The position numbers and the translations under genes were made by a program. A model generated the notes under the pieces. It did not search any database and was not told the DNA's origin. It saw nothing but the letters and a program-made list of their open reading frames with translations. Source: Armatimonadota bacterium (GTDB lineage Bacteria > Armatimonadota > Armatimonadia > Armatimonadales > Armatimonadaceae). Taken from it: a stretch of DNA of 50,947 nt. Shown here piece after piece: positions 1-50,947 of this stretch. Position 1 is the stretch's first letter, and every line of letters begins with the position of its first letter. The DNA lies in contig JAPLCP010000150.1 of NCBI GenBank assembly GCA_026392155.1, positions 1 to 50,947 of the forward strand. Reading direction: 5' to 3'.

Positions 1-3
1 TCG

Positions 4-35
4 TCCTGTGTGGCAGGATACCACAGGATCTTTTA
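4..35 (+). terminator. possible intrinsic terminator of an upstream gene
   Basis: TCCTGTG at 4-10 pairs with CACAGGA at 22-28 around an 11-nt loop and is followed by a short T-rich run. The gene it would serve lies outside the window. The T-run is weak, so this is tentative. Confidence 0.3.
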
Positions 36-90
36 TCCCTGAAAGTAAGGAGAAGGGAACCAGTATGTGTGCTTTGGTATCTTTTCTGAT

Positions 91-993
91 ATGAGTGTTT
101 TTCTCCTTTCCAATCCCAACTCTGGAGGCAACAGTAGCAACTCTTGGCTGGAGACCGCAAGGAGGCGAATGGGGGAGCGTCTGGGGCGCTGGACCGAGGT
201 TAGCCTTCGTCCGGGTGAGAGTATCACCGCTCTCATCCAGGAGCTACTCTCGGAGGCGACCACTCTCTTTGTGGCAGGCGGCGATGGGACGGTTCGGGCA
301 GCGGCGCAGGCACTCCAGGGCACCGATATCCCTCTTGCGATTCTCCCAACGGGTACGGTCAATGTTATGGCCCGTGAGCTGGGGGTTCCCCTGCTGGATC
401 CCTATGCCGCCGTGGATCTGGGCTTGAGTGGGCTGGAGCGCCGGATTGACCTAGGGGTCTGCAACGGCGAGACATTTCTGCTCGTCTGCTCTGGAGGAGT
501 GGATAGCGCCACGGTGGGCCAGGTCAACGAAGGCTTGAAGAGCGCGGTGGGAGCGACCGCCTACGCCTTAGCCGCCGTCGGGGCGCTGGCGACTTTTACC
601 CCGCCCTGGGTGCGTGTCACTATTGATGGAATTGCGCTGCCTGAGGTCGAGGTATTTCTGGTTGCGGTGAGCAATACCTCTCTTTACGGTGGTGACCTCA
701 AGCTCCTGCCTGCTGCAAGCCTCGAAGATGGCCTGCTTGATATTGCGCTTTTTACGGCGCCTCCCCTGCCTGCTGCCGTCCGAAATGCCGCGTTTCTCCC
801 CCAGCTCGCCGATGCCGCTCTAGGCCGACAGACCCTCAGTGACAATATCTGGATCTACCAGGGAAGGCATATCACTCTGGAGTCGCATCAGCCCCTCCAG
901 CTCCAAAAAGACGGCGATCTAGGAACCACGACTCCCGCTGTCTTCACCGTCGTCCCCAGCGCCTTACGTGTCAAAGCTCCTTTGTCTGTGTAG
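91..993 (+). CDS. diacylglycerol kinase family lipid kinase (YegS-like)
   Basis: The predicted protein is about 300 aa, the usual length for YegS/DgkB-type lipid kinases, which phosphorylate diacylglycerol or related lipids with ATP at the inner face of the membrane. The N-terminus reads SNPNSGG, the family's first glycine motif. The nucleotide-binding GGDGTV motif follows near residue 67 and LPTGTVNVMAR near residue 88, where most family members have LPxGTxNxxAR. The C-terminal half has the beta-rich YegS fold signature SNTSLYGGDLKLLP and ends with a LQKDGD segment. I chose ATG at 91 because homologues begin right before the SNPNSGG strand. A GTG at 67, preceded by a purine-rich AAGGAG stretch, is an alternative that adds eight residues. 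Family membership is strong, but the lipid substrate cannot be told. Confidence 0.9.
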   Translation: MSVFLLSNPNSGGNSSNSWLETARRRMGERLGRWTEVSLRPGESITALIQELLSEATTLFVAGGDGTVRAAAQALQGTDIPLAILPTGTVNVMARELGVPLLDPYAAVDLGLSGLERRIDLGVCNGETFLLVCSGGVDSATVGQVNEGLKSAVGATAYALAAVGALATFTPPWVRVTIDGIALPEVEVFLVAVSNTSLYGGDLKLLPAASLEDGLLDIALFTAPPLPAAVRNAAFLPQLADAALGRQTLSDNIWIYQGRHITLESHQPLQLQKDGDLGTTTPAVFTVVPSALRVKAPLSV

Positions 994-1014
994 CAGGATC
1001 GGCTCTCGCATAGC

Positions 1015-2091
1015 CTAAGCCGTCGCTAAAAACGCCTCGCGGCAGGCGGTGAGCTTCTCGGGTTGTGTGCCGAAGCGCTCCTCATAGGCGGCCATGGTGG
1101 GTAAGAGACGGGCTTCCCACTTGACGGCGGCACCGACGGCGATCATGGAGAGCTTGTGCACCAGAAACGGGTTCTTCATGCGCAGCAGTGTCAGCCGTGC
1201 GAACTCATCGGCCTCGGAGCGCTCCAGCGGGGGACAGATCGCCGGGACGATCTCGTCCCAGAGCAGCGACTCCAGCCACGGGCCAAGCTCGGGGTGCTCC
1301 AGGGCTTCGCGCACGGTCTCGACTCCGTACTTGCTCGGGCCAATGCTGGCCATCGACGTATGCAGGCCGTTGAGAAGCCGCACTTTTCGTAGCTGGTAGC
1401 GCTCGATACTCTCGGCGACAATAATCCCGCCGGGATTTGCCGCCGCCAGCTCCCCCAGCGCGCCGGTGGGCTCGCCCTGGATCGCCCAGAACGTGTAGGG
1501 CTCGACAATGGCGGCGAGGGGATCGGTGTCATCTTGGGTGCAGATACGGTCCACCAGCGTGTCGCAAAAGACGCAGGCGCTGTCCAGCCAGGCCAGAAAG
1601 GCGGGATCAGGGGCGCACTCGGCGACCATGGCGCGGAGCTTGCTCCCATTTTCTGCGATCAGCTCCGAGGGCAAGACCGTCACGCCCGGCGCACCCGACT
1701 CCATGCGTGCCTTCAGCCAGGCTGCCAGCCGCCCTGGAAACGAGAGCTCCTTGGGCTCCGTGATCTTGAATCCTGACTCACTGACATTGCTGATGACGAG
1801 CCTGATCTCTGGATCGCTTGCCGTCGCCAAAACGGCTTGGGTATCGTCGCTGGCCGTGAGCGCACTCTCGATAATGGCGACTTCGCGTGCGGTATCTACC
1901 ACACTGCCATCGGTGGCAAGGCCACGCTCACGAAGCGTGAACTTCCCACCGCTGGCCGTGAGGGCGCGCGCACGGTCATCGCCTGAGGGAGTCGAGCTGA
2001 CCATGGTGATGGGCATCTGCGCCTTTTCCGCACAGTCGGCGATCAGGCCGCGCAGCAGCACGCCGGTTCCAAATACTAAAATCTTACTCAA
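1015..2091 (-). CDS. uxaB: tagaturonate reductase-like (mannitol dehydrogenase family)
   Basis: UxaB reduces tagaturonate to altronate with NADH in galacturonate breakdown. The N-terminus has a dinucleotide-binding stretch (VFGTGVLLRGL), and SNVSESGF and PSELIAENGSKL are typical of the mannitol dehydrogenase/UxaB family. At 358 aa it is clearly shorter than E. coli UxaB (about 480 aa), as in many non-proteobacterial versions. It starts with TTG, whose TT precedes the TGA stop of the upstream uxaA in a 4-base TTGA overlap, so translational coupling is likely. Gene order FAD oxidoreductase, uxaA, uxaB on one strand supports the sugar-acid role. A related mannonate or fructuronate reductase is the main alternative. 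Confidence 0.82.
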   Translation of the reverse strand: MSKILVFGTGVLLRGLIADCAEKAQMPITMVSSTPSGDDRARALTASGGKFTLRERGLATDGSVVDTAREVAIIESALTASDDTQAVLATASDPEIRLVISNVSESGFKITEPKELSFPGRLAAWLKARMESGAPGVTVLPSELIAENGSKLRAMVAECAPDPAFLAWLDSACVFCDTLVDRICTQDDTDPLAAIVEPYTFWAIQGEPTGALGELAAANPGGIIVAESIERYQLRKVRLLNGLHTSMASIGPSKYGVETVREALEHPELGPWLESLLWDEIVPAICPPLERSEADEFARLTLLRMKNPFLVHKLSMIAVGAAVKWEARLLPTMAAYEERFGTQPEKLTACREAFLATA

Positions 2092-3668
2092 TTGATTACT
2101 CCGTCTTTGAAGAGGGCGATCTCGCGGCAGCCATTGCGCTCCGCTTTGGTTTGGTACTCGCCCGACGCCGCTTGGATCACCAGCGCAAGCAGCTCATCGG
2201 CGAGGACTTCGAGGGGAATGCCCTCTTCCACCAAGCGGCCCGCGTCGAAGTCAATCCAGCCGGGTTTGCGGGTGGCGAGGCCGGAGTTGGTGGCGATCTT
2301 AAAGGTCGGAGCGCACGTTCCAAACGGGGTTCCCCGGCCCGTGGTAAAGAGCACGAGCTGTGCGCCCGTGCCCGCAAGTGTGGTGCAAGAAACCACATCG
2401 CTTCCCGGCCCATACGCCAGCGCGATGCCCCCCCCGCCCCCGAGTTCGGGGGAGCCATTGTTCGGAGGCAGCGGCTCGCCGTAGCCCAACACATAGCGAA
2501 TCGGAGCCGTTGCGCCGCCTTTCTGGATGCAACCCAGGGACTTCTCTTCGAGTGTGGTGATCCCGCCTGCTTTGTTGCCCGGCGCGGGGTTCTCCGAGAT
2601 CGGCTCGTTGTACTTTCTAAAGTAGTCCTTGAAGTCGTTGATCATGCGCTCGATGGCGTGAAACGTGGGCTCATCGGCGGCGCGCTGCATGAGGAGCTTC
2701 TCGGCACCAAACATCTCAGGCACCTCAGTGAGGACGCTCACGCCTCCTGCTGCCGCCAGGCGATCCGACAAAACGCCGACGAGTGGGTTGGCGGTGAGCC
2801 CCGAGAAGCCATCGGAGCCGCCGCACTTCATGCCTAAAACGAGCTTGGAGAGCGGCTGGGGCGTGCGGACATCGTTTGCGGCAATCTCGGCCAGCTCACT
2901 CAGCAGACGCACGCCCTCGCCGATCTCATCGCTGACTTCTTGCGCGGAGAAGTAGCGTACACGAGCCCGATCCGCCACGCGAAACGCCGCGACTTGGTCC
3001 ATGAGAGCGTTGTTCTCGCAGCCGAGGCCCATCAAGAGAACGCCCGCGCAGTTCGGGTGTGCCGCCAGCGCCGCGATCAGCCGCCGCGTCTGCTGCAAAT
3101 CCCCGCCAAGCTGGGCGCAGCCGTAGGGGTGGGTGAAGGCGTAGACCCCGTCAATGCCGTTCTTGCCCGCGAGCTTTGCGTGCGCTTCGCGGGCGACCGT
3201 CTCGGCCATCTTATTGATACAACCGACCGTACACAGTACCCACAGCTCGTTGCGAATCCCGACTTTGCCATCGGCCCGAAGAAAGCCGTTGAATCCTCCC
3301 CCCAACCCTCCTCCTCCCAACCCTCCTCCCCGGCCCTCCTCCCAACCCTGGGAGGAGGGTTGGGGGGAGGGAGAGTAGGGGATGTACTCATATGCCTCGT
3401 TGGCCCCGAGCATGGTCTTGGCGTTGTGGGTGTGGAGCCAGTGTCCTGCCGCGACGGCTTGCGTGGTCATGGCAAAGGGCTGGCCATATTTCTTGACCAC
3501 CGTGCCCGCCGCCAAGGGGTGCAACGCGATCTTATGGCCGGAGGGAATGGCCTGGTCGGTAAAGTAATCCGTGGTGCCGATACGAATGCGTGTTCCTGCG
3601 GCAATTGCCGGAGAGAGCAATACGGCCACGTCGTCGTCGGGGTGAATCTTAAGGGCGCGGGCTTCCAT
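2088..3668 (-). CDS. uxaA: altronate dehydratase with repeat-derived linker
   Basis: UxaA dehydrates altronate to 2-keto-3-deoxygluconate, the substrate of a KdgK-type kinase such as the one at 31185-32210. The N-terminal SAF-type domain (residues about 1-95) is joined to the large C-terminal catalytic domain. Recognisable pieces are GKVGIRN, HPYGCAQLGGD, GLGCENN and LGMKCGGSDGFSG; the Cys residues are likely metal ligands. At 526 aa it is a normal fused UxaA, but residues about 97-124 are a Ser/Pro then Gly/Leu low-complexity linker. That linker is encoded by a palindromic C/T-rich repeat at about 3295-3377 and keeps the frame open. The gene starts 5 nt after the FAD oxidoreductase stop and overlaps uxaB by four bases, so the three form an operon. 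Confidence 0.88.
   Translation of the reverse strand: MEARALKIHPDDDVAVLLSPAIAAGTRIRIGTTDYFTDQAIPSGHKIALHPLAAGTVVKKYGQPFAMTTQAVAAGHWLHTHNAKTMLGANEAYEYIPYSPSPQPSSQGWEEGRGGGLGGGGLGGGFNGFLRADGKVGIRNELWVLCTVGCINKMAETVAREAHAKLAGKNGIDGVYAFTHPYGCAQLGGDLQQTRRLIAALAAHPNCAGVLLMGLGCENNALMDQVAAFRVADRARVRYFSAQEVSDEIGEGVRLLSELAEIAANDVRTPQPLSKLVLGMKCGGSDGFSGLTANPLVGVLSDRLAAAGGVSVLTEVPEMFGAEKLLMQRAADEPTFHAIERMINDFKDYFRKYNEPISENPAPGNKAGGITTLEEKSLGCIQKGGATAPIRYVLGYGEPLPPNNGSPELGGGGGIALAYGPGSDVVSCTTLAGTGAQLVLFTTGRGTPFGTCAPTFKIATNSGLATRKPGWIDFDAGRLVEEGIPLEVLADELLALVIQAASGEYQTKAERNGCREIALFKDGVIN
3295..3377. repeat. palindromic C/T-rich repeat inside uxaA
   Basis: The segment consists of CCCTCCTCCCAACC-type units and their complement. 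CCCTCCTCCC at 3334-3343 pairs perfectly with GGGAGGAGGG at 3350-3359 around a 6-nt loop. It sits in frame at the junction of the two UxaA domains. It resembles the families of interspersed GC-rich palindromes found in many bacterial genomes; that resemblance is from memory. Confidence 0.75.
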
Positions 3669-3673
3669 AGCCT

Positions 3674-4909
3674 CTAGGATTCACCGTGGCCGGGTCTAGC
3701 TCCTGCCAGAATTTCTTCTGCCGCTTTCTCACCCGAGCGCATCGCCCCGTTGATACTACTTGCGGCGGTGAACTCACCCGCAAAGTAGGTTTTGGGGAGC
3801 GTGGTCTGGTTTGTCGGAAGCTGCTGCCAGAAGTTCTTGGGTTGCGCAAACTGCGCGTAGGGAATCCGGTAGGCGCGGAGTGGGCGGTAGGTGGCGAGGG
3901 CGGACTGTGCGGTGATGTCGCCGGTGAACATGCGCCGCAGGTCGGTGAGGGCGGCGGCAAAGAGAGCGTCATCGTCTTGGTCGGGGATACCAATCACCGA
4001 CGCGGAGAGCAGGTGCTCGCCGCGGGGGGCGTACTCGGGGGCGGTGTTGGTGAGCAGTGCGGCCTGATTGACAACGGGGTCGCAGTTGGCGTTGAGGAGA
4101 ATCTTCCTACCCGCCCAGAGTGGCACTTTCCCCACGAAGTAGAGCGTCGTCGTGCTCACGCTGCCCTCGGGCGTCTTCACTCCCGTGAGCCGAGCGGCCT
4201 CGGGGGCTGCAGTGGCGACAATAACCGCATCGGCATCGAGAGACGCGAGGTTCTCAACGGGGGACTCCAGGCGGATATCCAGCCCTTCGGCGAGCTGTGC
4301 GGCGATGGCGCCCATGCCACGAGCTGGAAGAGTGGTCTCACCCTCGGAGAGCATCTTCCAGCAGAACTGAAAGACCCGCGCGGAGGTTTGCAGGCTACGA
4401 TCGAGAAAAATCCCACCAAAGAACGGGCGGATAAAGTTCTCCATAAAGAGCGGCGAGAAGCCCCGGCGCTTTAAGAAACGCTCCGTGGTCTCATCGGGGC
4501 CGTCTAAGAGTGCGCTGATAGGCTTGGCTCCCACTTCTCCCGAGAGCCGCCAGGTGCGGTACTTGTCTTGGGTCGTCACGATCCCGGTCAAGAGCGAGGG
4601 AATCAGCGCATCCGGGTCGCGGCTTGGGTCAGAAAGCAAGTGGCGGCGATCCCCCTGGGCAATCAGCGCTCCTGGCTCAAAGGCCCGCAGATCAAGCGCC
4701 GCGTAGTCGAGCTGGCGCTTGGCGGCGGGGTAGGCGGTGAAAAAGACCTGAAAGCCTCGGTCAAGCGTGAAGCCCTCGACCAGATCGGAGCGCACCCGCC
4801 CGCCGATCCCATCGGATTTTTCGTAGACCACGACCTCTGCGCCGGATTTCTGGAGCTGTCGCGCACACGTCAGCCCCGCCAGTCCCGCCCCCACAATGAT
4901 GACTTTCAC
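3674..4909 (-). CDS. FAD-dependent amine oxidase/phytoene desaturase-type oxidoreductase
   Basis: An FAD-binding Rossmann motif (IIVGAGLAGLTCARQL) at the N-terminus is followed by an acidic residue and a GIGGRV motif, the hallmark of the amine oxidase/phytoene desaturase superfamily. The C-terminal FAD-binding part reads TYFAGEFTAASSINGAM. About 411 aa fits the single-domain members. The substrate cannot be predicted. I chose GTG at 4909 over GTG at 4930 because a TACAAT -10 element at 4916-4921 ends exactly 6 nt upstream of it, matching other genes here. The longer start would place the -10 inside the coding region. It is the first gene of the run leading into uxaA and uxaB, but a role in sugar-acid metabolism is not obvious. 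Confidence 0.85.
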   Translation of the reverse strand: MKVIIVGAGLAGLTCARQLQKSGAEVVVYEKSDGIGGRVRSDLVEGFTLDRGFQVFFTAYPAAKRQLDYAALDLRAFEPGALIAQGDRRHLLSDPSRDPDALIPSLLTGIVTTQDKYRTWRLSGEVGAKPISALLDGPDETTERFLKRRGFSPLFMENFIRPFFGGIFLDRSLQTSARVFQFCWKMLSEGETTLPARGMGAIAAQLAEGLDIRLESPVENLASLDADAVIVATAAPEAARLTGVKTPEGSVSTTTLYFVGKVPLWAGRKILLNANCDPVVNQAALLTNTAPEYAPRGEHLLSASVIGIPDQDDDALFAAALTDLRRMFTGDITAQSALATYRPLRAYRIPYAQFAQPKNFWQQLPTNQTTLPKTYFAGEFTAASSINGAMRSGEKAAEEILAGARPGHGES

Positions 4910-4915
4910 GACACT

Positions 4916-4944
4916 ATTGTATCGGGTCACAAGCCAGGTACACT
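4916..4944. promoter_or_regulatory. divergent leaderless-type promoters
   Basis: On the minus strand TACAAT (4921-4916) ends 6 nt before GTG 4909. On the plus strand TACACT (4939-4944) ends 7 nt before ATG 4952. The two -10 hexamers lie 17 nt apart, so the promoters overlap back to back and neither gene has room for a Shine-Dalgarno. Confidence 0.55.
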
Positions 4945-4951
4945 TTTAGCA

Positions 4952-5893
4952 ATGTTGCCCCTTTTGTCCGAGCCTCCTGCATTCTACGGCCCCCTTCCCG
5001 TGAAGTATCAAACAAGCCTAAGTGGCGTGGCAACTCTTCTGGAGCCTGAGCAGGCGCGGGTGCTTTTGGTGGGGCAGCGGGAGCAGCGGCTGCGGCTGGA
5101 CATTGGCAACAACACGATCTACCACGGAACCCTGAGCCGCTTTATCTACGACGACTCCGAGGTGCAGAACCTGCGACTGGGAGAGAGCTACGGCGCGTCT
5201 TGGGGCGACTGGGGCTGGCAGGCGAGCTTGATGCAGCGCTCAGGTGGCTTTCTCGACCCGCTTATTAAGTTCTGGCATGACAATATCGTCCCGTTCTCCG
5301 ACCCGCTTTTTAGTACGCTCCCTGGTGGACAGGCACGCCTTGCCGTCAAAAACCCCGCGCCTCTTTTAGAGCGCAACGGGAGTGCGGCAGCGCTGAGTGC
5401 CCTCACGCTAACCGCACGGCGGGCACTACGGCCCGGTCTGGCGGCGCGTGCGGTCGTAAAGCTTCCGGTGCAGGGGCGTGCGCAATTTCTCGACAATGGG
5501 GCAGTGGATCTAGGGCTCGGGCTGCTGGGGCAGACGCAGCTTGCGCCGCGCTGGAGCCTGCACGGGAACCTGAATTGGGTGCGTCAAGGAACCACGCGGG
5601 TGGGAGAGCTGACAGGCGGCTCGCGCTGGCTGACCGGGAGCGTCTTTGCCGCCGAGTTTCGCACCACGAATCGCACGACCCTCGTGGCCCAGCTAGAAGA
5701 CACCGCCTTCCCCTTTCTCCGTGACCTGCGCGGGGGCAGCGGTCGGCGCACGCAGATGAGCTTTGGAGCCTGGCACGAAGCTGCGCCAGGCACTCTCTGG
5801 CATGCCTCGTTCTCGGAAAATATCAAGCCGTTTCGCACGACAAGCTACACGCCCGATGTCATGATCTCTCTTGGGGTTACGCGGCGGCACTAG
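4952..5893 (+). CDS. DUF3187-like outer-membrane barrel protein
   Basis: The protein is about 313 aa. It opens with a GPLPVKYQ segment like the start of DUF3187 proteins, followed by alternating polar/apolar strands rich in Gly, Leu and aromatics (GLGLLGQTQLAPRWSLHGNLNW) typical of a transmembrane beta-barrel. It ends in a strand after a PDVMISLG motif. No clear signal peptide is visible with the ATG at 4952; that start is supported by a TACACT hexamer 7 nt upstream. A longer open frame extends back to 4568, but it runs antisense through the FAD oxidoreductase and is not credible. Function is unknown, and the DUF3187 assignment is from memory of the family. Confidence 0.7.
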   Translation: MLPLLSEPPAFYGPLPVKYQTSLSGVATLLEPEQARVLLVGQREQRLRLDIGNNTIYHGTLSRFIYDDSEVQNLRLGESYGASWGDWGWQASLMQRSGGFLDPLIKFWHDNIVPFSDPLFSTLPGGQARLAVKNPAPLLERNGSAAALSALTLTARRALRPGLAARAVVKLPVQGRAQFLDNGAVDLGLGLLGQTQLAPRWSLHGNLNWVRQGTTRVGELTGGSRWLTGSVFAAEFRTTNRTTLVAQLEDTAFPFLRDLRGGSGRRTQMSFGAWHEAAPGTLWHASFSENIKPFRTTSYTPDVMISLGVTRRH

Positions 5894-5985
5894 CAAAAAA
5901 GGCGGGCCATCAGCCTAAGGATTTTTGCCAGGTTCCCGACCATATAGACCATAGAGGGTCAAAAGCCCTTGGGAGCCTTGCTTCG

Positions 5986-7191
5986 ATGTCGTTTGAGTTT
6001 TTACCACTAGATAAAATACGTGCTGCGGAGGATCAGCCTCGTAAGACATTTTTCCAGGAGTCCCTGGAAGAGCTGGCCGCCTCGATCAAAGAGCGAGGTG
6101 TTCTTGAACCTATCGTGGTTCGCCCACATAAAAAATACCCAGGCTTCTATGAGATCGTCATGGGGGAGCGGCGCTACCGTGCGAGTCGGCTTGCCCAGAG
6201 GGAGACCATCCCGGCGGTCATCCGTGAGATGAGCGACGAAGACGCTGCCGCCGATGCGCTTCTGGAGAACTTCCAGCGCGAGGATCTCAACGCGATTGAG
6301 AAGGCCCGCGCCATCCAGAGCCTGCTCAAGTTCATGTCCTACGAGAAGGCTGCACGAATCCTCGGGGTGTCGGACACGACCCTGCGCCGCTCGCTCGATC
6401 TGCTAGAGCTTCCCGAAGTGATTCAAGCCGAGCTGATTACCCGCCCCGGAGCGATTGCTGTCTTCGGAGAAGGACACGCCCGCGCTCTGCTCGCCATCAA
6501 CAAAGATCCACAGACCCAGATTCGCCTCGTGGAGAAGATCAAGGCGGAGAAGATGGGAGTGGGGGCGCTGGACCAGATCATCCGTGCGATCCAGCAGTAC
6601 CCGACCAAAAAAGAGATTTTCCTGAGAGTCACCGGCTCCGTCGCCGACCAGATGATCCGCTCGTTTAAGGCGGGGGAAGAGAAAGCCAAGCCCTACAAGA
6701 GCCAGACCGCCAAAGACCACCTAAAAGGCATTGACCGCAAGCTCAACGAGCTCACCGATACGCTCGATAGCCGCATTGTTGAGTTTATCTCGGTGGAGGA
6801 GATGAATCATCTCCTGGCCTCGCTCACCCAGATGACCAAGTCTATCGAGTCGTTCACGGGAAAAGTGCGTCAGTCGCTGGAGAAGAAAGACTACGGCTTC
6901 CGCGAGGTCTATATCCACTGCCCGCTCTGTGGCCGCATCGAGCTGGTAGGGGCTGTGCGCTGCTCTATCTGCTGGACCGTGCTCCGTCGCTGCGTGGACT
7001 GTGGGAACTACGATGCTGCCAATGGCCGCTGCTCGATCTTTACCAAAGAGGTGACGGCGGACGAGGCAGAGACGCCGCGTGAGACCTCGCTGTCGTATCG
7101 CTGTGTGGAGTACCGTCCCAAGTTCGCTCCCAAGGGCCTGCCCGTTGCGGGTGAGGCACGGGGCGGTGGCGCAGGGCTCAGAAAGTTTTAG
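5986..7191 (+). CDS. ParB/Noc-like DNA-binding protein with C-terminal zinc ribbons
   Basis: Residues 1-100 form a ParB N-terminal domain with the GERRYRAS motif (residues 60-67) used for CTP binding and clamp closure in the ParB family. A helix-turn-helix follows at about 117-143 (AARILGVSDTTLRRSL). After a long helical middle, the usual ParB dimerisation tail is replaced at about 308-375 by Cys pairs (CPLC, CSIC, CVDC and later single Cys residues) spaced like one or two zinc ribbons. No parA and no obvious parS are adjacent, so a chromosome-partition role is not shown by context. The next gene encodes a coiled-coil protein 9 nt downstream and is probably co-transcribed. The domain calls are solid; the role is open. 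Confidence 0.85.
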   Translation: MSFEFLPLDKIRAAEDQPRKTFFQESLEELAASIKERGVLEPIVVRPHKKYPGFYEIVMGERRYRASRLAQRETIPAVIREMSDEDAAADALLENFQREDLNAIEKARAIQSLLKFMSYEKAARILGVSDTTLRRSLDLLELPEVIQAELITRPGAIAVFGEGHARALLAINKDPQTQIRLVEKIKAEKMGVGALDQIIRAIQQYPTKKEIFLRVTGSVADQMIRSFKAGEEKAKPYKSQTAKDHLKGIDRKLNELTDTLDSRIVEFISVEEMNHLLASLTQMTKSIESFTGKVRQSLEKKDYGFREVYIHCPLCGRIELVGAVRCSICWTVLRRCVDCGNYDAANGRCSIFTKEVTADEAETPRETSLSYRCVEYRPKFAPKGLPVAGEARGGGAGLRKF

Positions 7192-7200
7192 GAAGCGACT

Positions 7201-7915
7201 ATGGGAATCGGCGCGAAACTACGTCAGGCAATCACCTCCAGTTTTATCGAAGTCCGCATGGATGATGCTGAGGCGCAGGCCGCTCCAGCACCCGTGCTTG
7301 TTCCGGAGCCCGTGCTTGTTCCGGAGCCCGTGCTTGTTCCGGAGCCCGTGCTACGCGGCACTGCGAACCGATGGTTCCCTCAATGATGACGTGGTCTATC
7401 GCGAGGCAATCTTGGCTCAGGTTCCGTTCACGGCAGAGCAGGCCATTGACGTGCTGGTAGAGCTACCTTCTGGGGTAACGTCACGCCGACGGTTCCAGGC
7501 GATGCAGGAAGCCATCTCGGTCGCCACCGATGATCTCTCTCATGCGGGGCACTTAGTCGTCAGTGATGCCGCGCAGAAGATGGTCTCTCTCAACTTGCAC
7601 CTCAACCGCAGCCGCGAGGAGCTGAAGAGCTTCCGCCGTAATGTCGCCGAGGAGATGGATCGGCTCCATGAGCAGCTAAACCGCCTCCGCATCTTAGTGG
7701 ACGAGACCAATGCCAACTACAACGCTCTCGATGAAGCAGGCCGAGAACGCGTGGATAACCTGACAGGAATTATTGCTTTCTTTGATGAGTTCCAGGCCTA
7801 CTTGCGCTCGGAAGAGAGTGTTAATGAGGGCAGTGCTGCCGAGCTTCCCGCTTACCTAAGAGACGATACGGCGCGAAAACTCCTGGGAATGCACCAGGAA
7901 AAAGACGCGGCCTAA
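7201..7915 (+). pseudogene. coiled-coil protein gene with an apparent frameshift
   Basis: The start at ATG 7201 (GGAAG upstream) reads MGIGAKLRQAITSSF and then a Pro/Val-rich run encoded by three perfect 18-bp repeats (7291-7344). That frame ends at a TGA near 7384. The +1 frame, from about 7352, continues as a convincing protein (AALRTDGSLNDD onward) with a long helical coiled-coil region (residues about 130-200) and stops at 7915. Removing one base near 7354 joins both parts into a 237-aa protein (PVL-AALRTDG). The cause could be a real mutation, slippage at the repeat, a sequencing error or programmed frameshifting. No family was recognised. It lies 9 nt downstream of the ParB-like gene. 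Confidence 0.6.
7291..7352 (+). repeat. 18-bp tandem repeat, three copies plus a partial one
   Basis: CCCGTGCTTGTTCCGGAG occurs at 7291, 7309 and 7327, with a partial fourth copy at 7345-7352. It encodes a PVLVPE repeat. The frame break of the host gene follows immediately. Confidence 0.9.
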
Positions 7916-7922
7916 GCTGTGG

Positions 7923-7928
7923 TATAGT
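7923..7928 (+). promoter_or_regulatory. -10 element of leaderless yciH-like gene
   Basis: TATAGT ends 6 nt before the GTG start at 7935, with no Shine-Dalgarno between. A transcript starting about 6-7 nt downstream would begin at or next to the start codon. Confidence 0.5.
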
Positions 7929-7934
7929 TTCCCT

Positions 7935-8270
7935 GTGGGACTTGTCTACTCCACCGAAAAAGGTCGTCTGTGCCCGGGGTGCAGCGAGTCGCCCTGCCAG
8001 TGTAAAAACGCCCCAACGCGCACGGTCGGTGATGGCTTTGTGCGGGTGGGCCGCGAGACCAAGGGCCGCAAAGGCGCAGGCGTGACCACTATTACGGGCC
8101 TCCCCCTCGACGACACGGCACTGATGGCGTTTTGTACCCTCCTGAAAAAACGCTGCGGCACCGGCGGCACGCTCAAAGACGGTGTGATCGAGATCCAAGG
8201 CGACCACCGCGATAAAGTCATCACCGAGCTCACCACGCAGGGCTACAAAGTCAAGCGCGTCGGCGGATAG
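7935..8270 (+). CDS. yciH: SUI1/eIF1-family translation factor (YciH-like)
   Basis: This is a 111-aa SUI1 domain protein. Bacterial YciH resembles eIF1 and is thought to influence start-site fidelity or initiation under stress. The C-terminal two thirds carry the family core: GAGVTTITGLPL, then LLKKRCGTGGTLKDGVIEIQG, then a final helix and strand ending QGYKVKRVGG. The N-terminus has a small Cys cluster (CPGCSESPCQC), as in many bacterial homologues. It starts with GTG behind a TATAGT hexamer at 6-nt spacing, so the message is probably leaderless, which is notable for a protein acting on initiation. It converges with the minus-strand operon ending at 8301. Confidence 0.9.
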   Translation: MGLVYSTEKGRLCPGCSESPCQCKNAPTRTVGDGFVRVGRETKGRKGAGVTTITGLPLDDTALMAFCTLLKKRCGTGGTLKDGVIEIQGDHRDKVITELTTQGYKVKRVGG

Positions 8271-8300
8271 TTTTTCTTTCCGATCAAGATCGTGCGGGGG

Positions 8301-9656
8301 TTAGGGGGCCAGTCGCGCGTCCGTGTCGCGGATGATGCTGCTGACGGCGGTTTTATTGAAGCCCTTGAAGCCCTCCCAGCGCTGAAGGATTTCGAGATGG
8401 CTGCCCAGTGCCCCGACGGTCGCGAATTTTTCGGCTTGCTCGCTCGTGAGCTGCCCGGCGGCCACGAGTGGCGTGAGGCGCTCTTGTGACACCTGCCAAG
8501 GCTCGCCGACCGTGAAGGCTTGCCAGAGCATTGGGAGGTCGGTGAAGGGAGCCATCACGGGAAAACCGGCGGCGTTGGCATCGTCTTTGACGCGCTGGCA
8601 GAGGAACTCGCACTCGATATGGTGCATCCCCGCGCTGGCGATAGACGAGCTGTGTAGGGCGCACCACAGGCCGATGGTTCCCAGAGTCGCTCGGGGAGCC
8701 AGCTCCACCGAGGCGAAGTCTAGGTCTAGCTCCTCGGGGGCGATGTCCACATCGGCGAAGATCACCACGCGGCTCTCAGGGTGCTCTAGAACCTGCGCCC
8801 CCCAGCCCGCCTCAGCCCCGGCGTAGAAGCGCTCGCGGCAGACAAAGCCCATCGCCACAAAGAGCCGGATTAGCGCCGGAAACGCCGCGCGGGAGCACCG
8901 ATACGTGTGGTGGTCGTGGTTGGCCCAGCCGATTCCAATCGCCTCTTGCCGGGCGTACTGCCAGCGTGCGGCAGCGTTGCGAGCGAGGTAGTAGGCACGC
9001 TCCGCGGCGAAGAACTCCTCCGTAGCGCGGCCCCGTCCCAGCATCTTGGCATGCTTCTCGAAAAGCTCCTGCGCGGCGGCAATGCTCACTGCTTCGTCAT
9101 CGGTGCGTGGGCGATGGGCAAAATCCGTCCGTGCGGCTTCGAGTCCCTCAGGGCGGGCTTGGGGTGCAAAGCCACGGTAGCCGATGCGCACGATAGGCAT
9201 GAGCTCGCCGTGGGGCAGCGTGAGATGGGCGCACTGGTAGCCCGAGTCGTCGTCGCCGTGGCAGGCTTCGATGTTGAGGTCGTTCTTCGCCGCAAATGCG
9301 GAGATATTTTCGACGCCTAGCGCTAAACACGGCGTCGTGCGCTTGGCTTTGATACGGAGCCGCGGGAGCCGTGCGCCCGGATGCTCCCAGACCTCATCGC
9401 CCTCGGGGAGCGTGGTCTTGACCAGCCCGAGCGCCTCCCATTTTTCCGTCAAGCCGTTAGTAGGGGGCAAGATCCAGTGGTCTACGAGCGCAAGAATATC
9501 CACGCCTGCCTCATCGGCAAAGCGCTGGACGAGCTGCGCGATGAGCGGGTTCTGGGTGGCGAAGTCGGCAAAAAGCTCCTGAAAATAAGCGGCTGCCTCC
9601 GGGCAGCGCGGCCACGGGCCTGCCGTGTTTTCTGTGTTTGTCGAGGACGTACTCAT
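8301..9656 (-). CDS. uncharacterised protein, possible VOC-like fold
   Basis: This 451-aa soluble protein has no signal peptide and I did not recognise a named family. The first half has a VDH motif near residue 59 and, further on, EACHGDDDSGYQ. The second half has a conspicuous NHDHHTYRCSR segment and an AGMHHIE segment, plausible metal-binding His/Glu sites, with intervening strand-rich stretches (RVVIFADVDI). Repeated His/Glu in two halves suggests a vicinal-oxygen-chelate-type dioxygenase or lyase, but this is inference. It is the last gene of the eight-gene minus-strand run, 21 nt after the DUF5916 gene. It also has its own TACACT hexamer 6 nt before the start, so it may be transcribed separately. 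Confidence 0.5.
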   Translation of the reverse strand: MSTSSTNTENTAGPWPRCPEAAAYFQELFADFATQNPLIAQLVQRFADEAGVDILALVDHWILPPTNGLTEKWEALGLVKTTLPEGDEVWEHPGARLPRLRIKAKRTTPCLALGVENISAFAAKNDLNIEACHGDDDSGYQCAHLTLPHGELMPIVRIGYRGFAPQARPEGLEAARTDFAHRPRTDDEAVSIAAAQELFEKHAKMLGRGRATEEFFAAERAYYLARNAAARWQYARQEAIGIGWANHDHHTYRCSRAAFPALIRLFVAMGFVCRERFYAGAEAGWGAQVLEHPESRVVIFADVDIAPEELDLDFASVELAPRATLGTIGLWCALHSSSIASAGMHHIECEFLCQRVKDDANAAGFPVMAPFTDLPMLWQAFTVGEPWQVSQERLTPLVAAGQLTSEQAEKFATVGALGSHLEILQRWEGFKGFNKTAVSSIIRDTDARLAP

Positions 9657-9662
9657 GGGTTT

Positions 9663-9668
9663 AGTGTA
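9663..9668 (-). promoter_or_regulatory. -10 element before the 9656 start
   Basis: On the minus strand TACACT ends 6 nt before ATG 9656, the same geometry as other leaderless genes in the window. It would give the last gene of the operon an independent transcript. Confidence 0.45.
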
Positions 9669-9677
9669 CCTAAACGA

Positions 9678-11714
9678 TCAGTAGGGCCGCACTAACTTCA
9701 CCGTTGTTTGGGTCCTGGTGTTGTTAGCGTTGGGATCGCCGAGAATCACGAAGATATCCGCGCCGTTGGCGCGGGAGCGCTGGGTGTAGGCGAGATAAAA
9801 ATTCGTCCCGTTGCGTGCCCCGACATTGGCGGCGTTGCCGCTGCCATTTTGTGAGAGAACTCGTGCGGAGAGTGTCCGAAGCGTGTCGATGCGAAACGTG
9901 CCCGTGGCGATTGCCTGGCGCGTGGTGGTCGTGCCGCGCTTTTGCTGGTTGTAGCTCGTGCTCACCGAGAGGGGCTTGCTGACGAGAAAGCCTTGACCAA
10001 AGCTGAGATCCGTTGTGGGAAGCCCACCCTGCCGACCACGTCCCACACGCAGGCCGCCGCCTTGGAAGAGCGTGCGCTGGTTCCAGCCAAACCCAACTCC
10101 ATTGGAGAAGTCTTCAAAGCGCTTGGTGGCGCTGTCCTCGCGGCGGCCCTGGCTGGAATCCAGCGAGAGGCTGTTGCCCTTGCGAGTCTGGACACTCGCC
10201 GTGCCTCCGACATTCTCATAGAAAAACGCGCCGCTGGTGAGGCGATCGGCTTGGCTATAATCCAGCTTAAAATCGTAGGAGAAGAGCGGGCCCTTATCGA
10301 ACTGGTTGCGCAAGCTGGAGCTTGCCGACCAGCCCTTGCGATCTAGGTTCTGGACAAGTCCCATCGTGCTGATAAAGTCCGACGAGAGCTGAGACTGAAT
10401 CAGCGTGTAGCTGGGCTTGCCGTTGGAAGAGCTGCTGTTGAGGTAAAGAACACTGTCATTACCCTTAGGCTGCGCCCCGAGCCAGGTCTGGGTGCGGCGC
10501 AGATAGGCAGTATTGCGACGGTCTTTGGCCATCCAGCCGTACGTCCCATGCGCCTCCGCGACCCGGTTGGCGACAATCCCGTAGATATTATCCGCCGTGG
10601 CTGAAACACCGACCTCGCTATAGAGTCCGAGGGCTTGCTTCACAGCAACCGCCATGTTATCCCGGTCGTACTTGGTCGAGCGTGCCTGCGAGGCCACGAG
10701 GCCCACGGACGTGGCTCCGTCGCGCCCGACGACTTTCATGCCGGTGTCGAACTGCTGGATGCGCTGGGAGTAGAAGAGCTCAGGCGCGGGAAGAAACTCA
10801 CTTCCCTCGGCAAAGAACGGGCGACGGTCTGCGACAAACTGTTCGTTGTAGGAAAAGTTAACACTGGCGACGTTTTGCTCAATGGTCTGGAAGTCCGGGT
10901 TGATCGCCATCAGGCCTGTGAGGGTTGTGGAGAACGGATACTTGATGTCCATCCCGACGCGCCCACTCTGGCCGTTGGGCTTGGCGGTGGCAAATGTGTA
11001 GGGCAGAAAGACGGGCTTAGGGGCGACATCAGGCATGGGCTGTGCGAGCTGAATATCCGGGGCGTTCTGCGCAAGTAGGGAGAGGACCTGTCCTTCAGGT
11101 GGAACGGCGGGCCAGATCACAAAGTTGCTCTCACGGGTCATGGCCCGGATCAGCTGCATCCCAAACACTTTTGACTTGGCCGGGTGGCGCATCAGGCCAA
11201 AGGGAATCGCCAGCTCGCAGACCCAGCCATCCGCGACCCGCTTGCTCACGCCCTTCCAGTCGCCCGCCCAGGTGATGTTGTCCGCCGTTCCCCCTTCGAG
11301 AGTGTGGTAGAGCGTCCCAATCGGGTTGATCGAGAACGCCGAGAGTCCGCGATGGAGATGCTGGCTGTCTATCAGCACGGTGATGTGGTCGTCGCCGTAG
11401 ACCGCCCCACTGCCGCGCTGGGTCTCACTCGCACGAATCTGCTCGGGCTGGGTGTCGTGGCAATAAAACGCCACATAGAGCGTCTTGCCATCGGTGGTCG
11501 CCCATGCCTCGGTTTTCTGGCTTACGGGCGTGCCGCTCCCAAAGCGCGCAAACTCCCCAGCCTTGAGCGCATCTTTCCAGCACGCATCGGAGAGATCACC
11601 ATCTATCTTGGGCGGTGTTTTTGTGGTGGGAAGCGTGAAGCTCTGGCGCTGTCTTGCCAACGCCTGTATGGGAAGGAGCAACAAAATCGCTGCGAGTAGT
11701 AACTTAAAATTCAT
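9678..11714 (-). CDS. CBM9-like plus DUF5916 outer-membrane barrel protein
   Basis: The protein is 678 aa with a clear signal peptide (LLLAAILLLLPIQALA). Residues about 30-200 form a carbohydrate-binding-module-9-like domain: the opening PPKIDGDLSDACWKDA and later YGDDHITVLID are typical. The remainder is a DUF5916-type beta-barrel with the characteristic stretch INPDFQTIEQN and FFAEGSEFL, and many amphipathic strands up to the C-terminal aromatic residues (KLVRPY). Such proteins are thought to sit in the outer membrane, and the ligand is unknown. Its start overlaps the stop of the acyltransferase gene by four bases (ATGA), so the two are translationally coupled. Confidence 0.85.
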   Translation of the reverse strand: MNFKLLLAAILLLLPIQALARQRQSFTLPTTKTPPKIDGDLSDACWKDALKAGEFARFGSGTPVSQKTEAWATTDGKTLYVAFYCHDTQPEQIRASETQRGSGAVYGDDHITVLIDSQHLHRGLSAFSINPIGTLYHTLEGGTADNITWAGDWKGVSKRVADGWVCELAIPFGLMRHPAKSKVFGMQLIRAMTRESNFVIWPAVPPEGQVLSLLAQNAPDIQLAQPMPDVAPKPVFLPYTFATAKPNGQSGRVGMDIKYPFSTTLTGLMAINPDFQTIEQNVASVNFSYNEQFVADRRPFFAEGSEFLPAPELFYSQRIQQFDTGMKVVGRDGATSVGLVASQARSTKYDRDNMAVAVKQALGLYSEVGVSATADNIYGIVANRVAEAHGTYGWMAKDRRNTAYLRRTQTWLGAQPKGNDSVLYLNSSSSNGKPSYTLIQSQLSSDFISTMGLVQNLDRKGWSASSSLRNQFDKGPLFSYDFKLDYSQADRLTSGAFFYENVGGTASVQTRKGNSLSLDSSQGRREDSATKRFEDFSNGVGFGWNQRTLFQGGGLRVGRGRQGGLPTTDLSFGQGFLVSKPLSVSTSYNQQKRGTTTTRQAIATGTFRIDTLRTLSARVLSQNGSGNAANVGARNGTNFYLAYTQRSRANGADIFVILGDPNANNTRTQTTVKLVRPY

Positions 11715-13186
11715 GTTGTGTTTTTTTGACGTCGGCCATTGAGGAGCGTCCCCAGCACGGTGTCGCGAACAAGAGTCTGGTAGATTGCCAAGAGGGCTCC
11801 TGTAGCCAGAGTAAAGACGACGAGAAATTTGAGGCCAGGGAGCAGAGGCCAGCTTCGGACCACACCCTGGAGCGCGATCACCAGCGGGATGTGGCTAAGA
11901 TAGAGCCAGTAAGAAGCATCGGAGAGGTAGCGCAGGGTCTTGTTCTCACGAGTGATGAGGTGTCCAAAGAGCCCCAGCAGCCCAAAGATCATGAGCCATG
12001 TGTAGAGCACCTGAATCGCTCCGGAGAAGGCGGGAGCCGCTCCCATGGTAATGAGTCCCAGAGGGAGAACGACCAACAATGCGACCGGGAGCTGCCAGCG
12101 CCAGCTCTTTCCACTCGTGGCCCCTTGCTCAAAGTACAGCACTCCAAAGAAAAAGAAGATGCCGTAGTAGAGCAAGAGGTGCGGCGGCGGGAGCCACCCC
12201 ACACTGGTATCGGGGCCAAAGCTTGAGCCTGCTGTTCCCATAAAGAACTGTGGGATAAGAGGCAGTGGCAGGAGCCAGAGAGGCCGCCACGATGCTCCTC
12301 CCTTGAGGCGTGCCCAGAGCGCAAAGCAGGGAAGTAGCCAGCAGAGAAACCACAAAAACCAGAGGTGGTCGAAGACGGGGGTGGTGAACCCGCTTGCGGT
12401 GATAAACGCGCCGTAGGCCGCACGCACGCTGAGCTGAGTACTGGGAAGGGCGGGCAGTAGTGCTTGGCAGCGCTCTCGGCCTTCGTCAATGGCGCTCTGC
12501 GGACGGGGAGGGAGGCGCAGGAGCCCGATGAGGGACTGCGTGGTTCTGGCATCGGCCTGCATAGACTCGGCAGGAGGCTGGCCCGCGCTATTCTTCCCCT
12601 GAGGGTTGGCTCCCTTGCTCAGCAAGAGCGCCACGAGCGTATCGTTGCCCAGAAACGCGGCCCCATGGAGTGGGGTGGAGCCATCGCCGTTTTTGGCATT
12701 GACATCGGCCCCTTTTTCGAGGAGGCGCTGCGCCATCGCCAGATCACCCTGCATCGCGGCCCAGCCCAGCAGAGTGACTCCAAACTCAGAGTCGCGGCCG
12801 TTGGGATCGGCTCCCTCCGAAAAAGTACGCGTGAGTGCGGGGCGCTTTACGGGCCGGGTTGCCTTCTCCGAGACCCAGTGCCCCAAGGGGAGGATCGTCA
12901 CGAGGCCTAAAAGGCAGGGCAAGAGAACACGCTTCAGGCGCTGCGTCACCATGGCACGCAGGCCACGCCCCCGCCAGAGCATGGCCGTGAAGAAGCCACT
13001 TACTAAAAAGAAGAGCTGCATCCGGAAGCCGTGCACGGCAGCGACAAAGATCCCGAAGCCGTCGCTTTGCTGGACATCTTGGACGGCCCACGGCGCCCCG
13101 GGCACAAACGACATCGCGGCGTGGAGTGCGAGCCCAAGAAGCATGGCAAAGGCCCGGAGGGCATCAAGGTCGTGTCGACGGTTCAT
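11711..13186 (-). CDS. acyltransferase-3/MdoC-like membrane protein with inserted ankyrin repeats
   Basis: The N-terminus (RRHDLDALRAFAMLLGLALHA) is the acyltransferase-3 signature with the conserved R/H/D pattern. The C-terminal half has the matching helices and the YWLYLSHIPLVI motif. These integral-membrane enzymes transfer acyl groups to extracytoplasmic glycans, as in MdoC/OpgC succinylation. Unusually, residues about 121-205, between early transmembrane segments, form two to three ankyrin repeats (GADVNAKNGDGSTPLHGAA is diagnostic). A linker of about 45 residues then leads to the remaining helices. At 491 aa it is longer than the family by roughly the size of the insertion. It lies within the eight-gene operon, 1 nt after the PQQ-propeller gene. 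Confidence 0.85.
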   Translation of the reverse strand: MNRRHDLDALRAFAMLLGLALHAAMSFVPGAPWAVQDVQQSDGFGIFVAAVHGFRMQLFFLVSGFFTAMLWRGRGLRAMVTQRLKRVLLPCLLGLVTILPLGHWVSEKATRPVKRPALTRTFSEGADPNGRDSEFGVTLLGWAAMQGDLAMAQRLLEKGADVNAKNGDGSTPLHGAAFLGNDTLVALLLSKGANPQGKNSAGQPPAESMQADARTTQSLIGLLRLPPRPQSAIDEGRERCQALLPALPSTQLSVRAAYGAFITASGFTTPVFDHLWFLWFLCWLLPCFALWARLKGGASWRPLWLLPLPLIPQFFMGTAGSSFGPDTSVGWLPPPHLLLYYGIFFFFGVLYFEQGATSGKSWRWQLPVALLVVLPLGLITMGAAPAFSGAIQVLYTWLMIFGLLGLFGHLITRENKTLRYLSDASYWLYLSHIPLVIALQGVVRSWPLLPGLKFLVVFTLATGALLAIYQTLVRDTVLGTLLNGRRQKNTT

Positions 13187-13187
13187 T

Positions 13188-14462
13188 TTAATTGTTTTTT
13201 ACGCAGTAGAGCGTGTTAGCCGTGCGGATCAGCAGGCGCTCCCCGGCCAGGGCAGGCGTGGCCATGCACATGTCATCGTCGGTGAGGCGGTTGGCCTGGA
13301 GGAGCTCGAACTTGTCACCCGCTTTAAGAACATAGCAGATCCCATCCTCACTTAGGCAATAGATCTTGCCATTGGCGGCCCACGGCGACGCGGTAAACCC
13401 GGAGCCAATGGGCAGGCGCTCCCGGTCATAGAGCTGCTTGCCCGTTTTAGCCTCAAAAGCACTGAAGAGTCCCCGATCATAGAGCACGTAGATCCGGCCC
13501 TCATAAAACAGCGGCGAGGGGTTGTACGGCCCGGCGGTTGGGTTCGACCACGCGATTGCCGTCGCACTTCCCGTAATATCGCCGCTGGCTCCGGGGCGGA
13601 TGGCGTAGAGTGGGCGTAGCTGATCGCCAACATAGCCCGAGCTGACAAAGAGCAGGCCCTCGCCGGTGGTTGGGGTGGGAATGGTGATACTGGACATCCC
13701 TTTAAGAGACCAGAGCAGCTTGCCATCTTGGGGATCGTAGCTCCGCACGGCGCGGGTGCCGGGGACTACCAGCTCAGTGCGCCCTCCGCTCTGCCAGGCA
13801 AATGGCGTCGCCCAGTTGCTTTTCTCGTCGCGCTCCACGTGCCAGAGGGGCTTGCCGGTCTTCGCGTCGAAGGCCAGCAGCTCCGCCTTTTCATCGTTGT
13901 CGTTGAGCAGAAAGAGCTTTCCCTGGTGCAGAACCGGCGATGCCGCGTAGCCCCAGCCAAAGCGCGTCTTTCGTGGCTCTAGCTTCTTCGACCACAGCTC
14001 TTTCCCAGACTTGGTATCGAGAGTAAACAGTCCCAGCCCCCCAAAGAGCGCATAGACCCGCTCACCGTCGGTGACCGGCGTCTCAGCACCGTAGCTGTTC
14101 TTAAGGTGCACGGTCGTGGTCGGCGGGCCATGAAACACCGTCTTCTGCCAGAGCATCTTGCCCGTCGTGAGACTCAAACAGAGCACATTAAACGAGTGCT
14201 CATCTTTGGGCAGCTCCAGCCGCTCGCCGCCAAAGTAGAGACCTTTTTTCGGCTTCTCGCCCTCGCCGGGCCGGACGACGGCAGTCACAAATATCTTATC
14301 GCCCCAGACAATCGGCGACGACCAGCTCTTTCCGGTGAGTGCGGTGCGCCAAGCGATATTCTCGGTCGCCGACCAGCGGGTGGGAAGCTTGCTGCTCGCG
14401 CTGATTCCTGCGGCGTTGGGGCCACGAAACTGTGGCCAGTGGGGTGTGTTTTGAAGAGGCAT
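13188..14462 (-). CDS. PQQ-like beta-propeller repeat protein
   Basis: A 424-aa BamB-like propeller. It opens WPQFRGPNAAGIS, the usual start of the planctomycete/armatimonad PQQ-propeller proteins. Repeated blade motifs follow (TGKMLWQKTVF, SGKELWSKKLE, TGKPLWHVERD, DGKLLWSLKG), with a regular spacing of about 45-60 residues. No signal peptide is visible, and the start cannot move upstream without running into the SGNH hydrolase gene, which stops 1 nt before this start. The protein may therefore be cytoplasmic or exported by another route. The family gives scaffolding or quinoprotein roles; no PQQ dehydrogenase catalytic residues were identified. Confidence 0.85.
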   Translation of the reverse strand: MPLQNTPHWPQFRGPNAAGISASSKLPTRWSATENIAWRTALTGKSWSSPIVWGDKIFVTAVVRPGEGEKPKKGLYFGGERLELPKDEHSFNVLCLSLTTGKMLWQKTVFHGPPTTTVHLKNSYGAETPVTDGERVYALFGGLGLFTLDTKSGKELWSKKLEPRKTRFGWGYAASPVLHQGKLFLLNDNDEKAELLAFDAKTGKPLWHVERDEKSNWATPFAWQSGGRTELVVPGTRAVRSYDPQDGKLLWSLKGMSSITIPTPTTGEGLLFVSSGYVGDQLRPLYAIRPGASGDITGSATAIAWSNPTAGPYNPSPLFYEGRIYVLYDRGLFSAFEAKTGKQLYDRERLPIGSGFTASPWAANGKIYCLSEDGICYVLKAGDKFELLQANRLTDDDMCMATPALAGERLLIRTANTLYCVKNN

Positions 14463-15011
14463 CTAGAAAATCCATTCTGCCAGCAAGGGCTGGGCATACT
14501 CTGAAAGCGCCGCGTAGGCATCGTCGGTGAGGTGCAGGCCATCGTCGATAAAGTAGTGCCCAGCAGGCGCACTGCCGGGAAAGAAGACTGTGTTACTCTC
14601 GACGTAGAGATCGCAGGGGAGCAAGCCCTGCGCAATCTGCGCATTGATTTGATCGATCTGCTCCCACTTGCCGAGCTTCTGGGGCGCTTTGATGATCCCA
14701 AAGTAGGCAAGCTTGGCGGCAGGCGCGAGCGCTTGTAGTGTCGTGCGGCAGGCAAGCACATTGGCGACAATCGCCTCGTCGCTCACTTCCGCGTTGAGGT
14801 CGTTGCTCCCGCAGTAGTACAGCACAAAGTCGGGGGATTCCTCGGTGAGCACAGTGGCAAGGTGCTCTGCCCAGAACGCGGTGACTGTCCCACCAATAGC
14901 GCGATTGGCCACGCGGCAGCCCGGCACGGCAGCTTGGACACAGCTCCACTGTTCAAAGATCGAGCTCCCGAGGATGAGAACCGTCGGTTTAAATCGAGGG
15001 GTGTCTTTCAC
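14463..15011 (-). CDS. SGNH/GDSL hydrolase
   Basis: The 182-aa protein has all four SGNH blocks: GSSIF with the nucleophile Ser near residue 16, a Gly in AIGG, Asn in CGSND, and the Asp/His pair in DGLHLTDDAY near the C-terminus. This family hydrolyses acyl or acetyl esters on lipids, glycans or arylesters. There is no signal peptide. It lies 3 nt downstream of the dihaem gene and directly abuts the PQQ-propeller gene, so it is part of the operon. A second ester hydrolase (16121-16900) and an acyltransferase in the same operon suggest turnover of an acylated polymer; that link is inference. Confidence 0.88.
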   Translation of the reverse strand: MKDTPRFKPTVLILGSSIFEQWSCVQAAVPGCRVANRAIGGTVTAFWAEHLATVLTEESPDFVLYYCGSNDLNAEVSDEAIVANVLACRTTLQALAPAAKLAYFGIIKAPQKLGKWEQIDQINAQIAQGLLPCDLYVESNTVFFPGSAPAGHYFIDDGLHLTDDAYAALSEYAQPLLAEWIF

Positions 15012-15014
15012 GAG

Positions 15015-16103
15015 CTACTTGCCACTTGGTTTCGGGCGGTTGAAGAGTGCCTTGTTGGGATAGTCTTCTCCTACTGTTTGGCTTGGCTTGCCTTGTGCAG
15101 GAGGAATGATCCAGCTTGCTCCCGGCACGCTCGCCGGTCCCTTGTTCCAAGCCTCCAAGAGCTGATCAAGGTCTTTGGCCATACTACCAGGGTTCTGAGG
15201 GGGCATGTGGCTGTTGGGTTTCCAGCCATTTTCCATAAACATGGCCATCGTACTCATGCCAACGCGATGGCAAGTGAGACACTTATTGTCCTTGATGTGA
15301 ATCGTGCGCATGTCCCAGTTTTGGCCACCGATCACATAGTAGGGAGATTTCTGGTTGAGGATAGGCACGACGTTTTTTGTGGTGCCTGGTATCTTGGCCG
15401 CATTGATGAAGGAATTCGTGATAAAGGGGTCGGCTTGATGGCACTGGACGCACTGAGGGCGTGTCGGCTCGGGGACACGGTACGCTCTATTGAAGCCGTC
15501 CGGATCGTCAATCCAAGGCATGACACCGCGCATGCGAAGCGTCTTCTGATCAAGCGTAACCCACGGCTGGATCTGATCGCAGCTCTCAAAAAACGCCGTC
15601 GCCCCCGTCTTTTTGTTGTAGCCAATCATCTGAACTGATCCAAGAACCGTCTCCGGGTCGCGAGTTGAGTTACGGCTGAAGCTGATCCAGACGACATCGG
15701 GGAGAGGCATGCCCGTGGCGGTACGCCCCTCGTACTGTTGGAGGGTGGAGCCAGAGACCGTGTCCTTGCCCAGCATACTGGGATTGTCGCAGTTTTGGTG
15801 GAGGTTACCGTAGGAGCGAACCCCTTTGACGTACAGAGGAATCTCGACAGACTGGCTAAGGTCTATCTTCGGAGGAACTCCCAAGTCGGGTTCGACCAGC
15901 TTGGCGTACTCGAAAGCGGTCTTGGGAAAGTTCCACCCACGCGGATCAAGCAAGCCCTTCTGGATTAACAATTTCTCGACGAAAGCCTTCTTTTCGGCTT
16001 CTGTCATTGGGCGAGATTGCCCTGTGGCGCGAGTCGGGACGAAGGGCAAGAGGATTGCGATGAGTGTAGAAATCATCCCGACGTGACGGGCAACTAAGTT
16101 CAC
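15015..16103 (-). CDS. secreted dihaem c-type cytochrome-like protein
   Basis: Two haem c motifs are present, CVQCH and CLTCH, in the C-terminal half; a conserved HMPPQNP may supply a Met ligand. The N-terminal hydrophobic segment (MISTLIAILLPFVPT) is a signal peptide, so the protein should mature in the periplasm. The frame is open back to a TTG at 16124, overlapping the esterase stop. I prefer GTG 16103, which has GGAG seven bases upstream and gives a basic N-region before the hydrophobic core; ATG 16076 is a further alternative. The family has no assigned function I recall. It is the third gene of the operon, next to the propeller/dihaem/ankyrin fusion, suggesting a shared redox chain. Confidence 0.78.
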   Translation of the reverse strand: MNLVARHVGMISTLIAILLPFVPTRATGQSRPMTEAEKKAFVEKLLIQKGLLDPRGWNFPKTAFEYAKLVEPDLGVPPKIDLSQSVEIPLYVKGVRSYGNLHQNCDNPSMLGKDTVSGSTLQQYEGRTATGMPLPDVVWISFSRNSTRDPETVLGSVQMIGYNKKTGATAFFESCDQIQPWVTLDQKTLRMRGVMPWIDDPDGFNRAYRVPEPTRPQCVQCHQADPFITNSFINAAKIPGTTKNVVPILNQKSPYYVIGGQNWDMRTIHIKDNKCLTCHRVGMSTMAMFMENGWKPNSHMPPQNPGSMAKDLDQLLEAWNKGPASVPGASWIIPPAQGKPSQTVGEDYPNKALFNRPKPSGK

Positions 16104-16120
16104 ATTAAAACTCCATTCTG

Positions 16121-16900
16121 TCAATTTGCTGTATTGTGCTTCTCGAAGAACCCAAGGATCTCCTCGGCGAGACTACGGTTCGGGTTGTCGAGGTGCGTGG
16201 GCCAGTCGTGGCCGCCACCGTCGATGGTGTAGAGAACGAACTCGGTCGCATCGCGCTTTGTTCCCCAGCGCGTGCGGGTGAGCTTGCCACTGGTTTTTTC
16301 CTCACGCTCGGTCAGGCTCAAAGACTTCACCCAGTGCGCGACCACTGCCTCCGTGCCGTAGTAAGGCCCCCAGCCATCACGGTTTTGCAGGTCGCCGTCC
16401 CAGAGCGTGACGTTATCTTTGGTGCCATGAACCTCCAGGATCGGGATGCGGTTCTTGGCCGTAAGAGTCTTGTCCCAGCCCACCATCATGCACCCGGCAA
16501 TCGGCGCGATGGCACGGATCAGTGGGTTTTTCTGGCGGGCGAGATAGTAGCTGAAGTCGGCCCCGTTGGACATTCCGGTGGAGAATACCCGCTTGGGGTC
16601 GAGCGTGTACTGTTTCACTAAGTGCGCGATAAGCTGCTGCGCAAATTTTACATCGTTGATCTTCGGGTCTTGGAACTGGTACTCCACTTGGAAGTTGCGC
16701 TTGCCTTTCGCATCCGGGAGGCCATCGAGATAGGCAACGACAAATCTGTGGGAATCCAGAATCTTGGAGAAGCCCGCCCAGCTTCGCATGTCCTCCGCAC
16801 TACCGCCAAAGCCATGGCAGACTAAAACCAGCCCTTGGGGGGTCTTAGGCACATCGAGCACATACGAACGCTCGCGGCCATCGACAGTTATTTTTGGCAT
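16121..16900 (-). CDS. PHB-depolymerase/feruloyl-esterase-like alpha/beta hydrolase
   Basis: The 259-aa alpha/beta hydrolase matches the LpqC/poly-hydroxybutyrate depolymerase family. It has an oxyanion segment VLVCHGFGGSAEDM, nucleophile Ser in TGMSNGADFS (near residue 115), Asp in HGTKD and His in GGGHDWP. These enzymes cleave esters such as PHB oligomers or feruloyl or acetyl groups. Homologues are commonly secreted, but no signal peptide is visible here. The start is 1 nt after the stop of the 1015-aa fusion gene (16901), so the two are co-translated from one message. The likely substrate is unknown. Confidence 0.85.
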   Translation of the reverse strand: MPKITVDGRERSYVLDVPKTPQGLVLVCHGFGGSAEDMRSWAGFSKILDSHRFVVAYLDGLPDAKGKRNFQVEYQFQDPKINDVKFAQQLIAHLVKQYTLDPKRVFSTGMSNGADFSYYLARQKNPLIRAIAPIAGCMMVGWDKTLTAKNRIPILEVHGTKDNVTLWDGDLQNRDGWGPYYGTEAVVAHWVKSLSLTEREEKTSGKLTRTRWGTKRDATEFVLYTIDGGGHDWPTHLDNPNRSLAEEILGFFEKHNTAN

Positions 16901-19900
16901 CTACTTTCCTTGGAGCCTAGTCACAATTTTCGGGCGCTCTTGTTCAAGATACTTCGGATCGAGCGTGACACCTGCTGATGCTCCCACTCCGGCATAAAAG
17001 TCGGCGAGCCCCTTGCTCCACGCCCCTGAGACAGTCGCTGCCGCCGTCTCACCGCGTGGGTTCTTGCGGTTAAGCTCAGCCCCATTTTTCAGGAGCAGGT
17101 CTACCAGCTCGGTGCGGCAGAAGAACGCGGCGAGATGGAGCGGCGTATTACCGTCGTCGTTGGTCACATTGGGGCTTGCTCCGTGTGCGAGCAAGTTCTT
17201 GGCAAGCTCCGTATCACCGTAGACCATGGCTTCAAAAAGAAGATCTTTTGCGGCCTTGGCATCGTCGGCGACATGGAAGATAAAGTCATTGCTGAAGAGC
17301 CCACCCGGGTTCTGGAGCTGGAGAAAGTGCATGCCTGCGGGGGGAAGCGTAGCCAGCGCCACCGTGACCGTCTCCCCATCGATTTTTACCGTGCCTGTAA
17401 TACGCCGACCATCCACGATGATACTTGCGTTGCTCATGAGGTGCCGACCACTGAGCTTCATCGGAAGGCTGCCGGGATAGAGAAGCGGAAAGACCTCGTG
17501 ACCGCGCTGGTTCTGGAGGGGGCCGTAGGTCCAGAGTGCGGGCTGCGGGTGGTCGAAGTCCACGTTGGGACCGAGCTGCGCGGTGAGCGTTCCGATAAAG
17601 CGCCCCTCGGCGGCAGCCTTGATGAGCTCTGCGCGGGAGATACCGGAGTAGGTCTTGCCATCGAAGTGGAGCGCAAGGGGTTTCTTTTGGAGCAGCCCCT
17701 CGCCTTGGAGCACCGTGGCAGACTCTCGTGCGGACTGCTCTAGGGCCTCTAGGAGCGCGGTGGTCTCGGGGAGCTTGGCGGTAGCTGGGCTGAGCGTGAC
17801 CTGGCGGGCAAACGCGCCCGAGAAGCCCGTGCTGCCTTCGAGCACCATGCTCCAGATGGGGTCGAAGCGTGGGCGACCTCCCCAGGACATGCGCCAGACC
17901 TCGCGCTCGGGGGTGCCCTGCTCGGCGATCGTGCGGAAGAAGTCGAAGCCGATGAGATTCAAGCGGCCTTGCGGCAGGATGAGCCAGCGGTCGTAGGCAC
18001 CGCGCCAGGTGGGGGCGTCCATGCCCGTGCCTGGCGTGTTGGTGCTTACCAGAAATGGCATGCGATGACAGTCCCCACAGACGTTTGGTTTGGACTTACT
18101 GGGGTCGTTGTCGCCCTCGACATGAAAGAGCGCAAAGCCGCGCTGCGCCGTTTTCGAGAGCGTGTTGGTATAGGTGCGCTGCGGGGCAGGGGGGTAAGGC
18201 ACACTCAGCAGAAACACCGCCATGTCGTCACGCTCCGCCTTGGTGAGCCGGCCGAGCTTGCCTTCGTCGTTCTTGGCACTATCGCCCATGAGCTTCATGG
18301 TCGAGGCGAGGCCACTGTCGATCAGCTGGCGTGGGCTACTCAGCGGGTCTTTTGGATTGCTGTTAGGCGCGACACTGGCAAAGACATGGGCGGAGTTGTT
18401 GCCGCCATACGGATCGCCGGGGATGCCATCCCAGTGGAAGGGCGCGGTGTCGCGCAGGCCACGAATGGGCATGGTCGAGCGGGGCATGATCTGGTTGCCG
18501 CCGGTGACAATCGGCGTGTCCAGTACCCAGAGAAGCTGGTCCGTGTGGCCATCGGGGTGGCAGCTTGCACAGGAGAATGTCCCCGTGGACGAGGCTTTTG
18601 CGGTGGTGAAGGCGATCCGGCCACGCTTCACGGCGGGGTGGGTCGGGTCATCGAGCGGGATCGTGGTGAGTGTCTTGGGCGCGGCGGGGTTGGTCACCTC
18701 CACCACCGAGACCGTGTTGGCAGCGGCGTTGAGCACCCAGGCACGCGAGAGCTTGCCCGGCTCCAGCGCGATCCCCTGCGGCACCGCTCCTACATCGGCT
18801 CGCCCCAGAACCGCGCCGGTCTTGGCATCCACCGTAAAGAGCTTGTCCGAACCCGCCGCGGAAGCGACCAGCGTGGAGTCGTCGTCGCTGACTTGGAGGG
18901 CGAAAGGCGTGGCAAGCGCTTGGTCCGGGGTGGGCTGATTGGGGAGCGCGGGCTCCAAATCAAAAAACGTAGGAGTAGCGGAGGGTGCGACGCACGTAAT
19001 GCGATTCAAAAACGGGCGGTTCTCCAGCTCTTTCAGACCATGTTTTTTCGTCCCTGAGCGTCCATTCATGTCGTTGCGGGCATCGGTCTGGGCGATAAAA
19101 ACGCGGCCCTTGGAGTCTACGGTCAGGCCATAGAGCAGGGTCCCAAGGGTGCTCACCGTCTCCCGCAGCGTGTCCGTCTTGGTATCGAAGATATAGAGAT
19201 CGCGGTCTGGCACTTTTGGGTGCTTGACAATATCCACGACATGGCCCACGGAGAGCACGTTGTTGTTGAAGATCGAGTGCGCGTAGGCATCGAAGGTCAC
19301 GAGCTTGTTGTCAAAGGGCTTGGTTCCCCCGGAGAGCTGGGTCTGGTTGCCGGACTCAAAGGGGAGCACATAGAGCCTATCGCCTTTGACGACAATCGCG
19401 CGTGGGTCTTGGGCAGTGATTGCCAGATGCTTGGTGAGCTGGCGCGCTCTCACATCCACCACGGCGATTTGATTGGCCGACGATAGCGCGACATAGGCTT
19501 TCTCGTTGCTGGCAAAGGCGATTCCCACGGGCTCATCGAAGCGCGTTGCCTTGGTCGCGGGGTCAATGTCCTGGATCGTGGCGAGCACCTGTAAGTACGT
19601 CGGGCTCTTGGGATCGGTGTCCACCACGCTCACCGAGTCCGAGAGATGGTTGGCGACCCAGACCTCTTTGCCATCGGGCCGAACCGCCACACTAACCGGC
19701 TCCACCCCCACCACGACACGCCTGACCATCCTGCGGCTCTTGGCATCGATGATGTCCAGAGTTCCCGCTGGTGTGTTGGCCACAAACACGCGCTGATCCC
19801 TCACCGCAATCGGCGAGGCTTGTGGGCTCATAAACGCCGGATGCCCAGTGGCTTTTGTCGCTTGCACCGCCCGGCTTGCGGGCCAGATCGCGGAGGCAAT

Positions 19901-19948
19901 CAGCGCGAGGGTGCTACAAACCACCAAGAGACGCAGAGAAAACTTCAT
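16901..19948 (-). CDS. beta-propeller/dihaem cytochrome/ankyrin fusion protein
   Basis: The 1015-aa protein has a signal peptide (RLLVVCSTLALIASAIW) and several domains in order. Residues about 40-450 form a YncE-like seven-bladed propeller (repeats such as VEPVSVAVRPDGKEVWVAN). A cytochrome-c-peroxidase-like dihaem region follows, with CASCH near 460 and CGDCH near 623. Residues about 820-895 look like a TIG/IPT-type sandwich (MHFLQLQNPGGLFSNDF). Two to three ankyrin repeats lie at about 900-980 (SPNVTNDDGNTPLHLAA). Propeller plus dihaem arrangements occur in MauG-like and surface-oxidase families; the ankyrin tail on an exported cytochrome is unusual. It is the first gene of the operon, with AGGAAGG before the ATG. 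Confidence 0.88.
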   Translation of the reverse strand: MKFSLRLLVVCSTLALIASAIWPASRAVQATKATGHPAFMSPQASPIAVRDQRVFVANTPAGTLDIIDAKSRRMVRRVVVGVEPVSVAVRPDGKEVWVANHLSDSVSVVDTDPKSPTYLQVLATIQDIDPATKATRFDEPVGIAFASNEKAYVALSSANQIAVVDVRARQLTKHLAITAQDPRAIVVKGDRLYVLPFESGNQTQLSGGTKPFDNKLVTFDAYAHSIFNNNVLSVGHVVDIVKHPKVPDRDLYIFDTKTDTLRETVSTLGTLLYGLTVDSKGRVFIAQTDARNDMNGRSGTKKHGLKELENRPFLNRITCVAPSATPTFFDLEPALPNQPTPDQALATPFALQVSDDDSTLVASAAGSDKLFTVDAKTGAVLGRADVGAVPQGIALEPGKLSRAWVLNAAANTVSVVEVTNPAAPKTLTTIPLDDPTHPAVKRGRIAFTTAKASSTGTFSCASCHPDGHTDQLLWVLDTPIVTGGNQIMPRSTMPIRGLRDTAPFHWDGIPGDPYGGNNSAHVFASVAPNSNPKDPLSSPRQLIDSGLASTMKLMGDSAKNDEGKLGRLTKAERDDMAVFLLSVPYPPAPQRTYTNTLSKTAQRGFALFHVEGDNDPSKSKPNVCGDCHRMPFLVSTNTPGTGMDAPTWRGAYDRWLILPQGRLNLIGFDFFRTIAEQGTPEREVWRMSWGGRPRFDPIWSMVLEGSTGFSGAFARQVTLSPATAKLPETTALLEALEQSARESATVLQGEGLLQKKPLALHFDGKTYSGISRAELIKAAAEGRFIGTLTAQLGPNVDFDHPQPALWTYGPLQNQRGHEVFPLLYPGSLPMKLSGRHLMSNASIIVDGRRITGTVKIDGETVTVALATLPPAGMHFLQLQNPGGLFSNDFIFHVADDAKAAKDLLFEAMVYGDTELAKNLLAHGASPNVTNDDGNTPLHLAAFFCRTELVDLLLKNGAELNRKNPRGETAAATVSGAWSKGLADFYAGVGASAGVTLDPKYLEQERPKIVTRLQGK

Positions 19949-19983
19949 CGTAGGAAACCTTCCTGTCCATTTGAACTATTTTT

Positions 19984-20027
19984 TGGCCAAGTGGCCAGAT
20001 TTTAACACCGCAACCTAAAATTGTCAA
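19984..20027 (-). promoter_or_regulatory. promoter and operator-like motif of the eight-gene operon
   Basis: On the minus strand TTGACA (20027-20022), a 17-nt spacer and TAAAAT (20004-19999) make a near-consensus sigma-70 promoter. At about +1 to +14 lies TGGCCA-CT-TGGCCA (19997-19984), two self-complementary hexamers, plausibly a repressor site. The start codon follows about 35 nt later, after an AGGAAGG ribosome-binding site. Confidence 0.75.
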
Positions 20028-20060
20028 GCCGTGCTAGTGCGACACTCTAAGCAGGACTTC

Positions 20061-20081
20061 TTGACCGGTTTGGGTTAAAAT
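20061..20081 (+). promoter_or_regulatory. possible madL promoter
   Basis: TAAAAT at 20076-20081 lies 13 nt before ATG 20095. TTGACC at 20061-20066 is too close to act as its -35. The promoter is weakly supported, and the region lies back to back with the strong minus-strand promoter. Confidence 0.3.
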
Positions 20082-20094
20082 GCCCCATAAGCTT

Positions 20095-20475
20095 ATGATG
20101 ATCTACGGGACTGCCCTGCTTGCTCTCTGCCACCTCTTAGGGGTCTTTCTGGGCGATCTGCTTGGGAAAGTGCTTGGGGTCAAGGCCAACGTGGGGGGGG
20201 TAGGTATTGCAATGCTGCTGCTGATCTTCATGCGACTCATCCTCCACAAGCGTGGCTGGCTCAGTGTAAAGTCTGAGGCGGGGATCCACTACTGGGGCGC
20301 TCTCTACATCCCCGTGGTGGTCGCGATGGCGATGCAGCAGAATGTTGTGGCGGCGCTCCGTGGTGGCCCAATGGCCTTGCTCGTGGCGGTGCTGACCGTG
20401 CTGGTGTGTGGTGGCTTTGTCGCGCTCCTCAACCGCACGGAGCCCAAGATTGCCGCGACTGAGGAGGCAGCTTAG
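20095..20475 (+). CDS. madL: malonate transporter subunit MadL
   Basis: A hydrophobic protein of about 126 aa with four predicted transmembrane helices. The N-terminal sequence MIYGTALLALCHLLGVF, followed by GDLLGKVLGVKANVGGVG, matches MadL of the two-component malonate/proton symporter. MadL and MadM work together. The frame also allows ATG 20080, but that codon overlaps a TAAAAT hexamer and MadL homologues begin near M(I)IYG, so ATG 20095 (or 20098) is preferred. The stop is 2 nt before madM. Confidence 0.9.
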   Translation: MMIYGTALLALCHLLGVFLGDLLGKVLGVKANVGGVGIAMLLLIFMRLILHKRGWLSVKSEAGIHYWGALYIPVVVAMAMQQNVVAALRGGPMALLVAVLTVLVCGGFVALLNRTEPKIAATEEAA

Positions 20476-20477
20476 CC

Positions 20478-21245
20478 ATGCAGAGCCTTCTTCAGAAAGC
20501 CGCTGAGCAAAACGGGCTGATTGTCGCTTTTGCCTTGGTCGGGCTGATTGCTTGGCTCTCGGAGGCCCTCTCGCGGCGGCTGACTCTGGGCCGCGTGCAG
20601 GGCTCGGCGATTGCGATTCTGATTGGGCTAGCGCTGGCCTATCTCGGGGGAAGGCTGAGCGGAGGCACGAAGGGGCTGGCGGATCTCGTGCTCTTTAGTG
20701 GCATTGGCCTGATGGGGGGGACGATGCTTCGAGACTTTGCCATTGTTGCCACCGCCTGTGAGGTGCAGGTGAGTGAGGCAAAGCGTGCGGGCATGATCGG
20801 GGCCGTCGCGCTGCTTCTGGGCACGATCCTGCCATTTATTGTCGGGGTAAGCGTGGCATGCGCCTTTGGCTACACGGATGCGGTCAGTTTAACGACTATT
20901 GGAGCGGGGGCGATTACCTATATCGTGGGGCCTGTCACGGGCGCGGCGATTGGGGCGAGCTCGGAAGTGATGGCGCTGAGCATCGCCACGGGAGTGATCA
21001 AGGCGATTCTGGTCATGGTCGCCACGCCCGTCGCCGCCGGTTTGCTAGGCCTTAAGACCCCGCGCTCCGCCATGGTCTTTGGCGGGCTCGCGGGCACGGT
21101 GAGCGGTGTCTCCGCGGGGCTGGCCGCCACGGATCGCCGCCTCGTGCCCTATGGTGCTCTGGTCGCGACCTTTCACACGGGTCTGGGCTGTCTCATGGGG
21201 CCCTCGGTGCTCTACCTCGCGGTAAAATTCCTGGTGGGGCACTGA
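20478..21245 (+). CDS. madM: malonate transporter subunit MadM
   Basis: The 255-aa polytopic membrane protein is rich in Gly/Ala with about eight hydrophobic segments. Conserved parts include the GLMGGTMLRDFAI loop, TIGAGAITYIVGPVTGAAIGA and AGTVSGVSAGLAATD, as in MadM, the larger subunit of the malonate symporter. The GGAGG in the end of madL precedes the ATG. It lies between madL and a malonyl-CoA synthetase gene, a combination that gives uptake and activation of malonate. Confidence rests on sequence and context together. Confidence 0.92.
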   Translation: MQSLLQKAAEQNGLIVAFALVGLIAWLSEALSRRLTLGRVQGSAIAILIGLALAYLGGRLSGGTKGLADLVLFSGIGLMGGTMLRDFAIVATACEVQVSEAKRAGMIGAVALLLGTILPFIVGVSVACAFGYTDAVSLTTIGAGAITYIVGPVTGAAIGASSEVMALSIATGVIKAILVMVATPVAAGLLGLKTPRSAMVFGGLAGTVSGVSAGLAATDRRLVPYGALVATFHTGLGCLMGPSVLYLAVKFLVGH

Positions 21246-21253
21246 CCAAACCG

Positions 21254-22753
21254 ATGAATCTCTACACGCTTTTGGAGTCTCGTTTTCCGCACGACCACAG
21301 TGCGATCTGCCTGGAGGTGCCGGGGGGACAGGATCGCACCTGGAATGAGCTGGCGCAGGGTAGTGCGCGTATCGCGGGCTGGCTATCGTCGCTGGACCTG
21401 CCACGGGGCGCACGGGTGGCCGCGCCGGTGGAGAAGTCCCCCGAGGGGCTGATGCTCTATCTGGCGACTCTCCGTGCGGGCTTTGTGTTTCTGCCGCTCA
21501 ACACAGCCTACCGTGAGAGTGAGCTGGCGTATTTCTTTGGCGATGCCACACCGAGCGTGGTGGTCTGCCCGAGCAAAAATCTCTCCTGGATCGCACCGCT
21601 CGCCCAAGTCGTGGGGGCACGGATGGCGACGCTGGATGACGATCGCACGGGGAGCTTGTTGGAGGCGTGCGCGAGCTTTCCCGATACGTTTGCCACGGTC
21701 GAGCTGCCCGACATGGCGCTGGCATCGCTGCTCTACACATCGGGGACGACGGGGCGCAGCAAGGGCGCGATGCTGACACATGGCAACCTCGCATCCAACG
21801 CGCTCGCACTGCACGACTGCTGGGGCTGGAGTCGCGACGATGTGCTCTTGCACATGCTCCCGATCTTCCATATCCACGGGCTTTTTGTCGCAGCCAATGG
21901 GGCGCTACTCGCTGGGGCAAAGATGATCTGGCTGCCCAAGTTTGATGTAAAGGCGGCGATTGAGCACCTGCCACGCGCCACAATTCTCATGGGAGTGCCC
22001 ACTTTCTACACCCGCCTGCTCACCGAGCCCACCTTCACCCAGGAGGTCTGCCAGAGCGTCCGCGTCTTTATCTCTGGCTCCGCACCGCTGCTCACAGAGA
22101 CATTCACCGCGTTTCAAGAGCGCACGGGCCACACGATCCTGGAGCGCTACGGGATGAGCGAGACGGGCATCCTAACCTCAAACCCGTACTTAGAAACCGA
22201 CGGCCCCCGCTGCGGTGGCACGGTCGGTCGGCCCTTGCCCGGCGTCTTGGTACGCATTCAGGGCGAGCCCGGCATGATCGAAGTAAAAGGCCCTGGTGTC
22301 TTTGTGGGCTACTGGGGGATGCCGGAGAAAACCAAAGAGGAATTCACCGACGACGGCTACTTCCGTACAGGCGATCTAGGCCACTTCGGTGGCGAGGGCA
22401 TCCCCGGGGACTATGTCTCGATTGTCGGGCGCGGAAAAGACCTGATCATCTCCGGGGGCTTCAATGTCTACCCCAAAGAGATCGAGAGCGTTCTCGATAC
22501 GCTCGATGGCGTCGAAGAGAGCGCCGTGGTCGGTGTTCCACACCCTGACTTTGGTGAGGTCGGGGTCGCTGTCTTAGTTGCCAAGCCCGGCGCGACCCTT
22601 GACCCTGCCCCGATTTTCGCAGCGCTCAAGACGCAGCTTGCCAACTTCAAAGTCCCCAAACGCATTGTCGTGATAAACGAGCTACCGCGCAATGCCATGG
22701 GGAAAGTGCAGAAAAACCTGCTCCGAGAGCAGTATAAAGACGCGCTACGCTGA
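21254..22753 (+). CDS. matB: malonyl-CoA synthetase (AMP-forming)
   Basis: The 499-aa protein of the adenylate-forming family activates malonate with ATP and CoA. Visible motifs are the P-loop-like LLYTSGTTGRSKGA, ERYGMSETG, the hinge region YFRTGDLG with GRGKDLIISGGFNVYP, and the catalytic Lys in PRNAMGKVQKN. It starts 8 nt after madM. The length and the synteny with madLM support malonyl-CoA synthetase over a generic acyl-CoA synthetase. The 3' end overlaps the convergent TetR gene by 9 bp. Confidence 0.88.
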   Translation: MNLYTLLESRFPHDHSAICLEVPGGQDRTWNELAQGSARIAGWLSSLDLPRGARVAAPVEKSPEGLMLYLATLRAGFVFLPLNTAYRESELAYFFGDATPSVVVCPSKNLSWIAPLAQVVGARMATLDDDRTGSLLEACASFPDTFATVELPDMALASLLYTSGTTGRSKGAMLTHGNLASNALALHDCWGWSRDDVLLHMLPIFHIHGLFVAANGALLAGAKMIWLPKFDVKAAIEHLPRATILMGVPTFYTRLLTEPTFTQEVCQSVRVFISGSAPLLTETFTAFQERTGHTILERYGMSETGILTSNPYLETDGPRCGGTVGRPLPGVLVRIQGEPGMIEVKGPGVFVGYWGMPEKTKEEFTDDGYFRTGDLGHFGGEGIPGDYVSIVGRGKDLIISGGFNVYPKEIESVLDTLDGVEESAVVGVPHPDFGEVGVAVLVAKPGATLDPAPIFAALKTQLANFKVPKRIVVINELPRNAMGKVQKNLLREQYKDALR

Positions 22754-23356
22754 GGTTGCCCGCTCAAAGAGTGTAACCAGCTCGTTGGCATAGCTGTCCG
22801 TATCGAAGCCCTCGGTGGAGGCGATCTTTCCTGCTGCCAGATCAATGGCATTGCGAACCACCAGCGCCATCACACTGGGGGAGAACTCGCGAAACTCCCC
22901 GACTTCTTGTCCCCAGCGGAAGAAGTTCTCAAGGTCACAAAGCGATGCCTGGTGGGTGGCTGCCATCAGGGTCGGCAGAGGGCGTGCACTGGCGAGAATC
23001 TCCAGCAGAGCCACCAAGTGCTGGCGGCGTAGCTGCATAAACGCGAGGTTGGAGCGGATAATGGCTTCAAGTTTCTTGCGAGGCGTCGTCTCGGCGTCGA
23101 TCTGTGGCCCCATGAACGTGCCAAATGCCTCAAAGATCGCCGCAGCCGTCTGCTCGATCAGCTCGTCTTTGCTCTTAAAATAATAGGAGATCACGCCCTT
23201 GCTCACCCCCGCCCGCTTGGCGATCTGTGCCAGCGATGCCTGGCCGTAGCCAAGGGTCGCGATGGTCTCAATCGTGCAGGCGATGAGCTGCGTGCGCCGC
23301 GCCTTCTCGATAAAAGACAGCTCTTCGGGAGCGCCAGGTTTATTTTCTGACCGCAT
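22745..23356 (-). CDS. TetR/AcrR family regulator, likely malonate-linked
   Basis: The 203-aa regulator has an N-terminal helix-turn-helix (IATLGYGQASLAQIAKRAGV followed by SKGVISYYFKSKDEL), typical of the BetI-like branch of TetR repressors, and a C-terminal ligand domain. It converges on matB. It starts with ATG 23356 behind TAAACT at 6-nt spacing, and an inverted repeat (GTTC, 8 nt, GAAC) covers the -10 and the start, suggesting autorepression. Control of madLM-matB is plausible from position, but no copy of the repeat was noticed upstream of madL. Confidence 0.85.
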   Translation of the reverse strand: MRSENKPGAPEELSFIEKARRTQLIACTIETIATLGYGQASLAQIAKRAGVSKGVISYYFKSKDELIEQTAAAIFEAFGTFMGPQIDAETTPRKKLEAIIRSNLAFMQLRRQHLVALLEILASARPLPTLMAATHQASLCDLENFFRWGQEVGEFREFSPSVMALVVRNAIDLAAGKIASTEGFDTDSYANELVTLFERATSA

Positions 23357-23372
23357 GTTCAGAGTTTAGAAC
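23357..23372 (-). promoter_or_regulatory. autoregulatory site and -10 of the tetR gene
   Basis: The minus strand reads GTTCTAAACTCTGAAC: GTTC and GAAC arms around 8 nt. TAAACT (23368-23363) within it ends 6 nt before ATG 23356, so a bound repressor would cover both promoter and start codon. Confidence 0.5.
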
Positions 23373-23376
23373 AAAT

Positions 23377-24951
23377 CTACTTATTTTGCCAGAGCGACTT
23401 GAGCTTGTAGAGTTTTAGCGCGCTGAGCTGTGCCTTGCCGCCGATGGCTTGTACGGACACGCTCTGGGCATCGGCGCTGGGGATCACGGGCAGTGTTAAG
23501 TAAGTCAGGCCGTCGCTGGCATAGACCTCGATCACCGTGCGGTCGAGATAGATCGTCAGCCGCTGCGTGCCCTGCACAAAGGGCGCAGGGGCGCTGTGTC
23601 CATTGACCGTCAGCTCCTGCTGTTGGGCATCGAAGACCACGCTGACCCCACGCAGATTACACTCCACCTGGTCAGTGTCGCCTTGGAAGAGCTCCGCCTG
23701 TAGCTCGATTGCTTCCGCGCGAAAGCTGGGTATATTTGCTGCCTGATCGCTGCCCTCACGCAAGCTTTGAAGCGCCTTGACCGGCGTGCGCATCAAGCGT
23801 GGCCCCTGCGTCGTTGTCTTGAGAGTCAGCTCACTAGGAAGCGACTGGAGCTGGTTGAAGGGCATCCCCGGCGACGGTGCCTGAATCCAGCCGATCTGGA
23901 TGCGCTTGCCATCGGGCATATCGCTGTAGGTCTGGGCGGCGTAGAAGCCTGCGCCATGCACATCCGGGAGGTTGCTGTGCTCGGGCGTAAAAGTGATCCC
24001 ATCGAATGTGCCGACACTGTAGCGGCTATTGGCAGCCGTTAGTATCCATTTTGGATGATTTGTGTCTCCATCAAGCGGCAAGGGGAAGAAGTCCGGGCAC
24101 TCGTAGAGGAAGTTATCGCCGCCGACGCTTCCGTTCACCAGGCTCACTTTTGTCCAGTCTTTCAGGTTCAGTGATGTAAAAAAGTGAACGGTATGCTGGT
24201 TGCTGGGTAGCCCGACATAGAGCACCTGCACCCATTTCTGGCTTGGCTCGTGCCAGAAGACCTTGGGATCGCGGTTGCCATCGGTGATTTGCGGAATCAC
24301 TGGGTTACCACTGTACTTGGTGAACATCCGGCCATCGGTGCTGTAAGCTAAGCACTGCGTCGTTGGGTTCCCAGCGGCGGTATAGATCAGCACGAGTGGT
24401 GGCTGGCCGTTCTCGCCAAAACCACTTGTGTTTTTCCAGTCCACCACGGCGCTTCCACTAAACATCGCCCCGAGCGTATCGGGCGCGAGGATATCGCCGT
24501 GCTCTTGCCAGTGCACCAAGTCCAGGCTTGTGGCGTGGCCCCAGTGCATGTTGCCCCAGCCCCAGCCGTAAGGGTTGTGCTGGTAGAACAAATGGTACTC
24601 ACCGCGATAAAAAACCAGCCCATTAGGGTCGTTGAGCCAGCCACGCCGCGACGAAAAGTGAAGCAGAGGGCGTAGCGGCTCCTGGTAGAGACTGGCTTCG
24701 TCCGGAAGCAAGTCGCTCTGGACAATCGTGCTCAGCAGCCCTATCTCTAGTGTCAACGTCAGCGTCTTGCCCTTCCACGCGCTGACATCCTTAAAGGCCC
24801 ACCAGTCCGGCTTGCCGTCTGCGAGGCGCACAGCGGCGATAACCTCCACGTGCCCACCGACTCTCATTTCCAGCTTGCGCTCCGGGACGCTCTCTTGGAT
24901 GGGCAGGTGCAGGTAGCGGTGCGTGATCGCAAGCTCGCGGGTTTGTATCAA
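23377..24951 (-). CDS. glycoside hydrolase family 32 (fructan/sucrose hydrolase)
   Basis: This is a 524-aa GH32 enzyme. The five-bladed propeller carries the nucleophile Asp in RGWLNDPNGLVFY, the transition-state Asp in GNRDPKVFW and the acid/base Glu in ECPDFF, so all three catalytic residues are present. The C-terminal beta-sandwich ends with DRTVIEVYASDG. No signal peptide is visible, so it may act inside the cell on imported fructans or sucrose. I chose TTG 24951: it follows GGAGG by 8 nt and lies 1 nt after the MFS stop. The longer frame to 25035 would overlap the MFS gene by 83 bp. It is the last gene of an efflux operon, an unexpected neighbour. Confidence 0.88.
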   Translation of the reverse strand: MIQTRELAITHRYLHLPIQESVPERKLEMRVGGHVEVIAAVRLADGKPDWWAFKDVSAWKGKTLTLTLEIGLLSTIVQSDLLPDEASLYQEPLRPLLHFSSRRGWLNDPNGLVFYRGEYHLFYQHNPYGWGWGNMHWGHATSLDLVHWQEHGDILAPDTLGAMFSGSAVVDWKNTSGFGENGQPPLVLIYTAAGNPTTQCLAYSTDGRMFTKYSGNPVIPQITDGNRDPKVFWHEPSQKWVQVLYVGLPSNQHTVHFFTSLNLKDWTKVSLVNGSVGGDNFLYECPDFFPLPLDGDTNHPKWILTAANSRYSVGTFDGITFTPEHSNLPDVHGAGFYAAQTYSDMPDGKRIQIGWIQAPSPGMPFNQLQSLPSELTLKTTTQGPRLMRTPVKALQSLREGSDQAANIPSFRAEAIELQAELFQGDTDQVECNLRGVSVVFDAQQQELTVNGHSAPAPFVQGTQRLTIYLDRTVIEVYASDGLTYLTLPVIPSADAQSVSVQAIGGKAQLSALKLYKLKSLWQNK

Positions 24952-24952
24952 C

Positions 24953-26515
24953 TCAGTGTCCTCCACCACCGTTGCGTGCGCCTTGGGCGGGAACGGGGCG
25001 TTTGAATCGTAGCACAATGGGGGCGGCCGCAGCAAAGCTGAGCAGGATCAGAAAGAAGCCATCGTTGAAGCCCATGGTCTGAGCCTGAAGCCCCACTTGC
25101 CGCGCGATTCCCCCAAGCGCGGCGCCTTTTGCCAGTACCGGGCTCATGCCATGTGCCACTAAATTAGCAGCAATGGCGGCCTGGCGCTCTGCAAGCGCGG
25201 CGTTTCCGGCGTTCAGCGACTCAGAGAGCATGGCCTGGTGGAAACGTGTCTGGTTGGTTAGGTAGGTTCCTAAGATCGCAATCCCGAGCGAGCCGCCGAG
25301 CTGGCGGGTGAGCGAGATCAGCCCCGCTGCCTGCTGCACCTCTTGGGGCTTGAGTACCGCGAATGCGATCTGGTTGATGGGTGTGAAGAGAAAGCCCAGC
25401 CCCAGGCCACGGATGACTAGTGTCAGTGTGAGGCTATCGGTGCTGATCTGTGTCGAGAGATGCCCTAGATTCCACATCGAGAAGCAGAACAAGATCATCC
25501 CAATCCAGATCAAGAGGCGTGGGTCGGCCTTGCCTTGCAGTCGTCCACAGATAATCGCGGAGACCATCGTGGCAAAACCGCCAGGCATGAGCGAGAGCCC
25601 GCTCGCCGTGGGAGTCAGGCCCAGCACGAGCTGCGTGAAGAGCGGGTAGAGGAAGATTCCCCCATAGAGCCCAAAGCCCAGCACCAGAAAGAGCACGAGC
25701 GTCGCACGGAGCTGCTGGTTCTGGAGCACTTTCAGATCCACGACGGGCGCTATATTTCTCGGTGAGAGCAGCCAGAAGCCCAGCGCCACCAAGGCAAGTA
25801 CCCCAATAACCGTCAGCTTGACGATCAGCTCGCTCTGGAACCAGTCGTCTTTGTTGCCTTCTTCTAAAACATACTGCAAGCAGCCCAGCCCAACTGTGAG
25901 AAGCCCAATTCCGAGCCAGTCCGCCGGGCGCTTGCCCCGGCCAAAGGGTGAGTCTTCGAGAAACGCCGTCACGGGAAGCAGTGCCAGCAAGCCGAGCGGG
26001 ATATTGATGTAGAAGATCCAGTTCCAGTTGTAGTTGTCGGTGATCCAGCCCCCCAGTGTCGGGCCGACGGTCGGGGCCACGACGATTCCAATCAGAAAGA
26101 TCGCCTGCACCATGCCTTGCTCTTGCGGGGGAAATATCTCGCGGAGTGTTGCCTGTGCCGTCGCGAGCAGCGCCGCGCCGCCCGCACCTTGGAGAATGCG
26201 AAACAGGATCATCTGCCCCAGCGTCGTGGACATCCCGCAGAATAGGGATGCCAGGATAAAGAGCACGATCGAGGCGATGAGATAGTTGCGCCGCCCAAAG
26301 CGCCCCGCCAGAAACGCCGTCATGGGCAGCACGACCACGTTGGAGAGAATATAGCCAGTCGCCACCCACGCGATCTCCTGCGTGGTCGCGTTCAGGTTCC
26401 CCGCCATCTGGGGAAGTGAGACATTGACAATGGTGGTGTCGAGCACCTCCATCACCGCCGATGCCCAGAGCCCCAGCAGAATCCACCACCGGTACGGGCT
26501 AACGGTGCTTGGCAT
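24953..26515 (-). CDS. DHA2-family MFS efflux pump (EmrB/QacA-like)
   Basis: The 520-aa transporter has about 14 predicted transmembrane helices. The DHA2 signature appears early (VLDTTIVNVSLPQMAGNL), then motif A-like ATGYILSNVVVLPMTAFLAGRFGRR in pieces, and motif C-like GPTLGGWITDNYNWNWIFYINIPLG. EmrB-type pumps work with an HlyD-type adaptor and a TolC-type channel to expel hydrophobic drugs. Its start shares one base with the stop of the adaptor gene (TAATG). The cognate adaptor, channel and TetR regulator are the next genes upstream. Confidence 0.92.
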   Translation of the reverse strand: MPSTVSPYRWWILLGLWASAVMEVLDTTIVNVSLPQMAGNLNATTQEIAWVATGYILSNVVVLPMTAFLAGRFGRRNYLIASIVLFILASLFCGMSTTLGQMILFRILQGAGGAALLATAQATLREIFPPQEQGMVQAIFLIGIVVAPTVGPTLGGWITDNYNWNWIFYINIPLGLLALLPVTAFLEDSPFGRGKRPADWLGIGLLTVGLGCLQYVLEEGNKDDWFQSELIVKLTVIGVLALVALGFWLLSPRNIAPVVDLKVLQNQQLRATLVLFLVLGFGLYGGIFLYPLFTQLVLGLTPTASGLSLMPGGFATMVSAIICGRLQGKADPRLLIWIGMILFCFSMWNLGHLSTQISTDSLTLTLVIRGLGLGFLFTPINQIAFAVLKPQEVQQAAGLISLTRQLGGSLGIAILGTYLTNQTRFHQAMLSESLNAGNAALAERQAAIAANLVAHGMSPVLAKGAALGGIARQVGLQAQTMGFNDGFFLILLSFAAAAPIVLRFKRPVPAQGARNGGGGH

Positions 26516-28185
26516 TATTTTTTCCCGTCCCAGCCCTTGAGGATGCGCTCAGGGTGCTCGGTTTTATCCGCCGTGTCCACAATTGCCACGCAGCTCATGC
26601 CTTGGGAGAGTCCCTCCAGATCACCATCGAGGGCGATGCGCACCGGGATGCGCTGGACGACTTTGGTGAAGTTTCCCGTGGCATTGTCGGGAGGAAGTAG
26701 GCTAGTGGTCGCTCCCGTCGCGGCTCCGATCACCGCCACATGGCCGATGACCGTCTTGTTGGGAAGCGCATCGACATGCACCACAACCGGCTGCCCGACC
26801 CGCAGATCACGAATCTGGGTCTCCTTGAAGTTTGCCGTTAGCCAGACCGTCTTGCCCTGCGTGAGAGTCAGAATGGTCTGCCCTGGCGAGAGCGCGGCTC
26901 CCACATTGGCGGTCTTGCGCACCACAATGCCCGAGGTCGAGGCCGTGAGCGTGGTATTGGCGAGCGCTTTGCGGGCGCTGGCAACTTGTGCCGCGGCCTG
27001 ATCCACCTGGGTCTTTGCGGCGGTCACTGCCTCCCGCTTGGCGGTTACCTGCGACTGTCCCGCGTTGGCCGTGGCGAGCTCCGCGGCAAGCTGGGGATTT
27101 TGGGCAGTGGTCGCCGCGAGGTTCCCTGCCTGCACCGCCACCTGGCCACCCCCTGCCTTCGCCAGCCCGACGCCCGCCTCCGCCACTTTCGCTTGCTCTT
27201 TCGAAGCCTGCGCGGCCTGCTTTGCCGCCGCGTGGGCAGCGCGCGCTTGCAGGATCTGCGACTCGACACTCTTTACCTGCGCCGCCGCCTGATCCACCTG
27301 CGACTCAGATTGTGCGACTTGCGCCTGCGCCTGCGCCACTTGCTCTTTGAGTGCCGCGAGGCTGGAGCGGGCTCCCTCGGCCTGGGAGTGGATCGCGTCA
27401 AACTGCTGGCGTGTCACGGCGTCTTTTTCCAAGAGCGCCTTGTAGCGGGCCTCATCGCGACTGGTCTTCTCGACCTCGGCCTCGGCACCGGAGAGGCGCG
27501 CGGAGATCACGTCCACACCCTTTCGCGCCGTCTCGACGGCCTTTTTCGCCCCGGCCAGCCCCGCCCGCGCCGTGTCTGCCTGCGCTTCGAGCTGATGGAC
27601 GGTTGCGGCAGCGGCCTCCGCTTGCAGACTGACTTGTGTGGCCTGTGCCTTGGCGGCGGCGAGCTGTTTCTGTGCCTGAGTAAGCTGGCTGGCGCTGGTC
27701 TTGTCGGCGAGGGCGACCTGTGCCTGTGCGCTCTGAGTGCGGGCCTGCTGGATCGCCTCAGCGGCGCGGGCACGCTGGATGGCGGCGTCGGTGGAGCGGG
27801 CCTGGAACTCAAGATTTGCAACGGCCTGTGGCACCTGGCTCTTCATTGCCTCCAGCGCCGCCTCCGCCTGAGCCAGCGCCGCCTTTTGGGAGTCACTGTC
27901 AATTTTTGCCAGTAGCTGCCCTTCTTTAATCTCGTCGCCCTCGCTCACCGTAATCTCTGAGAGCACGCCTCCGATCACGGGGCTGACATTGACCAAGTTC
28001 CCTGTGAGGTAGGCATCGTCGGTCTGGACATGGGTGCGACCCCAGATATACTGTTGTGCGCCATAGACCGCGCCACTGCCCAGCACAAGCACTAGCAGAA
28101 TCAGCGGAACGGGCGAGCGTCGCTTGGGGGGCTCTGGCGTGGCAGGGGGCGCCCCGGCGGGGTTGGGTTGTTGTGGCTGACTCAT
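26515..28185 (-). CDS. HlyD/EmrA-family adaptor with extended coiled-coil hairpin
   Basis: The 556-aa protein is longer than EmrA (about 390 aa). A Pro-rich N-terminus precedes a single transmembrane helix (VPLILLVLVLGSGAVYGAQQYIW). The biotinyl-lipoyl-like domain has the typical TDDAYLTGNLVNVSPVIGG. An Ala/Gln/Glu-rich alpha-helical region of about 300 residues (about 95-400) forms an unusually long, possibly multi-helix, hairpin. The second half-motif and barrel follow (LTASTSGIVVRKTANVGAAL, VWLTANFKETQIRDLRVGQPV). It bridges the inner-membrane pump and outer-membrane channel. It overlaps the TolC gene by 4 bp and the pump by 1 bp. Confidence 0.9.
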   Translation of the reverse strand: MSQPQQPNPAGAPPATPEPPKRRSPVPLILLVLVLGSGAVYGAQQYIWGRTHVQTDDAYLTGNLVNVSPVIGGVLSEITVSEGDEIKEGQLLAKIDSDSQKAALAQAEAALEAMKSQVPQAVANLEFQARSTDAAIQRARAAEAIQQARTQSAQAQVALADKTSASQLTQAQKQLAAAKAQATQVSLQAEAAAATVHQLEAQADTARAGLAGAKKAVETARKGVDVISARLSGAEAEVEKTSRDEARYKALLEKDAVTRQQFDAIHSQAEGARSSLAALKEQVAQAQAQVAQSESQVDQAAAQVKSVESQILQARAAHAAAKQAAQASKEQAKVAEAGVGLAKAGGGQVAVQAGNLAATTAQNPQLAAELATANAGQSQVTAKREAVTAAKTQVDQAAAQVASARKALANTTLTASTSGIVVRKTANVGAALSPGQTILTLTQGKTVWLTANFKETQIRDLRVGQPVVVHVDALPNKTVIGHVAVIGAATGATTSLLPPDNATGNFTKVVQRIPVRIALDGDLEGLSQGMSCVAIVDTADKTEHPERILKGWDGKK

Positions 28186-29447
28186 CGTGTTTTCTCTCCT
28201 GTGGCGCTCTCAAAGCGGGCGCGGGCGCTATGGTAATCGTAGAGGGCATCGACGGCGGCGTTCTCGGCGCGGACAAGCGCGGCCTGGGCATCGCTGAGCT
28301 CTAGAAAAAGCCCGACTTGTCCGGCGTAGCGCACTTGGGCGAGATCGCGAGCGGCGCGTGCCTGCTCCGCCGCAACTTGTGCGGTCGTAATTTGTTTTAA
28401 GGCGGTGCGTAGATTTAAGTAGGCCTGCCGGGCTTCGAGCGCGGCATTGCCTTTGGCGATTCCGACAAGGCCCTGCGCACTCTCCGCACGTAGCTTTGCC
28501 TCGTCAGTGCGGGCGCGGGTCAGACCGCCGTCACTCAGGGGAATGTTTAGCGAGATGCCAAGAGCCGCCGTGCGCTGGCGCGGGTACTGAAACGATGTGG
28601 TCGGGTAGTAGCTCCCCGTCGCCTGGAGCGCGACACTGGGTTTATCCGCCACCCGCGCCAGAGTCACACCCAGCTCGGTCGCTCGGGCCAGGGTCTCGGC
28701 CTGCAAGACATCATCGCGGCTCTCGGCGAGTTTGTTCACCGTGGCTTCGTCGGGGAGCTCGGGGACGGTCGCCACTTGCTCCAGCTCAATCTTGGTGTCC
28801 AGCGGCAGATGCACCGCATCGTTGAACGCCGAACGGGCCACCGCTTCGCTGTTTTTCGCCACCTCGACGGCTTGCTCGGCCTGCACCAGCGCGGTGCTGG
28901 CGCGGAGCAGATCCACTTTCTGGCCCACCCCGCCGTCAAAGAGGGTTTGCGCCTGCTTCTGCTGGGTCTGCGCCGCCGTCAGTGCTGCCACCGCGACACT
29001 CATCTGATCACGCGCCTTCAGCAGTCCGAAGTAGGTCAGTCTGGCTTGAAGCTTCTTGGCACGAATCGCCGTTTCTACCCCAAACGTATCCGCGAGGCTC
29101 TGGAGCCGCGCCTGGCTGGTCGCGGTGCGCACTTGGCCGTAGAGATCGAGCCGCTGCGCCAGCGTGATCGCGAGGCTCTCGGTGTGATCGGGCAATGCGG
29201 TAAATGGCGCGGCTCCCGGTGTAAAGACAATCCGAGTCGGGCTGTCAAAGCGCAGCGCACTGGCGCTCGCCGAGAGCGTCGGCTTGAGCGCTGTTGTGGT
29301 GGCATCGGCACGCTTGCTATCGGCCTCCACCGCGCGCCTGGCGTTCTTGACCGTCGTGCTGCGCTCCAGCGCCTGGGCAATCGCTCGCTCTAGCGTGAAT
29401 CTTTCTACTTTTTCTCGGGGCGCTTCCTGCACCCAGACTATCCACAT
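28182..29447 (-). CDS. TolC-family outer-membrane efflux channel
   Basis: This 421-aa TolC/OEP protein has two repeats of long helices. The first begins LERAIAQALERSTTVKNARRAV, and the LAQRLDLYGQV and LNIPLSDGG elements are typical of the equatorial and strand regions; there is a QVRYAGQVGLFLELSDAQ motif near the end. The N-terminus, MWIVWVQEAPREK, is too short for a standard signal peptide. Either export uses an upstream start that I cannot find or the signal is eroded. The start overlaps the TetR stop by 10 bp, tying regulator and pump into one operon. Confidence 0.88.
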   Translation of the reverse strand: MWIVWVQEAPREKVERFTLERAIAQALERSTTVKNARRAVEADSKRADATTTALKPTLSASASALRFDSPTRIVFTPGAAPFTALPDHTESLAITLAQRLDLYGQVRTATSQARLQSLADTFGVETAIRAKKLQARLTYFGLLKARDQMSVAVAALTAAQTQQKQAQTLFDGGVGQKVDLLRASTALVQAEQAVEVAKNSEAVARSAFNDAVHLPLDTKIELEQVATVPELPDEATVNKLAESRDDVLQAETLARATELGVTLARVADKPSVALQATGSYYPTTSFQYPRQRTAALGISLNIPLSDGGLTRARTDEAKLRAESAQGLVGIAKGNAALEARQAYLNLRTALKQITTAQVAAEQARAARDLAQVRYAGQVGLFLELSDAQAALVRAENAAVDALYDYHSARARFESATGEKTR

Positions 29448-30100
29448 TCTATTTCTCTTTCACCCCTTCGCTTGCCGCACCCAAGGGGTACCCAGGTGGC
29501 GGTGGTGCCGCCGGGGGAGGTTAATCCACCGATCAAAATCTTCGTCAGTGTCTCTACCAGCGCATCCGAATCAACGGCTCCACTGTGAATCAGTTCGTCG
29601 TACTCGATATCTCGCAACACGCTCACAAATGTCTGGAGTGCGGTGCGGGTATCCAGACCTGGCGCGATCTCACCGCAAGCTTTTCCCGCCTCGAAGATTG
29701 CGCTGAGGCTCTGCATCATCTCCTGAAACACTACCTGATACTCTGGGTTGGTGCGGATCACGGCGACGGGCGCACCGCCAAAGGCAATCTTGCGCTCCAC
29801 AAACTTCCCTACCAGCGCCCAGCGAAAGTATTTTTCGAGCTTCGCCAGTGGGGATAGAGTTGGATCAAGCTGCGACAGCCCCGCTTGACCACGGCGGATA
29901 TTACGGACAATGGAGGCCACCGCAATGGCTTCTTTGTTAGGAAAGTGTGCGTAGAGCGTTGGCTTAGTTACCCCCGCACGGGCAGCAAGCGCATCCATGG
30001 TGAGTGCCTCGTAGCCGGTCTCCAGTGTCAGCTCACGGGCGGCATCAAGAATGGCATCGGTGCGCCGCAGGCGCTGTTGCTCTCGTAGGCTCTCTTGCAT
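29438..30100 (-). CDS. TetR/AcrR repressor of the efflux operon
   Basis: The 220-aa regulator has an N-terminal helix-turn-helix (LTMDALAARAGVTKPTLYAHF) of the AcrR/TetR type and a C-terminal ligand-binding domain. The tail after GGLTSP is unusual: basic and probably disordered, encoded where the gene overlaps TolC. It is first in the operon and would repress its own transcript. The promoter TTGACA-17-TAAAAA lies upstream, with a TTTAC-N6-GTAAA palindrome over the -10. Confidence 0.88.
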   Translation of the reverse strand: MQESLREQQRLRRTDAILDAARELTLETGYEALTMDALAARAGVTKPTLYAHFPNKEAIAVASIVRNIRRGQAGLSQLDPTLSPLAKLEKYFRWALVGKFVERKIAFGGAPVAVIRTNPEYQVVFQEMMQSLSAIFEAGKACGEIAPGLDTRTALQTFVSVLRDIEYDELIHSGAVDSDALVETLTKILIGGLTSPGGTTATWVPLGCGKRRGEREIECG

Positions 30101-30120
30101 CTTTAACTCTGTAGTAAAGT

Positions 30121-30149
30121 TTTTTACCGTGTAGTAAAAGTTTTGTCAA
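30121..30149 (-). promoter_or_regulatory. promoter and operator of the efflux operon
   Basis: On the minus strand TTGACA (30149-30144), a 17-nt spacer and TAAAAA (30126-30121) form the promoter. An inverted repeat, TTTAC-TACACG-GTAAA (about 30138-30123), overlaps its -10 region, and a similar TTTACTACA half-site follows downstream. This suits a TetR operator. Confidence 0.55.
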
Positions 30150-30163
30150 GCGAAAACTTCAGG

Positions 30164-30169
30164 TATATT
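30164..30169 (+). promoter_or_regulatory. -10 of the secreted esterase gene
   Basis: TATATT ends 6 nt before ATG 30176, with no ribosome-binding site. The promoter is divergent from and close to the efflux operon promoter. Confidence 0.5.
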
Positions 30170-30175
30170 TCTCTC

Positions 30176-31180
30176 ATGAAAAAAGCAGCAAAATACATCG
30201 CAACTTTTGTCCTAGGGGGCGCTGCCGCTCTCGCACTGGCGCACCAGCAACCAACCCCAAACCCAGACTCCCAGTACCGTCTTGGGCCGGACTCCCTGCC
30301 ACAAGAGGGCGTGCCCAAAGGCGAGATCCGTGGGCCCTTTGTGATCCAGAGCAAGGCTTACCCAGGGACGCAGCACACCTACTGGGTCTATGTCCCCGCC
30401 CAGTACGATCCCGCAGCTCCTGCCGCACTCATGGTCTATCAAGATGGTCAAGCGTTCAAGAACGAGAAGGGCGACATGCGGGCGCAGAACGTGATGGACA
30501 ATCTTATCTACCGCCGCGAGATCCCCGTGATGATCGGGGTGTTTATCAATCCAGGGCGCACGCCGGAGCAGCCCGAGCCCAGCCCGAGTGACTGGGGCGA
30601 TCGGACGACCAACCGTGGCACGGAGTACAACTCGCTGGACGATAAGTACGCCCGTGTGGTCACCGAAGAGCTAATGCCCGCGCTGGAGAAAGACTACAAT
30701 ATCTCCAAAGACCCAGAGATGCATGGCATTGGCGGCTCCAGCTCGGGCGCGATAGCGGCGTTCACGGTGGCGTGGGAGCGACCCAATGCGTTTCGCAAAG
30801 TCCTGAGCAATGTTGGTAGCTTCACCAATATCCGGGGCGGCCACCAGTACCCCGATATCATCGCCAAGAGCCCCAAAAAGCCGATCCGTATCTATCTCTG
30901 TGATGGGCGCAACGACAACCGAGGGATGCGGGGCGGGGTCTACGACGAAAAGTGGGACTGGTTTTTGCAGAACGTGCGGATGCAGAAAGCCCTCACGCAG
31001 AAAGGCTACGACCTCAACTACACCTGGGGCATGAACAACCACGGACAAAAATACGGCGGTGCGATCATGCCAGACATGATGCGCTGGCTCTGGCGAGATG
31101 GCCCGGTCTCCACAGATCCCAAAGACATGGTCGAGCGTGGCTTCCGTGCGCCCGCAACGAAGAAAGACGCTGTAAAATAG
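30176..31180 (+). CDS. secreted esterase (Fes/esterase D family)
   Basis: The protein of about 334 aa has a signal peptide ([22 protein letters not shown]). The mature alpha/beta hydrolase of the putative-esterase family has the nucleophile elbow [13 protein letters not shown] near residue 185, an acidic residue in the CDGRNDNRG stretch and the final His in [10 protein letters not shown]. Members hydrolyse carbohydrate esters such as feruloyl or acetyl xylan, or siderophore esters. The start is ATG 30176, with TATATT 6 nt upstream; the longer frame from 30143 overlaps the promoter. The kdgK-like gene follows after 4 nt. Confidence 0.88.
31173..31178 (+). promoter_or_regulatory. -10 of the kdgK-like gene
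   Basis: TAAAAT, spanning the last codons of the esterase gene, ends 6 nt before ATG 31185. This would allow transcription independent of the esterase. Confidence 0.45.
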
Positions 31181-31184
31181 CCCT

Positions 31185-32210
31185 ATGAAACGAGTCGTAA
31201 CTTTTGGTGAGGTCATGCTTCGCCTCTGCCCCCCCGGCTACCTACGCTTGCTCCAGGCCACGTCTTTAGAGATGACCTTCGGCGGCGCGGAAGTCAATGT
31301 CGCGGTCTCTTTGGCCCAGCTCGGTTTGGACGCGCGTTTTGTGACTCGCCTGCCTAAAAACGATGTGGCGCAGGCGTTTATCAATCAAGTGCGCGGCCTC
31401 GGGGTAGACACCACCAAGATTCTCCAAGGTGGAGAGCGCATGGGCGTGTATTTTGTGGAGAAAGGTGCCTCACAGCGGGCCTCGACGGTACTTTATGACC
31501 GGGCCAACAGCGCCATCGCCGAAATTTCTCCCGACGAGCTGAGCTGGGACGAGATCTTCGAGGGGGCAACAGCGTTCCACACCACCGGAATCACGCCCGC
31601 TCTCTCGGACAGCGCGGCGGCGGCGGCGATTGCGGGTGCAAAAGCGGCAAAAGCCAAAGGTATCTCGGTGAGCTGTGATCTAAACTACCGCAAGAAGCTC
31701 TGGAGCAGCGAGAAGGCTGGAAACGTGATGGGCGAGCTGATGCCCTACGTCGACTGGTGCATCGCCAACGAAGAAGACGCCGAGACGGTCTTTGGGATCA
31801 AGGCAGCAGACTCGAACCTTACCAGCGGCGCACTCTCTCACGACGGCTATATCGAGGTCGCGCAGAAGCTCACCGAGCGCTTCCCAAATCTAAAAGGCGT
31901 AGCCATCACCCTCCGCGAGTCCTACAGCGCCAGCCGCAACGGCTGGTCCGGGATGCTCTACACGAACAGCACCGCGCACTTTTCCCGTCACTACGATATT
32001 GATATCGTGGACCGCGTTGGCGGCGGCGACTCGTTCGCAGCGGGCCTGATCTACTCGCTCGTGAATGGGAAGTCAGCGCAAGAGTGCATCGAGTTCGCCA
32101 TCGCCGCCAGCTGCCTCAAGCACTCCATTGTCGGCGACTTCAGCTACATCAAGCTCTCCGAGGTCGAAACCCTGCTTAAAGGCGATGGCTCCGGCCGTGT
32201 CCAGCGCTAG
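31185..32210 (+). CDS. kdgK: 2-keto-3-deoxygluconokinase-like PfkB kinase
   Basis: The 341-aa PfkB/ribokinase family protein has FGGAEVNVAVSLAQLGL near the N-terminus and the PfkB signature 2 DRVGGGDSFAAGL, with the catalytic Asp, at about residue 275. The GEVMLRLCPPG start and YDRANSA motif match 2-dehydro-3-deoxygluconokinase. KdgK phosphorylates KDG, the product of UxaA, to KDPG, which KDPG aldolase cleaves. The uxaA-uxaB pair elsewhere in the window supports this, although other sugar substrates are possible for PfkB kinases. Confidence 0.82.
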   Translation: MKRVVTFGEVMLRLCPPGYLRLLQATSLEMTFGGAEVNVAVSLAQLGLDARFVTRLPKNDVAQAFINQVRGLGVDTTKILQGGERMGVYFVEKGASQRASTVLYDRANSAIAEISPDELSWDEIFEGATAFHTTGITPALSDSAAAAAIAGAKAAKAKGISVSCDLNYRKKLWSSEKAGNVMGELMPYVDWCIANEEDAETVFGIKAADSNLTSGALSHDGYIEVAQKLTERFPNLKGVAITLRESYSASRNGWSGMLYTNSTAHFSRHYDIDIVDRVGGGDSFAAGLIYSLVNGKSAQECIEFAIAASCLKHSIVGDFSYIKLSEVETLLKGDGSGRVQR

Positions 32211-32290
32211 TAAATCTCCTCTCAGGGCTTCGGGAAAACGGGTATTTTTTGCCATCCTGGAGCCACCTTTATTTCGTGTCTTGAATTCTG

Positions 32291-32296
32291 TATAAT
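32291..32296 (+). promoter_or_regulatory. -10 upstream of the 32319 gene
   Basis: TATAAT is a consensus -10 in an AT-richer stretch. It lies 22 nt before ATG 32319, and an AAGGAT ribosome-binding site sits between, so this message has a leader. Confidence 0.45.
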
Positions 32297-32318
32297 CTCG
32301 CTGGAAGGATTATTGATT

Positions 32319-32987
32319 ATGAAGGTTCTCTCTCTACTGGCACTCCTCTCTCTTCTCGTTGGCTTCCATTCTCCTGCACGGGCACAGAATGAAAACACGA
32401 TCATTCTAGAAGAATTTCGCATGAAGCTGGTCAAGCCTGCTAGCTACACTCGCTCTGCTAAGGACGAAGTCTATCCTATGGTACTGGCTTTACAGTCTCC
32501 GGAAATTGATCGCTATAGCAATAGATTTACAAGCAACAGCACCTCTTTTACTTATAAGCTACTGGGGGGGATCTATCTGATCACCTCACCGAAACCTAAA
32601 ACAGGTCTTCAAGAGCAAGTAGACAATGCTTTGCCAAGTGACCGTGATGTTGAAGCGATTGGTAAGCTAATCCCAGGGATGGCCATCGAGAAAAAAGCAC
32701 AAATTACAGTGGGGGGGCGCAAAGCTCTCTCCGTTCTTGCCTCTTTGGACATTAGTAAGACACATGGGATTCAGGAAGAGGCCACGCTCCGACTGATCTT
32801 CATGGTCTATAAAAACACCCAAATGACCTGGCTTTTTGCCGGGATGAATGCCGACTTTGACAAGAGTGTGAAGGATTTTGAGAAAATGATCAATAGTATC
32901 CGTTTCCTTGACGATAAGCCGCTGACTGAAAAGCCTGCGACACCAGCGAAACCTGCTCCGAAAAAGGGCAGTGGTAAAGGGAAGTAG
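32319..32987 (+). CDS. secreted protein of unknown function
   Basis: The protein is about 222 aa with a signal peptide (VLSLLALLSLLVGFHSPARA). The mature part is a mixed alpha/beta domain of about 170 residues, including VYKNTQMTWLFAGMNADF and DFEKMINSIRF, a pattern that recalls PsbP/DUF1795-like domains; this is a weak guess. A Pro/Lys-rich tail (EKPATPAKPAPKKGSGKGK) follows. The start is ATG 32319, with AAGGAT upstream. The next gene begins directly after the stop. Confidence 0.7.
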   Translation: MKVLSLLALLSLLVGFHSPARAQNENTIILEEFRMKLVKPASYTRSAKDEVYPMVLALQSPEIDRYSNRFTSNSTSFTYKLLGGIYLITSPKPKTGLQEQVDNALPSDRDVEAIGKLIPGMAIEKKAQITVGGRKALSVLASLDISKTHGIQEEATLRLIFMVYKNTQMTWLFAGMNADFDKSVKDFEKMINSIRFLDDKPLTEKPATPAKPAPKKGSGKGK

Positions 32988-33413
32988 ATGCTTCCCAAAG
33001 CTTGGCATGGGGTCTGGCGAGGAAGCTTGACCCTGCGCCCTCCTCTGAAAAACTTCCCGGAGACCCCGGCAATGGAGCTAAGGATCACCCCAAAGGAAAA
33101 AGATACCTGTAGCTGGGTGCTCGCCTACAGCGGCCAGCCCGAGCGCCGCTATGAGCTCCAAGGGTTTGCAGATAAGCCAGGAACCTTTATCCTCGACGAA
33201 AAAAATGGGATTCTACTTGATGCCGTGCTGGAAAATAACGAGCTGCTGACTGCCTTTGAAGTAGAAGGCAGGCTCTTGCTCACCCGCTATGTCCTCATCG
33301 CTTCCGGCATTCAGTATGAAACTCGAACCTTCCAGCGCGGTGAACTCGGCCCCCATAAAGTCGCAAGCTGGAAGTCCCAGAGCCTCCAAAGTGCTCTGCT
33401 CAAGCGTTCCTGA
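32988..33413 (+). CDS. hypothetical protein, lipocalin-like strands
   Basis: A 141-aa protein with no signal peptide. Its start ATG directly follows the stop of the preceding gene, so co-translation is likely. The sequence opens WHGVWRGSLTL and alternates short strands (GILLDAVLENNELLTAFEVEGRLLLTRY), reminiscent of small beta-barrel proteins. No family was recognised and no function is assigned. Confidence 0.65.
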   Translation: MLPKAWHGVWRGSLTLRPPLKNFPETPAMELRITPKEKDTCSWVLAYSGQPERRYELQGFADKPGTFILDEKNGILLDAVLENNELLTAFEVEGRLLLTRYVLIASGIQYETRTFQRGELGPHKVASWKSQSLQSALLKRS

Positions 33414-33420
33414 CGCATGG

Positions 33421-33426
33421 TAAAAT
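33421..33426 (+). promoter_or_regulatory. -10 of the glycosyltransferase-like gene
   Basis: TAAAAT ends 9 nt before ATG 33436, with no clear ribosome-binding site. Confidence 0.35.
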
Positions 33427-33435
33427 GCCCAGCAG

Positions 33436-34917
33436 ATGCTCCCCGAGAAGAATGAGATGCGACTGCTGTCGCTTGCCGCTATTTTATATGTGGTGCTAGC
33501 GCTTCTCTTCTGGCCCCCCGTGACGACGACGATGGACGAGTCGGCGTACCTTAACTTTGCCTATGTTCTGCGTCAAGGCACATTCTACTCCGATGTCGCG
33601 CATGTCACGACAACCATGTATATCACTGCGGGAGAGCACTTCACCATTAAGTACCCTCCAGGGATGTCACTCTATCTGGCCAGCTTGAGTTTTCTGGGAT
33701 GGCCCGTTGTCATGGGGGCAAATATCTTGGTGCACCTAACAACCTTTTTTGTTGTAGGGCGGCTCTTGCGGCATGTGGGTGCCTCTGCGCTTTTTGCCTT
33801 GCTTTTTTTATTCCATCCGACTGCGGTGATCTATAGCCGAACCCTGATGAGCGATCCTTTGGGGGGACTAGCTGTAGCCGTAGCCTTTCTTGCACATATA
33901 CGCGCGCGTCCCCTATTAGCAGGCTTGGTGTTGGGGACTGCTGTCTTGGTAAAAACCGCCAATGGAATCGTTGTTCCATTGGCAATACTAGGAATTCTTA
34001 TCGAAGAGTTATTACCTTGGCGTCGGTGCACTTTCACGCAGCGAGTTGCGCAACTACGTCCCGTGATTTTTCTTGTCTTAGGAGCATTGCCAGGAATTAT
34101 AGTAGCCTACCTCTACCAAAAAATAATCCAGCAAGGTGGGTGGGCAAAGTATGATGCTGGATCTGGGGAACTGTCAGATCGTTTTAATCTTACATATTTT
34201 ATGCAACACTTTCCCTTTTATATTTTGGCTACGGGATTAATTTTCCCTGGAATGGTTGCTGCTCCTATATTCTATCGGAAGAAAGGTTGCTGGTTTCTGC
34301 GCCTTGCTATTCTCGGTATTATACTATTCTATAGTCCTTATTTTTTTCTGGATGCAACTAATCAACCACTGGAGTCTTTTATTATTGGGCAGCGATTCTT
34401 GTTAGCGATCTTGCCTCTGTTTATTGTTGCTTATGGGAAAGTTCTCACGGACTTCTTAGCGCCTCGGCTTTCACCACGCCAGTGGCTTATCTTGGCTGTC
34501 GTGACTGGGGCGTTGCTCTTTCTGGGGACAGGGGCGGTTCACTGGCGTCACCAGAAAATGCTACGGACGCTAGAGAGCCTGCGGAGCGATATTGGTCGTG
34601 AGGTTCCTGAGGCTGCGGAGCTAGTGTGTACGGCGCATATTGGCAAGCTCCTCCACCCCGCATGGACAGGCCGTCGGCTTTATGATTCGATAAACGGCGA
34701 AGAGGATGGCTTGAAAGTTATCTCGCAGCGCTTAAGTGTCGGGTCAGAGCCGGTCTATCTGGCGCTGTGGAGCCGTGAGTACCGTGCAGAGACGCCACGT
34801 GAGCAAGCGCTCTGGAAAGCAGTTCATGAGAGGTTTAAGGTGCGCGATGTGCCCGACCGCTCTCACGATGGGCTTCAGCTCACGCAGATTCTCGCGGAAA
34901 AGCTGTCCGTACGATAA
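33436..34917 (+). CDS. GT39/ArnT-like membrane glycosyltransferase
   Basis: The 493-aa integral membrane protein has about ten to eleven hydrophobic segments. The first extracytoplasmic loop carries TTTMDESAYLNFAY, whose Asp-Glu pair is the usual catalytic site of PMT/ArnT (GT-C) enzymes. A YPPGMSLYLA motif follows, as in the family. These enzymes transfer sugars from polyprenyl-phosphate carriers. The C-terminal soluble part is short. The middle of the gene (about 33900-34440) is noticeably less GC-rich than its neighbours, perhaps reflecting transfer. Acceptor and donor are unknown. Confidence 0.78.
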   Translation: MLPEKNEMRLLSLAAILYVVLALLFWPPVTTTMDESAYLNFAYVLRQGTFYSDVAHVTTTMYITAGEHFTIKYPPGMSLYLASLSFLGWPVVMGANILVHLTTFFVVGRLLRHVGASALFALLFLFHPTAVIYSRTLMSDPLGGLAVAVAFLAHIRARPLLAGLVLGTAVLVKTANGIVVPLAILGILIEELLPWRRCTFTQRVAQLRPVIFLVLGALPGIIVAYLYQKIIQQGGWAKYDAGSGELSDRFNLTYFMQHFPFYILATGLIFPGMVAAPIFYRKKGCWFLRLAILGIILFYSPYFFLDATNQPLESFIIGQRFLLAILPLFIVAYGKVLTDFLAPRLSPRQWLILAVVTGALLFLGTGAVHWRHQKMLRTLESLRSDIGREVPEAAELVCTAHIGKLLHPAWTGRRLYDSINGEEDGLKVISQRLSVGSEPVYLALWSREYRAETPREQALWKAVHERFKVRDVPDRSHDGLQLTQILAEKLSVR

Positions 34918-34920
34918 AAT
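34915..34920 (+). promoter_or_regulatory. possible gltD promoter -10
   Basis: TAAAAT overlaps the end of the previous gene. The leader to ATG 34994 would be about 65-70 nt and contains a small CTCGC/GCGAG stem. Weak evidence. Confidence 0.3.
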
Positions 34921-34993
34921 ACTCCTCGCCTGCGGTGTTTGCAAGCGAGAAGGCGCTGTCGCTGAGTGAAGAGAGTTTTGTGGGGGGAAAGTG

Positions 34994-36442
<1,449 letters not shown>

Positions 36443-36646
36443 ATTATTTTTGGTCAAGCTCTTGCGCCATATCAGAATAGGTGGTTAGATGCATACGTGC
36501 TTTTTTGTGGGTACAGCCTTCTATCCACAAACCTCCCTATGACAGCTCCAGTTCTGCCCGGCCCGGTTCGTTCCGCTTTTGGCTCCTGTTCCTCTGTTAT
36601 CTGTGTGTCGCATAAAAACTAACATGAGGGTTATCAGGAGACGCAA
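36443..36646 (+). other. long leader region before the RRM gene
   Basis: This gene-free 204-nt stretch is AT-rich at first, then mixed. It probably holds the gltD 3' end and the promoter and leader of the RRM gene. RRM and cold-shock genes often have long structured leaders, but no specific structure was identified. An AGGAG precedes the ATG at 36647. Confidence 0.35.
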
Positions 36647-37015
36647 ATGCGTATCTTCGTTGGGGGTCTTTCGTACTCCACAAATACTGAGGGGCTTCGC
36701 AGCCTCTTCGCCGAGATGGGCGAAGTCACCGATGCTACTGTTGTTTCGGATCGCTTTTCTGGCGAGTCCAAGGGCTTCGGTTTTGTCGAGATGCCCAATG
36801 CTGCCGAAGCACAAAACGCGATTGCCAAGTACAATGGCTACTCTTTAGACGGACGCAGCCTGTCTGTCAACGAGGCTCGTCCTCGTGAAGAGGGTGGTCG
36901 CTCCGGTGGCGGCGGTGGTCGCTCCGGTGGTGGTGGTGGCTACGGCGGCGGTGGCGGCGGTCGCTCCGGCGGCGGCGGTGGCTACGGCGGTGGCGGCGGT
37001 GGAAATCGCTGGTAG
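36647..37015 (+). CDS. glycine-rich RRM RNA-binding protein
   Basis: This 122-aa protein has one RRM domain (residues about 1-80). RNP2 is RIFVGGLSY and RNP1 is SKGFGFVEM, both with the aromatic residues for RNA stacking. The tail, residues 84-122, is composed of GGGGRSGGGGGYGG repeats. This is the cyanobacterial Rbp and bacterial cold-inducible RNP layout, acting as an RNA chaperone. AGGAG stands 7 nt before the ATG. A strong terminator follows at 37031-37068. Confidence 0.92.
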   Translation: MRIFVGGLSYSTNTEGLRSLFAEMGEVTDATVVSDRFSGESKGFGFVEMPNAAEAQNAIAKYNGYSLDGRSLSVNEARPREEGGRSGGGGGRSGGGGGYGGGGGGRSGGGGGYGGGGGGNRW

Positions 37016-37030
37016 CTTCGGCTCCAAACT

Positions 37031-37068
37031 AAAAAAAGCAGGTTGCCTTTGGGCAGCCTGCTTTTTTT
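37031..37068. terminator. bidirectional intrinsic terminator
   Basis: GCAGGTTGCC (37038-37047) pairs with GGGCAGCCTGC (37051-37061) around a short loop, flanked by A7 before and T7 after. It could terminate both the RRM gene and any transcript from the other side. Confidence 0.88.
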
Positions 37069-37155
37069 ACTATTGTACGCGAAGTAGGTCTACAGACGGA
37101 TATGGTCTGCGTAAAATCCACCCTGCGCCCGATGCGGCGCGGTCTTGATCTGACC

Positions 37156-37161
37156 TACAAT
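37156..37161 (+). promoter_or_regulatory. -10 of the sigma factor gene
   Basis: TACAAT ends 9 nt before ATG 37171, with no ribosome-binding site in the gap. Confidence 0.4.
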
Positions 37162-37170
37162 ACAAACATC

Positions 37171-37668
37171 ATGAGGACAGCGAGTTTTGAGAATGCGGTT
37201 CTGCCCCACCGCGAGAACCTGATGCGTTTTGCACTGCACCTAACCCACGACACGGCAGATGCCCAAGATCTGGTGCAGGACACTCTTCTGCGGGCCTACA
37301 CCCGTTTCTACCAGCTTCGTACCCAAGACGCGACCCTGGCATGGCTGCGCTGCATTCTGCGGAGCATCTTCCTCCATAAAATTCAGCGCAAGCGCCGCGA
37401 CCGTGAAGGCACTAGTGAGATCGCCGAGTGGGAGTCCACACGCGAGTTTGTCGGCCCTGAGAAGCGCGCCATTGATGGCGTCGAGGCCAGCACAGTGCTA
37501 GATGCCGTCCAGACCCTGCCCCCCAGCTACCGAGATGTTCTACTGCTGACCATTGCGGAGCTGAGCTACAACGAGATCGTCGAGCGCACCGGGCTTCCCA
37601 TGGCGACCGTCAAGGCCCGCATCCACCGCGCCCGTAAGATGGTGCAAAAGCAGCTTGTGCTGGTCTAA
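37171..37668 (+). CDS. ECF-type RNA polymerase sigma factor
   Basis: The protein of about 165 aa has sigma-70 region 2 (HDTADAQDLVQDTLLRAYTRFYQL) and region 4 (LPPSYRDVLLLTIAELSYNEIVERTGLPMATVKARIHRAR), with the linker between them and no region 3, as in the ECF group. No anti-sigma gene is adjacent. The frame is open back to 37102, but ATG 37171 is favoured because homologues start near this point and a TACAAT hexamer lies 9 nt upstream. It is followed by the secE operon. Confidence 0.88.
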   Translation: MRTASFENAVLPHRENLMRFALHLTHDTADAQDLVQDTLLRAYTRFYQLRTQDATLAWLRCILRSIFLHKIQRKRRDREGTSEIAEWESTREFVGPEKRAIDGVEASTVLDAVQTLPPSYRDVLLLTIAELSYNEIVERTGLPMATVKARIHRARKMVQKQLVLV

Positions 37669-37686
37669 GGGAACTTTTACAGGATA

Positions 37687-37753
37687 TTGACAAGTACTAG
37701 AAGTTATGATATTCTGCACAGATGCAGGGCACCTTTACGGTACCCTGCTTTTT
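37687..37753 (+). promoter_or_regulatory. secE-nusG-rplK-rplA promoter with a terminator-like hairpin near +1
   Basis: TTGACA (37687-37692), a 17-nt spacer and TATTCT (37710-37715) form a promoter. Almost at the expected start, GCAGGGCACC (37724-37733) pairs with GGTACCCTGC (37739-37748), with one mismatch, around a 5-nt loop, followed by T5. The hairpin could end the upstream sigma factor message, but no second promoter is visible in the remaining 27 nt, so the ribosomal operon must read through it. Confidence 0.6.
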
Positions 37754-37782
37754 GTTGCCCGCAGTGAGTTCGAGGAGAAATG

Positions 37783-38028
37783 ATGGCAAGCACAACCGCA
37801 CAGCAACCGTCGGAGCCCGCAAAAAAGGCACCGCGTCCGGGTTTACAGGAGTATCTGAAGGGGGTTCGGCATGAGCTGAAGTCACCGCAGACCCACTGGC
37901 CCACTCGCCCTGAGCTTATCAAGATGACACAGATCGTTCTTCTGTTGATCACGGTTGTCGCCATCTACTGTGGCGGGCTAGATTTTATTTTGTCCCAGAT
38001 CACCGAACGGGTGATACCGCACAAATAG
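37783..38028 (+). CDS. secE: preprotein translocase subunit SecE
   Basis: The 81-aa single-span SecE belongs to the SecYEG core. The conserved amphipathic segment LQEYLKGVRHELKSPQTHWPTRPEL precedes the transmembrane helix (QIVLLLITVVAIYCGGLDFIL). I chose ATG 37783 because GAGGAG lies 5 nt upstream; ATG 37780 is only 2 nt from it. It is first in the secE-nusG-rplK-rplA order, a classic arrangement. Confidence 0.93.
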   Translation: MASTTAQQPSEPAKKAPRPGLQEYLKGVRHELKSPQTHWPTRPELIKMTQIVLLLITVVAIYCGGLDFILSQITERVIPHK

Positions 38029-38051
38029 GAAGCGTTTAAAAAGGCAGCACG

Positions 38052-38582
38052 ATGCAGCGACACTGGTACGCGGTTCATACTTACTCGGGCCACGAGATGA
38101 AGGTCAAGATGACCATCGAGAAGCGTGCGGAGACGATGGGGCTCCGGCAGAAGCTTTTCCGCATTCTCGTCCCCACGGATACCGAGACCCGAAATCGGGG
38201 CGGCAAGAAGACAGAGTACAAGCGCAAGGTCTTCCCCGGCTATGTCTTGATTGACATGGTTCTGGACGATGACACGTGGTACTTGATCAAGAGCACGACA
38301 GGAGTTACGGGCTTTGTTTCGTCGGGAAACAAGCCGGTTCCGCTCCAGGATAAAGAAGTTCGAGACATCTTGGATGCTCTCGATCCTAACAATGCGGCCT
38401 CACGGCCCAAGAAGATCTGGGAGAAGAACCAGGTGGTCCGAGTCAACTCGGGGCCGTTTGCGGACTTCACTGGCAAGATCGAGGAGGTCAACGATACGAA
38501 AGAGAAGGTCAAGGTAATGATCTCGCTCTTTGGACGTGACACGCCGGTTGAGCTGGACTTTAACCAGATCGAAAAGATTTAA
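38052..38582 (+). CDS. nusG: transcription antitermination factor NusG
   Basis: The 176-aa NusG has an N-terminal NGN domain (WYAVHTYSGHEMKVKMTIEKRA at the start) and a C-terminal KOW domain (NQVVRVNSGPFADFTGKIEEV). It binds the RNA polymerase clamp and couples to the ribosome or Rho. It lies 23 nt downstream of secE. Confidence 0.96.
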   Translation: MQRHWYAVHTYSGHEMKVKMTIEKRAETMGLRQKLFRILVPTDTETRNRGGKKTEYKRKVFPGYVLIDMVLDDDTWYLIKSTTGVTGFVSSGNKPVPLQDKEVRDILDALDPNNAASRPKKIWEKNQVVRVNSGPFADFTGKIEEVNDTKEKVKVMISLFGRDTPVELDFNQIEKI

Positions 38583-38589
38583 CCCCCTA

Positions 38590-38606
38590 GCCCCCGCCCA
38601 GCGGGG
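38590..38606. repeat. GC-rich palindrome between nusG and rplK
   Basis: CCCCCGC (38590-38596), a 3-nt loop and GCGGGGG form a perfect hairpin. The flanks CCCCCTAG and GAAGAGAGGG resemble the C-rich palindromic segment inside uxaA. It sits 8 nt after the nusG stop without a T-run, so a simple terminator is unlikely. Confidence 0.65.
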
Positions 38607-38675
38607 GAAGAGAGGGTTAAAGTAGGAGGCGGGGCTTGCCAAAAGACCCGCCGCTAACACTACGGAGAAAAGAAA

Positions 38676-39101
38676 ATGGCAAAAAAAGTTGTGGGCGTCG
38701 TTAAGCTGGCGCTCAATGCAGGGAAAGCAACTCCTGCACCTCCCGTTGGTCCGGCCCTTGGTGGGTACGGAATCAACATGATGGAGTTTATCAAGGGCTA
38801 CAACGCCAAGACCGCTGACATGGCGGGCTCGATCGTGCCTGTGGTAATCACCATCTACGATGACCGCTCGTTCGTCTTCGAGACCAAGACCCCGCCTGCG
38901 TCCGACCTGCTCAAAAAAGCGGCGGGTGTACCGTCGGGCTCGGGTAAGCCCAACACCGTCAAGGTCGGCTCTATCACCAAGGCGCAGCTCAAAGAGATCG
39001 CAGAGAAGAAGCTTCCTGACCTGAACACCAACGATGTGGATGCGGCGATGAGCATTATCGAAGGCACGGCCCGCTCTATGGGCGTGACGATCACGGACTA
39101 A
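38676..39101 (+). CDS. rplK: 50S ribosomal protein L11
   Basis: The 141-aa L11 begins [27 protein letters not shown], the universally conserved N-terminal motif. The C-terminal rRNA-binding domain ends with [23 protein letters not shown] precedes the ATG. Confidence 0.97.
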
Positions 39102-39113
39102 CGGAGAAAATCA

Positions 39114-39833
39114 ATGCGAAAACAAGACCGAAAGCATGTCGTCTCCGCGCGCTTCAAGACCGAAGCCGCGAAAGTGACCAAGAACACCCAGTACGAGCCA
39201 CTTGCCGCCCTTGAGCTGGTGAAGGCAACTGCCTCCACCAAGTTCGACTCCACCGTGGATGTTGCGATCAACCTAGGGGTAGATCCTCGCCAGGGCGACC
39301 AGATGGTTCGTGGTACCACCGACCTGCCGCATGGCACCGGTAAGAGCCAGAAAGTGGCCGTCTTTGCTAAGGGCGCGAACGCCGATGCTGCCACGGCTGC
39401 GGGTGCGGATGAAGTGGGTGCCGATGAGCTAATCGCCAAGATCCAGAACGGCTGGCGTGACTTCGATGTTCTGGTGGCAACACCGGACATGATGCCCGCT
39501 GTCGGTAAGCTGGGACGTATCCTGGGACCGCGCATGCCCAACCCCAAGTCGGGCACCGTGACCACGGATGTCACCCGTGTGGTTACCGCCATCAAGAAGG
39601 CAACCCGCGTCGCCTACCGTGTGGACAAGGGTGGTATTATCCACGCTCCTATCGGCAAGGCAAGCTTCCCCACCGAGCAGCTCAGCGAGAACATGGCTGT
39701 GCTGATCAGCACCCTGGTCAAGGCTAAGCCGTCGAGCTCCAAGGGCCGCTACATCCAGAAGATCACCGTCTCCTCCAGCATGGGGCCGGGGGTCAGCGTG
39801 GATGTTGCCGTCGCACAGCGCGTCGACAAGTAG
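39114..39833 (+). CDS. rplA: 50S ribosomal protein L1
   Basis: The 239-aa L1 has the signature region [30 protein letters not shown] in its middle. L1 binds 23S rRNA at the stalk and in many bacteria autoregulates the L11-L1 message. It is the last gene before the terminator at 39851. Confidence 0.97.
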
Positions 39834-39850
39834 TTCGGGGTTAATCCTCA

Positions 39851-39880
39851 GCCGGGAGCGCGTGTCGCTCCCGGCTTTTT
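39851..39880 (+). terminator. terminator of the secE-rplA operon
   Basis: GCCGGGAGCG pairs with CGCTCCCGGC around GTGT and is followed by T5. It is a strong intrinsic terminator 18 nt after rplA. Confidence 0.93.
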
Positions 39881-39887
39881 GTTTGCC

Positions 39888-39915
39888 TTGACATTCTCTA
39901 AATTTAACGTATAAT
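39888..39915 (+). promoter_or_regulatory. near-consensus promoter of the AT-rich thioredoxin-fold gene
   Basis: TTGACA (39888-39893), a 16-nt spacer and TATAAT (39910-39915). The start codon ATG 39927 is 11 nt further, so the leader would be only about 5 nt. Confidence 0.75.
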
Positions 39916-39926
39916 TGCTTATCAAG

Positions 39927-40478
39927 ATGAGATTCAGGAAGCCAAACAAAGAAACTTCAGTGATGATGGTTACGTCTTTAGTTGGCTGTTTGGTTACATT
40001 TTCTTTATTATCTTATCAGGATTCTACTGCGCCCCCCCCCCCCGAGATATTAAATATTCAGTCTGCTGATATTCTAAACAACGAGGAAAAAAGGTTTTCT
40101 GGCGTTGTTGTTATAGAATATATGGATTATGAATGTCCACCGTGTAAAAATAAGTTTCTAGAAATAGAAAAATTAAAAACTGAATACAAAAACAAAGTTT
40201 TATTTTCGATAAGACATTTTCCAATGGATTTTCATAAATATGCAAAAAAATTAGCAATACTTTCTGAAATATATCGACTGCAAGGAAACTTATCAATGCA
40301 TGATTTTTTAATGAAATGTGAAAATTTTGACAATTCAAATTATCAAAACATTAAAAAGACTATTTTAGGAGATAAGATAAACAAAAAACACGTCAGGACT
40401 GCTAATGACATAGTAAATAAAGATGTCGCTCTTGGGGCTTTGTTGCATAACGGTCTGGCCGTTAATTTTACGAGGTAG
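39927..40478 (+). pseudogene. truncated DsbA/thioredoxin-fold gene, AT-rich, disrupted by the IS
   Basis: An N-terminal hydrophobic segment (VMMVTSLVGCLVTFSLLSY) precedes a thioredoxin-like fold with a redox-type CPPC motif (DYECPPCKNK, near residue 72) in the arrangement of the DsbA/Thioredoxin_4 family. The gene-derived frame stops at 40435, where the IS element's left end begins. The last 14 codons before the TAG are IS sequence, so the protein lacks the cis-Pro loop and C-terminal helix the family needs. Base composition is near 30% GC, against about 60% around it, suggesting acquisition. It has a strong promoter. It is probably a non-functional remnant. Confidence 0.75.
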
Positions 40479-40510
40479 TTGCAGGCACGATTCTAGCAGT
40501 CCTGAAAGCT

Positions 40511-41473
40511 GTGAAACGAAACAAAACGCAGTATCGCACCCGCAACTGGAAACAGTATAACACCTCTCTGATCAATCGAGGCAGGATCACCCTTTGGATC
40601 AATCCCGAAGTCGTCAAGGCTTGGAAGGCACAAAGTGACGGACTCCCGCACAAACAAAAGGTCTACAGCGATTTGGCTATCCAGACGGTTCTGGCACTCA
40701 AGGTGCTCTTCAAATTGCCGCTTCGAGCCGCACAAGGACTGGCGATGGATCTGATAGAGATCATGAAACTCGACCTGCCTTGCCCCAACTATTCGACTCT
40801 CTCACGACGCGCCAAGACACTTAAAATCGATCTGGGAGTCCGAAAAACCGAGGGGCCGATTCATCTTTTGGTAGATAGCACCGGGGTTAAGGTGGCGGGC
40901 GAAGGCGAGTGGAAAACACGGCAATGGAAAGCCGAGTACCACCGTACTTGGATCAAACTGCATCTAGGACTTGACCGAAATAGTGGGCAAATCGTGGCAG
41001 CAGTCGTCACAGATGCCAAAGGCGGTGATCCTGACCATTTCCCAGAGGTGCTTGATGCGGTCGAGGGAGAGATCGAAAAAGTGGGAGCCGACGGCATCTA
41101 TGACTCGATAGATAACTTTCGTCGCATCGCTGAGCGGGGAGCTATCCCTATCATCCCTGCCCGTATCAACGCCGCCATCCGTCCTGAACCCGAGGCGGCG
41201 GCTCGCAATCTTGTGGTGGCTGAGATGGATCGTCTTTGGGACGATAAGACGGGTGATGCTCGTTGGAAGGTTGAGAGTGGTTATCATGCCCGAAGCCGGA
41301 TTGAGTCGGAGATGTTCCGTTACAAGCAAGTGATTGGCGATAGTGTTAGCACGAAGACTCTTGCTTCGCAGACCGTGGAGGTTCTACTGGGTTGTCGTAT
41401 TTTGAATCGTTTTCTCGAACTTGGCCGTTGCGAAAGCTACGGTGTCGCCTCGCCCGCCTACCCAGTAACTTAA
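40511..41473 (+). CDS. IS5-family transposase (IS903-like)
   Basis: The 320-aa DDE transposase opens with NWKQYNTSLINRGRITLWI, as in the IS903 group. The first catalytic Asp is in HLLVDSTGVKV and the second in TDAKGGDPDHF. The C-terminal Y(2)R(3)E(6)K signature is complete (YHARSRIESEMFRYK), so the enzyme may be active. It starts with GTG at 40511. The sequence is more GC-rich than the interrupted thioredoxin-fold gene before it. Confidence 0.92.
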   Translation: MKRNKTQYRTRNWKQYNTSLINRGRITLWINPEVVKAWKAQSDGLPHKQKVYSDLAIQTVLALKVLFKLPLRAAQGLAMDLIEIMKLDLPCPNYSTLSRRAKTLKIDLGVRKTEGPIHLLVDSTGVKVAGEGEWKTRQWKAEYHRTWIKLHLGLDRNSGQIVAAVVTDAKGGDPDHFPEVLDAVEGEIEKVGADGIYDSIDNFRRIAERGAIPIIPARINAAIRPEPEAAARNLVVAEMDRLWDDKTGDARWKVESGYHARSRIESEMFRYKQVIGDSVSTKTLASQTVEVLLGCRILNRFLELGRCESYGVASPAYPVT

Positions 41474-41482
41474 CGAGGTAAG

Positions 41483-41586
41483 AGTGGAAAATGTGCTTGA
41501 ACACGTCTACACGAAAACGTTATGCAACAGAGCCAGTGGAAAATGTGCTTGAACACGTCTACACGAAAACGTTATGCAACAGAGCC
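41483..41586 (+). repeat. 52-bp tandem duplication of the IS right end
   Basis: Two copies of a 52-bp unit, at 41483-41534 and 41535-41586, appear identical by eye. Each carries the terminal inverted repeat ending AACAGAGCC. This suggests either tandem IS insertion with later loss or slippage. Confidence 0.92.
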
Positions 41587-42189
41587 CACTTGGATCAATA
41601 TTTCCGACCGAATCTCCTCCTGCATAGAGATATTTATGTAATGTTACAGGCTGATAGTCATCTCCTTCAAATGGATCTTCTCCAACAAAGCGCCCCAAGC
41701 CCGGCTGGTAGTACCTAGCACGGTTGAAGTACAGCCCCTCGCCGGAGTTGAAGGCAGGCGTTCCACTCCAGATCGTACCCGCACCACCCCAGCCACTACC
41801 CCCATCCCACTGCTGGCCGTTCAGGAAGAAGCCAGCAGGCAGTCGCCCACCAGCGCACGCGTGCTGCCAAGGCCATCGAAGAGAAGCCACTCGCTCAGAA
41901 CCGGAGAGCCTAGCGACGGGCCGCCAATGGGCATCTGGTACTTGAAGTAGTGCAGACGATCCAGCCCGATGTCGTAGCGGTAGATCAGCGAGTCGCCTAC
42001 CTGCGTGCCCGACGCATTGACCACCCATGCTTTCTCCTGGATGACTTCGGCGTAGGGCTGGCTCGTGTCCACCAGGTACTCGTGGTTCGCGCTCGTCATC
42101 CCAAGCGGCTGGCGGAAGCGGGGCGCGATGGCCCCGAAGCTGGGGAGTACCTGGACGAGGGCGAGGAGCAGGCAGAAAAGACGGCGCAT
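41587..42189 (-). pseudogene. RHS-repeat protein remnant, frameshifted and truncated by the IS
   Basis: The minus strand begins with a signal peptide (MRRLFCLLLALVQVLPSFGA), then RHS-type sequence (YRYDIGLDRLHYF, LFDGLGSTRALVGD) up to a stop near 41821. A second frame, entered near 41850, continues NGQQWDGG, then the RHS core (RARYYQPGLGRFVGEDPFEGD) and the usual NIDPSG, and is cut exactly there by the IS. RHS proteins normally carry a variable toxin domain after the core; here it is missing. The piece is far shorter than a typical RHS protein, with a signal peptide placed directly before the terminal part, so internal deletion is likely. Non-functional. Confidence 0.75.
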
Positions 42190-42193
42190 GAGT

Positions 42194-42910
42194 TTAGACG
42201 ATGTAATTCTCTAGAACACCCAGCCGCTCGACTTCGAGGCGCACGGTGTCCCCCACTTCCAGCCACGGCCAGACTCCCTCGGCGAACTCGGTGATGCAGC
42301 CCGTGCCCACTGTGCCTGAGCCGATCAGATCACCGGGTTTAAGAGTCGTGTTGCGGCTGGCGGCGGCGATAAGCTCAGCGAAGGTCCAGTTCATGGCGCG
42401 GGTATTGCCCCCACCACGCCGGACGCCATTGACAAACACCGCCATCTCTAAATCATAGCGCTTGCCGCGTGAACGATCAGGCAGAACGCGGTCTTCGAGC
42501 TCGTCGGGCGTGACCAAGTGCGGCCCGACACTGGTGGCGAAGTCCTTGCCTTTTGCGGGGCCAAGCCCGACGCGCATCTCGTGGCGCTGGACATCGCGCA
42601 TGCTCCAGTCGTTGAGGATCGTGAAGCCTAGGATATAGCTGTCGGCATCGGCGACGGCGATATCGCCGCCCTCTTTTCCAATCACCACGGCCCACTCCAG
42701 CTCGTAGTCCAGCTCACGGGTCTCAGCAGGCTTTTTGATCTCCGCACCCTCCCCGACAATGCAAGCCGTGTTGGAGAAGTAGAAAACCGGCGCATCGTAC
42801 CACTCGGGGATCATCTCCAGGCCACGCTTCTTGCGGGCGTTTTTCACGTGCGCCTCAAAGGCATAGAAATCCCGAAACGAGGGGAACGACTCAGGCAGTG
42901 GCAGCTTCAT
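42194..42910 (-). CDS. fumarylacetoacetate hydrolase family protein
   Basis: The 238-aa FAH-type protein has the family motifs EWAVVIGKEGGDIA and ILNDWSMRDVQ, with the metal-binding Glu/Asp in ELDYELEWAVVIG, and GSGTVGTGC near the end. Members include fumarylpyruvate hydrolases, oxaloacetate decarboxylases and ureidoglycolate lyases; the exact reaction cannot be told. AGGAGG stands 5 nt before the ATG. The truncated Uma2 gene ends 9 nt upstream, and the RHS remnant starts 4 nt downstream. Confidence 0.9.
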   Translation of the reverse strand: MKLPLPESFPSFRDFYAFEAHVKNARKKRGLEMIPEWYDAPVFYFSNTACIVGEGAEIKKPAETRELDYELEWAVVIGKEGGDIAVADADSYILGFTILNDWSMRDVQRHEMRVGLGPAKGKDFATSVGPHLVTPDELEDRVLPDRSRGKRYDLEMAVFVNGVRRGGGNTRAMNWTFAELIAAASRNTTLKPGDLIGSGTVGTGCITEFAEGVWPWLEVGDTVRLEVERLGVLENYIV

Positions 42911-42919
42911 ACTTTCCTC

Positions 42920-43330
42920 CTAAGGCAACAAATCGCGGACATTTAGTGTGCTGTTCTCAATGCCAGATAGAGCATTGACATCCACAACAAGAACCACATC
43001 GCGAGCCGTAGGATTATCGGGGTAGTCCTCCAGAGGGAGACGAGTCACGTAGGCATCGGGTTCGGGTTCATTGATCTCGTCTAGCATAATCGGAGCCTGG
43101 GCTCCAACCCTCTCGCGTCCGAAGCAGTCTTCCAACGCATGGGTCACGCGGCGACAACTAACAACATGAGGCTTGTTCTGCGGCAGCTTCTCCACCAGTG
43201 CACCCTTGAGAAGCTCATACCGTGCCTCCTCTAATAGCCCTGCATTCAATAAAACGGCCACATGAGCCCGTGTCAGCAGGAGCCGACGCGGTGGTTCGAA
43301 GGCAGGTGGGCTAGCCATCATGGTACTCAT
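42920..43330 (-). CDS. Uma2-family endonuclease-like protein, C-terminally truncated
   Basis: The protein of about 136 aa has the Uma2/DUF820 elements LLKGALVEKLPQNKPH and EPEPDAYVTR, then DVVLVVDV. After that the sequence turns into ENSTLNVRDLLP and stops, whereas family members continue 40-60 residues with the rest of the PD-(D/E)xK-like core. The gene is therefore likely a broken copy. The start is ATG 43330, with TATAAT 6 nt upstream; the frame open to 43462 crosses the divergent cyclophilin promoter. Confidence 0.65.
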   Translation of the reverse strand: MSTMMASPPAFEPPRRLLLTRAHVAVLLNAGLLEEARYELLKGALVEKLPQNKPHVVSCRRVTHALEDCFGRERVGAQAPIMLDEINEPEPDAYVTRLPLEDYPDNPTARDVVLVVDVNALSGIENSTLNVRDLLP

Positions 43331-43336
43331 GCGCTT

Positions 43337-43342
43337 ATTATA
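43337..43342 (-). promoter_or_regulatory. -10 of the Uma2-like gene
   Basis: On the minus strand TATAAT ends 6 nt before ATG 43330. It is divergent from the cyclophilin promoter at 43403. Confidence 0.5.
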
Positions 43343-43402
43343 CCGATCAGACTCACAGAAAGACGTAACTTGGCAGACGTGCGCCAACTCTAAAGCGGCA
43401 GG

Positions 43403-43408
43403 TACAAT
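43403..43408 (+). promoter_or_regulatory. -10 of the cyclophilin gene
   Basis: TACAAT ends 7 nt before ATG 43416, with no ribosome-binding site. Confidence 0.5.
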
Positions 43409-43415
43409 AGAGCAT

Positions 43416-43886
43416 ATGCAACCCAAGAAAACTCGCCGTCCCTTGGTGGTGATGGAGACCACAAAGGGCGTGATTAAATTTGTCCTCTACCCCGAAATAA
43501 CTCCGAAGACGTGCGCCAATTTTATTAAGCTCGTCAAGAAGGGCTTCTACAATGGCCTGACCTTCCACCGAGTGGAGCCTAATTTCGTGATCCAGGGCGG
43601 TGACCCTAAAGGCAATGGTAGCGGTGGCCCTGGCTGGAGTATTCCCAACGAGAAAAATGGCCCTCTGAAGCACAACCGTGGCGCGGTCGCGATGGCAAAT
43701 GCGGGCCGCGACACGGCTGGCAGCCAGTTCTACGTGGTGATCGGGAAGCCTGCCCCCAACCTAGATGAGAAAGAAGCAGACGGCATGAGCAAGTACACGA
43801 TCTTTGGCCAGGTGGTCAATGGTCAAGATGCAGCGGAGCGGATCAAAATCGGAGATAAAATGATGAAAGTCACGGTTCAGGAGTAA
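43416..43886 (+). CDS. cyclophilin-type peptidyl-prolyl isomerase
   Basis: The 156-aa cyclophilin catalyses cis-trans isomerisation of proline bonds. Family motifs are GFYNGLTFHRVEPNFVIQGGDP, AMANAGRDTAGSQFYV and YTIFGQVVNGQD. The active-site Arg (FHRV) and the Gln in SQF are present. There is no signal peptide, so it is cytoplasmic. The start is ATG 43416 with TACAAT 7 nt upstream. It is followed after 9 nt by a second, exported cyclophilin fusion. Confidence 0.94.
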   Translation: MQPKKTRRPLVVMETTKGVIKFVLYPEITPKTCANFIKLVKKGFYNGLTFHRVEPNFVIQGGDPKGNGSGGPGWSIPNEKNGPLKHNRGAVAMANAGRDTAGSQFYVVIGKPAPNLDEKEADGMSKYTIFGQVVNGQDAAERIKIGDKMMKVTVQE

Positions 43887-43895
43887 CCACACACC

Positions 43896-44786
43896 ATGCT
43901 TGCTATACTCGCCACACTACTGCTCATGGGTCAGCCCCCCGCGCAGGCCCCACCTCCGGCTAACAAACCGCCTGTGGCTAAGCCCAAAAAAGAAGAGAAG
44001 CCCAAGCAACCCAAGCCACAAAAGCCCAAGAAACAGCAGGAGCGACCAATCGCAACTGTAGAGACATCAAAGGGAACAGTCGTGCTCGAACTTGAGCCCA
44101 CCGAGGCCCCGATTGCGGTCTCCAACTTTATCAGTCTGATACAGCGTGGCTTCTATGATGGTCTGATCTTCCATCGTGTCGAGGGCGATCTGGTGCAGGG
44201 CGGCGACCCACTGGGCACTGGCGCAGGTGGCCCTGGCTACACCATTTCCTTTGAGCAGAACCGTGGCCTCAAGAACCTGAAGGGGGTGATTGGGATGGCA
44301 CGCGGACCGGAAAAAGACTCGGCAGGAAGCCAGTTTTATATCCTGAAAAAAGATGCCCCCGGCTTTGATTTAAATGGCTATACCCTCTTTGGTCGGGTTA
44401 CCAGTGGGCTAGAGATTGTCGAGAAGCTTGTGGTGGGCGATAAGATTACCCGGGCCACGGTGACGGTTCCCACGAGCTTCAAGCCACGTGCGTTTGGGCC
44501 AACGCACAACGCGGAGCCCCAGGCACTTTTCTACCCACTCCTCCCCGATGATATTGCCAGCCGCACCTACACCAAGACGGTGAAAGTGAAAGTGATCGTG
44601 AGCGCGACAGGCAGTGCAGATATCACGCTTACCCGTGGCACGGGGGATGAGGAAATTGACGATGCGATTGTCGCCGCGATGCGACAGTGGCAGTGGCAGC
44701 CGGCTCTGAGAACCGGCCAACCAGTGGCACAGACACTGGAGTTTGTGTATGATCTCGCGACGCACTCTCGTCGCGTTGGAGGATAG
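43896..44786 (+). CDS. exported cyclophilin fused to a TonB-like C-terminal domain
   Basis: This 296-aa protein has three parts. Residues 1-50 are a short hydrophobic start (MLAILATLLLMG) and a Pro/Lys-rich stretch like a periplasm-spanning TonB linker. Residues about 52-195 form a cyclophilin domain (RGFYDGLIFHRVEGDLVQGGDP, GSQFYILKKDAPGF, YTLFGRVTSG). Residues about 225-290 match a TonB C-terminal domain (VKVKVIVSATGSADITLTRG, then ALRTGQPVAQTLEFVYDL). TonB C-termini contact TonB-box peptides of outer-membrane receptors. The combination suggests an envelope foldase or an energy-transfer partner; that role is inference. Confidence 0.85.
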   Translation: MLAILATLLLMGQPPAQAPPPANKPPVAKPKKEEKPKQPKPQKPKKQQERPIATVETSKGTVVLELEPTEAPIAVSNFISLIQRGFYDGLIFHRVEGDLVQGGDPLGTGAGGPGYTISFEQNRGLKNLKGVIGMARGPEKDSAGSQFYILKKDAPGFDLNGYTLFGRVTSGLEIVEKLVVGDKITRATVTVPTSFKPRAFGPTHNAEPQALFYPLLPDDIASRTYTKTVKVKVIVSATGSADITLTRGTGDEEIDDAIVAAMRQWQWQPALRTGQPVAQTLEFVYDLATHSRRVGG

Positions 44787-44794
44787 AAAGAACC

Positions 44795-45076
44795 ATGATT
44801 CGCTTACAAGCCAAGATTCAAGGCAACGTCCAGGGTGTCGGTTTTCGCTACTGGGTGCACCACACCGCGCAACGTCTGACGGGAGTGGGAGGCGGCTACG
44901 TCAAGAACCTCCCCGATGGTAGTGTTCATGTGGAAGCGGAAGCCCTGGAGCGCGCCCCCCTACAAGCCCTCCTCGCCGAGCTACACCGTGGCCCCACACA
45001 GGCGCAAGTGACTGCGGTTGAGGCACACTGGGAGGAAGATATCGAAGGAAGCCACCTCTCTTTCCGGGTAGCCTAG
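44795..45076 (+). CDS. acyP: acylphosphatase
   Basis: The 93-aa enzyme hydrolyses carboxyl-phosphate bonds. The signature GNVQGVGFRYWVHHTAQ, with the catalytic Arg, and KNLPDGSVHVEAE, with the catalytic Asn, are complete. GGAGG lies upstream in the end of the cyclophilin fusion gene, 8 nt before this start, so co-transcription is likely. Confidence 0.95.
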   Translation: MIRLQAKIQGNVQGVGFRYWVHHTAQRLTGVGGGYVKNLPDGSVHVEAEALERAPLQALLAELHRGPTQAQVTAVEAHWEEDIEGSHLSFRVA

Positions 45077-45099
45077 TCCCTTCGGAGTAGACAAAAATA

Positions 45100-45221
45100 T
45101 GGGCCTGGAGGGACTCGAACCCCCAACCAAGGGATTACTTGCGGAGAAGATGGAGTTGAACCATCACAAGCCAACCTGCTTCTCCGTGAGTCCCCTGCTC
45201 TAACCATTGAGCTACAAGCCC
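45100..45221 (-). tRNA. tRNA-Ile(CAT)/Met(CAT)-like gene interrupted in its anticodon by 49 nt
   Basis: The first 35 nt (45221-45187) give the acceptor GGGCTTG, the D-arm and GGGGA-CTCA. The last 38 nt (45137-45100) give TAA-TCCCT, a 5-nt variable loop, the T-arm with TTCGAGT, CAGGCCC and discriminator A, with no CCA encoded. Joined, they make a canonical 73-nt tRNA with all stems paired and anticodon loop CTCATAA. The AGCAGG-GGACTCATAA-TCCCTTGGTT pattern resembles tRNA-Ile2(CAU), the lysidine-modified reader of AUA; elongator Met is the alternative. The break lies between positions 35 and 36. The inserted 49 nt (45186-45138) form a 7-bp stem CGGAGAA/TTCTCCG stacked on GATGG/CCATC with the loop TTCAACT, that is, an acceptor/T-arm minihelix. 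It is far too short for a group I intron. Confidence 0.85.
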
Positions 45222-45233
45222 GAAAGCTCACAC

Positions 45234-45262
45234 ATTCTAACCGATGAACCGAAAAACTGCAA
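45234..45262 (-). promoter_or_regulatory. promoter of the interrupted tRNA
   Basis: On the minus strand TTGCAG (45262-45257), a 17-nt spacer and TAGAAT (45239-45234) lie 12 nt before the tRNA 5' end. It overlaps the first codons of the divergent HNH gene. A T-rich ATTTTTG follows the tRNA 3' end. Confidence 0.65.
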
Positions 45263-45687
45263 AACTAAATATGGTATGCCGAATTTGCAGCCTGCCTCTC
45301 AGAGGTCGGCAATCAGCCTTTTGCTCACGTAAATGCAAAGGGAAGTTTCATCAAAGTTATCTTGCACAACAAGACAGAGGGCTTCAGCGTAAACTAGCTC
45401 TCGTCTTGGATTTTGGAGGTTGCTGCATGCGATGCGGCTATGCCACTAACCTAGCAGCATTTTCGTTTCATCATCGTGAACCAACAACCAAATTGTTCCA
45501 GCTAGATCTACGATCACTTTCCAATCGTACTTTGGAGGTGATCCAGCAAGAAGCAGCGAAATGTGATCTGGTCTGTGCAAACTGCCATGCGGAACTACAT
45601 CATCCACAGCTCAACATAAATAATTTCGATATTTCAAAAAATTCAACTTTGGCGGATACTACCGCTATTAGCCCATCAGAAAGATAG
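45244..45687 (+). CDS. HNH endonuclease-like protein
   Basis: The 147-aa protein has an N-terminal zinc-binding Cys set (CRIC and FCSRKCKG) and a second Cys/His core. The core reads CCMRCGY near residue 60, FSFHHREP near 78 and CDLVCANCHAELHH near 107-120, which is the HNH signature with bracketing CxxC pairs. Many stand-alone homing-type or phage HNH nucleases look like this. The start may be ATG 45244 or ATG 45271; the first overlaps the tRNA promoter. Base composition is lower in GC than in the neighbours, suggesting acquisition. It lies 22 nt from, and divergent to, the interrupted tRNA. DNA cleavage is inferred from the motif only. Confidence 0.8.
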   Translation: MNRKTAKLNMVCRICSLPLRGRQSAFCSRKCKGKFHQSYLAQQDRGLQRKLALVLDFGGCCMRCGYATNLAAFSFHHREPTTKLFQLDLRSLSNRTLEVIQQEAAKCDLVCANCHAELHHPQLNINNFDISKNSTLADTTAISPSER

Positions 45688-45702
45688 GCAAAGGAACAAA
45701 CG

Positions 45703-46110
45703 ATGGCATCTGACATGATTAAGCTTGGTGGTCTGTGGACTAACAAGGACAAAGACGGCAACACCTATCTCACGGGTAAGCTCTCACCCCAGGTGAAGAT
45801 TCTAATCTTCAAAAACAAGTACCGTGAGTCGGAGAACCATCCGACCCATATCATGTATCTCTCGCAGGTTGAGTCGCAGCCAGGCGAGGAAGGCAAGCAG
45901 CCGGAAGAAGAGGATGAGTTCTTCGCCGACGGCGACACCGCCCCACGTCCGATGGCCCCGCGCTCCGCGGCACCGGCTCCGCGTACCCCTGCGCCTGCTC
46001 CTAGCACGGCTCGCCCTGCCGCAGCAGCTCCTGCCGCTCGCCCCGGAGCCCAGCGCCGCCCGTCGCCACCTCCCGCCGACGACGACCTCGAAGATCCGTT
46101 CGCTGAGTAG
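45703..46110 (+). CDS. DUF736-like small protein with Pro/Ala-rich acidic tail
   Basis: A 135-aa protein. The first 55 residues (KLGGLWTNKDKDGNTYLTGKL, then ILIFKNKY) form a small beta-rich domain reminiscent of DUF736 proteins. The rest is a Glu-rich then Pro/Ala-rich low-complexity stretch ending in DDDLEDPFAE. The acidic, Phe-containing tip resembles the tails of single-stranded DNA-binding proteins that recruit partners, but the last residues differ from the standard DDDIPF. Function unknown. AAGGA precedes the ATG. Confidence 0.7.
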   Translation: MASDMIKLGGLWTNKDKDGNTYLTGKLSPQVKILIFKNKYRESENHPTHIMYLSQVESQPGEEGKQPEEEDEFFADGDTAPRPMAPRSAAPAPRTPAPAPSTARPAAAAPAARPGAQRRPSPPPADDDLEDPFAE

Positions 46111-46115
46111 ATAAA

Positions 46116-48212
46116 ATGCAGCTACCTAAAACCATCACCACCTCGCTTAAGCTCAAGCGGGGTGTGTTTGTCTTGCCCGAGGGCATCACGATCACGGGCA
46201 ATGATATCGTCGTTGACTTTGGCGGCTTGACACTGCGTGGAACGCCACAGGGCATTGAGCCTGACAAGCGCGCGGGAGTTGGGGTGCGGGTGACGGGCAA
46301 GAACATCACCCTCAAGAACCTCAATGTCCATGGCTACAAAGTCGGGGTTCTGGCGCGAGACTGTCCAGGACTGGTCTTAGAGAATCTAGACGCGTCGGAT
46401 AACTGGAAGCAGCGCCTAGGCAGTACGCTGGAGAAAGAAGACGGCGCAGACTGGATGAGCTTTCACCAGAACGAGAAAGACGAGTGGCTCGGCTACGGCG
46501 CGGCTCTCTATTTAGTGGGCTGTGATGGCTTTTCTGTGCGCCAGTGCAAGGCACTGCGTGGGCAGTGTGGGCTGATGCTGACACGCTGCAATCATGGGCT
46601 GGTGGCGCAGAACAACTTTTCTTTTCTCTCGGCGATTGGGCTGGGAATGTACCGGAGTAGCCATAACAAGATTCTTCAGAACAAAATAGACTGGTGCGTG
46701 CGCGGCTACAGCCACGGCGTCTACAACCGAGGCCAAGACTCCGCGGGGATTCTGATCTACGAGCAGAGCAGCGAGAATGTCTTTGCCTATAACTCCGTAA
46801 CCCACGGCGGCGATGGCTTCTTCCTCTGGGCCGGGCAGACCACGATGGACACCGGGCGCGGCGGCTGCGACGATAACTTAGTCTATGGCAATGATTTTTC
46901 ACACGCCCCGACCAATGGGATCGAGGCGACATTCAGCCGAAATGCCTTTGTCAATAACGTCGTTCTAGAGTGCTGGCATGGGGTCTGGGGCGGCTATAGC
47001 TACGACACGAAGATTGTCGGGAATGTCTTTGGCTTCAACGCAGAGGCAGTCGCAATTGAGCATGGCCGCGACAATGTGATCTCCGAGAATCTCTTTCACC
47101 GGGATCTGACCGGGATCAACCTCTGGAAGAACGCCACACAAGATCCAAACTGGGCCTATGTCAGAAAACATGAGACCACCAGTCGGGACTACGATATCGC
47201 CCACAATCGCTTTGTTGGCTGCACCAAGCCCCTGAATATTCGCGCCACCGACAGTGTCCGGGAGAAAGCAAACACCATCGACACCACGCGCTTTGCGGCA
47301 GTGATGCAGCCTAGTGGCAATACGATTGTCGCCACGGAGACGGATACGAAAGCCTACCAGAAGCGCTTTCAGCTACCCTGGAGTCCAACCGCAACGGTGC
47401 CGGGCATCATCGCTCCGGCTCCCCTTCCCGGTGCACCAATGCCCTTTCTGCCCAAAAATGCGCTCCGAGGGCGGCGCTATATTTTAGTGGACGAGTGGGG
47501 TCCCTACGACTTTGAGCGCCCCCTTCTCTGGCCCCGTGGCGAGGGGATCTATGAGATTCTCGGGCCAAAGGGAAAGTGGCGTTTGGTCTCTGCCGAAGGC
47601 GCGACGCTCTCTCAGACCTCAGGGAGTGTCCCTGGTGAAGTAAGGCTAAGTGTCGAAGCGGGACGCGTGGGGACGACAAAAGTGGAGCTGGAGTATCTCG
47701 GCGAGGCGACTCGTGATAGCGGGGGGACTCTCACGCCAAAAAATACGCCTGTGCGCTTTGGTTTCTCGCGCTTCTTTGCCCCCATTGCTTGGGACGTTAC
47801 CTTCTACCCGTGGAGCAAGGCTGAGAACCCCGCCGATATCCACAGCGTCCCCAGTGAGCGCCATCTGGATCAGGTGCGTGCTCTCGTCAAGCCCCTTAAA
47901 ACCGAGAAACGCGACAGGCTCGACTACGCGGGCAGCTCTTTTGGTCAAGGGATTCCTAGCGATCACTTCTACACCTATGCTGAGGGAAGCTTTACGGTTC
48001 CTGCCGGCGCGTATCTTCTCGATATCACCACCGACGACGGCTGCCGCCTCTCTCTTGATGACAAGCCGATTCTAAGTAGTGCCTGGAAGTACCAGGGGCC
48101 GACTCTCTACACGATCCCTGTCACACTAGGCGGGAAACACAAGCTGATCGTGGAGCACTTCCAGATCGATGGCTACGCGACTCTTAAGATAGACCTGCGG
48201 CTAGGAAGGTAA
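46116..48212 (+). CDS. right-handed beta-helix protein with PA14-like C-terminus
   Basis: A 698-aa protein. Residues about 20-400 contain parallel beta-helix (PbH1-type) repeats, with runs such as DNLVYGNDFSHAPTNGIEA and HNKILQNKIDWCVRG and many N and G turns. Such folds occur in polysaccharide lyases and hydrolases. Residues about 610-698 resemble a PA14-like domain (DHFYTYAEGSFTVPAGAYLL, then LDITTDDGCRLSLDD). No signal peptide is visible. It starts 5 nt after the preceding gene. The link to pectin or glycan breakdown fits the galacturonate genes but is inference. It converges on the SNase fusion gene, overlapping by 12 bp. Confidence 0.85.
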   Translation: MQLPKTITTSLKLKRGVFVLPEGITITGNDIVVDFGGLTLRGTPQGIEPDKRAGVGVRVTGKNITLKNLNVHGYKVGVLARDCPGLVLENLDASDNWKQRLGSTLEKEDGADWMSFHQNEKDEWLGYGAALYLVGCDGFSVRQCKALRGQCGLMLTRCNHGLVAQNNFSFLSAIGLGMYRSSHNKILQNKIDWCVRGYSHGVYNRGQDSAGILIYEQSSENVFAYNSVTHGGDGFFLWAGQTTMDTGRGGCDDNLVYGNDFSHAPTNGIEATFSRNAFVNNVVLECWHGVWGGYSYDTKIVGNVFGFNAEAVAIEHGRDNVISENLFHRDLTGINLWKNATQDPNWAYVRKHETTSRDYDIAHNRFVGCTKPLNIRATDSVREKANTIDTTRFAAVMQPSGNTIVATETDTKAYQKRFQLPWSPTATVPGIIAPAPLPGAPMPFLPKNALRGRRYILVDEWGPYDFERPLLWPRGEGIYEILGPKGKWRLVSAEGATLSQTSGSVPGEVRLSVEAGRVGTTKVELEYLGEATRDSGGTLTPKNTPVRFGFSRFFAPIAWDVTFYPWSKAENPADIHSVPSERHLDQVRALVKPLKTEKRDRLDYAGSSFGQGIPSDHFYTYAEGSFTVPAGAYLLDITTDDGCRLSLDDKPILSSAWKYQGPTLYTIPVTLGGKHKLIVEHFQIDGYATLKIDLRLGR

Positions 48213-49460
48213 GCCTGCACTGAGAAGCGTAAAGTAGCCTCCTAAGAAGAGCGCTGTCACGGCTAAGACGATCAGCCCCAAGGCGATTTGAACGGGCAGG
48301 TGGGTCAGGCGGCGCTCATCTCCCTCCACGACCAAGAGGGGTGTCGTCTGGCTGGGGACAAAGACCCCGTAGAGGGTCAGGGTGATATCAGCAGGAATAA
48401 AAAAGACCTCGGTGCGAATGTCGCCGCCGTAGGAGCGTGCATGCCACTTCTCCACAGGAATATCGTTGTAGAACCGCGCGATACGAATCGGCTTGAACCT
48501 CACCCGATCTAGTGGCACCAGGTACTGCTCCGTGCCATCGTCAAGCACAAAGGGAGTGGTATCGGTCTCGTTGTAGGTTGTGCGCCAGGCCCCATCCCGG
48601 AAGATCTGGGTTACTTCATGCAGATAGAGCCCCGGAATGCGACCGGCAATACTAACCGCAAGCTCGGCCTGGGCACGAACAAGCCCGCGCACTTTTAGAG
48701 GTGTGAGATTGTTGGTCGCGTCTGCCAGTAGTACAGGGCGCTGGCGAAGGCGACGCGCGTCGCGGCTCACCCACTCTGCTCCTGTGAGGCAACCTACCGC
48801 CAACAATATTCCCACCGCAAGAGGCCATAAAACCGTGGGGCGTCCCTGGGAGATATTCAGGAGATTTTTCTCGGACGTTGGCGCGGGTACGGGGCTTGGA
48901 GATATTTTTGGTGTCAGCGACGTTTTTGGTTTTGGAGAGGCAGAGGGCGGGGGAAGTGACATGCTTTTTGGGTTACCAATCACCTGACGCAGGCGGATTT
49001 TCTCTAGCTCCAGGTTTCCCCAGACCCCAGCCCGCGCATCCCGTGCCCGCTTCTCCGCCGCCTCAAGATCCCGACGATTGGGAGCATACTGCCTTGCCCA
49101 CGTTGCCAGCCCCTGCTCTACCAGCTCAATGGAGATATTGTGTTCGCCCGGTAAGTAGGTCAGATCACCGTAGACTACTCCCTTGGCCGCTGTCCCTCGA
49201 ACCCCCACATTAACCTGTTTGCCCAGCACCCGTGCCTTTGTCCACTCCATAGCCACGTCTGCAAGCTCACCACTGGTTGGACAAACGGTTCCATGCAAGC
49301 GTACTTTGAGGGTCCAGCTATCCAGCTTCACCGAGAGCTGATCCCCGCGCTCTATCTCGATTACCGTTCCATGAAAGGCATCCTGGGCCACTACCTCTCG
49401 TGGAAGCAGAGCTAAAGACACCAAAAAACAGAGTCCCATCCAAAAAGCCAAAGAGCGCAC
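48201..49460 (-). CDS. membrane protein fusing an SNase-like domain to a GIDE-like domain
   Basis: This 419-aa protein starts with a signal peptide or anchor (LAFWMGLCFLVSLALLP). Residues about 28-160 match the staphylococcal-nuclease fold (GTVIEIERGDQLSVKLDSWTLKVRL, then ELVEQGLATWARQY). The usual catalytic Glu after the RLxGIDxPE loop reads as Pro-Thr, and the second catalytic Arg in the YGR loop is absent, so nuclease activity is doubtful. A Pro/Ser linker and a transmembrane helix (VLWPLAVGILLAVGCL) follow. Residues about 250-355 look like the GIDE domain of mitochondrial MULAN-type ligases (LKVRGLVRAQAELA). The C-terminus has a last transmembrane helix. Start: GTG 49460. Confidence 0.72.
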   Translation of the reverse strand: MRSLAFWMGLCFLVSLALLPREVVAQDAFHGTVIEIERGDQLSVKLDSWTLKVRLHGTVCPTSGELADVAMEWTKARVLGKQVNVGVRGTAAKGVVYGDLTYLPGEHNISIELVEQGLATWARQYAPNRRDLEAAEKRARDARAGVWGNLELEKIRLRQVIGNPKSMSLPPPSASPKPKTSLTPKISPSPVPAPTSEKNLLNISQGRPTVLWPLAVGILLAVGCLTGAEWVSRDARRLRQRPVLLADATNNLTPLKVRGLVRAQAELAVSIAGRIPGLYLHEVTQIFRDGAWRTTYNETDTTPFVLDDGTEQYLVPLDRVRFKPIRIARFYNDIPVEKWHARSYGGDIRTEVFFIPADITLTLYGVFVPSQTTPLLVVEGDERRLTHLPVQIALGLIVLAVTALFLGGYFTLLSAGLPS

Positions 49461-49547
49461 GGGAGACCTTTCGCCAGACGCAAGGCAATTTCCTGCGGGA
49501 GGAAAGTTTTGACTTTATGATGAACCTAAGCTCTGGAGGATTAGTAA

Positions 49548-50681
49548 ATGGTTTTCTTGAAACGAAATTTTTCTCTTACACTGGGGCTCGCCGCGCTCAT
49601 GGCACTTCCCGCCACAGCACAAGACATTACCTTTGGCGGCGATGCACGCGCCTTCGCGATGGGTGGAGCAGGAATTGCCTCACTGGCGGGCAATAGTATC
49701 AGCGGCATGGGCTCCCGCAACAACCCCGCCTCGCTGGCGTTTGCCAGGGGGCTGATGCGCTTTCACTTTCCCAACATCGGTGCTCGTGCTGATGGCGCGA
49801 TCTCCGTCACCAAGGCGGCAGACTACCTGATCAATAGCGGCTCGGGTGGCGATGCAACGGATTTAGCACGGCGCTTCGCTTCCGAGAACTCAAGTTTTGG
49901 CCTCAATGGAAGTGTCGGGCTGCGTGTCGGGCCGGTAGAAGTGCTGGCAAGCGGAGTGGCGCAGGGCTATATCTTGCCCAATGCCGCACTCCAAAACTGG
50001 GGAAAGAGCGGCGGCACCGGTAGCGTCCCAGCAAACTCCCAGGCAGATGTCTTGGCGACAGCGGTCTACTCCCTCCCCCAAGTCGGGTTTGCATCCCAGC
50101 TAAAGTCGGGCGCAGGGGGAGAGAACTTCAAGGTGGCGGTGGGAGCACGCATCAAGTACATGAACGCCGTCTACGCCCACTACTTCGCCGATAAAGCGGC
50201 GCTTGATGGCAATACGGACTCCTTGAGAGCTCCCGAGATGGGCGGTAAGGACACACTGACCAAGCAAGGGGTGGGAGCGGATCTGGGGATCATGCTGGAG
50301 TCGAAGAAGCTTCTGGGTTTCTCAGGCGGTCTGGTAATCGCCAATGCTGTTAAGCCCAACTTCACCTTCACGGGGCAGTTTGGCGCCAATGCAAACGGCG
50401 GCGGTGGCACACGCACGTACAATCTTCTCGCCACCACGGCGACCGCGGGTGTTGGTTTTCAGAAAGGCGGCATGACGGCTGTCGCGGATCTCGTCGACAT
50501 CACAGGTGCTATTGGAAAGGCGGAGCTACGGACGGGTGTCGAGCAGAAGCTTGGCCCGATTGCGCTCCGGGCAGGCTACAACAGCGCCACGGGCTACACC
50601 TATGGCTTAGGACTTGGCGGCTTTGATATTGCCCTGGGCAAGCGCCAGCCACTGGAAGTCGTTCGAACCCTCAGGTTTTAG
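49548..50681 (+). CDS. TraF-like/UPF0164-type outer-membrane barrel protein
   Basis: The 377-aa protein has a signal peptide (NFSLTLGLAALMALPATA). The mature start GGDARAFAMGGAGIASLAGNS is the hallmark of the conjugal-transfer TraF/PorV-like barrel group, followed by NPASLAF. The rest is Gly-rich amphipathic strands. No other conjugation gene is nearby, so a general outer-membrane role is more likely than transfer. GGAGG lies about 8 nt before the ATG. Confidence 0.82.
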   Translation: MVFLKRNFSLTLGLAALMALPATAQDITFGGDARAFAMGGAGIASLAGNSISGMGSRNNPASLAFARGLMRFHFPNIGARADGAISVTKAADYLINSGSGGDATDLARRFASENSSFGLNGSVGLRVGPVEVLASGVAQGYILPNAALQNWGKSGGTGSVPANSQADVLATAVYSLPQVGFASQLKSGAGGENFKVAVGARIKYMNAVYAHYFADKAALDGNTDSLRAPEMGGKDTLTKQGVGADLGIMLESKKLLGFSGGLVIANAVKPNFTFTGQFGANANGGGGTRTYNLLATTATAGVGFQKGGMTAVADLVDITGAIGKAELRTGVEQKLGPIALRAGYNSATGYTYGLGLGGFDIALGKRQPLEVVRTLRF

Positions 50682-50793
50682 CACGGCAGAGCGCGTCCAC
50701 GCGCTTGAGAAGAGTCGGCAGGCGGTGCGCTCCGTGCATCGCCTGCACGTTGACCGGCGCGGCTCCTAAAAAGTCTGTCTGGGACAGCTCCAT
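50671..50793 (-). CDS. small hypothetical ORF (40 aa)
   Basis: A short minus-strand frame from ATG 50793 to TGA 50671, encoding a helical-looking peptide (start MELSQTDFLGAAPVN). GAGGAG lies about 15 nt before the start. It overlaps the end of the convergent barrel gene by 11 bp. No family was recognised, and it may not be a gene. Confidence 0.3.
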   Translation of the reverse strand: MELSQTDFLGAAPVNVQAMHGAHRLPTLLKRVDALCRAKT

Positions 50794-50815
50794 TTTTCTT
50801 TAGCTTCTCCTCGGA

Positions 50816-50947
50816 TCAGCTCCATCTTGCGGTGGGGCCAAAGTCGGCGCGGTAGTACTCGGAGACGTGGGTTCCGGGGGGGAAGAGCGCATCTAGGTCG
50901 GCGTGGTCTTCGGCGGTGAGCGTGAGGCTTCTTGCCGCCATATAGGC
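50816..50947 (-). CDS. aldo/keto reductase-like C-terminal fragment (runs off the window)
   Basis: The frame runs from the window edge to a TGA at 50816. It encodes 43 residues, including ARSLTLTAEDHADLDALFPPG, which matches the usual C-terminal end of aldo/keto reductases (LTxEDxAxLDxxFPPG). The rest of the gene lies beyond 50947. Confidence 0.6.
   Translation of the reverse strand, partial: AYMAARSLTLTAEDHADLDALFPPGTHVSEYYRADFGPTARWS

Follow-up and report, generated by a model that had tools for sequence, protein, structure and literature searches.

Between positions 8301 and 19948 of the Armatimonadota contig analysed here (the window, 50,947 nt), eight open reading frames run on the minus strand in a single direction and combine dihaem proteins, hydrolases, an acyltransferase and a presumed outer-membrane barrel, which raises the question whether such an unusual composition encodes one system. 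A sequence-only reading had proposed an eight-gene operon with spacings of -4 to 21 nt behind a TTGACA-17-TAAAAT promoter with a TGGCCA pair. The ORF coordinates confirm the spacing (0, -4, 3, 0, 1, -4 and 21 nt from gene 1 to gene 8), and promoter and TGGCCA pair were both found as described. The promoter (19999 to 20027, minus strand) is of sigma-70 type with a TG ahead of the -10 box and can be aligned with those found ahead of three further gene-1 homologues. It matches 11 of 12 consensus positions and ranks first among four promoter-like sites between 7900 and 20500, where shuffled sequence yields 2.7. The tight run behind one promoter thus stands, but not its full length: in the one other genome of the genus examined (the sister genome, G013), gene 8 (8301 to 9656) occupies the corresponding site and none of the other seven genes accompanies it there; DNA similarity to this sister locus starts at 9670, within the 21-nt gap (9657 to 9677). 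We therefore rejected gene 8 as a member and regard it as an ancestral neighbour of a transcription unit that is predicted from sequence to comprise seven genes (19948 to 9678), presumably transcribed together. A foreign origin of these genes on grounds of composition was dropped because their GC3 of 0.66 to 0.75 (gene 8, 0.77) is similar to that of flanking genes.

Directly 3' of the -10 box lies a perfect 14-bp palindrome, TGGCCAAGTGGCCA (TGRCC-N4-GGYCA; 19984 to 19997), that was identified by sequence scan and comparison with relatives, includes the TGGCCA pair and may resemble the RutR box. No other stretch of the window matches TGGCCANNTGGCCA exactly. The pattern TGRCCN4GGYCA also immediately follows the -35/-10 promoter of gene 1 in L032, G100 and G124, i.e., it is present in 4 of the 7 regions upstream of gene 1 that were compared and has no match in those of L014, L016 and L065; a search over 2.4 Mb returned 29 matches including overlapping loci, or 22 distinct contexts. 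In G100, TGACCACTCGGTCA is found about 20 nt 5' of an operon of beta-lactamase-like, hydrolase, gene 6 and gene 7 reading frames that is unlinked to gene 1, and about 65 nt 3' of a TetR gene; the operon of esterase, hydrolase, gene 6 and gene 7 in G124, likewise beside a TetR gene, carries the same site. Because the operator precedes both gene 1 and these gene 6-gene 7 operons, the three genes look co-regulated even where they are unlinked. As in known pairs of TetR operator and repressor, the palindrome spans the predicted start site and a TetR gene adjoins it in L032, G100 and G124, whereas the window's own candidate (22745 to 23356, minus strand) is encoded 2.7 kb from the operon, on the far side of a malonate module, and lacks a matching operator site of its own within the window. 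This candidate shares 38% identity over 183 aa with the operator-adjacent TetR of G100 and 42% over 99 aa with that of L032. A single repressor probably switches genes 1 to 7, and the TetR protein of 22745 to 23356 is the candidate for this role. Our search of open-licence literature found nothing on RutR together with TTGACCA. The operator offers an experimental handle: inducer, substrate and interactions could all be sought with one regulator and one gene set.

The sequence-only reading had taken conservation confined to close strains as an argument against a single system. The full gene order was indeed found in no other genome examined, and in an order-level survey of 19 genomes, gene 1 occurred in three and gene 3 only in the window genome, but sub-blocks recur in distant genomes. 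Genes 1 and 2 are adjacent in L065 (19 nt apart), genes 3 and 1 are paired in L084, a pair like genes 3 and 5 is present in L244, genes 6 and 1 overlap in L048 and L249, and genes 6 and 7 are paired in L149 and G093 and follow a TetR gene in relatives of the same family. Gene 5 is the very next gene after gene 1, in the same orientation, in 11 of 61 loci and the second gene in 5 of 50, with none at positions +3 to +8 (199 gene slots), and in L021 both are fused into one ORF of 1579 aa; a 2113-aa ORF of L039 was left out of the count of fusions as a long-branch row. Gene 6 lies within 10 kb of gene 1 in 7 of 49 genomes (about five of them independent), against a chance expectation of 0.18 in 28 genomes that presumes a single copy of gene 1 in each genome, an assumption that fails for at least G159. 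G041 has genes 2 and 6 with no match to gene 1 and no operator match in two regions examined. Since pairs of these genes reappear in genomes far removed from each other and a TetR-type operator is common to unlinked genes, tying gene 1 to esterase, gene 6 and gene 7 in two genomes, genes 1 to 7 probably work as one system, as the sequence-only reading had assumed.

The first gene (16901 to 19948) encodes an exported protein of a YncE-type propeller, a CCP/MauG-like dihaem domain with CxxCH sites at 18557 to 18571 and 18065 to 18079, and C-terminal ankyrin repeats (ca. 17042 to 17245). Two CxxCH motifs are present in all 83 homologues, one of which has an X at the first His, and Trp W506 is conserved in at least 97% of them. 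The nearest solved structure of the haem domain is 5c2v_C (E 1.2e-4 with the single sequence, 1.3e-5 with a profile), followed by 4aao. Pfam CCP_MauG scores 21.0 on gene 1, below its gathering score of 25.6; of 11 family members, eight match it at E up to 1e-3. Like the di-haem proteins CCP, MauG and MbnH, gene 1 has two CxxCH and a Trp where one is expected, yet it is fused to a propeller and ankyrin repeats. With fused hydrazine synthase beta-gamma it shares a single exported chain in which a dihaem CCP/MauG-like domain comes after the propeller; a further C-terminal part and the ankyrin repeats are peculiar to gene 1 in this comparison. Where hydrazine synthase gamma has His144, gene 1 has W506, aligned with a His of 5c2v_C that we equate with His144 from the text of PMC12758564; a passage of the same source states that hydrazine synthase homologues outside anammox carry Trp at this position. 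Scores against the hydrazine synthase NCBIfam models are far below cut-offs. By these comparisons, gene 1 is a member of a conserved family whose closest relatives are hydrazine synthase gamma and CCP, and is not itself a hydrazine synthase. A strict TPLHxA motif is absent from 31 of the 83 homologues, many of which have variant ankyrin repeats while some are truncated by the end of the contig, and the homologues of L048, L029 and L085 have a different domain at their end. The neighbours of gene 1 in Planctomycetota and Verrucomicrobiota are sulfatase and DUF1501/DUF1549 genes, in some cases together with FecR/ECF regulators, which may point to a broader role. No match covering 80% of gene 1 was found in the plasmid collection, and the open-licence literature returned no paper on ankyrin and cytochrome in Armatimonadota and nothing relevant on ankyrin, cytochrome c and beta-propeller in Planctomycetes. 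This is a large, exported and strongly conserved propeller-dihaem family for which the libraries searched gave no named function.

Gene 3 (15015 to 16124) encodes a dihaem protein that is exported and falls in a family with no name; its start is likelier ATG 16076 than TTG 16124, judging by eye from the signal peptide. Its predicted model is poor (pLDDT 59), it has no PDB match at E 0.001 and only generic haem-motif matches in Pfam at E up to 1, and the plasmid collection gave three weak matches. Homology of the two dihaem proteins was rejected because they share nothing beyond the CxxCH motif. Gene 5 (13188 to 14462) was previously described as a PQQ propeller and is indeed a beta-propeller of BamB/PQQ type, in which PQQ binding is putative; no signal peptide was seen by eye in the window or the sister genome, although in other genomes a good number of its relatives seem to carry one. 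Gene 2 (16121 to 16900) is an alpha/beta-hydrolase esterase, putatively of the PHB depolymerase or feruloyl esterase kind, with GMSNG and GGH motifs that scores 114.8 bits against NF050058 (cut-off 150) and has feruloyl esterases as nearest solved relatives (9j07, E 1.3e-12), and gene 4 (14463 to 15011) is an SGNH hydrolase with GSS, GSND and DGLH blocks. Signal peptides were sought by eye in both without success, so the earlier suggestion of ester hydrolases acting in the envelope is not supported.

Gene 6 (11711 to 13186) is an AT3 acyltransferase of OpgC/MdoC type by its score against PF01757 (105 bits, cut-off 31) and by two AT3 motifs, R/K-X10-H in TMH1 and RXXR at TMH3 (described in PMC7448272 and PMC9833829), with transmembrane helices (ten in AT3 proteins) gauged by simple hydropathy. 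PF01757 (at E up to 1e-3), both motifs and ankyrin repeats are present in all 18 homologues scanned. Known AT3 proteins differ from gene 6, which has no fused SGNH domain and carries ankyrin repeats (ca. 12593 to 12823) as an insert in the predicted periplasmic TMH3-4 loop, the place that they also have in the 18 homologues. We found no paper on an AT3-ankyrin protein in the open-licence literature. Neither this architecture nor that of gene 1 including its ankyrin repeats is the unusual host that had been supposed, as both are widespread. Gene 7 (9678 to 11714) encodes an exported CBM9-like/DUF5916 protein that is presumed to form an outer-membrane barrel. CBM9 scores 22.6, slightly below its cut-off of 23.4, and DUF5916 (PF19313) scores 44.6 against 22.6 over a match of 86 residues (profile positions 8 to 97 of 572); no paper naming DUF5916 was found in the open-licence literature. 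The domain content of the earlier product list thus holds, with corrections to the start of gene 3, the score of CBM9, the extent of DUF5916, PQQ and gene 8.

The explanation that we favor, with slightly less than even confidence, is that genes 1 to 7 form an inducible, TetR-repressed operon with products mainly in the envelope, for which we infer localization, every catalytic step and the substrate. The TetR protein, probably the product of 22745 to 23356, would bind the palindrome over the transcription start and repress all seven genes. Gene 1 would catalyse a redox step of the peroxidase or MauG kind on a substrate that is incoming or belongs to the envelope; its dihaem partner in electron transfer would be gene 3, and a propeller of the gene 5 type could serve as docking partner. 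Gene 6 would take acyl groups from acyl-CoA in the cytosol and transfer them to an acceptor in the periplasm. The ankyrin repeats of its TMH3-4 loop and of gene 1 would act as periplasmic docking modules, gene 7 might bind a glycan-like substrate or pass it at the outer membrane, and once the substrate has been taken up, genes 2 and 4 would de-esterify it in the cytosol.

A possible but clearly less likely alternative is TetR-controlled catabolism of an esterified glycan or aromatic ester, in which gene 7 would serve for import, genes 2 and 4 for ester removal in the cytosol and genes 1 and 3 for oxidation of the substrate in the periplasm, with gene 6 a passenger or a shield of the cell's own glycans. 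The feruloyl-esterase likeness of gene 2, a GH81 gene after gene 7 in G093, a GH32 gene upstream of the window's TetR gene and relatives of gene 1 near sulfatases and planctomycete cytochrome/DUF1501 pairs would all suit such a role. However, the seven genes contain no glycoside hydrolase, lyase or transporter, and gene 6 has all AT3 motifs and adjoins gene 7 in same-family relatives.

We consider it unlikely that the genes form a detoxification or stress regulon in which TetR would sense a noxious small molecule, esterases and acyltransferase would modify either the envelope or this molecule itself, and removal of peroxide would fall to the dihaem protein. The TetR-like operator, EmrAB/TolC-like genes nearby and the CCP-like haem domain of gene 1 with its conserved W506 are compatible with this idea, and AnkB-KatB of Pseudomonas offers a parallel in that the periplasmic ankyrin protein is, in a passage of PMC3091734, reported to be necessary for full activity of catalase KatB. 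Yet the efflux genes lie on the gene-8 side and are common to the sister genome, and the neighborhoods of gene 1 in other phyla look catabolic.

Just as improbable is a loose assembly of independently useful genes that rearrangement joined behind one promoter with no joint pathway. It would account for a full order found nowhere else examined and for the sister genome, where genes 4, 5 and 7 are kept together at another site and have diverged from the window (82% to 84% DNA identity) about as much as conserved flank segments (72% to 85%). No matches to genes 1, 2, 3 and 6 were found in that genome, no matching operator in the trio region examined, no gene 6 remnant between genes 5 and 7 (best E 1.0), and no match in the window genome to a gene flanking the trio. 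Against a loose assembly, the same pairs repeat across several genomes and phyla, and a common operator links gene 1 to genes 6 and 7 where these are unlinked.

In AT3-SGNH proteins, the TMH3-4 loop is thought to contact the partner domain, and some AT3 systems require such domains; an ankyrin insert in this partner-facing loop would be a new route to the partner requirement. If the insert of gene 6 recruited gene 1, dihaem oxidase and transmembrane acyltransferase would form an ankyrin-defined periplasmic complex on one acceptor, and a glycan acylated across the membrane would, in a coupled step, be oxidized as well. Such an AT3 system, shared by Planctomycetota, Verrucomicrobiota and the window's group, would be of a kind not yet reported. 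This is the most doubtful of the readings, and docking of ankyrin on ankyrin is weakened by L048, where the gene-1 homologue adjoining gene 6 lacks ankyrin repeats.

Outside the favored seven-gene operon, gene 8 had been listed as unknown, and its sequence has no Pfam or NCBIfam match and no signal peptide by eye. Its predicted fold is similar to that of DUF1338 enzymes (2-oxoadipate dioxygenase/decarboxylase, YdcJ), with 3lho (Z 11.3, rmsd 3.5, 146 aligned), 3iuz (Z 11.2, rmsd 3.7, 153 aligned), 6w1k (Z 10.0, rmsd 3.7, 148 aligned), 6w1g, 2rjb and 6w1h among the best six structure matches and HPPD-type structures below the first three at Z near 7. We thus regard gene 8 as a DUF1338-like protein of VOC fold, a likeness at the level of the modeled fold.

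Between 19948 and 8301, ORF calling in the window gives eight ORFs, all on the minus strand and separated, in transcription order, by 0, -4, 3, 0, 1, -4 and 21 nt. They follow a promoter (TTGACA-17-TAAAAT; 20027-19999, minus strand) and the palindrome TGGCCAAGTGGCCA, placed at 19984-19997 by exact-sequence match. Pfam and NCBIfam assign gene 1 a propeller, a CCP/MauG-like part and ankyrin, and recognize an esterase (gene 2), an SGNH protein (gene 4), a PQQ/BamB propeller (gene 5), an acyltransferase with ankyrin (gene 6) and a DUF5916 protein with a marginal CBM9 match (gene 7). Neither database gave a family for gene 3, where two CxxCH motifs are visible by eye, or for gene 8.

The sequence-only reading had joined all eight genes in one operon, of which the ORFs, short gaps, promoter and palindrome hold up while gene 8 (9656-8301, minus strand) drops out at a boundary of similarity to G013, the sole other genome of the genus available for comparison. 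There, a 90% identical counterpart of gene 8 occupies the same site as in the window, flanked on one side by an efflux operon plus an additional gene that by eye looks Gfo/Idh-like, and on the other by the window's own flanking genes. DNA similarity between the window and G013 restarts at window position 9670, inside the 21-nt gap before gene 8, so that gene 8 retains its own leader and, judged from this alignment, is a neighbour outside the seven-gene unit (19948-9678). Its predicted model (pLDDT 79) resembles the DUF1338-type structures 3lho, 3iuz and 6w1k (Z 11.3, 11.2 and 10.0), the first two of which we take to be members of the DUF1338 family. In a separate place, G013 carries genes 4, 5 and 7 as a trio (74, 91 and 84% amino acid identity) with no gene 6 between genes 5 and 7, and genes 1, 2, 3 and 6 found no match in G013 at the thresholds used. 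Both genus genomes share a second gene-7 paralogue of about 60% identity (L208:7343-9403 on G000:C215, the window's genome, and L209:7551-9611 on G013:C1).

Directly after the gene-1 promoter stands the pattern TGRCC-N4-GGYCA, not only in the window but also at L032 (a locus fetched from another genome) and in the same-family relatives G100 and G124. Gene 7 comes after gene 6 in G100 (locus L149) and, from match positions, in a further same-family genome, G093; in G100 and G124, genes for a TetR regulator, a beta-lactamase-like protein and an alpha/beta-hydrolase precede gene 6, with their families tested in G100. The same palindrome also precedes this operon in G100, at a distance of 20 nt from its beta-lactamase-like gene, and G124 has one at the matching place. 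The candidate binder in the window, a TetR protein (22745-23356, minus strand), is 38% identical to the G100 TetR over 183 aa and 42% identical over 99 aa to a partial TetR beside the L032 site. We read this as a predicted TetR regulon covering gene 1 and genes 6-7, linked or unlinked. Two copies of the pattern occur in the window against 0.33 expected, the second (TGGCCAGGTGGTCA, 43805-43818) away from the operon and apparently within an ORF; there is no match in the gene-1 upstream regions of L014, L016 and L065 or in the fetched pieces of G013 and another genome, G041. A malonate module (MadL, MadM and an AMP-binding ligase; 20080-22753) diverges from the operon, and since the operator sits in their shared 131-nt gap, it may bear on this module too. 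The TetR gene is immediately preceded by a GH32 gene (23377-25035); neither turns up at the matching G013 site, which holds one other gene instead.

Across a phylum sample of 151 genomes, relatives of gene 1 occur in 4, the window's own counted (E up to 1e-20); samples of the same kind and size have those of gene 3 in 2 (1e-5), gene 6 in 7 (1e-20), genes 4 and 8 in 16 each (1e-10 and 1e-5), gene 2 in 27 (1e-10) and gene 7 in 88 (1e-20); for gene 5 the search covered the window's genome and G013. Within the order, the haem part of gene 1 is found in 3 of 19 genomes and gene 3 in the window's genome only. Among 84,980 species genomes scanned, 165 stretches code for relatives of gene 1, and the majority of the best 80 of these, which we retained, belong to Planctomycetota and Verrucomicrobiota. 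The 49 genomes that hold 50 of these best 80 loci include 28 with relatives of gene 6 and 4 with relatives of gene 3 (56-64%). A tree of 83 homologues places the gene 1 of the window in a group of eight, including two Armatimonadota rows, with support 100.

All 83 homologues keep both CxxCH motifs, save one X, and 237 positions of gene 1 are at least 97% conserved among them. The closest matches of its haem domain are hydrazine synthase gamma (1.2e-4) and then CCP (4.4e-4), with hydrazine synthase gamma alone remaining in a profile search (1.3e-5). Trp 506 of gene 1 aligns to a His of hydrazine synthase. PMC12758564 describes Trp at this position in CCP, MauG and non-anammox homologues, and fused beta-gamma homologues in diverse phyla; together with Trp 506, these statements indicate that gene 1, by its sequence, is a branch of the broad hydrazine synthase/CCP/MauG kin and not itself a hydrazine synthase. 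The word ankyrin is absent from the text of PMC12758564. In the homologues at L048, L029 and L085, a different sequence takes the place of the C-terminal ankyrin part.

All 18 gene 6 homologues scanned match both Acyl_transf_3 and Ank_2, retain R/K-X10-H and an RXXR, and space TMH3 and TMH4 by 164-222 residues. These motifs and a periplasmic TMH3-4 loop of AT3 proteins, as well as correlated changes between this loop and an SGNH partner domain, are described in PMC7448272 and PMC9833829. The loop preceding TMH3 of gene 6 has six basic and zero acidic residues, which puts the ankyrin part of the predicted protein in the periplasm.

The unit could be pictured as follows: a ligand would release TetR and allow expression of genes 1-7, the exported haem proteins (genes 1 and 3) would function in the periplasm, a compartment that the AT3 protein would supply with acyl groups, and gene 7 would serve the outer membrane. 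Genes 2 and 4, which show no signal peptide by eye, would act inside the cell. A reported precedent for a haem enzyme being helped by an ankyrin protein of the periplasm is the pair AnkB and KatB, cited in PMC3091734.

Parts of the unit recur in other genomes. Immediately downstream of gene 1 and on its strand, a gene 5-like propeller is encoded at 11 of 61 loci; at 5 of 50 loci it is the second gene, and none occupies the 199 gene slots at +3 to +8; at L021, genes 1 and 5 are fused into a single 1579-aa ORF. Gene 2 starts 19 nt after the C-terminal end of one of the gene-1 copies at L065, gene 6 and the start of gene 1 overlap at L048 and L249, and a gene 5-like gene follows gene 6 at L248. 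Gene 3 is flanked on both sides by gene 5-like genes at L244, and its counterpart at L084 makes up the front portion of a longer protein encoded immediately upstream of gene 1. Further neighbours of genes 1 and 6 encode sulfatases, DUF1501, DUF1549/PSCyt, FecR, ECF sigma factors and an ankyrin protein after the sigma gene. The latter, seen in Planctomycetota near gene 1/gene 6 homologues (L029:6945-8291 and L249:5073-6404), suggests that ankyrin also recurs in a likely regulator. Directly upstream of the gene-1 homologue at L071 lies a gene for a 715-aa NIPSNAP-domain protein (7275-9422) with relatives at L070 and at L084, where the relative is fused with a gene-3-like part.

What the first reader, a model, noticed from the sequence alone, without database searches (positions are those of the whole stretch)
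45100..45221. tRNA interrupted inside its anticodon by a 49-nt tRNA-like minihelix
Seen: deleting exactly 49 nt (45186-45138) restores a canonical 73-nt tRNA with loop CTCATAA and every arm paired, very like tRNA-Ile(CAU). The insert itself has a 7-bp stem directly continuous with a 5-bp stem and the loop TTCAACT, which obeys the universal T-loop consensus TTCRANY. It is a miniature acceptor/T-arm helix sitting inside another tRNA. A consensus promoter and a T-run flank the gene, so it is probably transcribed. Known: bacterial tRNA introns are large group I elements, and acceptor/T-arm minihelices are minimal RNase P substrates. Inference: RNase P could cut precisely at the 5' junction (after CTCA), and the insert might be removed, might make a split tRNA, or might inactivate the gene. 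Other splice points would give CAC (Val) or CGT (Thr) anticodons.
Basis: partly seen in the sequence, partly recalled or inferred. Interest (0 to 1): 0.93.

Follow-up and report, generated by a model that had tools for sequence, protein, structure and literature searches.

The report
Tiny tRNAs as introns inside tRNAs
Some bacteria and many bacteriophages carry tRNA genes split in the anticodon by a 43-68 nt "mini-tRNA", most likely an unrecognised kind of intron that the cell's tRNA-trimming enzymes cut out and an RNA ligase seals, whereas the only bacterial tRNA introns known so far are large self-splicing ones.

Summary
Window 45221-45100(-) is a tRNA-Ile2(CAU) gene split between positions 35 and 36 by 49 nt.

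It is not a curiosity of one gene. The same draft genome has three more tRNAs split the same way: Lys(UUU), Arg(UCU) and Leu(UAA). A congener has orthologous inserts in Ile2 and Lys but uninterrupted Arg and Leu genes. Those empty alleles show the exact exon junctions.

A sequence-pattern scan that assumed no insert structure found the same architecture in phage tRNAs: Asn(GUU), Lys(UUU), Arg(UCU) and Ile. About 20 phage lineages have it, including the cultured Agrobacterium phage Atu_ph07.

In all 29 inserts a 7-bp acceptor helix starts exactly at the 5' junction and stacks on a 5-bp T-arm with invariant G53-C61 and C56. Most linkers carry a D-loop-like GG. Tails are discriminator-plus-3 (often NCCA) or shorter. 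Covariation is very strong.

Best reading: a new class of small tRNA-derived tRNA intron. RNase P would cut the 5' splice site, a 3' tRNase the other end, and an ATP-dependent RNA ligase would join the exons. Such ligases occur in all three intron-bearing bacterial genomes and 10 of 11 testable phage lineages. Splicing itself is inferred; no transcript data were available.

The parts
45187..45221 (-). 5' exon of tRNA-Ile2(CAU), nt 1-35, ends ...GGGGACTCA
   Evidence: uninterrupted homologues L011/L012
45138..45186 (-). 49-nt mini-tRNA insert (candidate intron)
   Evidence: orthologous insert in congener L010
45180..45186 (-). 5' strand of acceptor-like stem CGGAGAA; its first base is the predicted RNase P cut / 5' splice site
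   Evidence: 7/7 pairs with 45148-45142
45166..45179 (-). linker GCAGGTTGGCTTGT with GG at linker position 4, resembling D-loop G18-G19
45149..45165 (-). T-arm GATGG-TTCAACT-CCATC
   Evidence: 5/5 pairs, TTCRANY loop; covariation in the family
45142..45148 (-). 3' strand of acceptor-like stem TTCTCCG
45138..45141 (-). 4-nt tail CAAG (discriminator + 3, NCCA position); its end is the 3' splice site
   Evidence: tail length 4 in 15 of 24 independent inserts
45100..45137 (-). 3' exon TAATCCC...CCCA of tRNA-Ile2
45234..45263 (-). weak sigma-70-like promoter TTTGCA-18-TAGAAT
   Evidence: 9/12 match

Best explanation
The insert is a small, tRNA-derived, non-self-splicing tRNA intron. Shown: a miniature tRNA (acceptor stem, T-arm, D-loop-like linker, NCCA-like tail) sits in the anticodon loop of tRNAs, usually between nt 35 and 36, in one bacterial family and in many phages. 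Inferred: when transcribed it folds as an independent tRNA-like domain. RNase P cuts 5' of its acceptor stem, which is the 5' splice site, leaving a 3'-OH on the 5' exon. A 3' tRNase (RNase Z or similar) cuts at or just after the discriminator/CCA position, leaving a 5'-phosphate on the 3' exon. The anticodon stem holds the two exons together, and an ATP-dependent Rnl-type RNA ligase seals 3'-OH to 5'-P, giving a normal tRNA and a free mini-tRNA.
For: (1) Four interrupted tRNAs in this genome: Ile2, Lys(TTT), Arg(TCT), Leu(TAA). No uninterrupted Lys(TTT), Arg(TCT) or Leu(TAA) was found among the other tRNAs of the 96.6%-complete draft. (2) Natural empty alleles in the congener G001 for Arg (CTTCTAA) and Leu (CTTAAAA) show exactly what excision yields. 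(3) Orthologous inserts diverge with pairing kept: Leu in G000 vs G004, Lys in G000 vs G001. (4) The viral scan required only a D-arm, CTNN...TAA and a T-arm. It returned about 17 unrelated loops with the 7+5 helix starting exactly at the 5' junction. A covariance model built only on bacterial inserts scores several of the phage inserts at E 1e-11 to 1e-5. (5) Twenty-six distinct inserts: 93.3% of pairs standard vs 51.6% shuffled, covariation 1.073 vs 0.230, 0/500 shuffles. G53-C61 and C56 are invariant. (6) Linker GG at positions 3-5 in 13/20 vs 3.5 expected, 0/20,000 shuffles. (7) Tails of only 1, 2 or 4 nt, including ACCA, GCCA and TCCA. (8) RNA ligases in G000, G001 and G004, with an RNA ligase/HD-PNK/RNA ligase cluster in G000 and G001. 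One ligase (216 aa) was found only in the three intron-bearing genomes among loci held. Phages: 10/11 intron lineages vs 5/16 control tRNA phages have PF09414 or PF09511, p=0.003. (9) Atu_ph07 was published as having tRNAs for all amino acids except Asn and Thr (PMC6102473); its Asn gene is present as an interrupted gene. (10) RNase Z and tilS are present in G000.
Against: No RNA data of any kind. The 3' cut is not uniform (tails 1, 2 or 4 nt), and a 4-nt tail without CCA is not where a standard RNase Z cuts. One phage lineage (L306 group) has no detected ligase and imperfect helices (5/7, 4/5). RNA ligases also occur in relatives without such introns and may serve RNA repair only. G001 has array copies of Lys(TTT) and Leu(TAA), and G000 has a divergent CAT tRNA, so some interrupted genes may be dispensable. 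Alternative folds of the isolated 49-mer are competitive.
Confidence: 0.68

Rival explanations
1. The insert is removed, but by another route: an unknown endonuclease leaves 2',3'-cyclic phosphate/5'-OH ends that RtcB, or HD-PNK plus ligase, joins.
For: RtcB is present in G000, G001, G004 and most relatives; HD-PNK, an end-healing enzyme type, lies next to two ligases.
Against: RtcB does not track the introns (15 of 21 genomes have it). The exact coincidence of the 5' junction with a tRNA-like 5' end, the NCCA-like tails and the elbow motifs point to tRNA-processing enzymes instead.
Confidence: 0.15
2. The mini-tRNA is the product of interest (a small RNA or decoy for tRNA-binding enzymes) and the host tRNA is sacrificed or only regulated.
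For: Some inserts keep NCCA tails and full T-arms; phages make tRNA mimics (general knowledge).
Against: The exons stay perfect tRNAs with paired anticodon stems; Lys, Arg and Leu lack another intact gene in G000; the linker varies from 9 to 33 nt without conserved sequence beyond GG.
Confidence: 0.08
3. Decayed pseudogenes or integration scars in anticodon loops.
For: Anticodon loops are common recombination sites (general knowledge); presence is patchy within the genus.
Against: Covariation, conserved exons, identical architecture in about 24 lineages, inserts shared between species.
Confidence: 0.04
4. A reduced relic of a self-splicing group I intron.
For: Group I introns interrupt tRNA-Ile2 in phylum relatives (L013).
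Against: The Rfam group I model does not match the window; 43-68 nt cannot hold the catalytic core; Ile2 group I-type insertion in relative L034 is at 33|34, not 35|36.
Confidence: 0.02

Closest known systems
Bacterial tRNA group I introns (cyanobacterial tRNA-Leu(UAA), proteobacterial tRNA-Ile/Arg)
   Same: Interrupt the anticodon loop of tRNA genes in bacteria; the Leu(UAA) insert is at 34|35.
   Different: Those are self-splicing, 200+ nt, with a catalytic core; these are 43-68 nt tRNA-like hairpins with no catalytic core. A review calls group I/II introns the only significant departure in bacterial tRNA genes (PMC4033280).
Archaeal/eukaryotic enzymatically spliced tRNA introns (bulge-helix-bulge, splicing endonuclease)
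   Same: Short introns; protein/RNP cleavage plus ligation (inferred here).
   Different: Position 35|36 or 34|35 rather than 37|38, no bulge-helix-bulge, intron is itself a tRNA-like domain, ends coincide with tRNA-processing sites.
Minimal RNase P substrates (acceptor/T-arm minihelices, external guide sequences)
   Same: Acceptor plus T-arm 12-bp helix; predicted cut 5' of the acceptor stem.
   Different: Natural, nested inside another tRNA, used (inferred) to define a splice site.
HARP-Rnl3 partnership (PMC12153264)
   Same: Proposed functional pairing of an RNase P activity with an RNA ligase.
   Different: That is protein-only RNase P with Rnl3 in extremophiles; the paper asks why RNP RNase P is not used with a ligase, and this is a candidate case with PF09414/PF09511-type ligases.
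Bacterial/phage RNA repair (T4 Pnkp-Rnl, Pnkp-Hen1, HD-PNK + ligase)
   Same: Same gene types occur in the intron-bearing genomes; substrate would be a nicked anticodon loop.
   Different: Repair answers damage; here the cuts would be programmed.

Membership tests
tRNA gene (host) | Cloverleaf covariance-model match after removing the insert | tested here: met
   57.7 bits vs cut-off 29; uninterrupted homologues
Group I intron | Match to catalytic core model RF00028 | tested here: not met
   No match in window, while L013 in the same phylum matches
BHB tRNA intron | 4-bp helix between two 3-nt bulges at the exon-intron junctions, position 37|38 | tested here: not met
   Junction at 35|36; anticodon stem and minihelix separated by 4 and 7 nt with no central helix
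BHB tRNA intron | tRNA splicing endonuclease gene | not tested
   -
RNase P substrate | Stacked acceptor/T-arm helix of 12 bp, T-loop C56 and G19-type partner, junction at the first acceptor base | tested here: met
   Structure only: 7+5 pairs, C56 invariant, GG in linker
RNase P substrate | Actual cleavage | not testable with these tools
   -
RNase Z / CCA-end substrate | 3' junction after discriminator (N73) or after NCCA | tested here: inconclusive
   Tails of 4 nt (15/24), 1 nt (5/24), 2 nt (4/24); CCA in several. T. maritima RNase Z can cut after CCA (PMC7479834)
Ligase-dependent intron | 3'-OH/5'-P RNA ligase gene in the same genome | tested here: met
   G000, G001, G004; 10/11 phage lineages
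Ligase-dependent intron | Spliced tRNA observed | not testable with these tools
   -

The most novel reading that the evidence does not exclude
A third mode of tRNA splicing, besides self-splicing and the endonuclease/BHB pathway: an intron that is itself a (mini-)tRNA, whose splice sites are set by the ordinary tRNA end-maturation enzymes RNase P and a 3' tRNase, and whose exons are joined by an Rnl-type ligase. It would be shared by some bacteria and many phages and overlooked by standard annotation.
Probability: 0.55. Interest if true: 0.97.

Novelty: categorically new. Interest (0 to 1): 0.93.

Why it matters
It would add a new kind of intron and a new splicing logic built from universal tRNA-processing enzymes. 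It would give a physiological role to some of the many phage and bacterial RNA ligases whose substrates are unknown. It also explains 'missing' tRNAs in phage annotations such as Atu_ph07 Asn, and offers a simple, immediately testable system (cultured phage, small RNA-seq, in vitro RNase P). The series from near-complete nested tRNAs (64-68 nt) to 43-nt minihelices shows how such an intron could arise from a tRNA inserted into a tRNA.

Tried and rejected
Group I relic, BHB intron, pseudogene and assembly artefact (see rivals). The first automatic alignment (A1) was misaligned and replaced by an equal-length one (A2). R1 phylum hits of 23-26 bits (L082-L085) were inspected and are ordinary or intron-interrupted tRNAs without the minihelix. 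The R2 hit L367:1419 (25 bits) is an ordinary tRNA, so scores below about 28 bits need inspection; A4 contains this false row and was not used for counts. RtcB does not track the introns. L117 in G001 has another interrupted tRNA that does not fit the minihelix model. The second Atu_ph07 candidate (68176-68259) has an imperfect helix and an ambiguous product (Thr or Lys).

Full report
WHAT IS THERE. On the minus strand of the window, 45221-45100 is a tRNA gene that the Rfam tRNA model recognises at 57.7 bits with a large insert in the anticodon loop. Default ARAGORN does not report it; with introns allowed it does. Removing 45186-45138 (49 nt) gives a 73-nt tRNA-Ile2 with loop CTCATAA. Same-family genomes G005 and G010 carry that uninterrupted gene, with exons 97% identical. 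A second species of the genus (G001) has the same interrupted gene, 98% identical over 122 nt, which rules out an assembly error.

NOT ALONE IN THE GENOME. The tRNA search of the genome showed three more over-long tRNAs (118-130 nt). They are Lys(TTT) on C102 (CTTT|57 nt|TAA), Arg(TCT) on C216 (CTTC|45 nt|TAA) and Leu(TAA) on C194 (CTT|47 nt|AAAA). None of the other tRNAs read has an uninterrupted Lys(TTT), Arg(TCT) or Leu(TAA) anticodon. For Ile2, a divergent CAT tRNA (L069, in a small tRNA cluster) leaves the question open. All four inserts start with a 7-nt acceptor-like strand, continue through a linker into a T-arm, and end with the complementary 7-nt strand plus 2 or 4 nt. TilS, needed to read AUA with a CAU tRNA, and RNase Z are encoded.

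COMPARISON WITH RELATIVES. The congener G001 has orthologous inserts in Ile2 and Lys, but its Arg(TCT) and Leu(TAA) genes are uninterrupted (CTTCTAA, CTTAAAA), with exons nearly identical to those of this genome. These are natural empty sites that define the junctions. G004, another genus of the family, has an insert in Leu(TAA) at the same site. Its T-stem is AAAGG/CCTTT against GAAGG/CCTTC here, a compensated change. A covariance model of the inserts found only these three genomes among 291 of the phylum and separated them clearly from ordinary tRNAs (lowest true hit 58 bits, next 26). The phylum is probably Armatimonadota, judged only from the abundant DUF1559-type prepilins (inference).

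PHAGES. A DNA pattern for an interrupted tRNA (D-arm, CTNN, 40-70 nt, TAA, T-arm), which says nothing about the insert, was run to completion on 2.9 million viral contigs and hit 77. About half restore a paired anticodon stem and contain the same architecture. About 17 unrelated sequences came from that scan and a few more from an earlier, truncated one. Hosts are tRNA-Asn(GTT) most often, then Lys(TTT), Arg(TCT), Ile(CAT) and possibly Ile(TAT). The model trained only on the bacterial inserts recognises several of the phage ones, for example L311 at 45.5 bits, E 3e-11. The two sets were therefore found and checked by independent criteria. One member is in the cultured 490-kb Agrobacterium phage Atu_ph07 (MF403008 323904-324024, unannotated). 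Its authors reported 33 tRNAs covering every amino acid except asparagine and threonine (PMC6102473). The interrupted gene is tRNA-Asn. A second interrupted candidate (Thr or Lys) lies at 68176-68259, about 1 kb from an RNA ligase gene.

ANATOMY ACROSS 29 INSERTS. The junctions were fixed by restoring a 7-nt anticodon loop. With the 5' junction so fixed, the acceptor helix starts at the first insert base in every case. Acceptor pairs are 184 of 203 and T-stem pairs 139 of 145; random re-pairing of partners gives 93 and 84, with maxima of 122 and 103. A formal count on 26 distinct inserts gives 93.3% standard pairs versus 51.6% shuffled, covariation 1.073 versus 0.230 (0 of 500 shuffles), and all slid registers collapse. 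The only invariant positions are those that are universal in tRNA T-arms: the G53-C61 pair and C56. Linkers are 9-33 nt. Thirteen of 20 independent inserts with a normal T-loop have GG at linker positions 3-5, against 3.5 expected and never reached in 20,000 shuffles. This looks like the D-loop G18-G19 that docks on the T-loop. In L377 and L443 the linker reads like a D-arm plus a short anticodon arm, so these inserts are nearly whole tRNAs of 64-68 nt (by eye; MFE folds only partly agree). Tails are 4 nt in 15 of 24 independent inserts (ACCA, TCCA, ACAA, ACCG, CCGA, CAAG ...), 1 nt in 5 and 2 nt in 4. Thus the insert tends to run from nucleotide 1 to nucleotide 73 or 76 of a mini-tRNA. Four inserts have a non-standard T-loop (GGCAGCA, GGCAGTA, AGCATTA) and lack the early GG; the three GGCAGNA ones may form the elbow differently.

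HOW IT MOST LIKELY WORKS. Shown: structure, junctions, conservation, distribution. Inferred: RNase P cuts before the acceptor stem and so defines the 5' splice site. A 3' tRNase cuts at the discriminator or CCA position; T. maritima RNase Z does cut after CCA (PMC7479834), but this step is the weakest because tails of 2 nt and non-CCA 4-nt tails are not standard RNase Z sites. The resulting 3'-OH and 5'-P exon ends, held by the anticodon stem, are those sealed by ATP-dependent RNA ligases. G000 and G001 have a conserved cluster of PF09414 ligase (233 aa), HD plus P-loop kinase protein (364 aa) and a second PF09414 ligase (216 aa). The 216-aa ligase has a 49%-identical homologue in G004 and none in the other relatives' ligase loci held here. 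Among phages with long contigs, 10 of 11 intron lineages encode PF09414 or PF09511 ligases against 5 of 16 tRNA-bearing controls (Fisher p 0.003).

WHAT IS KNOWN. [quoted passage not shown] Ten literature searches found no description of tRNA-like introns in bacteria or phages; the library lacks most subscription papers and all preprints. A 2025 opinion paper reports co-occurrence of protein-only RNase P with ligase Rnl3 and asks why RNP RNase P is not used with a ligase (PMC12153264); the present introns are a candidate answer. Works like: an enzymatically spliced tRNA intron. Member of: neither group I (tested, not met) nor BHB introns (structure not met).

LIMITS. No transcript evidence. 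The genome is a draft and unnamed. The bacterial distribution outside the phylum was not surveyed properly. Spliced product, enzymes and order of events are inferences. Why the introns persist (control of tRNA supply by ligase level, protection of the anticodon before splicing, or neutral persistence) is open.

Noticed in passing
L013 1226-1456; L034 250-800; L082 680-1551; L026 1-100: tRNA-Ile2 and tRNA-Leu(TAA) of phylum relatives carry large introns. L013 matches group I (RF00028); L034 (33|34), L026 and L082 look like group I-type insertions that did not reach the Rfam cut-off; L082 encodes an ORF.
   Followed up: partly
G000 C181 13226-14267 (L052); G001 C1 962685-964406 (L116); G014 C1 1204-1213 kb (L171): Arrays of divergent extra tRNAs (9 to 18 genes); in G014 the array lies with RtcB fragments and an RNA ligase, like a mobile tRNA/RNA-repair island.
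   Followed up: partly
L117 558-686 (-): A tRNA in G001 with an insert of about 50 nt in the anticodon region that does not fit the minihelix model, in a Trp/Met tRNA cluster.
   Followed up: no
L375, L380, L385, L404; L364, L414; L353/L354; L358/L390; L342; L305; L366: Phage tRNAs with other recurrent 35-70 nt inserts, several with a restored anticodon stem but no acceptor/T-arm minihelix; possibly further intron types (e.g. a shared GGTCAGTAAGGGGTCAGTCT-like motif in L375/L380).
   Followed up: no
L440, L324, L337, L446: Inserts whose 7-nt 'T-loop' is GGCAGCA, GGCAGTA or AGCATTA instead of TTCRANY; in the GGCAGNA ones the GG that other inserts carry in the linker may have moved into the loop (swapped elbow contact?).
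   Followed up: partly
MF403008 68176-68259 (-): Second interrupted tRNA candidate in phage Atu_ph07 (Thr(TGT) or Lys(TTT)), about 1 kb from RNA ligase AUZ94893 (66519-67163, annotated hypothetical).
   Followed up: partly
window 40511-41470: DDE transposase gene (PF13737/PF01609) about 4 kb from the tRNA.
   Followed up: no
L109 3141-5543; L110 3026-5431: Conserved RNA ligase / HD-polynucleotide kinase / RNA ligase gene cluster, also partly in G002/G008.
   Followed up: partly
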